From the IMG/VR virus record IMGVR_UViG_3300036846_000436, positions 1 to 40,913 of that record: a stretch of 40,913 nt of DNA; one strand, written 5' to 3'. The position numbers and the translations under genes were made by a program. Every line of letters starts with the position of its first letter. Position 1 is the stretch's first letter. Under the pieces are notes generated by a model that had not been told where the DNA came from, searched no databases, and saw nothing but the letters and a program-made list of their open reading frames with translations. Of this stretch, positions 1 to 40,913 are shown one piece after another. Source of the stretch: a virus.

Positions 1-43
1 TGCCCCCGCGATCGAAAGTTTTTCGGCCAAACACTCCCCCCCG
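1..43. other. left window end, possible genome terminus
   Basis: These bases follow the endolysin stop codon on the minus strand and hold no gene. The first ten bases (tgcccccgcg) are GC-rich, and the other window end lies just upstream of the small terminase gene, so this could be a cohesive end of a cos-type genome. No direct terminal repeat is shared with the right end. The terminus idea is inference. Confidence 0.35.
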
Positions 44-1045
44 TCATTGCGATTTTTTTTCTTCCGTGGCGAGCCGATCAAATAATCCTTTCTTGATTGG
101 CGCAGGGTATATGACCTCGACCTCGTCATCTGTTGTGATGCCTAACCTATCCATGAGCGACGGCGAAAGATCAGCAACACGCTTGGTATCCTCATGCGGT
201 CCCCAATCGGCAGGCCATGCGAGGAACTGCTTGCCTGTAGCCGGCGCACGTACCAGTGCAGGATAGGGCTGCGCTAGTTGCGTCTTTGGCGTGACCGCAT
301 AATCCCATCTGCACGCAACATACGGTCGATCGACATTCAAGCGACGTGCCAGGCCTGTTGTGCCTGGCGGTTGCTGCTCGAGGAACAGCCACGGCGCTTG
401 TTCGTATTCGTAAATAAATGCGAGCCCTTCGTCGGCGTCGACGCCCATGTCATCGGGACCGCCGAAGTAGGAGCATTTGCCTTTGACTTTCAGCAATGAA
501 GTTGACGGCGGCTCGACGGTTCGCACTGTCGTTCCCACAAGCGCCGTGGTGATGGCGCAACAAATCGCCGTGAAATCTTCATCATAAATCGCAGCGTCCG
601 CGGTGCTGTCCACGAAGCACGTTTCGATGAGCACGGCCGGCGCCTCGGTTTGATTGAGGAAAAACAAGTCGGTGCGTTTTTTCGGCCCGCGATCGATAAG
701 GCCGGCGGCGTTGGCGATGTTTTCCGAGATCAAGTCGGCGAGCGCGGCTTGCGTCGTGTAGAGGCATTCGGTGCCCATCGGCTCGTCGGTTTCGGCGTAG
801 GCATTGAAATGCACCGACACGTCGAAGTCGCGCGCGCCTTGCGCGTTGTGAAAATCGACAATGCGATTGAGGTTTTCGTTTTGAGTTTTTGAAACGTTGT
901 CGTGGAAAGTCACGACTTGCACGCCGGCGGCGTGCAATTGCTTGGCGACTTCCTCGACCACGCGGCGCGCCTCGTCGACTTCGTCGAGGATGCCGGATGC
1001 ACCGCGCACATATTTTCCGTGGCCCGAACTGATGACGATTTTCAT
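44..1045 (-). CDS. endolysin: N-acetylmuramoyl-L-alanine amidase (Amidase_3) with C-terminal DPBB-like domain
   Basis: 333 residues. Residues 1-170 fit the zinc-dependent Amidase_3 fold, which cuts the lactyl-peptide bond of peptidoglycan. Likely zinc ligands are His9 (ISSGHGK), a Glu in DEVDEAR near 22-25, and the His in SVHFNAY; the Glu in LIETCF is the likely catalytic residue. Residues 185-325 look like a separate double-psi beta-barrel type domain (GKCSYFGG, ACRWDY, DWGPH, VADLSPSLM), probably wall-binding; that assignment is tentative. The start at 1045 is preferred over an ATG 24 bases upstream because AGGGGAG lies just before it, overlapping the end of the previous gene. It has no signal peptide, so it probably needs a holin, and none is obvious next to it. 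It is the last gene of the late minus-strand operon. Confidence 0.88.
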   Translation of the reverse strand: MKIVISSGHGKYVRGASGILDEVDEARRVVEEVAKQLHAAGVQVVTFHDNVSKTQNENLNRIVDFHNAQGARDFDVSVHFNAYAETDEPMGTECLYTTQAALADLISENIANAAGLIDRGPKKRTDLFFLNQTEAPAVLIETCFVDSTADAAIYDEDFTAICCAITTALVGTTVRTVEPPSTSLLKVKGKCSYFGGPDDMGVDADEGLAFIYEYEQAPWLFLEQQPPGTTGLARRLNVDRPYVACRWDYAVTPKTQLAQPYPALVRAPATGKQFLAWPADWGPHEDTKRVADLSPSLMDRLGITTDDEVEVIYPAPIKKGLFDRLATEEKKSQ

Positions 1046-1049
1046 GCTT

Positions 1050-1286
1050 TCACTCCCCTTTGAACTCAAGGCGTTGCCGCACTTCGCTGCATGTTTCGAT
1101 TACTGGCGTGTATTTGGAATCGCCGGTGAACACCAGACATTTGACGCCGGCGTGAAAGTGCTCGCCCGGCTGGCCGCGCGGTTCCCGCAAGGCGACAACT
1201 TGCTCGGGATTGATCAGCACCATTTGCCGATCCGGCCCCGTGAGGGCGATCAGGCGCAGCGCCAGGATGATTTGCTCGAGCGTCAT
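1050..1286 (-). CDS. small FlbD-like protein of unknown function
   Basis: 78 residues, between the tail hub and the endolysin. The start ATG at 1286 overlaps the hub stop codon (TGATG), and the gene's own end carries the endolysin ribosome-binding site. The order of elements (a hydrophobic start, VLINPEQVVALRE, CLVFTGDSKY, ETCSEVRQRL) resembles short FlbD-like beta proteins often found beside phage tail-lysis junctions. No catalytic motif or membrane segment is seen. The resemblance is by eye; function is not known. Confidence 0.7.
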   Translation of the reverse strand: MTLEQIILALRLIALTGPDRQMVLINPEQVVALREPRGQPGEHFHAGVKCLVFTGDSKYTPVIETCSEVRQRLEFKGE

Positions 1287-4156
1287 CAATTGATTTGTGA
1301 CCCGCGAATATCGCCGCTCGGGCTGCCGCCGACGAACGTGACAAACGACACGCCGTTGATCGCTGCGCCGCGCGCACCGGCACCGCCGCCAGCACCGGCA
1401 CCGGCGCCAGACCCGGCACTCCCGACTGATCCGGCTAAGCCCGGACCGCCGCCAGCACCTGCAAAACCAACAGCGCCCTGTGTTTGCGTGCCGCCTGCTC
1501 CGCCAGCGGTCGGCGTCCCTGCACTTCCGTCGTTTCCATTTATTCCAGAAACGCCATTGCTATGAATGCCGCCGGCGCCACCATTTGTTCCTGCACCGCC
1601 ACCGCCACCAGCCGCGCCATAGAATGTCTGCGCTCCAACGACTGTCCCATTTCCACCGTTGCCGCCGCCACCGCCGCCGCCGGCCCAAATTTGATTGACG
1701 GTAAGCAAGATTGCTACTGTTGTTTTCAGCGCCGTTCCGCCCGTTCCGCCAGTGCCGCCGGTGCCTGCGGTAACTGCTGCTCCATTGCCACCGGCTCCGC
1801 CCTTACCTTGAATGCGCCCGTTCACAATCACTTGGATCGTGACGCCGGCCGGCCACGTGCCAACGTCAAACGCCGGCACGCCGGCCGAGGTTGATCCGAC
1901 AATTACGCCGGCGTTGATCGTGCACGTCACCGTGTTGCCGGCGACCGGCGTGCCGTAGATCGAATCGTGCATCGTGCGCAGATTCACGTTCATCAAATTT
2001 GCGTCGATAATGATTGTGTGATCGCCGGGCGATGCGGCGGCGAATCCGGTCAGCGAAATTTCCTCGGCCTCGATCTCGAAAAAATCGGCGCGCGGATTTA
2101 ATCGCGTGATCTGCGCCGGAATTGTAATCGGCAGGCCAATCGCGGTTTGAAAAATCCACGAGCCGATTTGATAGCCGGTGCCGAGCAGCGGCGTTGCCAC
2201 TGAGCCGCGCAGCATGTTGAAGCTGATGCGCCGCGGCGGATCGCGATAGCGCGCGAGTTGCACAGTGCCGATCGAGTCGGCGACCGAGCGACCGCCATCG
2301 GGAATCCAGCGCGAATAGATTTTTTTGATTGCCGGCGTGCCATAGGCCGCTTCCGCCGTAGCGTCGCGCTGAAAGCTGGTCGAGCGATAGTTGTTCTCTT
2401 GATCGTCGTTGATCAACGGATTGATTTTCGCGAAATAGGTATAAACTTGCGACAGGCGTTTTTCCGGCTGTTCCTTGACCTCGAGCGAATCGGCCATGAA
2501 ATTTTGGTGGTCGAAAACGTCAGCACCCGACGGGATCGGGCGCAGCACCAAAAGCCGAATTTTCTGATTGATCGAATCCCACCAAATTACGAGTCCGACT
2601 TGCTCGACCAATTCCGACACCAGGTCCGCGACCGACTTCGGCTCAGTAATCGTCGCCGTGTAAACTGTCGATAAATAACCGGCGACCTCCGCTTGCCACG
2701 CCGTCAGGTCGATATAGCTCGACGGCACGGCGGCGTAGGTAACTAGCAGGTCGCGGATGATCGTTGCCGGATCGGCCGACGTATATTGCAACACGACTTG
2801 CACGCGGCCTTGCGCATTGTGTGCGACCGCCGTCGTGTTTTTTTGCCCGCGCGTCAATGTCAGTGTGTCGCCCGAGCGGGTAAACGAACAAATTTCCGAG
2901 CCATCAATCTGCAGAAACCCGCTCGCCGGATATGACGAATTACCGATCCCTGCCGGCAGTAGCGTCGCGCTGGTGGCGACGTTGGTGATGTTGGCGCTAA
3001 GAAAGCCCGGCGACAGCGTTGGCGCTTGTGCGCGATCGCCGTCCGCAAGCTTCAGCACGTCTTTGGCGATGATCTGATATTCGCCCTTGGTCGATGGTCC
3101 GTCGACGCTCTCGATAATGAAATTGCGAATTTCCATCGCGGCAAGCGCCTGGCCGAGCGCGCCGGTGATCACGCGCAGCGCCCGCCCCTGCAGCTTGAGG
3201 CCATAGCGCGCCCTGAATTTTCCCCAAAAACTCCCTTGCGTGAACGGCTCGGCGTCGAGCACGTGCCGGTGATCGCGAAACTTGCATGTGACGGTCGCCC
3301 GCGTGCCGATATTCTCGCCGAGTGACACCGTCGCCGGATCAATCTTGACTTCCAACAAGCTTGGAATTGCATCGATGTCGCGCGGCAAATAACCGGCGTC
3401 GATCGCAAAGCGCAGCATCGTCGCCACGGTCAACGCAATCGGCGGCGTCACGCTCGGGAATCGCGTCGGCGTCGGCACAAAGTTGCCGGTGCGTCTGGCG
3501 TAGGGGTGAATGGTGAATTCGTCGATCCATCCATTGTAAAGAGCCGAGGTGTCGTCGCCGTCGCGGCCGATCGCCAGCGTGCCGGTCGAGTCATTGATGG
3601 CGCCAGCGATCGCCGTCGAGGCCTCCATCACGCCATCGACAAACAGCATGAGCAAACCGCCATAGCGCGTAAGGGCGACGTGATGGTAGCGCGTGCTTGC
3701 GCCGAATGTTGTCGTTCCATTGCAGAGGATTTGCGTGGAACCTTGAAACACTTTGGCGCTGATGACACCGCTTGGCTGAATGTCAATGTTCCATGCGCGC
3801 GTCGTGTTGGCGCCGCCCACGCCGGCACGCTGGCCGCAGAAATTTCGCTCCGCGCCGATGGCGCTATCGTTCCAGAAATAAAACTCGATCGAAAAGTCAT
3901 TGCTGCCGAACGAAAAATCGACGCTGTCCGGCGTGCTAATGTAGCCGGTGCCCTGCACATGCAATTCGCCGTTGCCGAATGAACATGGCGACGATAACGA
4001 CACATCGCCCGCCGGCGTCCACACATGCGTCGATCCGACCGTATTAGTGTCGGGATAAAGATGCGGTGATGAACTGACCTCGTCAAAAGCTTGATGCACC
4101 AAAGTCGGCACTATGGCCGGCACGTCAATCTCGACGTATGTGAGCGCCTTGGTCAC
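1286..4156 (-). CDS. tail hub / tip protein with inserted LamG domain and glycine-rich tip
   Basis: 956 residues. After a first strand (LTYVEIDVP) comes a LamG/concanavalin-like domain at about 35-225 (FSIEFYFWND, YHHVALTRYGG, FVDGVMEAS, WIDEFTIHPYARR). From about 235 to 720 it matches phage tail central-hub proteins (YLPRDIDAIPSLLEVKIDP, LGENIGTRATVTCKFRDH, QVGLVIWWDSINQKIRLLVLR). The last 200 residues are rich in Gly repeats such as GGTGGTGG and GGGGGGGNGG, as in polyglycine adhesin tips, and end in a short beta motif (INGVSFVTFVGG). It probably forms the tail tip and contacts the host surface, with LamG and the Gly-rich part as sugar- or receptor-binding elements. It overlaps the upstream gene by 4 bases (ATGA). 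Confidence 0.85.
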   Translation of the reverse strand: MTKALTYVEIDVPAIVPTLVHQAFDEVSSSPHLYPDTNTVGSTHVWTPAGDVSLSSPCSFGNGELHVQGTGYISTPDSVDFSFGSNDFSIEFYFWNDSAIGAERNFCGQRAGVGGANTTRAWNIDIQPSGVISAKVFQGSTQILCNGTTTFGASTRYHHVALTRYGGLLMLFVDGVMEASTAIAGAINDSTGTLAIGRDGDDTSALYNGWIDEFTIHPYARRTGNFVPTPTRFPSVTPPIALTVATMLRFAIDAGYLPRDIDAIPSLLEVKIDPATVSLGENIGTRATVTCKFRDHRHVLDAEPFTQGSFWGKFRARYGLKLQGRALRVITGALGQALAAMEIRNFIIESVDGPSTKGEYQIIAKDVLKLADGDRAQAPTLSPGFLSANITNVATSATLLPAGIGNSSYPASGFLQIDGSEICSFTRSGDTLTLTRGQKNTTAVAHNAQGRVQVVLQYTSADPATIIRDLLVTYAAVPSSYIDLTAWQAEVAGYLSTVYTATITEPKSVADLVSELVEQVGLVIWWDSINQKIRLLVLRPIPSGADVFDHQNFMADSLEVKEQPEKRLSQVYTYFAKINPLINDDQENNYRSTSFQRDATAEAAYGTPAIKKIYSRWIPDGGRSVADSIGTVQLARYRDPPRRISFNMLRGSVATPLLGTGYQIGSWIFQTAIGLPITIPAQITRLNPRADFFEIEAEEISLTGFAAASPGDHTIIIDANLMNVNLRTMHDSIYGTPVAGNTVTCTINAGVIVGSTSAGVPAFDVGTWPAGVTIQVIVNGRIQGKGGAGGNGAAVTAGTGGTGGTGGTALKTTVAILLTVNQIWAGGGGGGGNGGNGTVVGAQTFYGAAGGGGGAGTNGGAGGIHSNGVSGINGNDGSAGTPTAGGAGGTQTQGAVGFAGAGGGPGLAGSVGSAGSGAGAGAGGGAGARGAAINGVSFVTFVGGSPSGDIRGSQIN

Positions 4157-4968
4157 GCGATACCCGCCATTTCCAGCGTCAGCGCAATGCGCCGGTGATC
4201 GGGCGACACCTCGGGCTCGGCGTCGGCCGTGAGCCAGGAATAGCCGGTTTCATTCGGATAATCGGTCGGCGCCCATGACCAGAAAAACGGCGTTTCTTCC
4301 GCTGCGGCCAGGAACGGATCGACCGATTGCCGGTAAAATGTCGGTGTGAAGCCGAAAAACTCGGCTTTGCTCGCGCGACTTTCAGATAGCACGATGCGAC
4401 CTAAAAAGTTGCCGCTTTCCGACATGCCGTTGACGATCCGCGTTCGTCGCCCGAACGTGAACGGCACGTGCGTCACGTCGACTTTGATGCCGCGTTCGAG
4501 CACCAAAAGCCGCCCGACATACATGACCGCCATTTGTGCGAGCGCCGACGAGGTATCGAGAAAAATGCGCAAGCCGCCATAAGTGTCCGGATTGAATCGA
4601 GCAATCAGCGGCGAGTCGTCGGCGACCGGCAAATAATTGGCGTCGAGCAATGGCACGATCGGCGACGTGCCGAGCGTCTCGACATAGAAGCCGATTCCGG
4701 CACTGCCGAAATTGTGGCCGGCAATCCCGACATAGTTGATCGTTCCCGAAAGGCCGCTGATGTCGATGATCTCGCCGCCAGTGAGGATCGAACCGGATTT
4801 CCAGTATAAATGCGTTGCCGGATTTGCCACGTTAATCAGCGGGAAGCCGTCGGCCTCGGTCGACGGCGCAATATTTGTCGTGGTGACTTGATTGCGGTAG
4901 CCGATCAGAGGCGTGCCTGGCGGCTGATCGGCGGCCGAAAGCCCGGCGGTCGGCAAAATTAGCGGCAT
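4153..4968 (-). CDS. distal tail protein (Dit-like / discoidin-like)
   Basis: 271 residues, between tape measure and hub, the usual place of the distal tail protein that joins tail tube and tip. The N-terminal half has a jelly-roll look (WKSGSILTGGEIIDISGL, INYVGIAGHNFG) like F5/8C-type domains; the C-terminal half carries MYVGRLLVLERGIKV and FGFTPTFYRQ, typical of tail proteins of this type. The start has AGGGTG six bases upstream, inside the end of the tape measure gene. No enzyme motif is seen. The Dit role is inferred from position and fold impression. Confidence 0.75.
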   Translation of the reverse strand: MPLILPTAGLSAADQPPGTPLIGYRNQVTTTNIAPSTEADGFPLINVANPATHLYWKSGSILTGGEIIDISGLSGTINYVGIAGHNFGSAGIGFYVETLGTSPIVPLLDANYLPVADDSPLIARFNPDTYGGLRIFLDTSSALAQMAVMYVGRLLVLERGIKVDVTHVPFTFGRRTRIVNGMSESGNFLGRIVLSESRASKAEFFGFTPTFYRQSVDPFLAAAEETPFFWSWAPTDYPNETGYSWLTADAEPEVSPDHRRIALTLEMAGIA

Positions 4969-4974
4969 TGTTTG

Positions 4975-6939
4975 TCACCCTGCGATTTTCAGCTTGTAGC
5001 CGTCGCGCGCGCCGGCGTTCAGAGCGTCGACCAGATCGCGCAACATGGTGCCGGTGAATAGATCACGCGGCCCGAGGCCGCTTAGCACGATCTCTTGCGA
5101 GCGGCCGCGACTGCCGCCCGCCTGGCCGGCCGGCGTGATGTCGACTTGTTCGCCCGAGGCCAGCGTGAGCGGCACGAGCTGATTGTCGACGCCGCTCATG
5201 CCGCCGGGCACCTTGAACGATCCGCCTTTGGCGAACGGTGTGGCCGCGATCGTCGCCACCGCGGCAAGGCCTGACGCGAGCGCGACGCCGGCGCCGATGA
5301 TGTCAAACGGCGGCGGATAGGTCGCGAGCGCTTTTGTATATGCCAGATAAGCGTTGAACGTCGCTTGGCTGATCGCCAGCGCTTTCGCAATCCCGGCGAA
5401 CTCTTTGTTTTTCTGCGCGAGCCCTGCAAACGCCGACGACGCGCTGTTGAGCATGTCCGACGTTGCATTTTTCCAACTGACGCCGGCGCGCTCGGCGTTC
5501 TTTTCGTTTATGTCGGCGATTTCCGCTGCCGAATATCCCATCTTTTGTAGGCCTTGATCGGCGATTGCCGCCTCTTTTTGAAAGCGCTCAAACGGGTTTA
5601 ATGATTGATCGAAAAATTTTGCGCCGGCGAGCTTTAACATGTCGTTGTTTAGCTGCTCCGCTTGCGGCCCGAGCTTGCCGAACTCGGCGCCGGTCAAAGT
5701 CACCTGATTTTTTGTGAGCTCTAAATGGGCAGCGGTTTGCAAAAGGCCCGGCGCTAGCTGCGAACCGAACACGCCCGAGGCCTCGAGCGTTTCCGCGCGT
5801 AGCTTTGCTATTTCTTTATTAAATGCCTCCAGGTTTTTGTTTGCTTCCGGGCTGAAATTGAGTTGCGCTTTGCCGAATTGCGCAGCCGCCTCTTGCACGG
5901 CTTTCATGCCGATCGCCGCGGCGGCAAATTCTTTTGCGCTCTGCGCGACTTCGTTGCTCGTTTCGTTAATGATCGCCGGCACTGGTTTGACCGCCTGGCC
6001 GACGCCCTCGATGCCATATTCGAAACCGAGCCACGCGCGTGTGCCTTCCTCGGCCGCGTCATTCGCCGCCGGCAGTGCCGCCTTTACCTTTTCAATGCCC
6101 GCCGCAAGATTTTCGAAATCGCGAATGCTGCCGCGGATGAAGGAAACCAGGCCGCCGAAATTGTCTTCGAATTTTTGGCTATTGCCGGCGGCCTCGCCAA
6201 ACGACTGCGCCAGCCGTTGCATGGCGGCGAGCAGGCCGCTGTCGCCGATGATCCGGATTATCAGCGCATCCTTGGTTTTGTTGAGATCGGTCAACGTGTC
6301 TTTGTATTTTTCCGCCGCCGCAAGCGCCGCGCCGCTCATGATCTGGCCGGTGTCCTGCATGCGCTTTTTTAGTTCCTCGAAACCGGCCGAGCCCTGATTT
6401 AAAATCGGAATGAGATTGGCGGCGCCCTTGCCGAAGATCGCTTGCACCGCGGCCGTTTTGGTCGTGCCGTCCGCGTATCTTGAAATCGCATCGGCGACTT
6501 TCAGAAACGCCTCGTCCGGCCGCAGCTTGATTAGATCATTGACGGACAGGCCGAGCGCCTTGAACGCCGCCGCCTGGTCGCTGGTCGGCCCCTCAGCCGC
6601 GATCATGTTTTTCGACAGCTTGGCGACCGAAGCGCCCAATTCCTCGAGACTAACGTCGCTCAATTCCGCCGCGTGCGCGAGCACCTGCAGATTGTCGGTC
6701 GGGATGCCGAATTTCTGCGACGCCTTGGCAAGCTTGTCTGCAGAATCGATCGCCTTGTTGACCGACTCCACGATGGCGTCGAACGTCCGCTCGACGGCCT
6801 TCTCGAGCCCGGTGCCGGCGGCGACGACCGACGCCGCCTTGCCGAAACTGCCGAGCGCGTCGGTCGCCTTTTTGATTCCTTCCTGCAGCTGCGCGATGTC
6901 CGCGCCGAAAACTACGCGGACGGCACCAATGTCAGCCAT
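4975..6939 (-). CDS. tail tape measure protein
   Basis: 654 residues, alanine-rich and largely helical. It sets tail length and travels inside the tube; at about 1.5 angstrom per residue the tail would be near 100 nm. The N-terminus (VVFGADIAQLQEGIKKATD) and the following helical block (DKLAKASQKFGIPTDNLQVL) are typical tape-measure features. A hydrophobic stretch lies near 530-585 (IIGAGVALASGLAAVATIAA), followed by FAKGGSFKVPGGMSGVDNQL and SGEQVDITPAG, the usual C-terminal signature. The start ATG overlaps the end of the tail-chaperone extension. No peptidase or lysozyme insert is seen. Confidence 0.9.
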   Translation of the reverse strand: MADIGAVRVVFGADIAQLQEGIKKATDALGSFGKAASVVAAGTGLEKAVERTFDAIVESVNKAIDSADKLAKASQKFGIPTDNLQVLAHAAELSDVSLEELGASVAKLSKNMIAAEGPTSDQAAAFKALGLSVNDLIKLRPDEAFLKVADAISRYADGTTKTAAVQAIFGKGAANLIPILNQGSAGFEELKKRMQDTGQIMSGAALAAAEKYKDTLTDLNKTKDALIIRIIGDSGLLAAMQRLAQSFGEAAGNSQKFEDNFGGLVSFIRGSIRDFENLAAGIEKVKAALPAANDAAEEGTRAWLGFEYGIEGVGQAVKPVPAIINETSNEVAQSAKEFAAAAIGMKAVQEAAAQFGKAQLNFSPEANKNLEAFNKEIAKLRAETLEASGVFGSQLAPGLLQTAAHLELTKNQVTLTGAEFGKLGPQAEQLNNDMLKLAGAKFFDQSLNPFERFQKEAAIADQGLQKMGYSAAEIADINEKNAERAGVSWKNATSDMLNSASSAFAGLAQKNKEFAGIAKALAISQATFNAYLAYTKALATYPPPFDIIGAGVALASGLAAVATIAATPFAKGGSFKVPGGMSGVDNQLVPLTLASGEQVDITPAGQAGGSRGRSQEIVLSGLGPRDLFTGTMLRDLVDALNAGARDGYKLKIAG

Positions 6940-7288
6940 GTTGTGCCTCTTTCATCGCAGCCTTTCGCGCCTCTTGTGCGCGATACCATTTCCACATGAG
7001 CGCGTTGGATTCCTGCCAGGTCTGCCGCTTGCGTTCGCGCATGAACAGTTTTTCCACCTCGGTAGACGACAGGCGTTTGGCACGTGATAGCGCGGCGATG
7101 TTGTATGCCAGAATCACGCGGCCGTTGTGCTCGTCGCGGCGCGCGATCGCGTGCGCGTCGATCACGAGCGCGACTAGACGAACGGTGGAACGCCAAAACT
7201 GTTCAGGATCGCCGCCGGCGATCAGCCATTTGCGGATGATGGAATCCCAATCCCATTGCCCGACTTCGTCGGCGGCGGCGTAGGGTCC
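6932..7288 (-). CDS. tail assembly chaperone, -1 frameshift extension
   Basis: This reading frame lies -1 to the chaperone frame and runs about 118 residues from the proposed slip site to the stop at 6932. It is protein-like (DEVGQWDWDSIIRKWLIAGG, EQFWRSTVRLVALVIDAH, RERKRQTWQESNALMWKW) and ends just inside the tape measure gene. Between 7498 and this segment the frame has no ATG, GTG or TTG that would make a sensible start. As in the G/GT pair of lambda-type phages, it is most simply read as the tail half of a 225-residue fusion made by programmed frameshifting. A separate gene with a rare start is the alternative. Confidence 0.65.
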   Translation of the reverse strand, partial: GPYAAADEVGQWDWDSIIRKWLIAGGDPEQFWRSTVRLVALVIDAHAIARRDEHNGRVILAYNIAALSRAKRLSSTEVEKLFMRERKRQTWQESNALMWKWYRAQEARKAAMKEAQHG

Positions 7289-7608
7289 GGTTTGTCCTCC
7301 GCCGCCGTCCCGAACGCGCGCGGGAATGCGTCGGAGAACTGTTTCAGGAATGCCGGCATGCCGAACTCGTCGAGCAAAATCGAGGCCTGCTTTTCCGTCA
7401 TCGGTTCGTGATGCAGCAATAGGCCGCAATGGAATAGTGCGAGCGTGTGTTCCGCACTCGGCCAATTCTTTTCCACGTCGCGCATGATCGCCGGCCACGG
7501 CTTGCCAAAACGTTGTTCCAGTTTTGCCAGGCCATAGTTGCCGAGCAAATAAGTAAAGGTCTTGTCGCCGATCGCGAGCTCGATTTCGCCCTTTTGTGGG
7601 TTTGCCAT
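7222..7608 (-). CDS. tail assembly chaperone (GTA_gp10-like), unshifted product
   Basis: 128 residues. The start ATG at 7608 forms a TAATG overlap with the major tail protein stop, with GGGGAG upstream. The body (GEIELAIGDKTFTYLLGNYG, LEQRFGKPW, ALFHCGLLLHHEPMTEKQA) matches the GTA_gp10 family found between tail tube and tape measure genes in alphaproteobacterial phages and gene transfer agents. Its Pro-rich end (DPTPPPTKSG) looks like a linker that continues only because the frame stays open past the proposed slip site. The protein coats or folds the tape measure during tail assembly. Confidence 0.8.
   Translation of the reverse strand: MANPQKGEIELAIGDKTFTYLLGNYGLAKLEQRFGKPWPAIMRDVEKNWPSAEHTLALFHCGLLLHHEPMTEKQASILLDEFGMPAFLKQFSDAFPRAFGTAAEDKPDPTPPPTKSGNGIGIPSSANG
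7282..7288 (-). promoter_or_regulatory. candidate -1 frameshift site
   Basis: Read on the minus strand the bases are GGACCCT, in zero frame G GAC CCT. A -1 slip here joins the chaperone frame to the extension just before the clearly protein-like part. The match to the XXXYYYZ rule is imperfect: CCT to CCC re-pairs well, GAC to GGA does not. A second candidate, GGAAAAG at 7390-7396, lies upstream but would put an arginine-rich, less convincing stretch in the product. Confidence 0.35.
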
Positions 7609-8042
7609 TAGGTGCTCCCCACCGTCAGGTCGCCCGTGACCTTCCACTTTGCCGTTGCGGTCATCTTGTTGTCGTACGGCGCGGAAATGTCATAGCCGTT
7701 GAGATTGCCCGAGAAAAACCAAGTCGTGCCATTCGGGTATGACAGGCGAATGAACCGCGTCCGGCTCGTGCCCGGCGGCAAATTCATGAGCGAGAACAAA
7801 AAATCGTCCGTCGTTCCGCCAGGCACGAAGTTCATTTCACACGAGAATTCGCCGCCGTCGCCGAGGCCGACGATAAACTCGCGCCGCTGATTTGGTGATT
7901 GCATATGCGTCACGTCGATGTCGTCATATTTGACTGACGGCGGCGTGATGTTGGTGACTTCGGCTAGTGCTTGGAGAACGTCGGGCGACGAGCCGGTAGC
8001 AACCTCGACCACGCACCCGTAACCTAGCAAGGCGTTAGACAT
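7608..8042 (-). CDS. major tail tube protein
   Basis: 144 residues, directly upstream of the chaperone and tape measure genes, the standard place of the tail tube subunit. The sequence shows the usual features of lambda gpV-like tube proteins: VEVATGSSPDVLQALAEVTN, NFVPGGTTDDFL, RLSYPNGTTWFFSGNLNGYD, TATAKWKVTGD. The 55 bases upstream are not coding and contain an inverted repeat (gacaagc ... gcttgtc, 8042-8074) near the start. The next gene follows with a TAATG overlap. Many copies of this protein stack as hexameric rings. Confidence 0.85.
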   Translation of the reverse strand: MSNALLGYGCVVEVATGSSPDVLQALAEVTNITPPSVKYDDIDVTHMQSPNQRREFIVGLGDGGEFSCEMNFVPGGTTDDFLFSLMNLPPGTSRTRFIRLSYPNGTTWFFSGNLNGYDISAPYDNKMTATAKWKVTGDLTVGST

Positions 8043-8097
8043 GACAAGCCCTCAAAGCATAGGAGGAAGCTTGTCGCACCGTGCCGGGAAAATACCC

Positions 8098-8577
8098 TCA
8101 ACTGATCTTTGCCGCAATCCGCGCCGACTTGCGCGCCGCCCGCTGTCGCGCTTTCTCAATTTCCACGGCCATTTGCTTAATGATAATCGCGAGCGAATTC
8201 GCTTTTTCGCCGTCAAAGGCCGGCCGCATAAACGGCTGCGGCCGATGGTGGATCGTGCCGAATTCCTGAAACACTGATTCGGGCACGGGTCCGGCCTCGA
8301 CCAAAACCTCGACCTCGGATTGCTTGTCGTATGAGGCCTTGCCGCCGCGCGTCATTCGCGATGGCTGCGCCGGCGTCGCGCTGATCGATTCAATCAAGTG
8401 CCCGGTCGGCCCTCGCGTCGCCAACGCCTGGGCCGTCTCGGCCATTGGCTGCGCGCCGGCGAGCAGCGCGCGGCGCACGATGTTTGCGGCCGTCGCTTTG
8501 GAGAACTCGTCGCGCAGGCCGGCGACGGTTTCCGACAATCCCTCAATTTTTATAATTTTGGTCGTGATCAGCGGCAT
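8098..8577 (-). CDS. HK97 gp10-like tail completion protein
   Basis: 159 residues. The pattern (IKIEGLSETVAGLRDEF, RRALLAGAQPMAETAQALA, TGHLIESI, FQEFGTIHHRPQPFMRPAFD) is typical of HK97 gp10, a minor protein at the head-tail joint or tail end. The motif EFGT..H..QPFMRPAF is the family hallmark. The start follows directly on the stop of the upstream gene (TAAATG). The C-terminus is basic and helical. Confidence 0.85.
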   Translation of the reverse strand: MPLITTKIIKIEGLSETVAGLRDEFSKATAANIVRRALLAGAQPMAETAQALATRGPTGHLIESISATPAQPSRMTRGGKASYDKQSEVEVLVEAGPVPESVFQEFGTIHHRPQPFMRPAFDGEKANSLAIIIKQMAVEIEKARQRAARKSARIAAKIS

Positions 8578-8997
8578 TTAGAATTTTGCATAGTGAATTT
8601 GAAAATCGCGCGTCATGTTAAACATGCGCGTTGTGTGGTCCGACAGGTCGCGCTCGCCCACTTCAAAAATTCCGCGGATGTCGATGAAAGAGCCAGGCGA
8701 GTCGGTGCCGTAGACAATGCGGCCTTGGAAACCCGTCAGCACGTCGTGCGCCGCGTCGGCAAGTGACACCGCTCCATCGTGCTTGTCTGCCCAACTGTCC
8801 AATTGCATGCGGATTTGTTGCAGGCCCGAGTCGCCTTGCATGTGATAGTCGGCAAAGCCGCTCACACGGAAATAGACCAGCGATGGCGCCCGCATATTTT
8901 CGGGCATTTCCACCGGATAGCAGCGGCCGCCGCTCAAAGCGTTAACGGTCGCATCCGACAGCAACAGTGAGCGAAACGCCAGGCGAATGTCCTTCAT
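8578..8997 (-). CDS. tail terminator / completion protein (DUF3168)
   Basis: 139 residues. DUF3168 features are visible: an N-terminal helix (IRLAFRSLLLSDATVNAL), YPVEMPENMRAPSLVYFRV, a central QIRMQLDSWA and a C-terminal TRMFNMTRDFQIHY. Members cap the tail tube and join it to the head connector. It sits between the head-tail adaptor and the gp10-like gene, as in other HK97-type phages, and overlaps the adaptor by 4 bases. Confidence 0.82.
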   Translation of the reverse strand: MKDIRLAFRSLLLSDATVNALSGGRCYPVEMPENMRAPSLVYFRVSGFADYHMQGDSGLQQIRMQLDSWADKHDGAVSLADAAHDVLTGFQGRIVYGTDSPGSFIDIRGIFEVGERDLSDHTTRMFNMTRDFQIHYAKF

Positions 8998-9362
8998 GGT
9001 CGCACCGCCGGCCGCCTGGTCGCCAGCACGCGCAGGCCTTCGTGCCGGCCAATCTCGAGCACGGCGAACACGTCATAGATCGACCGCTCGGCGATCGGGT
9101 CGACGGCCGCCGTTGCCGGTTCGATCAGTCGATCCGCCGGCGACAGGTCCGCCAGGTCCGCGGCCCAACGCAAGTGAAACTCGACCTGCTCTGACGCCTC
9201 GAGTTGCGCCGACCCGTAGCGCTCAATGCCGGCGACGGCGTTCATTGAGGCCCAACGCGCCGGCCCGATCGCCGCCCACGTCTGCCCCTGCTCGCCGGAC
9301 GGCGAACTCGTCGAGGTGAAACGCTGCACGACGACGCGACGATCGAGCTCTCCCGCTTTCAT
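8994..9362 (-). CDS. head-tail adaptor (stopper) protein
   Basis: 122 residues of the phage head-tail joining family: AGELDRRVVVQRFTSTSSPS, GQTWAAIGPARWASMNAVAG, EVEFHLRW-type strand and a final IYDVFAVLEI strand. It closes the connector channel and docks the tail. The start at 9362 is chosen over an ATG at 9374 because it forms a clean 4-base ATGA overlap with the small upstream gene, the coupling style used throughout this operon. The canonical neighbours (connector at 19817-20449) are about 10 kb away because the accessory block lies between. Confidence 0.83.
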   Translation of the reverse strand: MKAGELDRRVVVQRFTSTSSPSGEQGQTWAAIGPARWASMNAVAGIERYGSAQLEASEQVEFHLRWAADLADLSPADRLIEPATAAVDPIAERSIYDVFAVLEIGRHEGLRVLATRRPAVRP

Positions 9363-9472
9363 TGGAAATACCATGTCGCCAGGAACGCCAGCGCAACCAT
9401 GCCACCGCTAATGATCGCGGCGGCAAAAACCGGCTTCCAATCTATTTGATCGCGATTGCGCGGCCGCTTCAT
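9359..9472 (-). CDS. 37-residue membrane protein
   Basis: A very short gene linked by ATGA overlaps to both neighbours, 9469-9472 upstream and 9359-9362 downstream, which strongly supports translation. It has a basic N-terminus (MKRPRNRDQIDWK) and one membrane segment at about 15-34 (VFAAAIISGGMVALAFLATW), so the N-terminus is probably cytoplasmic. It might anchor products of the sugar-transfer cassette or act in lysis, but nothing in the sequence proves either. Confidence 0.7.
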   Translation of the reverse strand: MKRPRNRDQIDWKPVFAAAIISGGMVALAFLATWYFQ

Positions 9473-10302
9473 TGCAGAAGCCTCCACAATGTTCCGTCGC
9501 ACAATTCCCGTTCAGTATACTGGCAATACGCCAGGCTGTGCAGCCACTTTGTTCGATCGGGAAACACCGGCTTTCCCAGGTCGCCGCTAATGCTCGAGCC
9601 GACCAGCGCGGCCGCGCTCGACGAATCGACGAATACGGGAAAGCCGAGGATCGCCGCCTCGACCGCGGCAATGCTGCCGTGCGTTAGCAGCGCGTATGTC
9701 TTGCGGTCGACGAGCTCGCGATCGAGCCCGATTTTCGATTCCTTGTCGCGCACAATGATCGGTCGCTCGGTTTGCAAGCGCAAAGCTTCGGAAAGCAACA
9801 GCGACCAGCTTTGCGACAGCCCGCGGACTAGCCAATAATCCGCCAGCGTGTCGGCGATCAAAAACGGTGCATCGGCTGCGGCGTGCTCGCGCCACGGCTT
9901 AACGCTGCCGTCGAGGCGTAGCGCTTTCCATCGGTCATCCGGCACATCCCGAATTTTGCTCATTTGGAATTCGCCAAGGTGCCATCGATAATAACCGCCC
10001 CGCTCGATTGATTGATCCGCCGGCGGCAGGCCTTTCGACCACCAGCGGCGCAGATAGCCGCGATCCCAATATATCCACGGCGTGTTTGTTTCCCGCCATT
10101 GTTTGATCGCGTCGCGAAACGGCGGCGAGCAACCGACGATCGGAATGCGGGTCCAGGCCTGCGCCGTAAGCTTGTTATAGTCGTGGCGAATGACCTTGCC
10201 GCCCAAGTCCTGAATATGCTTCGCGATCCGTTCAAACAGGTCGAGTTTGAATTTTTTCAAACCCGGCGGAACGAAGAAAACGCAATCGTGCGGATCGACC
10301 AT
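9469..10302 (-). CDS. GT-B-like glycosyltransferase, capsule export (KpsS/LipB)-like
   Basis: 277 residues, last enzyme gene of the accessory block. The N-terminus (DCVFFVPPGLKKFKLDLFER) and the C-terminal motif THGSIAAVEAAILGFPVF at 207-224 resemble GT-B enzymes and capsular polysaccharide KpsS/LipB-type proteins, in which a similar loop binds a nucleotide sugar. Two aromatic-rich stretches (PWIYWDRGYLRRWW) may bind the acceptor. GGAG lies 8 bases before the start. No membrane segment is seen, so it is probably cytoplasmic. Donor and acceptor cannot be told from sequence. Confidence 0.65.
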   Translation of the reverse strand: MVDPHDCVFFVPPGLKKFKLDLFERIAKHIQDLGGKVIRHDYNKLTAQAWTRIPIVGCSPPFRDAIKQWRETNTPWIYWDRGYLRRWWSKGLPPADQSIERGGYYRWHLGEFQMSKIRDVPDDRWKALRLDGSVKPWREHAAADAPFLIADTLADYWLVRGLSQSWSLLLSEALRLQTERPIIVRDKESKIGLDRELVDRKTYALLTHGSIAAVEAAILGFPVFVDSSSAAALVGSSISGDLGKPVFPDRTKWLHSLAYCQYTERELCDGTLWRLLQ

Positions 10303-10305
10303 TGT

Positions 10306-10944
10306 TTAGCTCCAATGCTTGGCGATCCACGGAATATGCGCGAATTGACTTGGATCGCGCCGGCCGGGAAAGGCGACAATGCGCGCGTCGGCCGGCAGCT
10401 GATCGTTCGCCGGCCAGCCCGGTTTGCGGAACGCATAGATGCCCGAGCTCGGCCCGACCTTCCATGTTGCGGCGTCCGGCCGCTTGAAGTGAATCCAGCC
10501 CTGATCGTCCGGGAATTCATATTTCGGGATTGTCTGCAGCACGTCGGCGTTGAGCGAAAACCATAGATCGGCGTTCGTGCCGCCTTTCATCATGAGAACG
10601 CTACCATTGAACGGGCAGGGATTAGCAGCGTTCGCGCCCTCGAGGATCACGAGCGTTTCGTCGCGATCAAACAGCGGATCGAGCCGACCGGTTATTACGA
10701 TGTCAAGATCGAGCACAACGACGCGTTCGCCGCGCGCAATTTGGCATCGATCCTGAAAACGCCGATCAAACAGCCGCATGCGGCAGAGACAGCCATCGAG
10801 TAACCATTCGTCGCCGGCCTGCGGATGCAGCACAAGAAAGCGAAACGGCGGTTGCAAATTGCGACGCAAGCCATATTCGAGGCGCGCGATATAGTGCCCC
10901 GGATATTTCTGACCCCAAATCCACGTGCAAACCGTCAATGCCAT
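10306..10944 (-). CDS. GT-A glycosyltransferase with DxD motif
   Basis: 212 residues. The core is VVVLDLDIVITGRLDPLF with the metal-binding Asp-x-Asp at 79-81, followed by NGSVLMMKGG and DDQGWIHF, a layout seen in GT-A enzymes that use a nucleotide sugar and a divalent metal. The start at 10944 overlaps the end of the methyltransferase gene by 10 bases; the longer frame upstream is arginine-rich overlap and not used. It is about 20% shorter than typical GT8 enzymes but carries the whole Rossmann-like core. Confidence 0.75.
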   Translation of the reverse strand: MALTVCTWIWGQKYPGHYIARLEYGLRRNLQPPFRFLVLHPQAGDEWLLDGCLCRMRLFDRRFQDRCQIARGERVVVLDLDIVITGRLDPLFDRDETLVILEGANAANPCPFNGSVLMMKGGTNADLWFSLNADVLQTIPKYEFPDDQGWIHFKRPDAATWKVGPSSGIYAFRKPGWPANDQLPADARIVAFPGRRDPSQFAHIPWIAKHWS

Positions 10945-11522
10945 ATCATGATGCCGATGCCGTTGTGGCCGTTGTCGAGTTTGATTTCCTCGAACGTCGC
11001 GCCGAAACGGTAAAGATGTTTCAGGTCCGCCCACACTTTCGGCACCTCGATCGGCAGGCGTCCCGGCGGCGTCGGATTGTTCCAGCCGATATCGTGAAAA
11101 CAGATGATCGGCGCCATGTGCGAATAACTCTGGAAATCCTTTCGCACATATTTTTCGGTGTGATTGGCGTCGATGAAAATCAAGTCATATGGCTGCAACT
11201 TCGCGACCCGTTCGATAATGGCGTCCGACGTGCTGTCGCCAAGAAATAGGTGCGCCTCATGCCCGAGCTTTTGCAAAGCAGTCTGACAATTGTGCAAGGA
11301 CTCTGCGGAATCTGATCGACCCCACGCCTGGTTAGGCATGTCGACCATGACAATTCGCGATTTTGGCTGCATTGCCTGCGCAACTTGCCAAACCAAGCCG
11401 CCAAACTTGCAGCCGATTTCGCAGTAGCTTCCAAGCTTATGCTCGCGAACGAATTGCAGGAATTGCTCGAGCTCGCCCAAGTGCTGTTGCGGCCTGCTCG
11501 CATAGCTTAATGGCGTGGCCAT
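10935..11522 (-). CDS. class I SAM-dependent methyltransferase (Methyltransf_24-like)
   Basis: 195 residues. The SAM-binding loop is YCEIGCKFGGLVWQVA (33-48), the second acidic strand is IVMVDMPNQAWG, and IFIDANHTEKYVRKDF is the Methyltransf_24-type motif IV region. Family members often methylate sugars or related small molecules. The start at 11522 is chosen because GGTGGAAG lies just upstream; it overlaps the preceding GT9 gene by 86 bases, the longest overlap in the operon. Given its neighbours, a sugar or polysaccharide substrate is likely but unproven. Confidence 0.72.
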   Translation of the reverse strand: MATPLSYASRPQQHLGELEQFLQFVREHKLGSYCEIGCKFGGLVWQVAQAMQPKSRIVMVDMPNQAWGRSDSAESLHNCQTALQKLGHEAHLFLGDSTSDAIIERVAKLQPYDLIFIDANHTEKYVRKDFQSYSHMAPIICFHDIGWNNPTPPGRLPIEVPKVWADLKHLYRFGATFEEIKLDNGHNGIGIMIWH

Positions 11523-12252
11523 AGACTTCTTCCACCGTGATTTGATCAAGAGCGCGCCGGCAGTGCTGGCACGCATGAAGCGATCCGCAGGCATGTGAGT
11601 CGCCGGTCAAGTTAACATGATCCGCATAGCCGGTGACGGCCGGCGGAATGAAGCCGCCAAAAATAACGATCGCCCTGGTGCCGACCGCCGCGGCGGCATG
11701 ATGCAAGCCTCCCTCGGGCACGATCGCGAGCTCGATCGCCGACAGCGCCGCCGCCGCCTGGCGGAAGTCAGCGACGTTGATTTGCTCGACGCCGGCCAGG
11801 CGCAGCTTGCCGTAACTGAATTGCCAAACGCGTACGTCGCTGTGGCGCAGCCGATCGGCGAGCAGTTGCCAACGCGCGAATCCCCAATCCTTGTTTCGTG
11901 CGACTGACTTATGCCACGGCACATTCGGTTCGAGCAGCACGCCGTCGCGCGGCACGGCGCAGACGCGTTCGCTGTCGTCAAAAAAGAATTCGCCGCGCGG
12001 CGCCTTGAAATCGTAATTCCAAATCCAGCGGCCCGTCGCAGCGTGATTGTACCAACGCCGGCCTTTGTAATAGTCGATCCAGCGCAAGTTTTTCTCGTCG
12101 AGCGAACGTGCGACGTTCGGATTGTAGCGAAACGCCTGCTCGCAAAACGGTCCCCAAATCAGCCTGCGGCCGTCGCCGAACGCAATGCGCTTGCCGGCGG
12201 CGTCAGCGCCGCGCGCCAGGCCGGTCGCCATGATTTCATCGCCGATACCCAT
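11437..12252 (-). CDS. glycosyltransferase family 9 (heptosyltransferase-like)
   Basis: 271 residues. The start at 12252 gives MGIGDEIMATGLARG, the GT9 N-terminal acceptor loop (GxGDxxxxT). The C-terminal half has IVPEGGLHHAAAAVGTRAIV and IFGGFIPPAVTGY, matching the nucleotide-sugar loop of heptosyltransferase-like GT-B enzymes, then a Cys-rich HACGSLHACQHC near the end, also seen in this family. The longer in-frame start at 12354 is rejected because it lies inside the upstream gene and adds a basic, low-complexity leader. Shorter than the usual 320-350 residues, with a reduced N-domain. Confidence 0.75.
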   Translation of the reverse strand: MGIGDEIMATGLARGADAAGKRIAFGDGRRLIWGPFCEQAFRYNPNVARSLDEKNLRWIDYYKGRRWYNHAATGRWIWNYDFKAPRGEFFFDDSERVCAVPRDGVLLEPNVPWHKSVARNKDWGFARWQLLADRLRHSDVRVWQFSYGKLRLAGVEQINVADFRQAAAALSAIELAIVPEGGLHHAAAAVGTRAIVIFGGFIPPAVTGYADHVNLTGDSHACGSLHACQHCRRALDQITVEEVYGHAIKLCEQAATALGRARAIPAIRSRA

Positions 12253-12256
12253 GTTG

Positions 12257-13003
12257 TTAGCGATGATACTTTCCGAACGGCTTTTCGATATAGCGATCGC
12301 GCGGGAAGCCGTTCGCCTCGGCCTCGACGAGCAGCGCGTCAAAGAGCTCGACAACGTCCTTGCGCGGATGCGGCTGCGGCGTTCGCTTTGACCAGTGCTC
12401 GAGGCCTGCAGCGCGCAATCGCGGCAACGCGTGACGCAATTGCGGCTGCGTTGGAATCGACGTGCAATGTAAAATCTTCAAATCCGGATCGTGCAAATTT
12501 GCATATTGCTCGCCGTCCAAGCAATTCCAGTTTCCATTTTGGAAGATGCCAACGGACCCCGCTGGCAAGCCGCGGCGCAGTCGCGCATATAGCCCGTACT
12601 CGGTTTTTATTTGCTTGATCGGCGGCAAATGCTTTTGCGCCTTGGCGCAGTCGAACAGCGTGCAACAGAACGTCGAAGCATTTTTCGCGATGCAGAATTG
12701 TTGCTCGGCAATCGGATGGCGCCAGAGCTCGGCAATGTCGGCGAGCACAATCATGTCGATATCTAGATAAATCGCGCGGCCTTGAAAGCCGCAATGCTCC
12801 GGAATAGACCAGCGGAACGCCGAGAACGGCGTCGCCCAATTGCGCATAAGCCAACCGTGCCAGGTCGAGGCCGGATCGTTGCTCGCTTTCATCCACGTGA
12901 GCTCGATCGGCTCGCTTGCGTGCTTGCGGATCGACCACTCGAGCACCGATTGCGATTCGATATCTTCATTGTTCGCTGGCGTGCCGACAAAGATTCGGAT
13001 CAT
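12257..13003 (-). CDS. GT-A glycosyltransferase (GT8-like) with DxD motif
   Basis: 248 residues. MIRIFVGTPANNEDIE is a typical GT-A start. AIYLDIDMIVLADIAELW holds the metal-binding DID at 81-83. Later motifs are GSVGIFQNGNWNCLDGEQY and DLKILHCT with the His expected near the product end of GT8-like enzymes. The start ATG overlaps the stop of the DUF115-like gene (ATGA). It is probably a cytoplasmic enzyme that adds one sugar of the glycan assembled by the cassette. Confidence 0.78.
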   Translation of the reverse strand: MIRIFVGTPANNEDIESQSVLEWSIRKHASEPIELTWMKASNDPASTWHGWLMRNWATPFSAFRWSIPEHCGFQGRAIYLDIDMIVLADIAELWRHPIAEQQFCIAKNASTFCCTLFDCAKAQKHLPPIKQIKTEYGLYARLRRGLPAGSVGIFQNGNWNCLDGEQYANLHDPDLKILHCTSIPTQPQLRHALPRLRAAGLEHWSKRTPQPHPRKDVVELFDALLVEAEANGFPRDRYIEKPFGKYHR

Positions 13004-13665
13004 AGCTGCCACCTCGCGAGCGCTTCCTCGATCGTCATTTTCGGATAAGCCGTCAATTTTGAGCTCGGCGAGCAGTTGACAACGTCAACGCCCAACTGCG
13101 CGGCCCGAACCGCAGCCCCGTCGAAGGCCTCGCGCCAGCGTTTGACGTTGTATTCCATCGGATTGCTCAATGGCGTCGGATGGCGGCCGTGCCAATGCAA
13201 ACCCTGATCGAGACTGCAATCAATGCCGACCAGCATGATGCCAGTCGCACCGAACTGGATCGCCAGGTTGAACGCCTGAAAGCCGGAATTGCCGCCGGCG
13301 CCGACATAGCTCGGCTTTTCGATTAGCAGTTCATTCAGCCCGACTTGCTCGATCATGACTCGCTGCAATTTGAATTCGTCGCAGGCCCGACGATCGTGCG
13401 ACAAGCGCAGCCCCGTGAATTCGCGCGCGCCGCGATGCGTTTGCCACCAGCCATAGTCGCAGGAATAAAGCACGTCGGCCCATGGCGCGAGCTTGAATGA
13501 ATCGTTGATCGCGACGACGTGGATGCGATCGCGCAGTGACTCGACCGGCACTTGCTTCGCGCTCGGCCCGGACCCGACAATAGCAACGCATTCGCCACGC
13601 CAATCCTGCCACCACGGCACCGTTTGCGGCCCGATCTCGGCCGCGTGGTTTAAGCTCGGCGCCAT
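13000..13665 (-). CDS. DUF115/MptE-like Rossmann protein (sialyltransferase-like fold)
   Basis: 221 residues. CVAIVGSGPSAKQVP (27-40) is the glycine loop, VVAINDSFKLAPWADVLYSC follows, then GAGGNSGFQAFNLAIQFGAT, IMLVGIDCSL and HWHGRHP, the signature of a common phage protein type related to DUF115/MptE and to GT42 sialyltransferases. Relatives are linked to sugar-nucleotide or pseudaminic/sialic acid chemistry. The start at 13665 overlaps the fibre gene by 16 bases; the frame stays open far upstream but that part is antisense-quality sequence and is not used. The exact reaction is not known. Confidence 0.68.
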   Translation of the reverse strand: MAPSLNHAAEIGPQTVPWWQDWRGECVAIVGSGPSAKQVPVESLRDRIHVVAINDSFKLAPWADVLYSCDYGWWQTHRGAREFTGLRLSHDRRACDEFKLQRVMIEQVGLNELLIEKPSYVGAGGNSGFQAFNLAIQFGATGIMLVGIDCSLDQGLHWHGRHPTPLSNPMEYNVKRWREAFDGAAVRAAQLGVDVVNCSPSSKLTAYPKMTIEEALARWQL

Positions 13666-15689
13666 GGTCCTGACTCTGGTCGGCGCGATGGCCCGGCCGA
13701 TCGCCGTTGCGCTCCGTCGCCGGTGAACGGTACGGTTCGAAACGCGCGATCGGTCCGCAAGTTGCTCGGCACAATATCTAGCGAAGCCGTCAGGGCGGCG
13801 CGACTGTCGAATCTTGCCGAGACTGGCATCGCGAGATTCGCCATGGCGGCAAAACCGCCGACGCCGGCGAATGCTGCCGAAGCGGCGATGTTTTGGCGAA
13901 ACTGAACCGAGAGATTGCCGGCACCGGCGAACAGCGCGGCGGCGTATTTGACGACGACCATATTGGCCGAGAGATTGCCGCTCGCGCTCCAATTGCCGGC
14001 AACGTTTTTGACGTTTGCGACATCGACATTGAGGCCGCCGAGGCCGGCGAAGCGGGCTGCTATCGCGTCCGCCTGCGCGATCGCTGTGGTGAGAGCACCG
14101 AGGCCGCCAAAATTGGCTGCACTGGCAAGCCCAAGGCGGACCGAGCCCAAAAGCCCGCCGACGCCGGCTAGATTGGCCGAAACCAGCCAATTGTTCGTAA
14201 CGCCTGGAATGAGCGCCTCGGCCGAAAAGGCACCGGCACCGGCGAAGCTGGCGCGGACCGGCATGCCGAGGCTTGCGAAGGCCGCCCATGCGCCCGCGCC
14301 GGCGAACGTCGCATCTATCGGCTTGCTCTTGGAAAGTTGACCAGCGAGCGCGCCTGCCCCGGCAAACGTGCTTCCTGCGGCCATGCCTTGGCGCAAGAAT
14401 GCCGTCCAGGCGCCGGCACCCGCATACGTGGTGGATACCGCCTCGGCTAATTGCATCGCAGCCGCCAAGCCGCCGGCGCCGGCGAAGGTGGCCGATGTCG
14501 CCTCGGCGAGTTGCCCCGTAGCGGTCAGTGCACCGAGGCCCGCAAAAGCGGCGCCGATCGTCTTAGTCTTAGCAACGTCACCGACGAAACCGCCGGCACC
14601 GCTAAAACTGCCCGCAATCGTTTCTGCTAATTGCAATGCCACCGCGAGATTGCCCGCGCCGGCGAAATTCGCCGCGGTGATCTCTCCCAACTGCGCCGCT
14701 GCCGTTAAAATGCCGACGCCGGCGAAGCCGGCGCTGACGTCCACCGGCAGTCTGCCGATATTCACATTGCCGCTGAGTACACCGGCGCCGGCGAATGTCG
14801 CGATTATTCTCGCCTGAAGATTCGCGCTGCTGGACAATGCACCGGCGCCGGCGAATGTCGATTGAACCACATTTCTTTGATTTAATTTCGCGCTGATTGT
14901 GCCGGCGCCGTTTAAATTCGCCGCAACGAGCATTCTTTGACGTAAATTTGAAGAGAAGCCGCCGGCGCCCGTAAACGCTGCGGAAACGTCGACTGGCGCT
15001 GCCGCAATAGTCTGAATGAAATTTCCTCGCCGTGCGAGCGTTGGTGTTAGCAGAGTAATCGGTGGCCCAAAGGTGAGTGCCGGAGTGCCAGCGCCCAGAG
15101 TAATATTATGATGGAGGCCGGATAAGTCTGGCTCCGGTGACGCGAGCCCGTCGAGAGGCCAATAAGCAAAAATTGCCGCAGGCCTAATGATGAAAGGACG
15201 TATACCCTGCGCTAAGCTGGCAATTTCCTGCGGAGTCAGTACTGTATTCCAAAGTGCAAAATCGGCGATTGCCCCGTTCCAGTTCGGCGCAGTGCCACCG
15301 ACAAAAGAAATATTATCAGAAGAGTTTGTTAGATTACCACTGCCCGCAGCAGTGCCATCTGATACCCCATTGAAGTACGTTCGTAAGCCGTCGGCGGCGC
15401 TATAAGTCATCGCCAAGTGCGTCCACACACCATTAACAACTGTGTGTGATCCGGGGTCTATAGCCACGGTGTCGGCCCGCGTGTACCATGCAACCTTGCC
15501 CGTTGATCTAAAGAACACAGTAAATTCATCTACGGCCCCAGAAGAGGCTGTCTTATTCATTACGCTGCAATAGTCAGGAAACGAAGCGCCGTCGTGGCGA
15601 ACCCATCCAGAAAAGGATGCCGCAGCGGGAAACGATGGGGAGGATGCAACAACCGCCCCGGCAGTGCCAGTAGAGAACGCCCGCGCCAT
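13650..15689 (-). CDS. LamG-headed fibre protein with 20-residue repeats
   Basis: 679 residues. Residues 1-165 form a LamG/concanavalin-like domain (FSGWVRHDG, WTHLAMTYSAADGLRTYFNG, WNGAIADFALWNTVLTPQEI). After a linker (166-232) come about 20 copies of a 20-residue unit built on A-x-F-A-G-A-G-x-L (233-642); from 342 to 482 the spacing is exactly 20 residues. The end (643-679) is basic and overlaps the next gene. The protein is probably a long fibre or decoration on the virion. Repeats contain Ser/Thr just before the FAGAG core, possible sites for the surrounding glycosyltransferases. The fibre role is inference. Confidence 0.72.
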   Translation of the reverse strand: MARAFSTGTAGAVVASSPSFPAAASFSGWVRHDGASFPDYCSVMNKTASSGAVDEFTVFFRSTGKVAWYTRADTVAIDPGSHTVVNGVWTHLAMTYSAADGLRTYFNGVSDGTAAGSGNLTNSSDNISFVGGTAPNWNGAIADFALWNTVLTPQEIASLAQGIRPFIIRPAAIFAYWPLDGLASPEPDLSGLHHNITLGAGTPALTFGPPITLLTPTLARRGNFIQTIAAAPVDVSAAFTGAGGFSSNLRQRMLVAANLNGAGTISAKLNQRNVVQSTFAGAGALSSSANLQARIIATFAGAGVLSGNVNIGRLPVDVSAGFAGVGILTAAAQLGEITAANFAGAGNLAVALQLAETIAGSFSGAGGFVGDVAKTKTIGAAFAGLGALTATGQLAEATSATFAGAGGLAAAMQLAEAVSTTYAGAGAWTAFLRQGMAAGSTFAGAGALAGQLSKSKPIDATFAGAGAWAAFASLGMPVRASFAGAGAFSAEALIPGVTNNWLVSANLAGVGGLLGSVRLGLASAANFGGLGALTTAIAQADAIAARFAGLGGLNVDVANVKNVAGNWSASGNLSANMVVVKYAAALFAGAGNLSVQFRQNIAASAAFAGVGGFAAMANLAMPVSARFDSRAALTASLDIVPSNLRTDRAFRTVPFTGDGAQRRSAGPSRRPESGPWRRA
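13764..14993 (-). repeat. about 20 imperfect 60-bp in-frame tandem repeats
   Basis: The DNA codes for the FAGAG repeat array of the fibre protein. Most copies carry a variant of cgccggcgaa on the plus strand, spaced about 60 bases apart. Copies differ enough at the DNA level to suggest old duplication followed by drift, with the protein core FAGAG/FAGLG kept. Confidence 0.85.
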
Positions 15690-15985
15690 CAGATCAGGCC
15701 ATAACGTTTCGAAATGGCAAAGCAGACGAGCTCGGCTTTCTGCTGCGCAGTGGCACTAGAGAACGGCGCCGGAATCACCGAGTTGAGCGCCTGCACGATA
15801 GTCTGCGCGCCGTGCCCGGCCGACACCGCTTGATTGAGTGTCGTATCGAAGGCGTTGTCGATTTGTGTGACAGCAGCGTTGAGATCGTCGAGAGAAAAAC
15901 CGGCCAACTGTGAGTTGCTCACAAACCACTTGTTGGCCCAATAGGCCGAAGTGTCTCGCGTCTGTTGTGGAGTTAATGTTGTCAT
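15689..15985 (-). CDS. small fibre-associated protein of unknown function
   Basis: 98 residues, from MTTLTPQQTRDTSAYWANKW to KAELVCFAISKRYGLI. The start at 15985 has GGGAGTGA directly upstream; an in-frame ATG at 16042 lies inside the previous gene. The gene ends in a TGATG overlap with the fibre gene start, so the two are translationally coupled, and it may be a fibre chaperone or accessory subunit. No domain is recognised; the protein is mostly helical with no membrane segment. Confidence 0.65.
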   Translation of the reverse strand: MTTLTPQQTRDTSAYWANKWFVSNSQLAGFSLDDLNAAVTQIDNAFDTTLNQAVSAGHGAQTIVQALNSVIPAPFSSATAQQKAELVCFAISKRYGLI

Positions 15986-15990
15986 CTGAA

Positions 15991-16476
15991 TCACTCCCAT
16001 ACCAGACTGAACTGCCACACCGATGTTTGTGCCAGCGTCCAACCAGAGGTATTAAAGGTGGCCAGTACGGTTAGGATACTGTTGGCCGTCGGGCTCGTGG
16101 TCAGCGTGACCTTATTCTCAACAATTATATCCGCCGTCGCCCACGTCTGGGAAACTTGCGTTTCGGTGCTCAGCGTTGTCCCGCCGATATTGCTGCCCGC
16201 GGCCGTTTGGCCGTCGCTGACGGTAAGCTTGGCGACGCCGCTTGTGGCGTTTGCCCAGGCCAGGCAGCGCAATTTCAGTGTCCCCGACGGGATCACTTCA
16301 GGAAGATTAAACTGTAAGACGGCGGCGGCATCGGCGGCGAGAGAGGCCACAACGCCAATACCTTCGATCGCACCGGCGTTATTAGTATTTGTCGCCGGGA
16401 CGTAGACCGCCGCCGAGAGGTTGCCCGAGGCGCCACCGAGATAAATCGAACTCGGAAGTATAGGTCCGCCCGCCAT
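15991..16476 (-). CDS. putative virion beta-rich protein
   Basis: 161 residues, rich in Thr, Ser and Ala with beta-type alternation (VLQFNLPEVIPSGTLKLRCL, VAKLTVSDGQTAAGS, WQFSLVWE at the end). It has the character of phage fibre or decoration subunits; no enzyme motif is present. It is placed between two other fibre-like genes and ends in the ribosome-binding site of the next gene. Function assigned from composition and context only. Confidence 0.6.
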   Translation of the reverse strand: MAGGPILPSSIYLGGASGNLSAAVYVPATNTNNAGAIEGIGVVASLAADAAAVLQFNLPEVIPSGTLKLRCLAWANATSGVAKLTVSDGQTAAGSNIGGTTLSTETQVSQTWATADIIVENKVTLTTSPTANSILTVLATFNTSGWTLAQTSVWQFSLVWE

Positions 16477-16486
16477 CGAGTCCTCA

Positions 16487-16888
16487 CTATGCGAGAGTGA
16501 TCGCGAGATTGCCCGCAGTCAGCGTCACGGTATCGCCTGGCAATGGTGTGCGAATGGTGTTCAGCGTTCCATACCAAAGCATCGAGCCGGCATTGCTTGA
16601 GACAGTGTCAGCAACGAACATGCCGGACAGCACGGCGCTAGATGAGAATGTGCCGAACGTGACCGCCGTCGAATTCGAAGCCGAAGCCGAACCCGCCGGC
16701 GTCGCCGCGCCCGCGAATGCCATCGATTGCCGCGTGTAGCCCGATCCGGTCCCCACTTCGGACGACGCCGCCGACGACGGCACGCCGAGACTAAGACCGA
16801 TGAACACGCCAGCCGGTGTCGCCGGCGCCGCCGCCTTCAGCGACCAATCCAACATGTTCTTCATTGCATAGAGGCCGATGTTTGCCAT
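16487..16888 (-). CDS. phage tail fibre-type protein
   Basis: 133 residues. MANIGLYAMKNMLDWSLKAA, GVFIGLSLGVPSS, GSGYTRQSMAFAGA and NLAITLA at the end match a small family annotated as tail fibre protein in alphaproteobacterial phages and prophages. The fold is probably a beta-sandwich. It lies between the fibre genes and the FkbM methyltransferase gene, within the sugar-modification block, which is compatible with it being a modified virion surface protein. Confidence 0.65.
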   Translation of the reverse strand: MANIGLYAMKNMLDWSLKAAAPATPAGVFIGLSLGVPSSAASSEVGTGSGYTRQSMAFAGAATPAGSASASNSTAVTFGTFSSSAVLSGMFVADTVSSNAGSMLWYGTLNTIRTPLPGDTVTLTAGNLAITLA

Positions 16889-16900
16889 GACGGCTTGCTC

Positions 16901-17668
16901 CTATCGTTGCAGGACCGAGCGATTGGATTCATATTCCGCAAGCCGCCGCTCTAGTTCCCACTGGCGGAATGTCACATAGTTGTCGAGCACATTAGGCGGA
17001 TAAGCGAGCCGTTCGGCCAATCGCTTTTGACTTTCGTGCAAATAGAATCGATTCACCCGGTCATCATACACCGGCGAATAGCCCTGTTCTTTCAGCATTG
17101 GCTCCCATGCGCCATAGGACGGCGATGCGTCGGCGCTATAGACTGCTTCGATGCAAAACAACCACGGCTGATATTTTTTGAAATCGAGTCCCGCCAGCAC
17201 TTGCTTTTCCATGCCCTCAACGTCGATGCACACCAGATGCAAAGTGTTGCCGTTTAGCGTCCGATCGAGCACGCGCGTCAACGTCGTCGTCGGCACCTTC
17301 GCACCTTCCTCGGTAATGTGCGCGCCATTGAATTCGCGATGCCGATCGACAATGTTGCGGGCGCCAGTCGAGAGGCCACGAAAGTTGCAGAGGAAATATT
17401 CGCTTTCACCTTCTTCTTTCTCGCCGATCATGTCGCGGATGATCAGATCGCGCGGGCGCCAGCGTTTCCATTCGCTCGCCCAGGACGGCTCGAAATTGTA
17501 GATCGGATCACAGACGACGCCATGCCAGCCGCGGTTATAGAGCGCTGCGGTATTTGAATGCGTCAACGCCTGATAGGAGCCGACATCGGCATAAAAGCCG
17601 TCATCGACGTCAGCAAATACTCGCGCCAGAATGACATCCTCGAGATTTGATGAGAATGAAATCATCAT
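16901..17668 (-). CDS. FkbM-family methyltransferase
   Basis: 255 residues. FYADVGSYQALTHSNTAALY is the FkbM SAM-binding start, VVCDPIYNFEPSW the second strand, and LHLVCIDVEGMEKQVLAGLD the family motif (DVEG). FkbM-type enzymes O-methylate sugars and other hydroxyl groups. The start codons ATGATG overlap the stop of the upstream fusion gene. A C-terminal extension (about 200-255) is Arg/Glu-rich and helical. The likely substrate is a glycan made by the neighbouring transferases. Confidence 0.82.
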   Translation of the reverse strand: MMISFSSNLEDVILARVFADVDDGFYADVGSYQALTHSNTAALYNRGWHGVVCDPIYNFEPSWASEWKRWRPRDLIIRDMIGEKEEGESEYFLCNFRGLSTGARNIVDRHREFNGAHITEEGAKVPTTTLTRVLDRTLNGNTLHLVCIDVEGMEKQVLAGLDFKKYQPWLFCIEAVYSADASPSYGAWEPMLKEQGYSPVYDDRVNRFYLHESQKRLAERLAYPPNVLDNYVTFRQWELERRLAEYESNRSVLQR

Positions 17669-19554
17669 CGCAGCAGCCCCCGCGCCGCAGCGATGATTGT
17701 TTCCGACGTGATGTCAGAAATGCACGCTGCATAGTCGGCGTCATTGATTTTTGTCGGATGGCAGGTATCAAACGATTCGTGCAATTGATGACACGGCCAG
17801 CATGGCACCCGCTGCGGATCGGCATGCAGTGTCGTGGTATTTAGCCAATGCTTGGTTATGTTTTCATCGCTCGCGTGCGACAGCATGATAATTTTGGGGA
17901 TTGGCTCGAACGCAACGCCCCAACTCGGGCCAGTGTCGCCGCCGATGTAGAGATCGCACGCTGCAGCAAAAGTAAGGATGCGCCGTATCGGCCACGTTTG
18001 ATCCTGTTCGCTCGGCGAGCCCGCATGTGTCAGGCCATCGAGTGAACCGTTTTGCGCCTTCACAGTATCCATGGCGATTTTAGCTAACGCCGCGTCACGG
18101 TGCGGCGGCGGCGCGCCGAGCATGACCACGCGAGCGCCAAGCTCCTTGATCAGCCGGGCGATAACCAGCGGCCCATATGGATAGACTTTGTCGATCCGCG
18201 TGCCGGAAAGACACCATGCAATGATCGGGCCAGTGCCGAGCTTGCGTTTCGTGACATAGGCTTGCTCTTTCTCTTCCGCGGTCGGAAAGAACAATGGGCC
18301 GAAGCTATGCGGCAGGCCGAGCACGTCATGCGCGGTTTCCAGATAACTCCCCGCGCACAATTTGCGCCGATAGTCCTGCGGCCACCAAAACCAAGTTTGG
18401 ATTGGGAAAAGCGCATGTCGGCATTCGACAGCGTGTCCGAGATTGGCAAAGCGCTCGTATTCCTTGGCGCGCAGCCGATACCACTGTTGCCATGCGTTGA
18501 TGTCGGTCGGCCAATCTTTCTGGTCGTAAACAGCGATTTTATCGATATGAGGATTGTTCTCGAACAGCACGCAGTTAGGCGTCTGCGTGATCATTTCGAC
18601 CTTCAATCCCATTTCCTTTAGCGGCCGACAAACACTCGCGGCGATCAGATTGTCGCCGACGCCGCCGCAGCGGCTCACGCCAGCCCATCCCATGGCGCCT
18701 TGATACGGAGCGCGCGGCACCAGCATTTTCAATTTGCTGCCGCCAGATTTCAACTGATCGTGGAACTTAATTTGATCGTCGACGAGCGGTCGGAATTCTT
18801 CGAGCCGTTCTTTGGGGATTGCCAGGATGTTGTAGCTCAACGTGCGGAATGGCTGCAACTCAATGTGTTTGATAGTCAGGAAAACGTTTTCAGGGCATTT
18901 CTTCCAGTTGTCGGCAGAGTACATGTCCGGCTTGTGCGAATAAGTGAAATAACCGTTTTGCCGCAAATAAAGCATTACATCATAGTCGCCCTTTCCTTCG
19001 GAATGCTCTTCCAGATAGATCACAGGACGGCAGCGCTTGATTGACTGCTTGGCGCCCTCTAGCGCCATCAGTTCCGAGCCCTCGATGTCGAGCAGGATGA
19101 AGTGCACGTCATCGCCCTGCAGCCAATCATCGAGCGCAATCAAGCGAACGCTGGCGCTGCCGGCACCGAGCGCAGTGCAGCCGTAGTTATCATGGCCGAG
19201 CTCGGCGTACAGCCGCAACTTGGAATCGCCGCGCGAATGCCAGAGCCCAAAGCTCGAGCACGTGATATTTTTATGTTCCTTGGCATTGCGCTTGAGCAAC
19301 TCGAAGGCTTCCGGCTGCGGCTCAAATGCATAAACCTTCCCGGCCATTCCGGCGAGCGGAACGGTAAGCGCGCCAATGTTGGCGCCGCCATTAACGACCG
19401 TCCAATCCGGCTTGATGATCCGTTGAAACAGCGCAGTCTCATCAGGCGAATATTCGCCGTAAAGCTCAAGCGATCGGCCGATGTAGGCGTCGCCAGCAAA
19501 ATAGGCCATCCGGCCATGACGCGTTTGCGTCGTTCTGACATTTTCGACAAGCAT
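17665..19554 (-). CDS. FkbM methyltransferase - GT9 glycosyltransferase fusion
   Basis: 629 residues with two enzyme parts. Residues 25-215 are FkbM-like (VVNGGANIGALTVPLAGMAG, VYAFEPQPEAFELLKRNA, FILLDIEGSELMALEGAKQS). Residues 285-629 are GT9-like (GGVGDNLIAASVCRPLKEMG, AWCLSGTRIDKVYP, YIGGDTGPSWGVAFEPIPKI, then a Cys/His-rich VPCWPCHQLHESFDTCHP). The link between them (215-285) is helical. It could add a sugar and methylate it, or methylate the acceptor before extension. TGATG couples it to the upstream 83-residue gene. No frameshift is needed to join the parts. Confidence 0.8.
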   Translation of the reverse strand: MLVENVRTTQTRHGRMAYFAGDAYIGRSLELYGEYSPDETALFQRIIKPDWTVVNGGANIGALTVPLAGMAGKVYAFEPQPEAFELLKRNAKEHKNITCSSFGLWHSRGDSKLRLYAELGHDNYGCTALGAGSASVRLIALDDWLQGDDVHFILLDIEGSELMALEGAKQSIKRCRPVIYLEEHSEGKGDYDVMLYLRQNGYFTYSHKPDMYSADNWKKCPENVFLTIKHIELQPFRTLSYNILAIPKERLEEFRPLVDDQIKFHDQLKSGGSKLKMLVPRAPYQGAMGWAGVSRCGGVGDNLIAASVCRPLKEMGLKVEMITQTPNCVLFENNPHIDKIAVYDQKDWPTDINAWQQWYRLRAKEYERFANLGHAVECRHALFPIQTWFWWPQDYRRKLCAGSYLETAHDVLGLPHSFGPLFFPTAEEKEQAYVTKRKLGTGPIIAWCLSGTRIDKVYPYGPLVIARLIKELGARVVMLGAPPPHRDAALAKIAMDTVKAQNGSLDGLTHAGSPSEQDQTWPIRRILTFAAACDLYIGGDTGPSWGVAFEPIPKIIMLSHASDENITKHWLNTTTLHADPQRVPCWPCHQLHESFDTCHPTKINDADYAACISDITSETIIAAARGLLR

Positions 19555-19805
19555 CAGCTTTCAAGGCCTCCGACTGCAAACAACACCGCCTCGCATTCGT
19601 GATTTTCCGGTTCGATCTTTTCGCCGGCCATGAAACGCAAATGGCGCGCTTGCTTGCGCGCGATCTCGGCGAGAATGGCGTTTTGTTCAAGGCGCAATTT
19701 GATCAATGCGGCCTCGTCCAAGCCGAACGCTGCGCGATCAAACATTTCGACGGTATCGCGCCATTCACTTGCTAAAGCCCGAAGCGCATCGAGATTTGAG
19801 CTCAA
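19554..19805 (-). CDS. small helical protein of unknown function
   Basis: 83 residues from a TTG start at 19805, chosen because GGAGGGG lies 8 bases upstream at the end of the connector gene; the only nearby ATG is in another frame and stops at once. The protein is helical and charged (EAALIKLRLEQNAILAEIAR, KQARHLRFMAGEKIEPENHE). It separates head genes from the sugar-transfer block and is coupled to both sides. No known domain is recognised. Confidence 0.65.
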   Translation of the reverse strand: MSSNLDALRALASEWRDTVEMFDRAAFGLDEAALIKLRLEQNAILAEIARKQARHLRFMAGEKIEPENHECEAVLFAVGGLES

Positions 19806-19816
19806 GGCATCCCCTC

Positions 19817-20449
19817 CTATGCAATCGGCACTTCCACGCGATGCCGCCGCAGTAATTGCTCGGCCGACCACGGAATTGCCGTTTCGCGTCCCGCGACGCT
19901 TAGGCTGCGCACGTCGTAGGTATGAATCGCGTAAAGCTTCAAAGCTTGTTTGATGCTCTCAGGAACGACACCGACATTCGGCGAGCTCGAGGCGTCGACA
20001 TAACCCGCGCGAAATCTAATTCGCACTGCGTTGATTCCGGCGAACGTTGTCGGCCAGCTGCCGACCGGCAACAGCCATCCCGGCTGACTCACCTTGTCGA
20101 CCGAATAGTTGCTTGGATCGAGAATTTGTTGCACGCCGCCGGCGTCATCATAAAAAACATTTACAATTTCGATCAGCGGCGGCAGCGGAATGCGAATTTC
20201 CCTTCCGGACGAGCTCGTCGTCGGAAACACGTCGATCGTCGTCGGGAAAGCGTCGAGCGTCAATTCCCACGTTTGGTCGATTAGCGCGCGGCCGAGGAAA
20301 CCGTCGACGCCGTCGGCATATTGCACCGCCGCGCTGACGCACCCGGCGATCGTCGCATCCTCGTCATCATGATCGACGCGAAAATATTCTTTCGCTTCCG
20401 CCAATGTCAGCGGCTCAAATGGCGGCGGCGTGATTAGTTTCAGGCTCAC
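19817..20449 (-). CDS. head-tail connector, HK97 gp6-like
   Basis: 210 residues. The start PPPFEPLTLAEAKEYFRVDH with DDEDATIAGCVSAAVQYADG is the classic gp6-like connector signature, as is the later RIRFRAGYVD and IKQALKLYAIHTYDVR. The protein forms the ring under the portal. It starts with GTG in a GTGA overlap with the small Cys protein gene. In most HK97-type phages the adaptor gene follows directly; here it is about 10 kb further on. Confidence 0.86.
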   Translation of the reverse strand: MSLKLITPPPFEPLTLAEAKEYFRVDHDDEDATIAGCVSAAVQYADGVDGFLGRALIDQTWELTLDAFPTTIDVFPTTSSSGREIRIPLPPLIEIVNVFYDDAGGVQQILDPSNYSVDKVSQPGWLLPVGSWPTTFAGINAVRIRFRAGYVDASSSPNVGVVPESIKQALKLYAIHTYDVRSLSVAGRETAIPWSAEQLLRRHRVEVPIA

Positions 20450-20646
20450 GCCGGCGGCCCTCCTGGTGCCATCTGAAATTCACGGCACCAGTCGTCGGCG
20501 GCCGTGATCGGGAAATAGTATTCGGGCGCGGGGATGCGTTGCGCACCAAATAGCGGCGCCGGCGGATGCGCCTGGCAATAGCCGGCGTTGTTGCCGTTGA
20601 ACGGCCGCCACGCATTACAGATCGCGCATTGATTGGGATCAGCCAT
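20446..20646 (-). CDS. small Cys-containing protein
   Basis: 66 residues. CAICNAWRPFNGNNAGYCQAH suggests a small metal-binding knuckle (C-x2-C ... C-x2-H), followed by an aromatic, acidic tail (PEYYFPITAADDWCREFQ). It overlaps the collagen-like gene by 8 bases and the connector gene by 4, so it is very likely translated. Function is unknown; zinc binding is inferred from residue spacing only. Confidence 0.65.
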   Translation of the reverse strand: MADPNQCAICNAWRPFNGNNAGYCQAHPPAPLFGAQRIPAPEYYFPITAADDWCREFQMAPGGPPA

Positions 20647-21415
20647 GCTTGAGCCCTCCCGAAGTCATTTGCGTCAGGTCGAGGCCTGGCCGGCCGGCCG
20701 GACCTGGCGCCCCGCGCTCGCCGTCGTTGCCGTTGCGGCCAGGCAGCCCGCTGCGAACGATCAGCAGCCAATCGTCGCTTGGCATTTTCTGATCGGTGTC
20801 ATTGCGGCATAACCACGTCGAACCGCCATGCGTCACGCATTGCCCGCGCTTGTACGAAGCGCCGGCGCGATATGGTCCGCAGTGAAAATCGGCAAGCGTC
20901 GGCAGCGGCCAGGCAAATTTGCAGACTGCGGCGCCGCCGCGCAGGAACTCGATTCCGAACACGCCATCGGCCGTGAACTGCTTGGCGTCGTCGAAGCCGA
21001 GGCCGTCTTTCCCGTCGATGCCATCGCGACCGTCCTTGCCGCTGGCGCCGATCGGACCCGGCACGCCTGGCAAACCGTCACGGCCCGCGAGCCCGTCCGC
21101 GCCGGCCTTGCCGGGCTCGCCTGGCGGCCCGCGATCGCCCGGCTCGCCTGGTGCGCCATCCTGGCCGCGCTCGCCTCGAGCCATCGCCTTGAGCTCGGCG
21201 AGCTCGCCGGCCAGGCGCGCGAATTCTTTGCCCGCTTCGGCGGCCAGCCTTAGCGCCGCATTGAGCGCAGCATGAGCCGCGCCCATTTCCGCCGCCATCG
21301 CCCGCCGCTCGGCCGCGAAGTCATCGCGAGCTCGAGCAACTACCCGCGCGAGCGCGAGCTCGAGTTGACTTGCCGCCTCAAAGGCCGGCGGCGAGCTCGA
21401 GGATTCGTTCGGCAT
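20639..21415 (-). CDS. collagen-like virion protein with carbohydrate-binding-like module
   Basis: 258 residues. Residues 15-80 form an Ala-rich helix or coiled coil (LAGELAELKAMARGE), a likely trimerisation stem. Residues 81-140 are Gly-x-y triplets (GEPGDRGPPGEPGKAGADG) typical of a collagen triple helix. Residues 178-222 (YRAGASYKRGQCVTHGGSTW, LCRNDTDQKMPSDDWLLIV) resemble a CBM5/12-type carbohydrate-binding module. A second short collagen run lies at 223-246. Together they suggest a trimeric surface fibre, unusually placed between portal and connector genes, which may be a head or neck fibre. It overlaps the portal gene by 38 bases. Confidence 0.8.
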   Translation of the reverse strand: MPNESSSSPPAFEAASQLELALARVVARARDDFAAERRAMAAEMGAAHAALNAALRLAAEAGKEFARLAGELAELKAMARGERGQDGAPGEPGDRGPPGEPGKAGADGLAGRDGLPGVPGPIGASGKDGRDGIDGKDGLGFDDAKQFTADGVFGIEFLRGGAAVCKFAWPLPTLADFHCGPYRAGASYKRGQCVTHGGSTWLCRNDTDQKMPSDDWLLIVRSGLPGRNGNDGERGAPGPAGRPGLDLTQMTSGGLKHG

Positions 21416-22736
21416 TTACGTTGACCTGATCGGCTGGCGGCGTCGAGCTCGGCGCCGCCGGCGGCGTTGGGCCAGGGGCCGGCGGCGCGCAGCGCTCGGC
21501 GAGCGCTGCGAGATTGTAGTTTTGTTGTTGGAGGTATGGGCTCTCACCGCCCTTCGTCGGCAACAGATTGAATTTTGCTCGCGCTTCGTTCGGCGACAGG
21601 AAGCCCGCTTTGACCGCGTCGCCCGTCGTGGTGATTTTCGTTTTCGCGTCCATCCGCAACAGGTCGTCAAGATCGAATTCTGTTTCGTATGGCGTACCGC
21701 CGAGGCCGAGGCCGTCGTCTAACAACGCCTCGATTGACTCAATGTGAGTCTGCAGACATTGGCTGTAATACTGTTGGTTCAACGCCTCGACGTTATCAAA
21801 TGACGGCGCCGGCCCGATCCCGACCATGAACGGCGGCACGCGGAAAACCGAGCAAACATTTTCCGCACTCCATTTTAGTTGCTCGATCAACTGCGACTGC
21901 TCGGCCGGCAAACCCATTGATTCAAATTTGAGGCCGTCACTAAGCACCGCGACGCGGCCGGCGTTGTCGCCGCTGAATTTGGTTTCCCATTCGTTTTTGA
22001 TGTACTCGAGCCGCTGTTGCGCCACCGGACCCGGCGCCGTCAGGATGCCGCCAGGCCTCGAGCCGTGTTCGAAAAACCGGGCGCTATGCCGCTGGATCGC
22101 AAGCCCCTGCATGACCGGCAACGCGGCGGCGATGATCGGTGAAATGCCGAACAGCGGATGAAACAGCGGCGTGTTTTTGTCGTGAATAATTTCCGACGAC
22201 GGCACCTCGATCGGATCGGGCAGGCCAGCGAGATAGTCGGCGGCGAATGTGTAAGCGATCGAGCCATCCGGTGCGAGCAACACCTTGGCGCGCGACGGCT
22301 CGAGCACGTGCAGGCCGATCACAACGCCGCGGTTGTCGCGCTCCTTCAGAACGTACGTGTTGCCGTGAATCAGCTTAGATAGCATCCACGTTTCGATAAA
22401 TTGATTTCGTGTCTGGTAACGGTTCGGCTTGCGCAGCACCGGCGAGAATGCCGGCGAGTCAAATTCGACGTTGATGCCGCTTCCCGTTTCCTTCATTAAC
22501 CGCAGGCCGAGTTTGCCGATGTCGGTCGAGATAAGCGACAAGCACGAATACACCGCAAAATAGGTGACGACGCTGTCGGCCTTCATATGGACGTTTTTTT
22601 GCCAAGCGCCGGTGTAGGGCTCGCGAATGATCGGCCACCACCAATTGCCGCGATCGCCGAACAGCGGCGTTGACGGTTCCGGCTGCGGCGCCGTCATGCT
22701 GCGCTGAATTTTGATATTGAAGCCGAAAAGCTTCAT
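21378..22736 (-). CDS. portal protein, HK97 family
   Basis: 452 residues from MKLFGF at 22736; this start sits in a TAATG overlap with the upstream gene. Family features include VYSCLSLISTDIGKLGLRLM, LSKLIHGNTYVLKERDNRG, PLFGISPIIAAALPVMQGLA, FFEHGSRPGGIL and ENVCSVFRVPPFMVGIG. Twelve copies form the DNA entry ring at one capsid vertex. The Pro-rich tail (GPTPPAAPSSTPPADQ) is probably disordered. The frame is open further upstream but that part is Arg-rich overlap with the preceding gene. Confidence 0.93.
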   Translation of the reverse strand: MKLFGFNIKIQRSMTAPQPEPSTPLFGDRGNWWWPIIREPYTGAWQKNVHMKADSVVTYFAVYSCLSLISTDIGKLGLRLMKETGSGINVEFDSPAFSPVLRKPNRYQTRNQFIETWMLSKLIHGNTYVLKERDNRGVVIGLHVLEPSRAKVLLAPDGSIAYTFAADYLAGLPDPIEVPSSEIIHDKNTPLFHPLFGISPIIAAALPVMQGLAIQRHSARFFEHGSRPGGILTAPGPVAQQRLEYIKNEWETKFSGDNAGRVAVLSDGLKFESMGLPAEQSQLIEQLKWSAENVCSVFRVPPFMVGIGPAPSFDNVEALNQQYYSQCLQTHIESIEALLDDGLGLGGTPYETEFDLDDLLRMDAKTKITTTGDAVKAGFLSPNEARAKFNLLPTKGGESPYLQQQNYNLAALAERCAPPAPGPTPPAAPSSTPPADQVNVNAERILELAAGL

Positions 22737-22987
22737 TAGCTCTGCGCCCGCAAATCGCGTCGCATGTAGCGGCGCTTTTCTGTTTGCGGCGGCGGCGCCG
22801 GCGGTTCGGACTGTTTCCGACTTTCCGACTCGACCGGCTGCGGCTTGAGCGCGCGATCGACGAGCTCGGCCTTGCGACCGCCGACGGCGTCGGCCGCACA
22901 AAGCAATCGCGCCTCGAGCTCGCTTGTTTCAAACACGTCGCCGACCTTGCGGTCGGCCCATGACGTTACAGCCCGCACGTGCGGCAT
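22736..22987 (-). CDS. small protein between capsid and portal genes
   Basis: 83 residues: a helical first half (RAVTSWADRKVGDVFETSEL, EARLLCAADAVGG) and a Pro/Arg-rich second half (PPAPPPQTEKRRYMRRDLR). It ends in the TAATG overlap with the portal gene. Similar short genes in the same place are common in alphaproteobacterial phages, but no function is recognised. No membrane segment. Confidence 0.6.
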   Translation of the reverse strand: MPHVRAVTSWADRKVGDVFETSELEARLLCAADAVGGRKAELVDRALKPQPVESESRKQSEPPAPPPQTEKRRYMRRDLRAQS

Positions 22988-23008
22988 TGGCGTCGTTCCT
23001 AAGTTTGT

Positions 23009-23051
23009 GGGCGACCGATTCCAGGGAGGAAACCTAAAAAATCGATCGCCC
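23009..23051. repeat. strong hairpin downstream of the capsid gene
   Basis: The arms gggcgaccgatt (23009-23020) and aatcgatcgccc (23040-23051) pair over 11 of 12 positions around a 19-base loop. It lies in the only intergenic gap of the head gene run, between capsid stop and the next gene. No T run follows on the minus strand, so it is not a classic intrinsic terminator; it could be an RNA processing or stability element. Confidence 0.55.
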
Positions 23052-23077
23052 TTAAACGACGCTAAGACGCGCGCCGT

Positions 23078-25225
23078 TTATTCCGCGTAGTGCGCGCCCT
23101 GAATCCACGCCACGGCCGAAGTTCTTCGACGCAACCATGTGATCCAGCGCTCCGCACGAATGCCCATCATGTTGAGCTGCCAGAGTGAAATCATGTTCGT
23201 CGACGCCGTCGGCGGACTATCTGGCGTCGAGTCCATGTTCACACTGGCCTCGCGGCTGGCGTCGACCACCACCTGGCCGTCGTCGGCGAGCAGAATTTCG
23301 TCGGCGATGGCGAAGATGATCGGATAACCGTCCGCGGGCGAGCCGCCGACCGCCGGCATGTTTTCCGACGTGACGACGGGATAGCCCATAAGCGTTCCGC
23401 CTTGCGGCGTGATGCCCGTGTAGATGATTTGCCCGAGCGCGTTTTGCGCCAGCGACAGAGCAAGCGCCTGTTGCTGCGTCATGATCCAGACGCCCGAGGC
23501 AGTCGGTTGATTGACCGCGAGAATGGCCTGGAACAGCAACCGCGTGTCGGCACGGAAAGCCGCCATGTTCACGCCGCTCGGCGTGATAGGCGAGATGCCG
23601 TTTGTGATCGACGCCGGCGACACGCCCGTCACCGCCGCCACCGCCGGATCGACGAATTGCCGATCTAGGAATTGCACAATGCCGCGCGCCAGATCGTTCC
23701 TAACAACGTCCTCGGCCGCAGGATTGCTAAACCGAATCAGTTCCTCGGTTAGCACCACAATGGCCGCCGCCTTCGCCCATGTGAGCGTCAGCGTGTCGAA
23801 CGTCATGGAAGTGAGCGGCTTCGGCGCCGCTTCGCCGACCCATTGTGCGGTCGTGCCGCCGGTTGCTCGTGGCAGTTTGATATTGAACGGCACACGCCTC
23901 AAACCGGGAATGCGCCCGATGATGGTCAAAGGCCGCAGGAATTCCGCAAATTCGCTGGTCACAAGTTGCGGATAAACCAGCGCGCCGGCCCACGTCGGAT
24001 CGTATGTCACGCCGGCCGGCACCGCGGCCCGCATGATGTAGTTTTCCTTGTCGTCAAAAAGCTTCGCCAGGTTCGGCGTCGACGACACCCAATCCGTGCG
24101 GTTTCTGACGTACTCTTGCGCGCGCCGCGGATCGCCCTGGCCGGCGCCGAGCGCGATCACATAGCGCACAAATTCCTGGCCCTTCGGCGCCGCCGAGCGA
24201 ATGCTGATCGACCGCGCCGCGCCAATGTCGACGCCACCGCCGCGCGAGGCTGCCGCGGCCTCGAGGCTGTCGCCGGCGACGATGATCGCCTGCTTTTTCT
24301 GATCGGCGTCGAGGCGTTGCAGCCTAACGACGTGCTCGCTGATTTGCTTGGATTGAGTCTCGAGGCCGTCATATTCCGTGGCCTCGGCCTCGTCGAGCGT
24401 GCGGCCGTCCTCGGCCGACTTCGCCATGAGCGCCGACATTCGGTCCTGCGCCGTCTTGCGCTGACCTTCAAAGGCGGAAATCTGTTCCGCGATCGTTTGC
24501 ATTTTCGAGTCCTTTCCCTTCGCTGTTTGCTTCGGACCCGAGGCGTCGGGGAGTTTCCGCGTTTCGCTCTTGCGATCCGGCAGGATCGAGGAAACGGCGT
24601 CGAATGCCTTTATTTGATTGATCGTCGCTTCATGGTTCGCCGGGATTGTCACCAGCGAGAGCTCGACGACTTCCGAGCGCACAAACCGAATTCCGCCATT
24701 GTCCATGAAATTCATTTCCAACGTGCGGAAGCCGATCGACATGCCGCGGATCAAACCGAGGCGCACGTTTTGCTTGGCGTCGTCGATCCGCGTTGCAAGC
24801 GGCGTGCCTGGTTTCGCGTCGGCAAACCGCGCGGTGAACGTCACGCCGTCTTTCGTCGGCTTGTCGAGCGTGGCCAGACCGAGCGGCTGATCGTGCTTGT
24901 GCTGCCAAATCAGCGGCAGCGGATTGCGGAATTCGAGACCCTCGGGCTCGACGATGTCGCCCATGCGATCTGGCGTCGGAGTCGAAGCGACTCCCTTGAT
25001 TTCGCGAATGTCGTCGGCGGCCTCGGGCTCGGCAAATTTGAGAGTCGCCCATGCGCGTTCGATGTGGCGCGGCGCCTGCTCTTTCGTGATTAGCGGCGCC
25101 GTCAGCGAAACCCGGTGCGACTCGCTGTTTGCTGACGACGCCTCAGAGCCGGCGCACAGCAATGCGCCGCCCTGTTCAAACTCGGGATGTTGGAGAAGTG
25201 CGACCCGCTCGCGCGTCGGCCCCAT
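23078..25225 (-). CDS. prohead protease - major capsid protein fusion (HK97-like)
   Basis: 715 residues, joining what are usually two genes. Residues 55-215 are an HK97-type serine protease: His near 109-111 (IWQHKHDQPLG), Ser163 (RGMSIGF) and Glu near 188 (SEVVELSLVTIPANHEA). Residues 242-312 are a coiled scaffold or delta region (IAEQISAFEGQRKTAQDRMS). Residues 345-700 are the capsid fold (YVIALG, VTYDPTWAGALVYPQLV, PLTIIGRIPGLRRVPFNIKL, TAQWVGEAAP). The protease normally removes the delta region during maturation. An internal start at 24502 may also yield capsid protein alone. Fusions of this kind are known in other phages. Confidence 0.92.
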   Translation of the reverse strand: MGPTRERVALLQHPEFEQGGALLCAGSEASSANSESHRVSLTAPLITKEQAPRHIERAWATLKFAEPEAADDIREIKGVASTPTPDRMGDIVEPEGLEFRNPLPLIWQHKHDQPLGLATLDKPTKDGVTFTARFADAKPGTPLATRIDDAKQNVRLGLIRGMSIGFRTLEMNFMDNGGIRFVRSEVVELSLVTIPANHEATINQIKAFDAVSSILPDRKSETRKLPDASGPKQTAKGKDSKMQTIAEQISAFEGQRKTAQDRMSALMAKSAEDGRTLDEAEATEYDGLETQSKQISEHVVRLQRLDADQKKQAIIVAGDSLEAAAASRGGGVDIGAARSISIRSAAPKGQEFVRYVIALGAGQGDPRRAQEYVRNRTDWVSSTPNLAKLFDDKENYIMRAAVPAGVTYDPTWAGALVYPQLVTSEFAEFLRPLTIIGRIPGLRRVPFNIKLPRATGGTTAQWVGEAAPKPLTSMTFDTLTLTWAKAAAIVVLTEELIRFSNPAAEDVVRNDLARGIVQFLDRQFVDPAVAAVTGVSPASITNGISPITPSGVNMAAFRADTRLLFQAILAVNQPTASGVWIMTQQQALALSLAQNALGQIIYTGITPQGGTLMGYPVVTSENMPAVGGSPADGYPIIFAIADEILLADDGQVVVDASREASVNMDSTPDSPPTASTNMISLWQLNMMGIRAERWITWLRRRTSAVAWIQGAHYAE
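24502..24515 (-). promoter_or_regulatory. internal ribosome-binding site and start for free capsid protein
   Basis: On the minus strand AAAGGA (24510-24515) precedes an in-frame ATG (24500-24502) by 7 bases. The ATG is codon 242 of the fusion, exactly where a stand-alone delta-capsid protein (MQTIAEQISAFE) would begin. Initiation here would make a 474-residue capsid protein without protease. The signal is seen directly; its use is inference. Confidence 0.6.
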
Positions 25226-25304
25226 GCTAGGCCCCTGTGTCGCGAGTCGCAGATTTGCCGTTTAAAGCTTTTCGCCCGAACTCGCAAGCCGTTGCGGCCG
25301 GCCG

Positions 25305-26834
25305 CTACCCTATAAACGCGATGTTGTATTCCGGCGGATTGGCGACCTGTTCCGGAATTACGCCGACGGCCATTGCCAAAGCGACCATGCCGTCGATCCG
25401 GCCATAATGGCGTTTTTTCACGAACTTTTTATTTTCGTGGTTGTCCTCGATCGTCACGGCATTGTAGGCGCACATTTGCAAAACCGGATGGTTGCCGTGC
25501 GCCATGCGCTTGTTCGAAAGGTGCCGCTCGAGCTCTTTCAACGCCGGCCCGAACGCCTTGAAGTCTTGTCGGAACTCGAAAAACCTGGCCTCGATCGTTT
25601 GCTCGTCCATGCCGGCGCGGAGCAGATACGGCTTGAATTGCGAAAAATTCCACCGGTCGAACGCCAGCTTTTTAATTGGGTAGCGATCGAATAGCTCGAG
25701 CAGTCGATCGACCACAAAGTCATAGTCGACCGTGGCGCCTGGCGTGACTTCCAAAAAACCTTGCCGCTGCCACACGTCATACGGCGTACGATCGAGCCGT
25801 GAGCGCTCGGCCAGGCTGTCGCCAGGCAACCAGAAATGCGGCTCGACTTGCCACACGCCGCCGACCTTGCCGATTAGCACAAGCGCCGTCAGGTCGCGCA
25901 CTGCCGACAGGTCGAGGCCGCCAAAGACTTCGTCGCATTCCTCGAGCGGCTTGACCGGCGCACCGCAGCTGCGCCACGTTTCGATCGTCACAAACGGCGA
26001 CCTCGCCTCGACCCGCTGATTGAGCACCAAGTTTCGGAAATCATTCTCGCGGCTCTGAATGCGCTTGGCGTCCTTCGCCATTTGCCGCACTTCGTCGGCG
26101 TTCATAAAAACGTCGAATGCAGGATTGGCCGCGCGGATCGCCTTGTCGGAAAACGGATCGAGATCAACGGGCGCCGTGTGCAATCGCAACACCGTGCGCG
26201 GATCGTGCCCCTCGATCGCGTCATCGATCAGGATCGAGAGCAAATCATTGTCGGTGCGCGCTTGCGTGCTGATAATGATCGAGAGCGGATTTTCCTGCGC
26301 CGCCGTCGCCGTCTCGAGCGCCTCATATAATTCGGAGCGCGGCCCGCGGACCTGGCCGAGCTCGTCGTGAATGACCAGCACCGGCGACAATCCATAAGCC
26401 GTCGAGGTTTCGGCCGACAAAGCCCGGTAAACGGTGCCGAGCTCGGGACAATGAATCTCTTTCCGCGCTTCCTTGATTTCCAGCGTCGCGCGCAACACTC
26501 GCGACATGCGGATCATTTTGCAGGCGAGCCCGAACAGGATGCCGGCTTGCTGCAGGCCTTGCGCGGCGGAAAAAATTTGCCCGTTGCGAACGTGCATCGG
26601 CCCGCACAAGTGCAGCAACACCATTAACGCCGTTTGCGTCGTCTTTGCATTCTTGCGGCCTCGCGACAGGATCGCGCGCCGCGTGCCGTGCGGGTTGTCA
26701 TAAATTGCCGCCAAGTCATCTTTCATAAACTCGGCAAGTTTCAGCTTCTCGCCGATAAACTTGCCATCCGGCACGCGGCAGTATTCTTCAATCCAGCCGA
26801 TCGCGCCGGCGCCGTCACGTGTCCATTTGCTCAC
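25305..26834 (-). CDS. terL: terminase large subunit
   Basis: 509 residues, GTG start preceded by AAGGTGAC. ATPase part: Walker A SRGRKNAKTTQT near 57-68 and Walker B VLVIHDELG near 152-160. Nuclease part: GGLDLSAVRDLTALVLIG with Asp308 and RIDGMVALAMAVG near the end with the last conserved Asp. It packages DNA into the prohead and cuts it. The type fits the HK97-like Terminase_1 group that makes cohesive ends with 3' overhangs. Its small subunit is not adjacent but lies at 40442-40870. About 80 non-coding bases separate it from the capsid fusion. Confidence 0.95.
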   Translation of the reverse strand: MSKWTRDGAGAIGWIEEYCRVPDGKFIGEKLKLAEFMKDDLAAIYDNPHGTRRAILSRGRKNAKTTQTALMVLLHLCGPMHVRNGQIFSAAQGLQQAGILFGLACKMIRMSRVLRATLEIKEARKEIHCPELGTVYRALSAETSTAYGLSPVLVIHDELGQVRGPRSELYEALETATAAQENPLSIIISTQARTDNDLLSILIDDAIEGHDPRTVLRLHTAPVDLDPFSDKAIRAANPAFDVFMNADEVRQMAKDAKRIQSRENDFRNLVLNQRVEARSPFVTIETWRSCGAPVKPLEECDEVFGGLDLSAVRDLTALVLIGKVGGVWQVEPHFWLPGDSLAERSRLDRTPYDVWQRQGFLEVTPGATVDYDFVVDRLLELFDRYPIKKLAFDRWNFSQFKPYLLRAGMDEQTIEARFFEFRQDFKAFGPALKELERHLSNKRMAHGNHPVLQMCAYNAVTIEDNHENKKFVKKRHYGRIDGMVALAMAVGVIPEQVANPPEYNIAFIG

Positions 26835-26868
26835 TCATGCCGTCACCTTGTCGCACTAAGTTTCCGTT

Positions 26869-27624
26869 TTAGCATTGCGTGTGATGGCAAACGATCTCAC
26901 GCGCACCTTTCTTAAACATAATACCGCCCCATAGCATAGTCGCCAGGCCTCGACGTGCGAGCGCGTGACCGTGGCCGAAGTGCTCCCAACCCGGCGACTC
27001 TGGTGGCGGCGGCGCAGCCGTCTCGAGGATCGCATTCAAAACGTCTTGCTGCGCGTCGGCGTCGTTATCGGCCTGCGAATGCAAATCCGGCCGGCGGATA
27101 TTCAAGATGATGCCGCCGAAGGCTTGGTTTGCCATCAGCTTTTTGCAGCCGAGGCCGAGCGTCTGCACGCAACCGCCATAAGTCATCTGGCCGAACGCGA
27201 CATTGCCGCCGAGCGTTTCGCCGCCGCACCATAAGCTTTGCTGTATCCCGGCAAGCGTGTCGATGTTGCGTTGCCCGTCGAGGCCTTGCGCAATCACGGT
27301 CATGGCGTTCGCTCCGCAGCTGTAACCATAGATCACGGTGCGCGTGTCCGCCGGCGACGCCAAAATTTCGTTCGCGACTTCCGTCGTTTGCCAATAGTTG
27401 AACACGTGAACAAATTCGACATTCGGAATTTGCCGCGCCTGCTCAGCAATTTCATCTATGCCGCGCGACGTTCCCCACCGATTATCGCCCCAACCGTATA
27501 GGCCCCACACGCGCGTTAAGGGCTCGGCGGCTCGAGCCGACTGCGACAGGCAAAAGACGGCGACCGCGATCGCGATCACCGTGAGCGCCGCCAGGCATAT
27601 GCGTAGGATCGTTTTGTCGGTCAT
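26869..27624 (-). CDS. secreted alpha/beta-hydrolase-like protein
   Basis: 251 residues from MTDKTILRIC at 27624, with AGGGAAC upstream. Residues 6-33 form a signal peptide or membrane anchor (LAALTVIAIAVAVFCLSQSA) with a possible cut after SARAA. TVIYGYSCGANAMTVIA carries GYSCG (100-104), a nucleophile elbow with Ser102. Asp and His partners are not certain; HFGHGHA near 225 and DTLAG near 123 are candidates. It may be an esterase or lipase acting outside the cytoplasm, in lysis, in release from surface polymer, or as a prophage trait. It lies just upstream of the large terminase gene. Confidence 0.6.
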   Translation of the reverse strand: MTDKTILRICLAALTVIAIAVAVFCLSQSARAAEPLTRVWGLYGWGDNRWGTSRGIDEIAEQARQIPNVEFVHVFNYWQTTEVANEILASPADTRTVIYGYSCGANAMTVIAQGLDGQRNIDTLAGIQQSLWCGGETLGGNVAFGQMTYGGCVQTLGLGCKKLMANQAFGGIILNIRRPDLHSQADNDADAQQDVLNAILETAAPPPPESPGWEHFGHGHALARRGLATMLWGGIMFKKGAREIVCHHTQC

Positions 27625-27742
27625 GGCTGTTCCCTTTTTAGATCGACAGCGGAGCGTGAGCCGGGATGACTCGTTGCATCGGATCGACAAGCAATGCGCG
27701 AGGGTTTAGCGCAGAAATCCGATGTTGCCGGGCGACTCCTGT

Positions 27743-28201
27743 TTAGGGTTTAGCTCCGCTGCCGAATTCGATTTTTGGCAAGTCGTCGCGCGCGTGCCAC
27801 GGCTCGATCGATTGCGCCGGCCGCTCGACCTGGCGCGGCCGCGCCTCGACCATTGCCGGCGGCTTTTCCGTTTCCGGGATCGCGCGCGGCCAGTGCTGCA
27901 GCTTGCGTGCTCGCTCGACGAGCGGATTTTTTTGCGCCGGCGGCTCGACGCGCCGCTTCGGTGCGAATTCGGAAAAGGTGCCGGCCACGCGCGCCCCTCG
28001 ACCGTCGGGTCCGTGCTGCCGGCTCTGTCGGCAAGGCGTCCGCCAGCACTCAGGATCGTCGACGAGCGGCTGCGGCATCAACTCATTCGCGATCGGCGGC
28101 GCCGGCCTGGCACGCCAGTTTTGCCAAAGCGCCATGCTGAAAACGCCGAGCGACCACGACAGGATCGCGATCGCAGCGAGCTCTATGTCGGCCAGGATCA
28201 T
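27743..28201 (-). CDS. membrane-anchored proline-rich protein
   Basis: 152 residues. Residues 1-26 are a membrane segment (ADIELAAIAILSWSLGVFSM) with almost no basic residues before it and Arg after it (NWRARPAP). The rest is Pro/Arg-rich, with a CWRTPC pair, and lacks clear secondary structure. A spanin or a holin partner is possible from the one-span layout, but there is no coiled coil or lipobox to support it. ATGA overlap with the gene before it. Confidence 0.5.
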   Translation of the reverse strand: MILADIELAAIAILSWSLGVFSMALWQNWRARPAPPIANELMPQPLVDDPECWRTPCRQSRQHGPDGRGARVAGTFSEFAPKRRVEPPAQKNPLVERARKLQHWPRAIPETEKPPAMVEARPRQVERPAQSIEPWHARDDLPKIEFGSGAKP

Positions 28202-28473
28202 TGCGGTGTTTCCTCATTCGAGGCGCCGGCCGCGGGCGCCAATGGTCGTCCCCGCCGGCTGTCGGTGTTGTTCGGCTCGATGCGCAGCATGCCCGCGTCA
28301 CTTGCCGACTTGACGCGCCGGTGCGTAAGACCCGCTAACCGCGCCGGAATCCAAAAGTGGAAAATGGAAAATAGTTTATGGGGAACTAATTGATTTTGCT
28401 CAAAATCCCTGTTTGCGCCAGAGACAGGAATTTCGTTGCGGATCAATGCCTTCCCCACAAGAACGTTTTCCAT
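28198..28473 (-). CDS. doubtful small gene in AT-rich island
   Basis: A frame of up to 91 residues (MENVLVGKALIRNEIPVSGA ... NTDSRRGRPLAPAAG). The main support is its ATGA overlap with the next gene. The N-terminal half lies in AT-rich sequence unlike the neighbours, AGGAAA is too close to the ATG at 28473 to be a good ribosome-binding site, and an ATG at 28290 would leave only 30 residues. It may be a remnant or a short leader peptide gene. Confidence 0.3.
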   Translation of the reverse strand: MENVLVGKALIRNEIPVSGANRDFEQNQLVPHKLFSIFHFWIPARLAGLTHRRVKSASDAGMLRIEPNNTDSRRGRPLAPAAGASNEETPQ

Positions 28474-28624
28474 TTTCCTGCATTGTGCTGCGCGGCTGGA
28501 AAAACGAGCGGACCGCCGGCGGATCAAACGGCGGCCGCGACTCGTGCTACGGACGATTAAGCTTGTGCCCATTTTGAATGGCCTCCCTCGATCCGCTCGA
28601 TTGCCCGCGTCACGCGCGGGAATT
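28202..28624. other. gene-poor island between late-block genes
   Basis: This 423-base stretch has no well-supported gene except the doubtful frame at 28198-28473. It is locally AT-rich at 28350-28480 and holds an inverted pair of a 13-base sequence. Because it lies upstream of the membrane protein, hydrolase and terminase genes, it could hold a promoter for the late minus-strand operon; no convincing -35/-10 pair was picked out. Confidence 0.4.
28359..28478. repeat. inverted pair ggaaaatggaaaa / ttttccattttcc
   Basis: The 13-base sequence ggaaaatggaaaa starts at 28359 on the plus strand and recurs inverted within 28465-28478, about 90 bases away. A third copy, inverted, spans the RecT start near 31098-31112 as part of coding sequence. 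The shared sequence may be a binding site or a trace of duplication. Confidence 0.45.
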
Positions 28625-28963
28625 TCAGCCTGGCACCGTCTGCCTTTCGCTGATCTTTTTTGTCGAGCTCTCGCCAAGGATATATTCGACATCGATCACA
28701 TCGCCGTCGGCGAGCTCGTGCCAGTGCTCGGCAATAAAGTCGTGAGCGTGGCCTTTGCTCCGGCGATCTTTCCAGTCGTATGGATCATAAGCAACGCCGC
28801 TGCATTGCGCGTCGATCATGATGATGCAACGCTCATCCTCGGTTCCGCGATAGCCGTCGCGCCGCAGCAAATAGCGCTGCGCCTCGTTGACCGGCACTGG
28901 CCGAATGCAAATCACCGGAATGAAGGTGTTTGCGTCACGGATTTCTAGGCATTTGATTTCCAT
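28625..28963 (-). CDS. conserved-looking small protein of unknown function
   Basis: 112 residues from MEIKCLEIRD at 28963, with GAGGGCGG upstream. The text is protein-like: FIPVICIRPVPVNEAQRYLL, RRDGYRGTEDERCIIMIDAQ, GVAYDPYDWKDR, THDFIAEHW-type and DVIDVEYILGES at the end. It resembles small soluble proteins common in alphaproteobacterial phage genomes between recombination and packaging genes. No catalytic motif is recognised. Confidence 0.7.
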   Translation of the reverse strand: MEIKCLEIRDANTFIPVICIRPVPVNEAQRYLLRRDGYRGTEDERCIIMIDAQCSGVAYDPYDWKDRRSKGHAHDFIAEHWHELADGDVIDVEYILGESSTKKISERQTVPG

Positions 28964-28971
28964 GGCCGCCC

Positions 28972-29262
28972 TCAATCGTCGAGCCGTTCGACCAGCGACG
29001 GCCGATCCATGTCGCGCTCGTGCGTCGTGTCATAGTTGGGCGATGGGTCGCGCTCTTTCGTCGTGTCATAGAGCACGAGTTGCCGCTCAGCCTCGGCCGC
29101 GAGTCCGCATTCGATCGCGCGCGCGAAGCCGGCGAAAATGTCGGCGGCTATCAAACGGCGAACGTGCTCGGTCGGCCTTGCCGATCGAACCTGCTCCCTG
29201 ATCTGCTCGCCGGCCTCGCGCCGCAGCCACGTCTCGATTGCAATCCAAAATTCCGGGCTCAC
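28972..29262 (-). CDS. small helical protein with duplicated motif
   Basis: 96 residues. The first 65 are helical and charged (EFWIAIETWLRREAGEQIRE, HVRRLIAADIFAGFARAIEC). The end contains two close copies of an eight-residue motif, YDTTKERD and YDTTHERD, 12 residues apart, encoded by a duplicated DNA segment near 29014-29075. It ends 9 bases before the next gene. Function is unknown. Confidence 0.62.
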   Translation of the reverse strand: MSPEFWIAIETWLRREAGEQIREQVRSARPTEHVRRLIAADIFAGFARAIECGLAAEAERQLVLYDTTKERDPSPNYDTTHERDMDRPSLVERLDD

Positions 29263-29283
29263 TGTTTGCTCATCCTTGTTGCG

Positions 29284-29556
29284 TTAGTTACTCGTCAATT
29301 GCACCACATGACATTTGCTCCGCTCGCCGCGCAGGCCGCGCAACCAATGCTCAAAGCTTTGGTCGCTCATGGCCGCAGCTACACGTCCGGCGGCAATCCC
29401 GAGCGCGCCGCCGGCGACGGCCAGCGACACGTTGCCGATCAATCCGCCTTCGCCATCGTCGACGAAGCCGACGAGCTCGAGCAGTTTAACCGACAGCGCT
29501 TCGGCCTGGTCGTGTGCTCCCTCAGCCGTTCGCGGATCGGGCTCGCTTTGCTGCAT
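29284..29556 (-). CDS. small protein of unknown function
   Basis: 90 residues from MQQSEPDPRTAEG at 29556; GGGGAGGAAAAG just upstream decides this start over an upstream in-frame one. A helical part (AEALSVKLLELVGFVDDGEG) leads into a glycine-rich hydrophobic stretch (IGNVSLAVAGGALGIAAGRV) that could enter a membrane but is weak for a transmembrane helix. The end is SFEHWLRGLRGERSKCHVVQ. No domain recognised. Confidence 0.6.
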   Translation of the reverse strand: MQQSEPDPRTAEGAHDQAEALSVKLLELVGFVDDGEGGLIGNVSLAVAGGALGIAAGRVAAAMSDQSFEHWLRGLRGERSKCHVVQLTSN

Positions 29557-29725
29557 TGTCTTTTCCTCCCCTGCGTCGAGGCGCGAGCGCCAGGCGCGCG
29601 TAATAAAAAACCGCCGGCGGCGTGATCCCATAGTCCCGCGCGATCCCCTTGACGTTCTCGCCGGACATGTAGCGCCGCACGATTTCGGCGCGCTGTTCGC
29701 TCGACGTTTTGTGGAAGGTGCCCAT
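29522..29725 (-). CDS. small helix-turn-helix protein
   Basis: 67 residues. SSEQRAEIVRRYMSGENVKG followed by IARDYGITPPAVFYYARLAL reads as a helix-turn-helix of the Hin/transposase-helix type, with a basic tail (PRRRGGKDNAAKRARS). It probably binds DNA and may regulate the minus-strand genes around it. It overlaps the next gene by 35 bases. No catalytic domain follows, so it is not a transposase. Confidence 0.68.
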   Translation of the reverse strand: MGTFHKTSSEQRAEIVRRYMSGENVKGIARDYGITPPAVFYYARLALAPRRRGGKDNAAKRARSANG

Positions 29726-29728
29726 TGT

Positions 29729-29983
29729 TCACATTCCCATTTTCACCAGCGCGGCGTGCGCGGTGTTTTCCTCGGCCGCGGCGTTTTCCAAGTCGTCGCA
29801 GAAAGCATCGAGCGCCAGGCGCGACCACAACACGCAACCGTCGAGCAACACCGGTCGCGGCGCCCTGCCGTCCTCGACCAGCTGTAGGAATTTAGTTTCG
29901 GACAATCCGACATAGGCCGCGGCGCCAGCGCAGCGAAACATGCGCGGCAGTGCCGTGACGTATGTGAGCGGCTGCCTACCCAT
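29729..29983 (-). CDS. AlpA/excisionase-like HTH protein
   Basis: 84 residues. MFRCAGAAAYVGLSETKFLQ and LVEDGRAPRPVLLDGCVLWS followed by RLALDAFCDDLE is the MerR-type winged helix of AlpA and excisionase-like regulators. Its ATG lies across the RecT stop codon, so it is coupled to RecT. It may regulate recombination genes or take part in excision. Confidence 0.72.
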   Translation of the reverse strand: MGRQPLTYVTALPRMFRCAGAAAYVGLSETKFLQLVEDGRAPRPVLLDGCVLWSRLALDAFCDDLENAAAEENTAHAALVKMGM

Positions 29984-31100
29984 TGAGCGCTTTCACCCGC
30001 GTGTCGACGATGCCTTTGCACTGCGCGGTATCCTCGGCGACCAAGTTGCACTGATTGCGCAACCGGCGTTGCGCGTCGCTGGCAAACCAGCGCTTCAATT
30101 CCTCGGCGTCGGTCGCAGCGACGCAAGTCGCCTCGACCAGCGCGACGTATTGCTCGAAATTTTTAGGCGCCGCCGACGACGGTTTGATTGGTGGCGTTTC
30201 CGTCGCCGACGACGCCTCCGCCTGGTCCGACTCCGGTGAGGCCGGTCGCGAAACGTCGGACTCTGGCGGCCCCCCGACCTCTGTCGCGGGTTTTTCGGGC
30301 GCGACCTGGTCGGGCGAGCTCGCGAAGTGATCGAGCATTGCATTAGCCGACTCGAGCCGCACGCGTTGCTGCTGCGGCCCGTTCGGTTCGCGTTTTTCAA
30401 GATCGTAGAGCGCGTCATCGCGGCGGAATATTTGCTCGACGGCCGCGCTCATCGGCAGCCGCTTGGCGTGCCGGCGCGCCACGGTTTTCTTGCACATTTC
30501 CGGATAAAAAACTTTGTCGTGCCACGGACCTTTCGAGGCGCGCGATTTGGTCCGCACCTGTTCAATCTCGCCGATCGTCATGAATTCGATCGACTGGCCG
30601 ATCGGCTTGAACTTGGCGACCGAATAGGCGCCGATGATCGGCCGCGTGTGCGCGCTCTCATCTAACGACGGCTTATGGAATACGCGCGGATCGTCGCCGT
30701 GCTGAATTTCGAACGGATCGCCGGCGCGCACAATGTAAACGTCCCAACTGGCAACTTCGTCCGATGCGAGCACCTTGCGCCGGAGCCCGCGAATCATCGG
30801 CAGCCACCGCGCAATGCGCCGGCCATCTTCCTTGAACGGCACAATGGCGCCCTCGCTGCCGTCCGGCAGCAATCCGTCTTGCGCGGCGTGCATTGCCGCC
30901 GACAGCACCGACCCGCGATCGCAGTCGTGCAGGATCGGCGCATTCTGCAACGCCGTTATGAGCACGCGCGAGAAGTGATCAACGTCGATGCCGGACATTT
31001 TGAGCGCCATCGCAAATTGCGAATGCAAGGCGCCGATGTCTTTGCGCAAGCCGACGATCGTCGGCAGCTGCGGTGTTTCAGTTTGTTGCGTTTGCGCCAT
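29976..31100 (-). CDS. recT: RecT-family single-strand annealing protein
   Basis: 374 residues from MAQTQQTETPQLPTIVG at 31100; AAGGAAA lies 7 bases upstream. RecT features: FSRVLITALQNAPILHDCDR, SVLSAAMHAAQDGLLPDG, ARWLPMIRGLRRKVLASDEV, WHDKVFYPEMCKKTVARRHA and KRLPMS. Residues about 250-300 form an acidic, Pro/Ser-rich linker, followed by a small helical C-terminal domain (FEQYVALVEATCVAATDAEE) that some RecT proteins carry. It pairs with the exonuclease encoded just upstream, whose 3' end overlaps it by 23 bases, to repair or recombine phage DNA. Confidence 0.92.
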   Translation of the reverse strand: MAQTQQTETPQLPTIVGLRKDIGALHSQFAMALKMSGIDVDHFSRVLITALQNAPILHDCDRGSVLSAAMHAAQDGLLPDGSEGAIVPFKEDGRRIARWLPMIRGLRRKVLASDEVASWDVYIVRAGDPFEIQHGDDPRVFHKPSLDESAHTRPIIGAYSVAKFKPIGQSIEFMTIGEIEQVRTKSRASKGPWHDKVFYPEMCKKTVARRHAKRLPMSAAVEQIFRRDDALYDLEKREPNGPQQQRVRLESANAMLDHFASSPDQVAPEKPATEVGGPPESDVSRPASPESDQAEASSATETPPIKPSSAAPKNFEQYVALVEATCVAATDAEELKRWFASDAQRRLRNQCNLVAEDTAQCKGIVDTRVKALNG

Positions 31101-32010
31101 TTTCCATTTTCCTTGTTCGCAGCACGCGGAATTCCGTGGCCTCGATTTCCTTGCGCTGTTGCATTTTGAACGTGACCCGCCAGCCGGGAACAATTGCGCG
31201 CTCGGCGTCGCCGATCTTGGCGCGGATTTCGGTTTCGATTTCCTTTTTCGCTTTCTCGCGCAAGGCAATTTCCGCCGAAAGCGTTTTGCGCTGCTCGAGC
31301 AATTCCGGCAGTCGGTTATCGCCCGCCAGGTCGACCACCTTGCCAGGCTGTTCGTTCGGGTAGAGCAGCGGAATCAACCCGGCGTCGCGAGCATAGTTCA
31401 GCGGCGGCTCGATCCCCTGATCGACGTGGCGCCAGAATTCGGCGACCCGCTCGCAGATTTTCTGCTCGGCCGCCTGGTTCCGGTCGATCGGATAGAGGTG
31501 CATTTCGCAGCGCCGGAAACCGAGCACCAGGCAGGCCACAACGCCCCAGGCAAAGCCCGTGAGAAGCATTTGCGTGGCGGCCTGTAGAGTAACCCATGGC
31601 GGCGGCGTGTCGCCCCACCAGCGCTCGAAAACGTCGGCCTCGGTCGTCTTTGCCTCGAGCACGCCGAAGCCGCGCGACCTGTCCGCGGTGTCCTCGACGT
31701 AATAGTCAGGCGTGGCGCCGAGCCGAAAATCCGGATCGCGGTAGTAATGTTCGGCCTTTGTGAGTTTCCACGCCGGCCGCTCGTCGCGCATAGCTTTGGG
31801 AAACGAGTCCTCGAGCCATCGGCCGCGGCGCAATACGTCGTCGTCGGGAACCGGCCTTATGACGCCGCGCTTTTCCCAATAGAGCGCCGCCGGCGTTTTG
31901 TCTTTCCGTTCATCGAGGCCAAACAGTTGCGCCGTCTGCGTCGCCGTCACGTCCTGGTCGCGCCAGGCGAGCCATTCGGCCTCGTCGGTGATCGGTCGCC
32001 GCTCGATCAC
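31078..32010 (-). CDS. YqaJ-like recombination exonuclease
   Basis: 310 residues, GTG start right after the upstream gene. The PD-(D/E)XK core is visible: Glu67 in RRGRWLEDSF, Asp102 in LGATPDYYV and Glu119-x-Lys121 in GVLEAKTTE, followed by a Gln-containing helix (WVTLQAATQMLLTGFAWG). A C-terminal helical part (LLEQRKTLSAEIALREKAKK) may bind RecT. The enzyme resects double-strand ends so that RecT can load. It is coupled to recT by overlap. Confidence 0.9.
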   Translation of the reverse strand: MIERRPITDEAEWLAWRDQDVTATQTAQLFGLDERKDKTPAALYWEKRGVIRPVPDDDVLRRGRWLEDSFPKAMRDERPAWKLTKAEHYYRDPDFRLGATPDYYVEDTADRSRGFGVLEAKTTEADVFERWWGDTPPPWVTLQAATQMLLTGFAWGVVACLVLGFRRCEMHLYPIDRNQAAEQKICERVAEFWRHVDQGIEPPLNYARDAGLIPLLYPNEQPGKVVDLAGDNRLPELLEQRKTLSAEIALREKAKKEIETEIRAKIGDAERAIVPGWRVTFKMQQRKEIEATEFRVLRTRKMENGANATN

Positions 32011-32011
32011 G

Positions 32012-32239
32012 TTAGACTTCCTTTGGCTGCTTTTTGCCCGGCTTGGCGTCGCTCGTCGCGCGCTTGTGCTTCTCGATCCACGCGTCGAGATCGCGCACTT
32101 GATAGAGCACCCGCTTTGAAAATTTGGCGTAGCGCGGCCCGCTGCCGTTCATTCGATATTCGGCAAGCGTCCGAACACTGACGCGGCAATATTCCGCGGC
32201 CTCGGCCGGCGTTAATTGACTCATACTCTGCACTGACAT
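32012..32239 (-). CDS. AlpA/excisionase-like HTH protein
   Basis: 75 residues from ATG at 32239 (GGGAAAG upstream); a second ATG at 32224 is possible. LTPAEAAEYCRVSVRTLAEY followed by GPRYAKFSKRVLYQVRDLDA is the HTH_17/excisionase winged-helix signature, with a basic Lys-rich tail. As first gene of the leftward run it may control the recombination genes or act as Xis with the integrase. A candidate promoter lies at 32403-32432. Confidence 0.8.
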   Translation of the reverse strand: MSVQSMSQLTPAEAAEYCRVSVRTLAEYRMNGSGPRYAKFSKRVLYQVRDLDAWIEKHKRATSDAKPGKKQPKEV

Positions 32240-32277
32240 TGCACGCTTTCCCACCTTTGTTGCAAACCTCTCCCTTC

Positions 32278-32302
32278 GTCGGCGCACTTCTGCTGCGCCG
32301 AC
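32278..32302. repeat. perfect 9-base inverted repeat in leftward leader
   Basis: gtcggcgca (32278-32286) and tgcgccgac (32294-32302) pair exactly around a 7-base loop. It lies in the predicted untranslated leader of the leftward mRNA, about 40 bases before the AlpA-like start. No T run follows, so it is more likely an operator or an RNA structure than a terminator. Confidence 0.5.
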
Positions 32303-32402
32303 CCTTCGCAAATCCATGTCGTGAGTTGCGGGCTTTGTCGCCCCCGCGGCCGCCCGGCTGCGCCATTGATTTTGGCGAAATCTAAATGCCCGGCTTGCGC
32401 CT

Positions 32403-32432
32403 AAGATAAAGCCGGCCCGCTCTTTTTTTCAA
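32403..32432 (-). promoter_or_regulatory. candidate leftward sigma70-type promoter
   Basis: On the minus strand TTGAAA (32427-32432) and TATCTT (32403-32408) stand 18 bases apart, upstream of the AlpA-like, yqaJ and recT genes. The -35 matches five of six consensus bases and the -10 four of six. Prediction only. Confidence 0.35.
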
Positions 32433-32564
32433 CCGTAATCTTCTGACGTCGTGTCACGTAACGCACGAGGCTTCATCGCCCTGCATCAAATTGCATCAAT
32501 ACCGCCTACTGACTTGCGCATATCCCTTTCACGACCTTGAATTAAATTCACAGCCCTTCACGAA

Positions 32565-32969
32565 TTGTTACGGCCTGCAACGCGGCTTGGATTTTCTCCC
32601 GTGAGCCCTTCCAACGGTGCAAATTTTCCAAGCTGTCCGCATTGTGGGCAACGTTTGTTGCGCCGGCACGGCGCCGATCTGCCGCCGCAAGCCGCCCTGA
32701 TCTTCGACATGATCGAGGCGTCGCGCACCCGCGGCGTTAGCGCCGAGACTTTGGCGTCAGTGTTCTTTCCCGGCAAATCGAATCTTGCCGGCCGCCGCCT
32801 CGTCTACACGCACGTTTTTCGGATCAATGATTTTCTAAAGACGAGCCCTGTGCACGTCGCTAATCGCGCGCCGGTCGACAACTACGCCATGCGCGGCCGA
32901 CCTGCTGGCTACTACGTCGTGAAACGACGGCGCGGTGCCGCCGGGCACGTGCGAGGCCCTGCGGCATGA
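32565..32969 (+). CDS. zinc-ribbon, winged-helix-like DNA-binding protein
   Basis: 134 residues if it starts at TTG 32565, 122 if at GTG 32601; neither has a good ribosome-binding site, so the start is open. NFPSCPHCGQRLLRRHG gives a C-x2-C half of a zinc ribbon. AALIFDMIEASRTRGVSAET followed by LASVFFPGKSN and THVFRINDFL reads as a winged helix, ending in a basic tail. First gene of the rightward run, coupled to the methyltransferase fusion by ATGA, it may regulate early genes. Confidence 0.62.
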   Translation: MLRPATRLGFSPVSPSNGANFPSCPHCGQRLLRRHGADLPPQAALIFDMIEASRTRGVSAETLASVFFPGKSNLAGRRLVYTHVFRINDFLKTSPVHVANRAPVDNYAMRGRPAGYYVVKRRRGAAGHVRGPAA

Positions 32970-34117
32970 GCAAACAAATCTTGCCGCACATCCGCGACGA
33001 GTTTCGCGATCTTTTGCCACCGTTGAGCGGCGAGGAAAAAGAAGCGCTGCGCGCGAGCATAGAGCGCGAAGGCGTCCGCGATCCAATCATCGTCGACGAG
33101 GATGGCGCAATCCTTGACGGGCACAATCGCTATTCGATCGACGCGTCTGCGCCGACCCGCATCGTCAACGGAATGACGCTGCCGCAGAAAATGGCTTTCA
33201 TCATTGCGGTCAATCTGCAGCGGCGAAACCTCTCGCCCGATCAGCGCAGCGCTCTCCGACAGCGGCAGCAAAAGATCGCGATGGCGCTCAAGGCTGACGG
33301 CGCCACGCAAGAGGACATCGCAACGCGCCTCGGCATTGCGCAACAAACGGTCAGCGATTGGTTCAAAACTAATACCGGCTCCGGTATTGGTTTTGACGCT
33401 CGGATCAAAATTCCAAAAGCCGAGCAAATCGTGATTTTCGATCGCGTTGAGGCCGGCGAGTCGCAGGAACAGGTTGCCGCAGACTTCGGCGTCACTCAAA
33501 TGGCAGTGTCGAAAATCTGCCGCGCCGAGCGCAAGCGGCGGGATCGAGCCGCCTTGTTGGCGCAGCAAGCCGCCGACATCGCTGCCGGCAAGATCACGGC
33601 CGCGACGGGACCGTTCGATGTCATCTGCATCGATCCGCCCTGGCCCTATGGCACGAAATACGATCCCGGCGAGCGCCGCGCGGCAAATCCTTATCCCGAA
33701 ATGTCGCTCGGCGAACTGACGCTGCTCGATGTTGCGAAGCGCGCTGCACCTGATTGCGTCCTATGGCTCTGGACGACCCACAAATTCATGCGTCACAGCT
33801 TTGCCCTGCTCGACGCGTGGGGGTTTGAAGACGCGGCGATCTGCACCTGGTTCAAAAACAGAATGGGGCTCGGGTCGCGCATTAGATCGCAAAGCGAATT
33901 CGTCATCATGGCAATTCGCGGTTCGCCAGAACTGACGCTGACAAAACAAACCACGGTGTTTCGCGGCGCCATGCGCGAGCATTCGCGCAAGCCCGACGAG
34001 TTTTTCGAACTGGTCGAAAGCCTGTGCGCCGGAAGCCGACGCTATGATTGGTTTGCTCGCGAAGCGCGCGACGGATGGCTGGTCGGCGGCAACGATCCAG
34101 GAAAATTCGCCGCATGA
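32966..34117 (+). CDS. ParB-like domain fused to MT-A70 adenine methyltransferase
   Basis: 383 residues. Residues 12-62 are a ParB/sulfiredoxin-like domain (VRDPIIVDEDGAILDGHNRY). Two HTH segments follow (GATQEDIATRLGIAQQTVSD and ESQEQVAADFGVTQMAVSKI). Residues 215-375 are an MT-A70 methyltransferase with DVICIDPPWPYGTKY, the DPPW motif of N6-adenine enzymes, and DCVLWLWTTHKFM. It probably methylates adenine in DNA; the ParB/HTH part may give target choice. It is translationally coupled to a PD-(D/E)XK nuclease gene downstream. Confidence 0.85.
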   Translation: MSKQILPHIRDEFRDLLPPLSGEEKEALRASIEREGVRDPIIVDEDGAILDGHNRYSIDASAPTRIVNGMTLPQKMAFIIAVNLQRRNLSPDQRSALRQRQQKIAMALKADGATQEDIATRLGIAQQTVSDWFKTNTGSGIGFDARIKIPKAEQIVIFDRVEAGESQEQVAADFGVTQMAVSKICRAERKRRDRAALLAQQAADIAAGKITAATGPFDVICIDPPWPYGTKYDPGERRAANPYPEMSLGELTLLDVAKRAAPDCVLWLWTTHKFMRHSFALLDAWGFEDAAICTWFKNRMGLGSRIRSQSEFVIMAIRGSPELTLTKQTTVFRGAMREHSRKPDEFFELVESLCAGSRRYDWFAREARDGWLVGGNDPGKFAA

Positions 34118-34758
34118 GCTTGCGCAATTCCAGCACATGGAAGCGCGGCCGGATTGGCGAGATTCTGCAATTCGGCTTTTATCAGAGCGTCGGCGTCGAG
34201 CTTGAAGACCTTTCCGATCGCACAAGCGCTCGCGCGCCGTTCCTGTATGGCCGCACGGGCAAAATCATTTCACCCGATGCCAATGCCATTCGCTCGGCGA
34301 GATTCTTTATCGAATTCAAAACAAAGACTCATCACCACAACGGCACCGAGGAAGGAATCAACGACTATTCCCTTGAGCATTATCGAGCGGCGCAGCGACG
34401 ATGGCGTCAGCCTGTCGTCCTGTCAATTCTAAGCATACAAGATGGCGACCTGATTGCCGCGCCTTTAGATCAACTAGGCGAGCCGCGGCCATCGCGAGAC
34501 CCGGACAACTTTCCTCTGGTCAACTGGCGGGTCCGAAAATTTTCGAGGATTGCGCGATTTTCGCCGCGACACTTATCGACACTTTTCAACGGTGACGGCA
34601 AAGCCGCAGCACTCCGCGAACGATGGCTGGCGCAAATGCCCGAGGCCGTCGAAATAGACAAAATCTTGGATTGGCTCCGCGCCGAACAATTAGAATTCGA
34701 TGCGCTGCGCGAATTCATTTTTGACCAAACGGAACGCGATTGGGCAAAAACCGCATGA
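34114..34758 (+). CDS. PD-(D/E)XK nuclease-like protein
   Basis: 214 residues, start in an ATGA overlap with the methyltransferase fusion. GRIGEILQFGFYQS provides an early Glu; SPDANAIRSARFFIEFKTKT shows Pro-Asp, then Glu-x-Lys twelve residues later, the PD-(D/E)XK active-site pattern. The C-terminal 80 residues are helical (MPEAVEIDKILDWLRAEQLE). Directly beside a methyltransferase, it could be the restriction half of a modification pair or a host-DNA nuclease. The nuclease fold is inferred from the motif; no close family was recognised. Confidence 0.6.
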   Translation: MSLRNSSTWKRGRIGEILQFGFYQSVGVELEDLSDRTSARAPFLYGRTGKIISPDANAIRSARFFIEFKTKTHHHNGTEEGINDYSLEHYRAAQRRWRQPVVLSILSIQDGDLIAAPLDQLGEPRPSRDPDNFPLVNWRVRKFSRIARFSPRHLSTLFNGDGKAAALRERWLAQMPEAVEIDKILDWLRAEQLEFDALREFIFDQTERDWAKTA

Positions 34759-35189
34759 CCGCCGCGCAGCAAAAAGACTTCTTCACCAAACGCTGGCGCA
34801 AGGTTCGCCGGCCCGAGCCGCTCGAGCACCAGATCCAAATCGCGCTTGTTCAGCACCTCAAATATCGTTGCCGACCCGACGTGATCTATTTTCATGTTCC
34901 GAACGGCGGCTGGCGCGACGAGCGCGAGGCGGCAAAGTTTAAGGCCATGGGCACGCTGGCCGGCGTCGCCGACATGATTTTTATCTGGAACGATCTCAAG
35001 AGCATTCAGCAACCGTGCACCGCTATCCTATTTCTCGAGCTCAAAAGAGCCGGCGGCCAATTGTCCGACGCACAGTGGGAATTCATGGAACGGCTGAACA
35101 AACACGTTCCCGGCGTTTGTTATCACATGGCCGACTCGATCGATAGCGCGCTCGAGATATTGCGCGCACACGGCATTCTGAAAAACTAA
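34755..35189 (+). CDS. VRR-NUC domain nuclease
   Basis: 144 residues from the ATG at 34755 (ATGA overlap with the upstream gene). VRR-NUC features are clear: EHQIQIALVQHLKYRC, FHVPNGGWRDEREAAKFKAM, GTLAGVADMIFI and AILFLELKRAGGQLSDAQWE with the Glu-x-Lys pair. Such nucleases act on branched or flap DNA during replication and repair and are common in phage replication modules. It precedes the helicase gene by one small gene. Confidence 0.88.
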   Translation: MTAAQQKDFFTKRWRKVRRPEPLEHQIQIALVQHLKYRCRPDVIYFHVPNGGWRDEREAAKFKAMGTLAGVADMIFIWNDLKSIQQPCTAILFLELKRAGGQLSDAQWEFMERLNKHVPGVCYHMADSIDSALEILRAHGILKN

Positions 35190-35197
35190 GGTGCTGC

Positions 35198-35419
35198 ATG
35201 GCCTATGTCGGCCCGCTCCGGCTGTTCTACATTCGCGCCAACGTGCGCGCGTTCCTGCTCGGCGCCGGCGAATATGAAACTTTCAAGGATGCTTTCGAGC
35301 CGCTGCTATTGGCGGCACGCGATACAGCACTCGACGAGCAAGTCGGCCACGGCGTGTTGTGGAAAATTATCGAGGAAGCTTGCCGCGCGGCTAAAATCGA
35401 ACCCGAGCCGCCGTCATGA
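35198..35419 (+). CDS. small protein before helicase gene
   Basis: 73 residues, AAGGTG upstream, ATGA overlap with the helicase gene. The sequence (AYVGPLRLFYIRANVRAFLL, GAGEYETFKDAFEPLLLAAR) is helical with an amphipathic centre. No domain is recognised; position suggests a helicase partner or loader role, which is only a guess. Confidence 0.62.
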   Translation: MAYVGPLRLFYIRANVRAFLLGAGEYETFKDAFEPLLLAARDTALDEQVGHGVLWKIIEEACRAAKIEPEPPS

Positions 35420-36888
35420 GCGCCGCCGAGCTCGGCCCGTTTGCGCAAGGCTTCGCCATGTGGCGGCGCATTATCGAGCAGGCGCCGCCGGAAGCACATC
35501 TGAAAGTCTTTGCCAACGCCGCCGAGGAAGTAGCGACCTTTGTTGCTCGAGGCCTCGACCCGATCGCGGCGGCCGACGAATTGACCGACATTGCGCTCGG
35601 CGCCGGCCTCGAGGATGTCGACGCCCTCCAAACCATTGTTGCGCGAACGTTTGAGAAAGTCGCGAATGATACCGAGCGCGCGAATGATTATTCCAAATAT
35701 GACGACGAGCAACCAAAGACGAACGGACACGACGCGGCGACACGCCAGGCGACGCGATACGTTGCGCCCGATCCTGAAACCATTCCGAAACGCTCGTGGC
35801 TGTTCGCCGGCCATTACATTCGCCAAACAGCGAGCGCCACGGTCGCGCCTGGCGGCTTCGGAAAGACGACGTTACAAATTTTTGATGCGCTCGAAATGGT
35901 GCGCGCAGGCCTGCGCGTTTGGTATCTGTCCGGGGAGGACCCCCGCGTCGAGCTCGATCGGCGCATAACCGCGCATTGCCTGCAACACAATGTCGTGCTC
36001 GCCGACCTGGCCGGCGCGCTATTTGTCGACGATCGCGCATCGTTCCCGATGCTGATCGCCTCGAGCCCGCGCGCCGGCCTCGTCAAATTCGACGATGCCT
36101 CGCTTTCCGAATTCGAAGCCGCGATCGTGCTCGACCAAATCGACGCGATAATCCTCGACCCGTTTATCGCCTTTCACACTGTCGGCGAGAACGACAACAA
36201 CAATATTGACGCCGTCGTGAAACGCCTGGCGGCGATCGCCACGCGGACAAATAGCGCGATCGAAATCAGCCACCACGTGCGCAAGGGCTCGAGCAGCGGC
36301 GCCGGCTTCCGCCCCGAGCTCACGGTCGACGACGCCCGCGGCGGCTCGGCGATCGTCAATGCCGTACGCTCGGCGCGCGTGATTAACCGCATGAGCTCGA
36401 CCGAGGCCGAGCAGGCCAGGGTCGAAAAGAGCAAGCGATCGCTGCATGTCCGCGTCGACATAGGCAAACGGAACATGGCGCCGCCGGCCGACAAGGCGAC
36501 TTGGTTCCAGCTTGTCGGCGTGCACCTGGCAAACGGCGACTTCGTGCAGGCCTTGGTTCCGTGGACCTTTCCCGGCCTCATGGACGATTTGTCGGTCGAG
36601 GATACGGAGCACATTCGCGAACTCGTTCGCCAACGGAACTACCGCGCCGACAGCCGCTCGGATCAATGGCTCGGCCTCGAGGTAGCCAAGCGCATGAAAT
36701 TGAACGCCATGGATCATGCCGACATTCTGAAAATACAAAAGATTATAGGCGTTTGGCTGCGCAACGGCGTGTTCGTAAAAAAGGAACTGCGCGATGGCGA
36801 AACCCGGAAAAACAAGATGTTCTACGTCGCGCCACCGCCGCCGGCTGAAAATGTCGTGCAGCTGTTCCCGGACAACGGGGAGGATTAA
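35416..36888 (+). CDS. RepA/AAA_25-type replicative helicase or DNA primase-helicase ATPase
   Basis: 490 residues. The RecA-type core has Walker A VAPGGFGKTTL (143-153), VWYLSGEDPRVELDRR as typical of AAA_25/RepA-like helicases, Walker B DAIILDPF (243-250) and AIEISHHVRKG (281-291). An N-terminal helical domain (1-85) and an acidic linker precede it; the C-terminal part (390-475) looks like a winged helix. It probably unwinds phage DNA at the origin. A repeat cluster follows directly downstream. Confidence 0.85.
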   Translation: MSAAELGPFAQGFAMWRRIIEQAPPEAHLKVFANAAEEVATFVARGLDPIAAADELTDIALGAGLEDVDALQTIVARTFEKVANDTERANDYSKYDDEQPKTNGHDAATRQATRYVAPDPETIPKRSWLFAGHYIRQTASATVAPGGFGKTTLQIFDALEMVRAGLRVWYLSGEDPRVELDRRITAHCLQHNVVLADLAGALFVDDRASFPMLIASSPRAGLVKFDDASLSEFEAAIVLDQIDAIILDPFIAFHTVGENDNNNIDAVVKRLAAIATRTNSAIEISHHVRKGSSSGAGFRPELTVDDARGGSAIVNAVRSARVINRMSSTEAEQARVEKSKRSLHVRVDIGKRNMAPPADKATWFQLVGVHLANGDFVQALVPWTFPGLMDDLSVEDTEHIRELVRQRNYRADSRSDQWLGLEVAKRMKLNAMDHADILKIQKIIGVWLRNGVFVKKELRDGETRKNKMFYVAPPPPAENVVQLFPDNGED

Positions 36889-36963
36889 CCTGGCCGCCGC
36901 GCCGCTTTTGCGGCAGTCCTTCTTCAGTGCTGAGTGGGAGCTTGGTTTAGCGTCCAGTGTCGT

Positions 36964-36999
36964 CCGGTTAGGGCCGGGCCGCTTGACGCGGGCCTAACC
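36964..36999. repeat. inverted repeat ccggttagg ... cctaaccgg
   Basis: Nine bases pair exactly (36964-36972 with 36991-36999) around an 18-base GC-rich loop. It stands between the helicase stop and the repeat cluster. No T run follows, so a simple terminator is unlikely. It may be part of an origin or a regulatory hairpin. Confidence 0.5.
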
Positions 37000-37002
37000 G
37001 GC

Positions 37003-37119
37003 GCACTGGCGCAAAATCAAGCCCCCTCGGCACCGATAGACTCCTGTGCGCCACTGGCGCACCATTATTGCGCCAGGGATTGCGCCAGTCCCGCGCCGAA
37101 TAAAAAATGCACTGGCGCA
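37003..37119. repeat. cluster of five ctggcgca iteron-like repeats
   Basis: Direct copies: gcactggcgca at 37003-37013 and 37109-37119 and cactggcgca at 37052-37061. Inverted copies: tgcgccag at 37069-37076 and tgcgccagt at 37081-37089, which form a 12-base tandem (attgcgccagggattgcgcc). The middle direct copy is half of a perfect 17-base palindrome, gtgcgccactggcgcac, at 37046-37062. Confidence 0.75.
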
Positions 37120-37203
37120 GCCGCCAGGCCAGGCCGCCGCCTGGTTTTTGTCCGGATGAAATCCCGGCACTCGCCGGCTTTCACGTGAAACAGGGAGGAA
37201 CCT

Positions 37204-37497
37204 TTGACCGAAAGCCCCGACGACGACGAGGACGCTGCGGCCGCTGATCACGCCCGCCAGGTCCAAGCGCTATCGGCCGAGCTCTGGCCGTTGATCGCAC
37301 CACGGCTCGCCGGAAGGCCGCCAGAGGTACAATCCTCGGTGCTCGCCGATCTGGCCGCCGGATGGCTCGCCGGCCACGTCGTTGCCGGCGATCCCGCGGC
37401 GACGACGCGGTTGCGCGCCGAGTTGTTCGACCTGTTCGTCCGCCTGGTGGCCGACCTGGTCCGGCCGACTTCGATGATGATGCACGGCCACGAATGA
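37204..37497 (+). CDS. small acidic helical protein of unknown function
   Basis: 97 residues from a TTG start at 37204, chosen because GGGAGGAA stands just before it. The N-terminus is acidic (ESPDDDEDAAAADHARQ), followed by helices (SSVLADLAAGWLAGHVVAGD, LRAELFDLFVRLVADLV). Its end is coupled to the next gene by ATGA. No domain recognised; it lies just after the repeat cluster, so an origin or regulatory role is possible. Confidence 0.6.
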   Translation: MTESPDDDEDAAAADHARQVQALSAELWPLIAPRLAGRPPEVQSSVLADLAAGWLAGHVVAGDPAATTRLRAELFDLFVRLVADLVRPTSMMMHGHE

Positions 37498-37691
37498 AAC
37501 TGCGGCTCAAAGACGGCGTCGTCGATCGGCTGGTATGGTCGGCGCCCGATAGCCGGATCGCGCCCTTCTGCTCGCTCTGCCAGGCTCACATTCCAGACGA
37601 CGTGATCCCGCTGCGCATGTGGTCGCCGGAAGGATGGACGGTGCATTTCTGCGAACGCTGCGAAGCCGAGGCCGTCGAGGTAATCAAATAA
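37494..37691 (+). CDS. small four-Cys zinc-binding-like protein
   Basis: 65 residues, ATGA overlap with the preceding gene. FCSLCQAHIPDD and VHFCERCEAEAVEV give two C-x2-C knuckles about 26 residues apart, the spacing of a small zinc ribbon. Last gene of the rightward run; 22 bases separate its stop from the stop of the convergent HTH gene. It may bind DNA or a protein partner. Confidence 0.66.
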   Translation: MKLRLKDGVVDRLVWSAPDSRIAPFCSLCQAHIPDDVIPLRMWSPEGWTVHFCERCEAEAVEVIK

Positions 37692-37713
37692 AAAACCCGT
37701 CGATGCACGCCGG

Positions 37714-37914
37714 CTAGAAACCGGCCGGCACGCCAAAGCGCAAATACATTCGGATCAGCTTTGCGAGCGTGCGATTGATTTTGCCGCCGCGTTCGACGCC
37801 GGCAGCGAGCCGCGCCAGCGTCGGCACGCTGACACCCAAGGCCTCGGCCGTCGACTGCGCGTGCGTCGGCAAGTTTAAGGCCTCGAGCGCCGCGAGATAT
37901 TCGTCGGTTTTCAT
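37714..37914 (-). CDS. small XRE-like helix-turn-helix protein
   Basis: 66 residues from ATG at 37914 (GGGA upstream). AQSTAEALGVSVPTLARLAA is a helix-turn-helix, followed by INRTLAKLIRMYLRFG. It is the third gene of the integrase run and the only XRE-like candidate regulator there, so it could be the prophage repressor or a Cro-like protein. It lacks any peptidase or dimerisation domain typical of CI. Confidence 0.65.
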   Translation of the reverse strand: MKTDEYLAALEALNLPTHAQSTAEALGVSVPTLARLAAGVERGGKINRTLAKLIRMYLRFGVPAGF

Positions 37915-37933
37915 CAAATCCCGCCCGTCGCGT

Positions 37934-38575
37934 TTAGGACGCGTCCTTGCTATCCACGCACCAAATGCTGCCGAGCCGCTCGCCGGCGGCGTCGAGGAAC
38001 ACGTCGCCGCGCCCGACGCGGTACGCAAACACATGCGAGCCCACGTAGCCGCCAAAACCATTTTTGGCGTTGACAGTGCCGCACACAATGTCGGTGTGCT
38101 CGTCCGCTTCAATCAAAAGCATCCTTATTGTGAGATACGGAACAACTATTTTTCGTTTGAACTCGGCAGCAAACATTGCGCTCGCAGGATCGCGCAATGT
38201 TTTCAATACGGCTGCGCGCGCGTCGGCGAATGCTTGCTTGTCGCTGATCGCCGGTGCCTGCGGTGCTGCCGCCGCCGGCGTCGCGGCGATCGGCGACGTT
38301 CCGCCAGCGGCGCAAGCCGCTAGCGAGCCGCAGAAAAGGATCAATGCAAGACTTTTCAAAACCCAATAGGTGAACCATGGTCCCTTTCCCCTCGGCAGTT
38401 TTCGGGCATTCCAAAGCCGCATGGCACCGCCTTTCGACACTTTCACCAAGCCCATTATTTCTTTGATAGGCTGATCTGATCCTTCCCAAATTAACTGTAA
38501 TTCGCACTGCGAATATCCATCAGGAAGAGATTCGAGTGCCTCTCGTTGCGTCTTGAATTTTGCTGTCGCGGCCAT
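37934..38575 (-). CDS. lipoprotein in the integrase operon
   Basis: 213 residues from ATG at 38575 (a strong GAGGGGGCGGGG precedes it) or 162 from ATG at 38422 (AAAGGCGG precedes it). LKSLALILFCGSLAAC is a lipoprotein signal with lipobox LAAC; only the shorter start would place it near the N-terminus, as export requires. After a Pro/Ala linker, a domain with LKTLRDPASAMF and CGTVNAKNGFGGYVG matches a family of small bacterial lipoproteins of unknown role. Expressed with the integrase, it may be a lysogenic conversion or superinfection-exclusion protein. The first 51 residues may be a separate overlapping peptide. Confidence 0.62.
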   Translation of the reverse strand: MAATAKFKTQREALESLPDGYSQCELQLIWEGSDQPIKEIMGLVKVSKGGAMRLWNARKLPRGKGPWFTYWVLKSLALILFCGSLAACAAGGTSPIAATPAAAAPQAPAISDKQAFADARAAVLKTLRDPASAMFAAEFKRKIVVPYLTIRMLLIEADEHTDIVCGTVNAKNGFGGYVGSHVFAYRVGRGDVFLDAAGERLGSIWCVDSKDAS

Positions 38576-38585
38576 CCCCGCCCCC

Positions 38586-39722
38586 TCAAACGGCGCGGAT
38601 GTTAGAACGACGCGCGGCGACTTCCTGCTCGCGTCGCTTCGCCTGCAGCTGCCGCTTTAGCTCGGCGTTCCACAAGTCGGCGGCGTTTCTGTTTGCTCGA
38701 TTGCTGTCGAGGCCGCGCACGTAGTAGAGCGCTTGGCTGTCCGATTGCCAGCCGACCGACTTGAGCTCGGCCACGCCGCCGCCGGCGAGCACGATGTCAC
38801 AGGCACCCGTCTTGCGCAGGCCGTGCATGTTGTACGTGCTCGCGCCGTGGCCGATCCGCCGCAAGTGCCGCGCGATCGCCTTGGACAGTACCGCAGCGTT
38901 GGCGAACGCCTGGCCGTCGCCGTTGACGAGAATATGATCGCAACGGCTCGGCGCGCCGTCGGCAATCATTTGGTCGAGCATTTCGCGCAGCGGCTCGACG
39001 CATTGCTTGCGCTGCGCTTTCGCCTTGCGCTCGCCGTGCGTCTTTTCCGGCCGCACATAGAGCGCCTCGCCGTCATAGTCCGACCAGCGCAGTTTGACGC
39101 AGTCGCCGCCGCGCTGCACCGAATAGTGCAACAGGTTTTTCGCGCGGACCAAATAGAGCGGCGCCGTCGCATCGAACTGTTCCAAGAGCTCGACCGGCCA
39201 TGGTCGGTGTTCGCGTTGCACCTTGTAAACGCCGCGCGCGGCGTGCGTCGGGTTTGGCAATTTAGCAATGCCGAATTCCGGATAATCGATCGCGGTTTGC
39301 CAAACGTCGGAAATGATGTGGATCAGCTTTTGCGCCGCCGCGGTGCCGCGTTTTTTCGCGGTGCCTTCCGCGTAGCGGTTGACGTGATAAACGTCGAAAT
39401 CGCGCAGTCGCGATCGGCCGAGCTCGCATTCGCGGATCAAATCCAAATCCTTGCGCTGCCGCTTTTTGGTCGACAGTGCCAGGCCGGCATAGCGGGTCGA
39501 ATTCAAATAAACCTCGATCGCCTTGGCGACCGTGTCCTTGGCGTCCGCCGGTGGCCGATCCGGCGCGCCCTTCTCGACCAGCATTGCGCGCAGGCAAACG
39601 TCGTAGGCGCGCTTGAATTCGCCCGAGCCCTCGGCGCCAGGCAGCGCCGTCAGCTTGCCGGCCCGATCGCGGAAATAGGTATAGGTGACGCCTTTGACCG
39701 TCCGGCGTTTTAGGTAGCGCAT
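38586..39722 (-). CDS. int: tyrosine-type integrase
   Basis: 378 residues from ATG at 39722 with GGGGGA upstream. N-terminal arm and core-binding domains (TVAKAIEVYLNSTRYAGLAL, STKKRQRKDLDLIRECELGR) precede the catalytic domain. Active-site residues: Arg204 (SVQRGGDCVKLRW), His300-x-x-Arg303 (MHGLRKTG), Trp325 in place of the usual His (VGWQS, a tolerated variant as in Cre), and Tyr333 or 334 (ALYYVRG). It integrates the phage genome into the host. Its promoter appears to be at 39767-39794. No tRNA fragment or clear attP core was found beside it. Confidence 0.92.
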   Translation of the reverse strand: MRYLKRRTVKGVTYTYFRDRAGKLTALPGAEGSGEFKRAYDVCLRAMLVEKGAPDRPPADAKDTVAKAIEVYLNSTRYAGLALSTKKRQRKDLDLIRECELGRSRLRDFDVYHVNRYAEGTAKKRGTAAAQKLIHIISDVWQTAIDYPEFGIAKLPNPTHAARGVYKVQREHRPWPVELLEQFDATAPLYLVRAKNLLHYSVQRGGDCVKLRWSDYDGEALYVRPEKTHGERKAKAQRKQCVEPLREMLDQMIADGAPSRCDHILVNGDGQAFANAAVLSKAIARHLRRIGHGASTYNMHGLRKTGACDIVLAGGGVAELKSVGWQSDSQALYYVRGLDSNRANRNAADLWNAELKRQLQAKRREQEVAARRSNIRAV

Positions 39723-39766
39723 CGAAAATCCCCCGTTGGCGGTTTGTGTTAAGATCAACCGCAGGG

Positions 39767-39794
39767 AGGATATATCACGGTGATATGCCGTCAA
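39767..39794 (-). promoter_or_regulatory. integrase promoter
   Basis: On the minus strand TTGACG (39789-39794) and TATCCT (39767-39772) are separated by 16 bases, about 45 bases upstream of the integrase start. The -35 matches five of six and the -10 four of six sigma70 consensus bases. A perfect palindrome fills the spacer. Confidence 0.45.
39772..39786. repeat. 15-base palindromic operator candidate
   Basis: atatcac-g-gtgatat is a perfect inverted repeat lying inside the spacer of the predicted integrase promoter and between two divergent genes (integrase and the small membrane protein at 39838). A protein bound here would block the promoter. The regulator could be the XRE-like protein at 37714-37914. 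Confidence 0.6.
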
Positions 39795-39837
39795 GTGCTA
39801 AGTCGTTCAGCGGCCTAGCAGAACGGAGACAGAACAA

Positions 39838-40020
39838 ATGCTCGGGACAATCCTTCTCGTCGCCGCCCTCATCTGCGCCATCCTGGCCGCGCTCGACGTT
39901 CACGCCCCGCGCGTTCACCTCGGCTGGATTGCGATCGCGCTCTATATTTCCTGTCGCTGGTGCTTGGCGCCGCGCTGCGCTAGCCGTGGCCGCCCGTTCG
40001 TTTTTCCGGCCGCCCGCTAG
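39838..40020 (+). CDS. small two-span membrane protein
   Basis: 60 residues, GGAGA upstream. Two hydrophobic stretches, TILLVAALICAILAALDVHA and WIAIALYISCRWCLA, suggest two membrane spans with a short loop, then a basic tail (RCASRGRPFVF). It is divergent from the integrase and shares its control region. It could be a prophage-expressed membrane protein (superinfection exclusion) or a small holin; sequence does not decide. Confidence 0.55.
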   Translation: MLGTILLVAALICAILAALDVHAPRVHLGWIAIALYISCRWCLAPRCASRGRPFVFPAAR

Positions 40021-40079
40021 GCTGATAGCCGCCGAGGGGCAAAACGCACCGGCGGCCTCCCTAGGGGCCATAGCGGCTT

Positions 40080-40113
40080 CCGGACACAAATTCGAAATTC
40101 CTGTCCGGCTTTT
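40080..40113 (+). terminator. possible intrinsic terminator after small membrane protein
   Basis: ccggaca (40080-40086) pairs with tgtccgg (40102-40108), and inside it aatt pairs with aatt around cga. The stem is followed by cttttc. The T run is short, so termination may be weak. Confidence 0.35.
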
Positions 40114-40140
40114 CGTAACGGTGCGGACACGAAACGTCCT

Positions 40141-40515
40141 GTGGCAAAAAAGTCACTATACGGCAGCCGATGGCAGGTCTACCGCCTGGCGCACCTTCGC
40201 GAAAATCCGCTTTGCGTGATGTGCCTCGAGCTCGGCCGCCTCGAGCCCGCGACCGTCGTTGACCATATCCGCCGGCACAACGGCACACATGCCGATCCGC
40301 TCTTTTGGGAACCGTCTAACTTTCAGTCGCTTTGCTTTCACCACCACAACGCCGTGAAACAGGCGATCGACCGCGGAAGCCGGCCTCGAGGCTATGACAT
40401 CAACGGCCTGCCGCTGTACGCGCCTCGAGCGGCGATGAAAATCACGACAGCCACGGTTTCGGAACAGCTTCCGGGATCGGCGCCCGGTCGGTCGCATAAG
40501 CCGAAAGATGCGTGA
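40141..40515 (+). CDS. HNH endonuclease, packaging-associated
   Basis: 124 residues from a GTG start with no strong ribosome-binding site. NPLCVMCLELGRLEPATVVD, HIRRHNGTHADPLFW and SNFQSLCFHHHNAVKQAIDR show the HNH metal and catalytic residues and the two Cys of a zinc knuckle. HNH proteins beside terminases take part in cutting cos sites with 3' overhangs, as with HK97 gp74. Here it runs opposite to the small terminase gene and their 3' ends overlap by 74 bases, so the tail after about residue 98 may be non-essential. Confidence 0.85.
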   Translation: MAKKSLYGSRWQVYRLAHLRENPLCVMCLELGRLEPATVVDHIRRHNGTHADPLFWEPSNFQSLCFHHHNAVKQAIDRGSRPRGYDINGLPLYAPRAAMKITTATVSEQLPGSAPGRSHKPKDA

Positions 40516-40870
40516 GCCGCAGCGTCCGCAGCGTCGCCGCAACCGCATTCTCGCTTGCGCGATGCTGACCTAAAAGCACGCGATAATCCGTCAGGCTGAA
40601 ATTCTTTTTCGGCAGCCGTTCCATGTGTTTCAGCATTTGCCACAAATGCCGCGCCATGACGACGTGACGGCAATATGAAACCACCACCATGTGGGTCGCT
40701 GGTGCGAAGTACGTGGCCGGCACTGCCGCGCAAATGGCGTGCCACTCGTCCCTTTCCTCGGCCGTGAGCTCTGGCGGCGGCTGCGGCCGCTCGAGCACTT
40801 CGGCGTCGTCCTCCCGGATCAAAACGACTTCGCGCGACTTCCCGCTTTCTCTGCCGCGAATGCCTTTCAT
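40442..40870 (-). CDS. terS: terminase small subunit, P27-like
   Basis: 142 residues. PPELTAEERDEWHAICAAVP with ATHMVVVSYCRHVVMARHLW and the later LLGQHRASENAVAATLRTLR fit the P27 family of small terminases that bind the packaging site. It lies about 13.6 kb from terL, with integration, replication and recombination genes between, so it either opens the packaged genome near the window end or is the last gene of the late operon in circular form. Its 3' end overlaps the HNH gene on the other strand. Confidence 0.78.
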   Translation of the reverse strand: MKGIRGRESGKSREVVLIREDDAEVLERPQPPPELTAEERDEWHAICAAVPATYFAPATHMVVVSYCRHVVMARHLWQMLKHMERLPKKNFSLTDYRVLLGQHRASENAVAATLRTLRLTHLSAYATDRAPIPEAVPKPWLS

Positions 40871-40913
40871 GTGTCACCAAATCCGCCAAAACCGGCTTTT
40901 AGAGTTTTTTTTG
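40871..40913. other. right window end upstream of terS
   Basis: These bases lie upstream of the small terminase start and carry no gene. They end in an AT-rich run (gagttttttttg). A packaging site could lie here, joining the left window end across the circle. No repeat shared with the left end is visible. Confidence 0.35.

Follow-up and report, generated by a model that had tools for sequence, protein, structure and literature searches.

Our analysis suggests that the block of genes at 9469-19554 (minus strand) is probably a late-expressed locus for virion glycosylation, with a putatively O-methylated glycan, and that neck fibres are the most likely acceptor for module 1, the first of its two parts. 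The window, by which we mean the whole stretch of 40,913 nucleotides that was analysed, comes from a soil bacterial virus, and the block was compared with hundreds of related viruses in IMG/VR. The strongest support for virion glycosylation comes from the pairing of a GT9-like enzyme with the candidate fibre protein Gp80, which is near-obligate across otherwise different phages. The original prediction of one cassette enclosing four fibre genes does not hold: the block is made of two separable modules placed side by side, and the six-gene core of the second, or close relatives of it, occurs without enclosed fibres in L051, L041, L085 and L017.

Eight soluble glycosyl- or methyltransferase genes and four virion-type genes make up the block, all on one strand and where the original prediction had placed them. 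They lie between a gp6-like connector gene (PF05135) and the head-closure gene Phage_HCP (PF05521), and the expectation that these two normally sit together is borne out by four block-less relatives (L034, L035, L038, L125), in which they adjoin. The genes are listed here along the minus strand, several starts having been set inward of the longest-ORF starts:

20639..21415, minus strand: flank, collagen-like protein with a CBM5/12-like domain (PF01391, 7.5e-14)
19817..20449, minus strand: flank, gp6-like head-tail connector (PF05135, 9.7e-5)
19554..19871, minus strand: 105-aa gene adjoining the FkbM-GT gene (homologues in L055, L059, L060, L120)
17665..19554, minus strand: module 1, FkbM methyltransferase (N-terminal) fused to a GT9-like domain (C-terminal), FkbM-GT, 629 aa (PF05050, 9e-18; phrog_8156, 7e-24)
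16901..17668, minus strand: module 1, second FkbM methyltransferase, 255 aa (PF05050, 2.7e-16)
16487..16888, minus strand: module 1, Gp80, homologue of podophage GP4 fibre I (PF23140, 5.5e-20)
15991..16476, minus strand: 161-aa gene between the fibre genes, 23% Ser+Thr (no Pfam or PHROG match)
15689..16042, minus strand: 117-aa gene, 98 aa from an alternative ATG (no meaningful family match)
13650..15689, minus strand: 679-aa fibre, N-terminal LamG and repeats (PF13385, Laminin_G_3, 1.5e-19)
13000..13665, minus strand: module 2 gene 1, DUF115/GT42-like transferase, 221 aa (phrog_4603, alpha-2,3-sialyltransferase, 1.3e-46)
12257..13003, minus strand: module 2 gene 2, GT8-like glycosyltransferase (PF01501, 0.0035, below cut-off)
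11437..12252, minus strand: module 2 gene 3, GT9, heptosyltransferase superfamily (PF01075, 2.4e-5, above cut-off)
10935..11522, minus strand: module 2 gene 4, Methyltransf_24, O-methyltransferase-like (PF13578, 6e-9)
10306..10944, minus strand: module 2 gene 5, DxD glycosyltransferase, glycogenin/GT8-like (motif and PDB matches)
9469..10302, minus strand: module 2 gene 6, GT-B transferase resembling KpsC/Kdo transferases (fold match)
8994..9374, minus strand: flank, head closure, Phage_HCP (PF05521, 1e-10)

The tight coupling that had been described is there, with 4-nt overlaps (as between the second FkbM gene and the FkbM-GT gene before it), a TGATG overlap (between the 117-aa gene and the one that follows), overlaps of 16 and 86 nt, and gaps of 3-4 nt. 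Internal promoter- or terminator-like sites occur in the block at counts near the shuffled expectation, and none of the block enzymes has a membrane segment. Since the enzymes are conserved at ~30-78% identity among homologues with invariant motifs, are under purifying selection (dN/dS 0.15-0.28, similar to the structural genes) and keep their gene order in more than 10 contigs, chance can be excluded. When the block was compared with cultured phages by megablast, there were zero matches.

Both FkbM enzymes of module 1 pass the PF05050 cut-off (65.4 and 60.6 against 22.7 bits), and the fusion protein has a profile match to the FkbM structure 2py6 in the PDB (3e-7). Its GT9-like half, about residues 280-629, stands alone without the FkbM fusion in most relatives; it has no PF01075 match in Pfam and was tentatively assigned from a long conserved alignment together with motifs read by eye, namely GGxGD at the N-terminal end of the domain and further motifs at the C-terminus. 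Gp80 scores 72.4 bits against a PF23140 cut-off of 27 and matches PDB 8jou_a, 'Virion-associated phage protein', in a sequence search (E 7e-4), so that by both measures it belongs to the family of podophage GP4 fibre I, which, going by 8jou, is a family of virion proteins. In the 679-aa fibre a FAGAG-type repeat of ~20 residues occurs 18 times, and the fibre has direct homologues in 38 of 79 GT9-seeded loci. Thus two of the four genes that had been called fibre-like are backed by family matches, while the 161-aa and 117-aa genes can be called so by position only.

Of 46 distinct IMG/VR phages carrying the GT9 domain, 44 have Gp80 on its downstream side, at a median gap of 526 bp, where the distinct groups are 95% clusters having a GT9 domain and at least 6 kb of downstream sequence, and where Gp80 was counted if it lay within 6 kb on the same strand. 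One of the two remaining groups has Gp80 elsewhere and the other is without it. A portal homologue, by comparison, is common to only 8 of the 46 GT9-carrying groups. Among control loci without the enzyme, neither Gp80 nor the repeat fibre was found (0 of 45; Fisher 5e-24), and a reverse search seeded with Gp80 found the GT9 domain upstream in 18 of 20 loci. Moreover, distances between GT9 domains track those between Gp80 proteins (r = 0.70, Mantel p ≤ 0.0005; 50 groups, mean identity ~50%), and in relatives the stretch between the two genes often holds methyltransferases or DUF5672. Two cultured phages, CRP-4 and MEP401, contain a Gp80 relative near which no transferase is annotated, which suggests that the enzyme follows the fibre and not the reverse; a search of 50,697 cultured phage records did not turn up the GT9 partner of Gp80.

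How could such a locus work? We infer the enzymatic activities, the order of the steps, the donors and the fibre as acceptor as follows. Module 1, comprising the GT9-like domain fused to or neighbouring methyltransferases together with Gp80 and the repeat fibre, travels as a unit; its GT9-like transferase most likely puts a sugar on the accompanying fibre, which probably sits close to the head-tail joint, and the FkbM enzymes would O-methylate that sugar. The linkage between fibre and enzymes could also reflect co-transfer without an enzyme-substrate relation. Three candidate signs of an acceptor were tried and rejected: the Ser/Thr content of Gp80 is the same in phages with and without the enzyme, the capsid and the tail tube have no S/T-rich tail at either C-terminus, and the collagen-like protein, as an obligatory acceptor, is equally common in relatives without the cassette (the same four as above) and in this phage has only 7% Ser+Thr. 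The first two of these count against virion glycosylation.

For module 2, the assignments draw on sequence families and on modelled folds. The DUF115 protein (AlphaFold2 pLDDT 93.9) has CstII as its best Foldseek match in the PDB (1.6e-5), with probability 1.00 and a TM-score of only about 0.5, and is thus predicted from its model to share the GT42 sialyltransferase fold. The KpsC-like protein (pLDDT 86) has KpsC 6mgb as its best match (4e-5; TM-score 0.48, rmsd 8.7) and also resembles viral 'capsule polysaccharide biosynthesis' folds, and 8 of 15 members of its family match DUF6716, a putative glycosyltransferase. For the GT9 enzyme the PF01075 score is 24.2 bits against a cut-off of 22, and WaaC (2gt1) is matched at 7e-7; the GT8-like protein falls below the PF01501 cut-off (17.4 against 24.3 bits) and has a Y-x-D-x-D motif conserved in 11 homologues. 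Methyltransf_24 matches O-methyltransferases in the PDB (3e-5), while the DxD enzyme has a DLD motif invariant in 17 homologues and glycosyltransferase or glycogenin matches in the PDB at 0.007-0.03. Searching PDB sequences with profiles of the GT8-like and DUF115 families gave zero matches. We propose that the module 2 enzymes would act in the cytoplasm, where they would assemble another short glycan on a protein produced concurrently: the CstII-fold transferase probably adds the first sugar or a CMP-activated acidic sugar, the GT8, GT9, glycogenin-like and KpsC-like enzymes would lengthen the chain, and Methyltransf_24 would methylate it.

Module 2 recurs in many phages in the late operon around gp6 and head closure, that is, at the head-tail joint. 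This setting speaks for virion glycosylation, as do selection like that on structural genes, the lack of membrane segments and a 'structural protein' label given to the DUF115 homologue in the PAJU2 deposit. The order of its six-gene core is constant across phages ~45-78% identical, and the cassette is found at three alternative spots around these two genes with variable gene content. A sample of 398 Pseudomonadota genomes gave 2 matches to its KpsC-like family and 297 genomes of one order gave 5; two of these matches (L144, L145) sit in prophage structural operons. No constant structural partner of module 2 was found, head closure being the next gene after the KpsC-like one in 15 of 54 groups, which counts against virion glycosylation.

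It is a tentative possibility that the enzymes instead act on the host surface and alter the sugars of its LPS core or capsule, whether in lysogens or towards the end of infection; this could, for instance, spare the progeny from trapping on debris or exclude superinfecting phages. This is the main rival to virion glycosylation, and it keeps its place chiefly for the core cassette. GT8, GT9, KpsC-like and FkbM enzymes are also families of LPS and capsule pathways, which argues against a virion target, and the module 2 GT9, last and first genes resemble, respectively, the LPS heptosyltransferase WaaC, KpsC and the LOS sialyltransferase CstII; some related cassettes include GT25, GT2, sugar-nucleotide dehydratases and TylF, and the phage encodes an integrase. 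However, no flippase, polymerase, undecaprenyl-P transferase or membrane-anchored glycosyltransferase was recognised, the enzymes have no membrane segment, and the genes do not occupy a lysogenic conversion site but sit within the late virion operon, with promoter-like signals at chance level. A fibre gene, moreover, is tied to module 1.

A more specific form of virion glycosylation, which we hold to be rather unlikely, is that the neck fibres and the head-tail joint are coated with an O-methylated, LPS-core-like oligosaccharide made from the host's LPS inner-core donors. Judging from family and fold matches, these would be ADP-heptose for the two GT9-type enzymes, UDP-hexose for the GT8-type enzymes and a CMP-activated keto sugar for the CstII-like and KpsC-like ones. 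If true, the phage would need no genes for sugar-nucleotide synthesis and could use the system in any Gram-negative host.

It is improbable that the DUF115/CstII-fold protein, perhaps with others, is itself a component of the particle, either a sugar-binding part or an enzyme delivered to the envelope at entry. The genes flank head-tail joining genes, the P1 homologue pmgO is called putative morphogenetic, and in the PAJU2 deposit the DUF115 homologue, ORF010, bears the label 'structural protein', which is otherwise reserved there for the capsid and two proteins of the tail region; a modifying enzyme that co-purifies would earn the identical label, and multi-enzyme cassettes with methyltransferases are ill-suited to a purely structural role. 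We consider it very improbable that the transferase genes are passengers parked at a recombination-prone spot with no common target, as the three alternative spots and variable content might suggest, since the core keeps its order, selection is as strong as on structural genes, and GT9 and Gp80 are almost never separated. Hypermodification of DNA bases (glycosylated hydroxymethyl-pyrimidines), a known use of phage glycosyltransferases (Pyle et al. 2024, cited by PMC12619734), is scarcely credible here, given the late structural operon, the fibre-gene linkage and the carbohydrate-type methyltransferases; no thymidylate-synthase-like, hydroxymethylase or base-kinase gene was recognised among the window ORFs scanned, small ORFs being unmatched.

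Virion glycosylation, the leading reading as in the original prediction, has precedents. In the literature found, it is demonstrated in bacterial viruses only for a few mycobacteriophages, and virion proteins of Che8, Corndog and Myrna are glycosylated by phage glycosyltransferases (Freeman et al. 2023, as cited in PMC12363180, PMC12619734 and PMC13313380). The kind of outcome predicted here is the same, and the block likewise encodes several enzymes that Pfam, profile searches and fold comparison identify as glycosyltransferases. The analogy stands as one of working alike and not of descent: tblastn with DUF115, o277, FkbM-GT, the GT9 domain, GT8, DxD GT and GT9 gave no mycobacteriophage among the matches listed, and whereas mycobacteriophages glycosylate capsid and tail-tube C-termini, for module 1 a fibre is the acceptor that we predict. 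This phage also has eight enzymes, including three methyltransferase domains, and other glycosyltransferase families. The claim that a multi-step O-methylated glycan would be new was too strong, since similar genes occur in the structural operons of published phages and in Rhodococcus phages the combination of a glycosyltransferase and a methyltransferase was earlier interpreted as virion glycosylation (PMC13313380).

Among these published phages, 'Tetraselmis viridis virus S20' (NC_020840), whose gene content marks it as a marine tailed phage, has about nine glycosyltransferase, DUF115, FkbM and methyltransferase genes between its capsid and head-closure genes (DUF115 40% and DxD GT 28% identical to ours); unlike in our phage the GT9-Gp80 module was not found, and no functional description of the block was found in the literature. 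Giant Caulobacter phages (Bertelyvirus, for example CcrSC gp516-gp511) have a run of DUF115, KpsC-like, methyltransferase and GT9 genes adjoining tail genes, at 28-35% identity, but in a different order and between tail protein and endolysin genes rather than at the head-tail joint. In D3/PAJU2-like Pseudomonas phages (PAJU2 gp10-gp12) a DUF115 homologue (34%) and a methyltransferase lie among the head-tail joining genes, in sets of only two or three without GT8, GT9, KpsC-like or fibre module; the protease-capsid fusion of our phage is PAJU2-like (41%). The Pfam scans showed no family of gtrABC-type serotype conversion (flippase GtrA, bactoprenol glucosyltransferase GtrB, membrane GtrC), and a literature search on DUF115 or fibre glycosylation in phages found nothing relevant. 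The chlorovirus PBCV-1 protein A064R fuses glycosyltransferase domains to a methyltransferase and makes an O-methylated glycan on a virion protein; as an algal virus with an unrelated capsid, it is a lead only.

More generally, the comparison suggests that some of the block's enzymes decorate the phage's own neck fibres, which would extend virion sugar coating well beyond the few phages known for it. It gives a predicted function, with a specific enzyme-fibre pair, to many soil phages of diverse kinds in IMG/VR, and parts of the kit are present in cultured phages with laboratory hosts (the Caulobacter phages and D3/PAJU2). Gp80 or the repeat fibre offers a concrete, testable candidate acceptor. 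Genes that tend to be catalogued as metabolic or host-modifying extras may be genes of virion maturation.

The 40,913-base virus record appears to be an almost complete temperate siphophage, since integrase, RecT, YqaJ exonuclease, TerL, endolysin and structural genes (portal, tape measure, tail fibre and a protease-capsid fusion) are present. The block of transferase genes lies among the following features:

1286-4156: tail fibre of 956 aa that contains a LamG domain and has a glycine-rich C-terminus, the other lectin-like fibre being the 679-aa one of the block
9374-8994, minus strand: head closure gene, one border of the block
20449-19817, minus strand: gp6-like connector gene, the other border
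20639-21415, between portal and gp6: collagen-like protein with a CBM5/12-like domain, whose homologues hold the same place in most portal-related loci, transferases present or absent
23078-25225: prohead protease fused to the major capsid protein, as in PAJU2
32966-34117, plus strand: MT-A70 DNA methyltransferase whose N-terminal part is ParB-like/HTH

Between connector and head closure, on the minus strand, lie eight transferase genes and four others, confirming the original prediction of a transferase block amid virion genes. With gene starts adjusted from the longest ORFs, the overlaps measure 4 nt, TGATG, 16 nt and, once, 86 nt; because neighbours overlap, the arrangement fits a single co-translated unit. 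In the block region, matches resembling promoters or terminators are about as frequent as in shuffled sequence.

Our comparison of 129 related loci, drawn from three IMG/VR scans seeded with the portal, DUF115 and FkbM-GT proteins and from one portal-seeded scan of bacterial genomes, indicates that many of them conserve the order DUF115, GT8, GT9, methyltransferase, DxD glycosyltransferase, KpsC-like gene, head closure. This core, in full or reduced, directly follows gp6 with no fibre enclosed in loci L051, L041, L085 and L017; it or its relatives lie upstream of gp6 in L053, L100, L106, L111, L119 and L126 and past head closure in L109, L115, L118 and PAJU2, and in core-less phages (L034, L035, L038, L125) gp6 adjoins head closure. 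No constant structural neighbour of the core was found. In contig 3300046683_000163 the FkbM-GT/Gp80 module, which in the window pairs a 629-aa FkbM protein with the fibre protein Gp80, precedes the capsid gene, and the core follows the collagen-like gene. Because the core occurs without fibres, at varied places and, in this contig, apart from FkbM-GT/Gp80, the block is two separable modules placed side by side; the enzymes and fibres that had been read as one cassette are present, but they are not one unit. DUF115 and KpsC-like genes also occur around gp6 and head-tail genes in prophage structural operons of bacterial genomes (L145, G595:C7:80000-98000; L144, G542:C45:42000-60000). Among the related loci aligned jointly (A7), some cassettes add GDP-mannose dehydratase, RmlD, a TylF-type O-methyltransferase or hexapeptide acyltransferases, and given these extra enzymes the glycans would probably differ from phage to phage.

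In the 629-aa protein, the C-terminal half forms the block's second GT9-like domain; it has no match in the Pfam scan, retains the motifs GGxGD (at its start) and D-T-G-x-x-W, and is encoded by a separate gene in most relatives. A scan with this domain yielded 80 loci (58 groups at 95% identity), in which fibre proteins are the commonest neighbours within 7 kb: by gene calls, Gp80 appears in 39 loci and a large-fibre cluster, taking in homologues of the 679-aa protein, in 58, and each other non-enzyme family in at most 17 of 77. When Gp80 was sought by HMM on six-frame ORFs in groups with at least 6 kb of downstream sequence, 44 of 46 had it on the same strand, no more than 6 kb downstream (median distance 526 bp), figures that describe one subfamily, since the GT9-domain and Gp80 scans rely on short conserved peptides. 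Only 8 of the 46 have a portal homologue in common. Among 45 control loci that have a portal gene and 8 kb of downstream sequence but lack the enzyme, and that are kin of the window by portal, none contains Gp80 or the repeat fibre (Fisher 5e-24). Seeding in reverse from Gp80 finds the enzyme upstream in 18 of 20 loci, and the domain's divergence correlates with that of Gp80 (r=0.70, Mantel p<=0.0005, across 50 groups averaging about 50% identity). Of the distinct phages that have the domain and plenty of sequence downstream, L221 (10001-11023) is the only one where neither Gp80 nor the repeat fibre was recognised; two proteins encoded downstream there, of 435 and 780 aa, may be alternative fibres. 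Loci with two Gp80 copies, one scoring weaker, include L124, L157, L158, L159 and L165.

How should such a pairing be read? In marine Zobellviridae, which carry a distant Gp80, no transferase is annotated near it, and the enzyme almost always comes with Gp80, which suggests a one-way dependence, of the enzyme on the fibre gene. Such dependence would look like that expected of an enzyme-acceptor pair, although genetic linkage of the two is no proof of catalysis. The domain was not found among cultured phages. In relatives, the genes separating it from Gp80 are mainly methyltransferases and DUF5672 proteins, which would fit an O-methylated product. For Gp80 the matches are the GP4 fibre I family and PDB 8jou (a virion-associated phage protein by name); in the 679-aa protein an N-terminal LamG domain is combined with 18 repeats of about 20 residues. 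From gene position and by comparison with A-1(L)-type neck fibres (PMC10966104), we infer that the proteins of this module are fibres near the head-tail joint.

Pfam cut-offs are passed by two FkbM methyltransferases, one Methyltransf_24 protein and one GT9. In the fold and homology check proposed for the transferases, the best solved-structure match of the DUF115 model (pLDDT 93.9) is the sialyltransferase CstII, and that of the 277-aa protein (pLDDT 86) the Kdo transferase KpsC; matches of the 212-aa DxD protein lean to glycogenin and related transferases, and the 248-aa protein has a weak GT8 match. Against locus L081 and other relatives the enzymes' dN/dS is 0.15-0.28, similar to adjacent structural genes. 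Such families would also suit modification of host lipopolysaccharide, the main alternative, but no membrane segments were found in the block's enzymes, the genes are placed in the late operon and the first module is paired with a fibre. DNA hypermodification by the transferases fares worse, as its defining genes were not found in the window. Virion glycosylation, as originally predicted, is thus partly supported, by the fibre pairing, and is refined to a pair of modules, of which one has a specific fibre partner. The analogy with mycobacteriophages holds for the predicted outcome only: no homologous enzymes were seen among the matches listed, and no S/T tails were found on the window's capsid or tail tube.

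The core resembles arrangements in published phages. In marine phage S20, some nine such genes lie between the capsid and head-closure genes (L132, NC_020840, is recorded as 'Tetraselmis viridis virus' S20 with an algal host, and its gene content is that of a tailed bacteriophage); D3 and PAJU2 each place a DUF115 homologue and a methyltransferase among the same head-tail genes, and in giant Caulobacter phages homologues of the DUF115, KpsC-like, methyltransferase and GT9 genes adjoin tail genes. The PAJU2 deposit (AP009624) labels only four proteins structural, among them the DUF115 homologue ORF010 (L149, 7780-8349), and because of this label that transferase-like protein may itself be a part of virions. 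Another DUF115 homologue, P1 pmgO, is annotated as putative morphogenetic, behind a late promoter. CstII, KpsC, WaaC and glycogenin, relatives of the core enzymes by fold or family, use CMP-sugars, ADP-heptose and UDP-hexoses, and the Gram-negative lipopolysaccharide pathway includes CMP-Kdo, ADP-heptose and UDP-hexoses. Given donors of these kinds in that pathway, and no recognised sugar-nucleotide gene among those of the window, the virion might carry an LPS-core-like glycan.

Glycosyltransferase and methyltransferase genes in phages have already been read as virion glycosylation (PMC13313380), which as such is known. What is new is the near-obligate pairing of the GT9-like domain with Gp80 and a core of six enzymes conserved at the head-tail joint.
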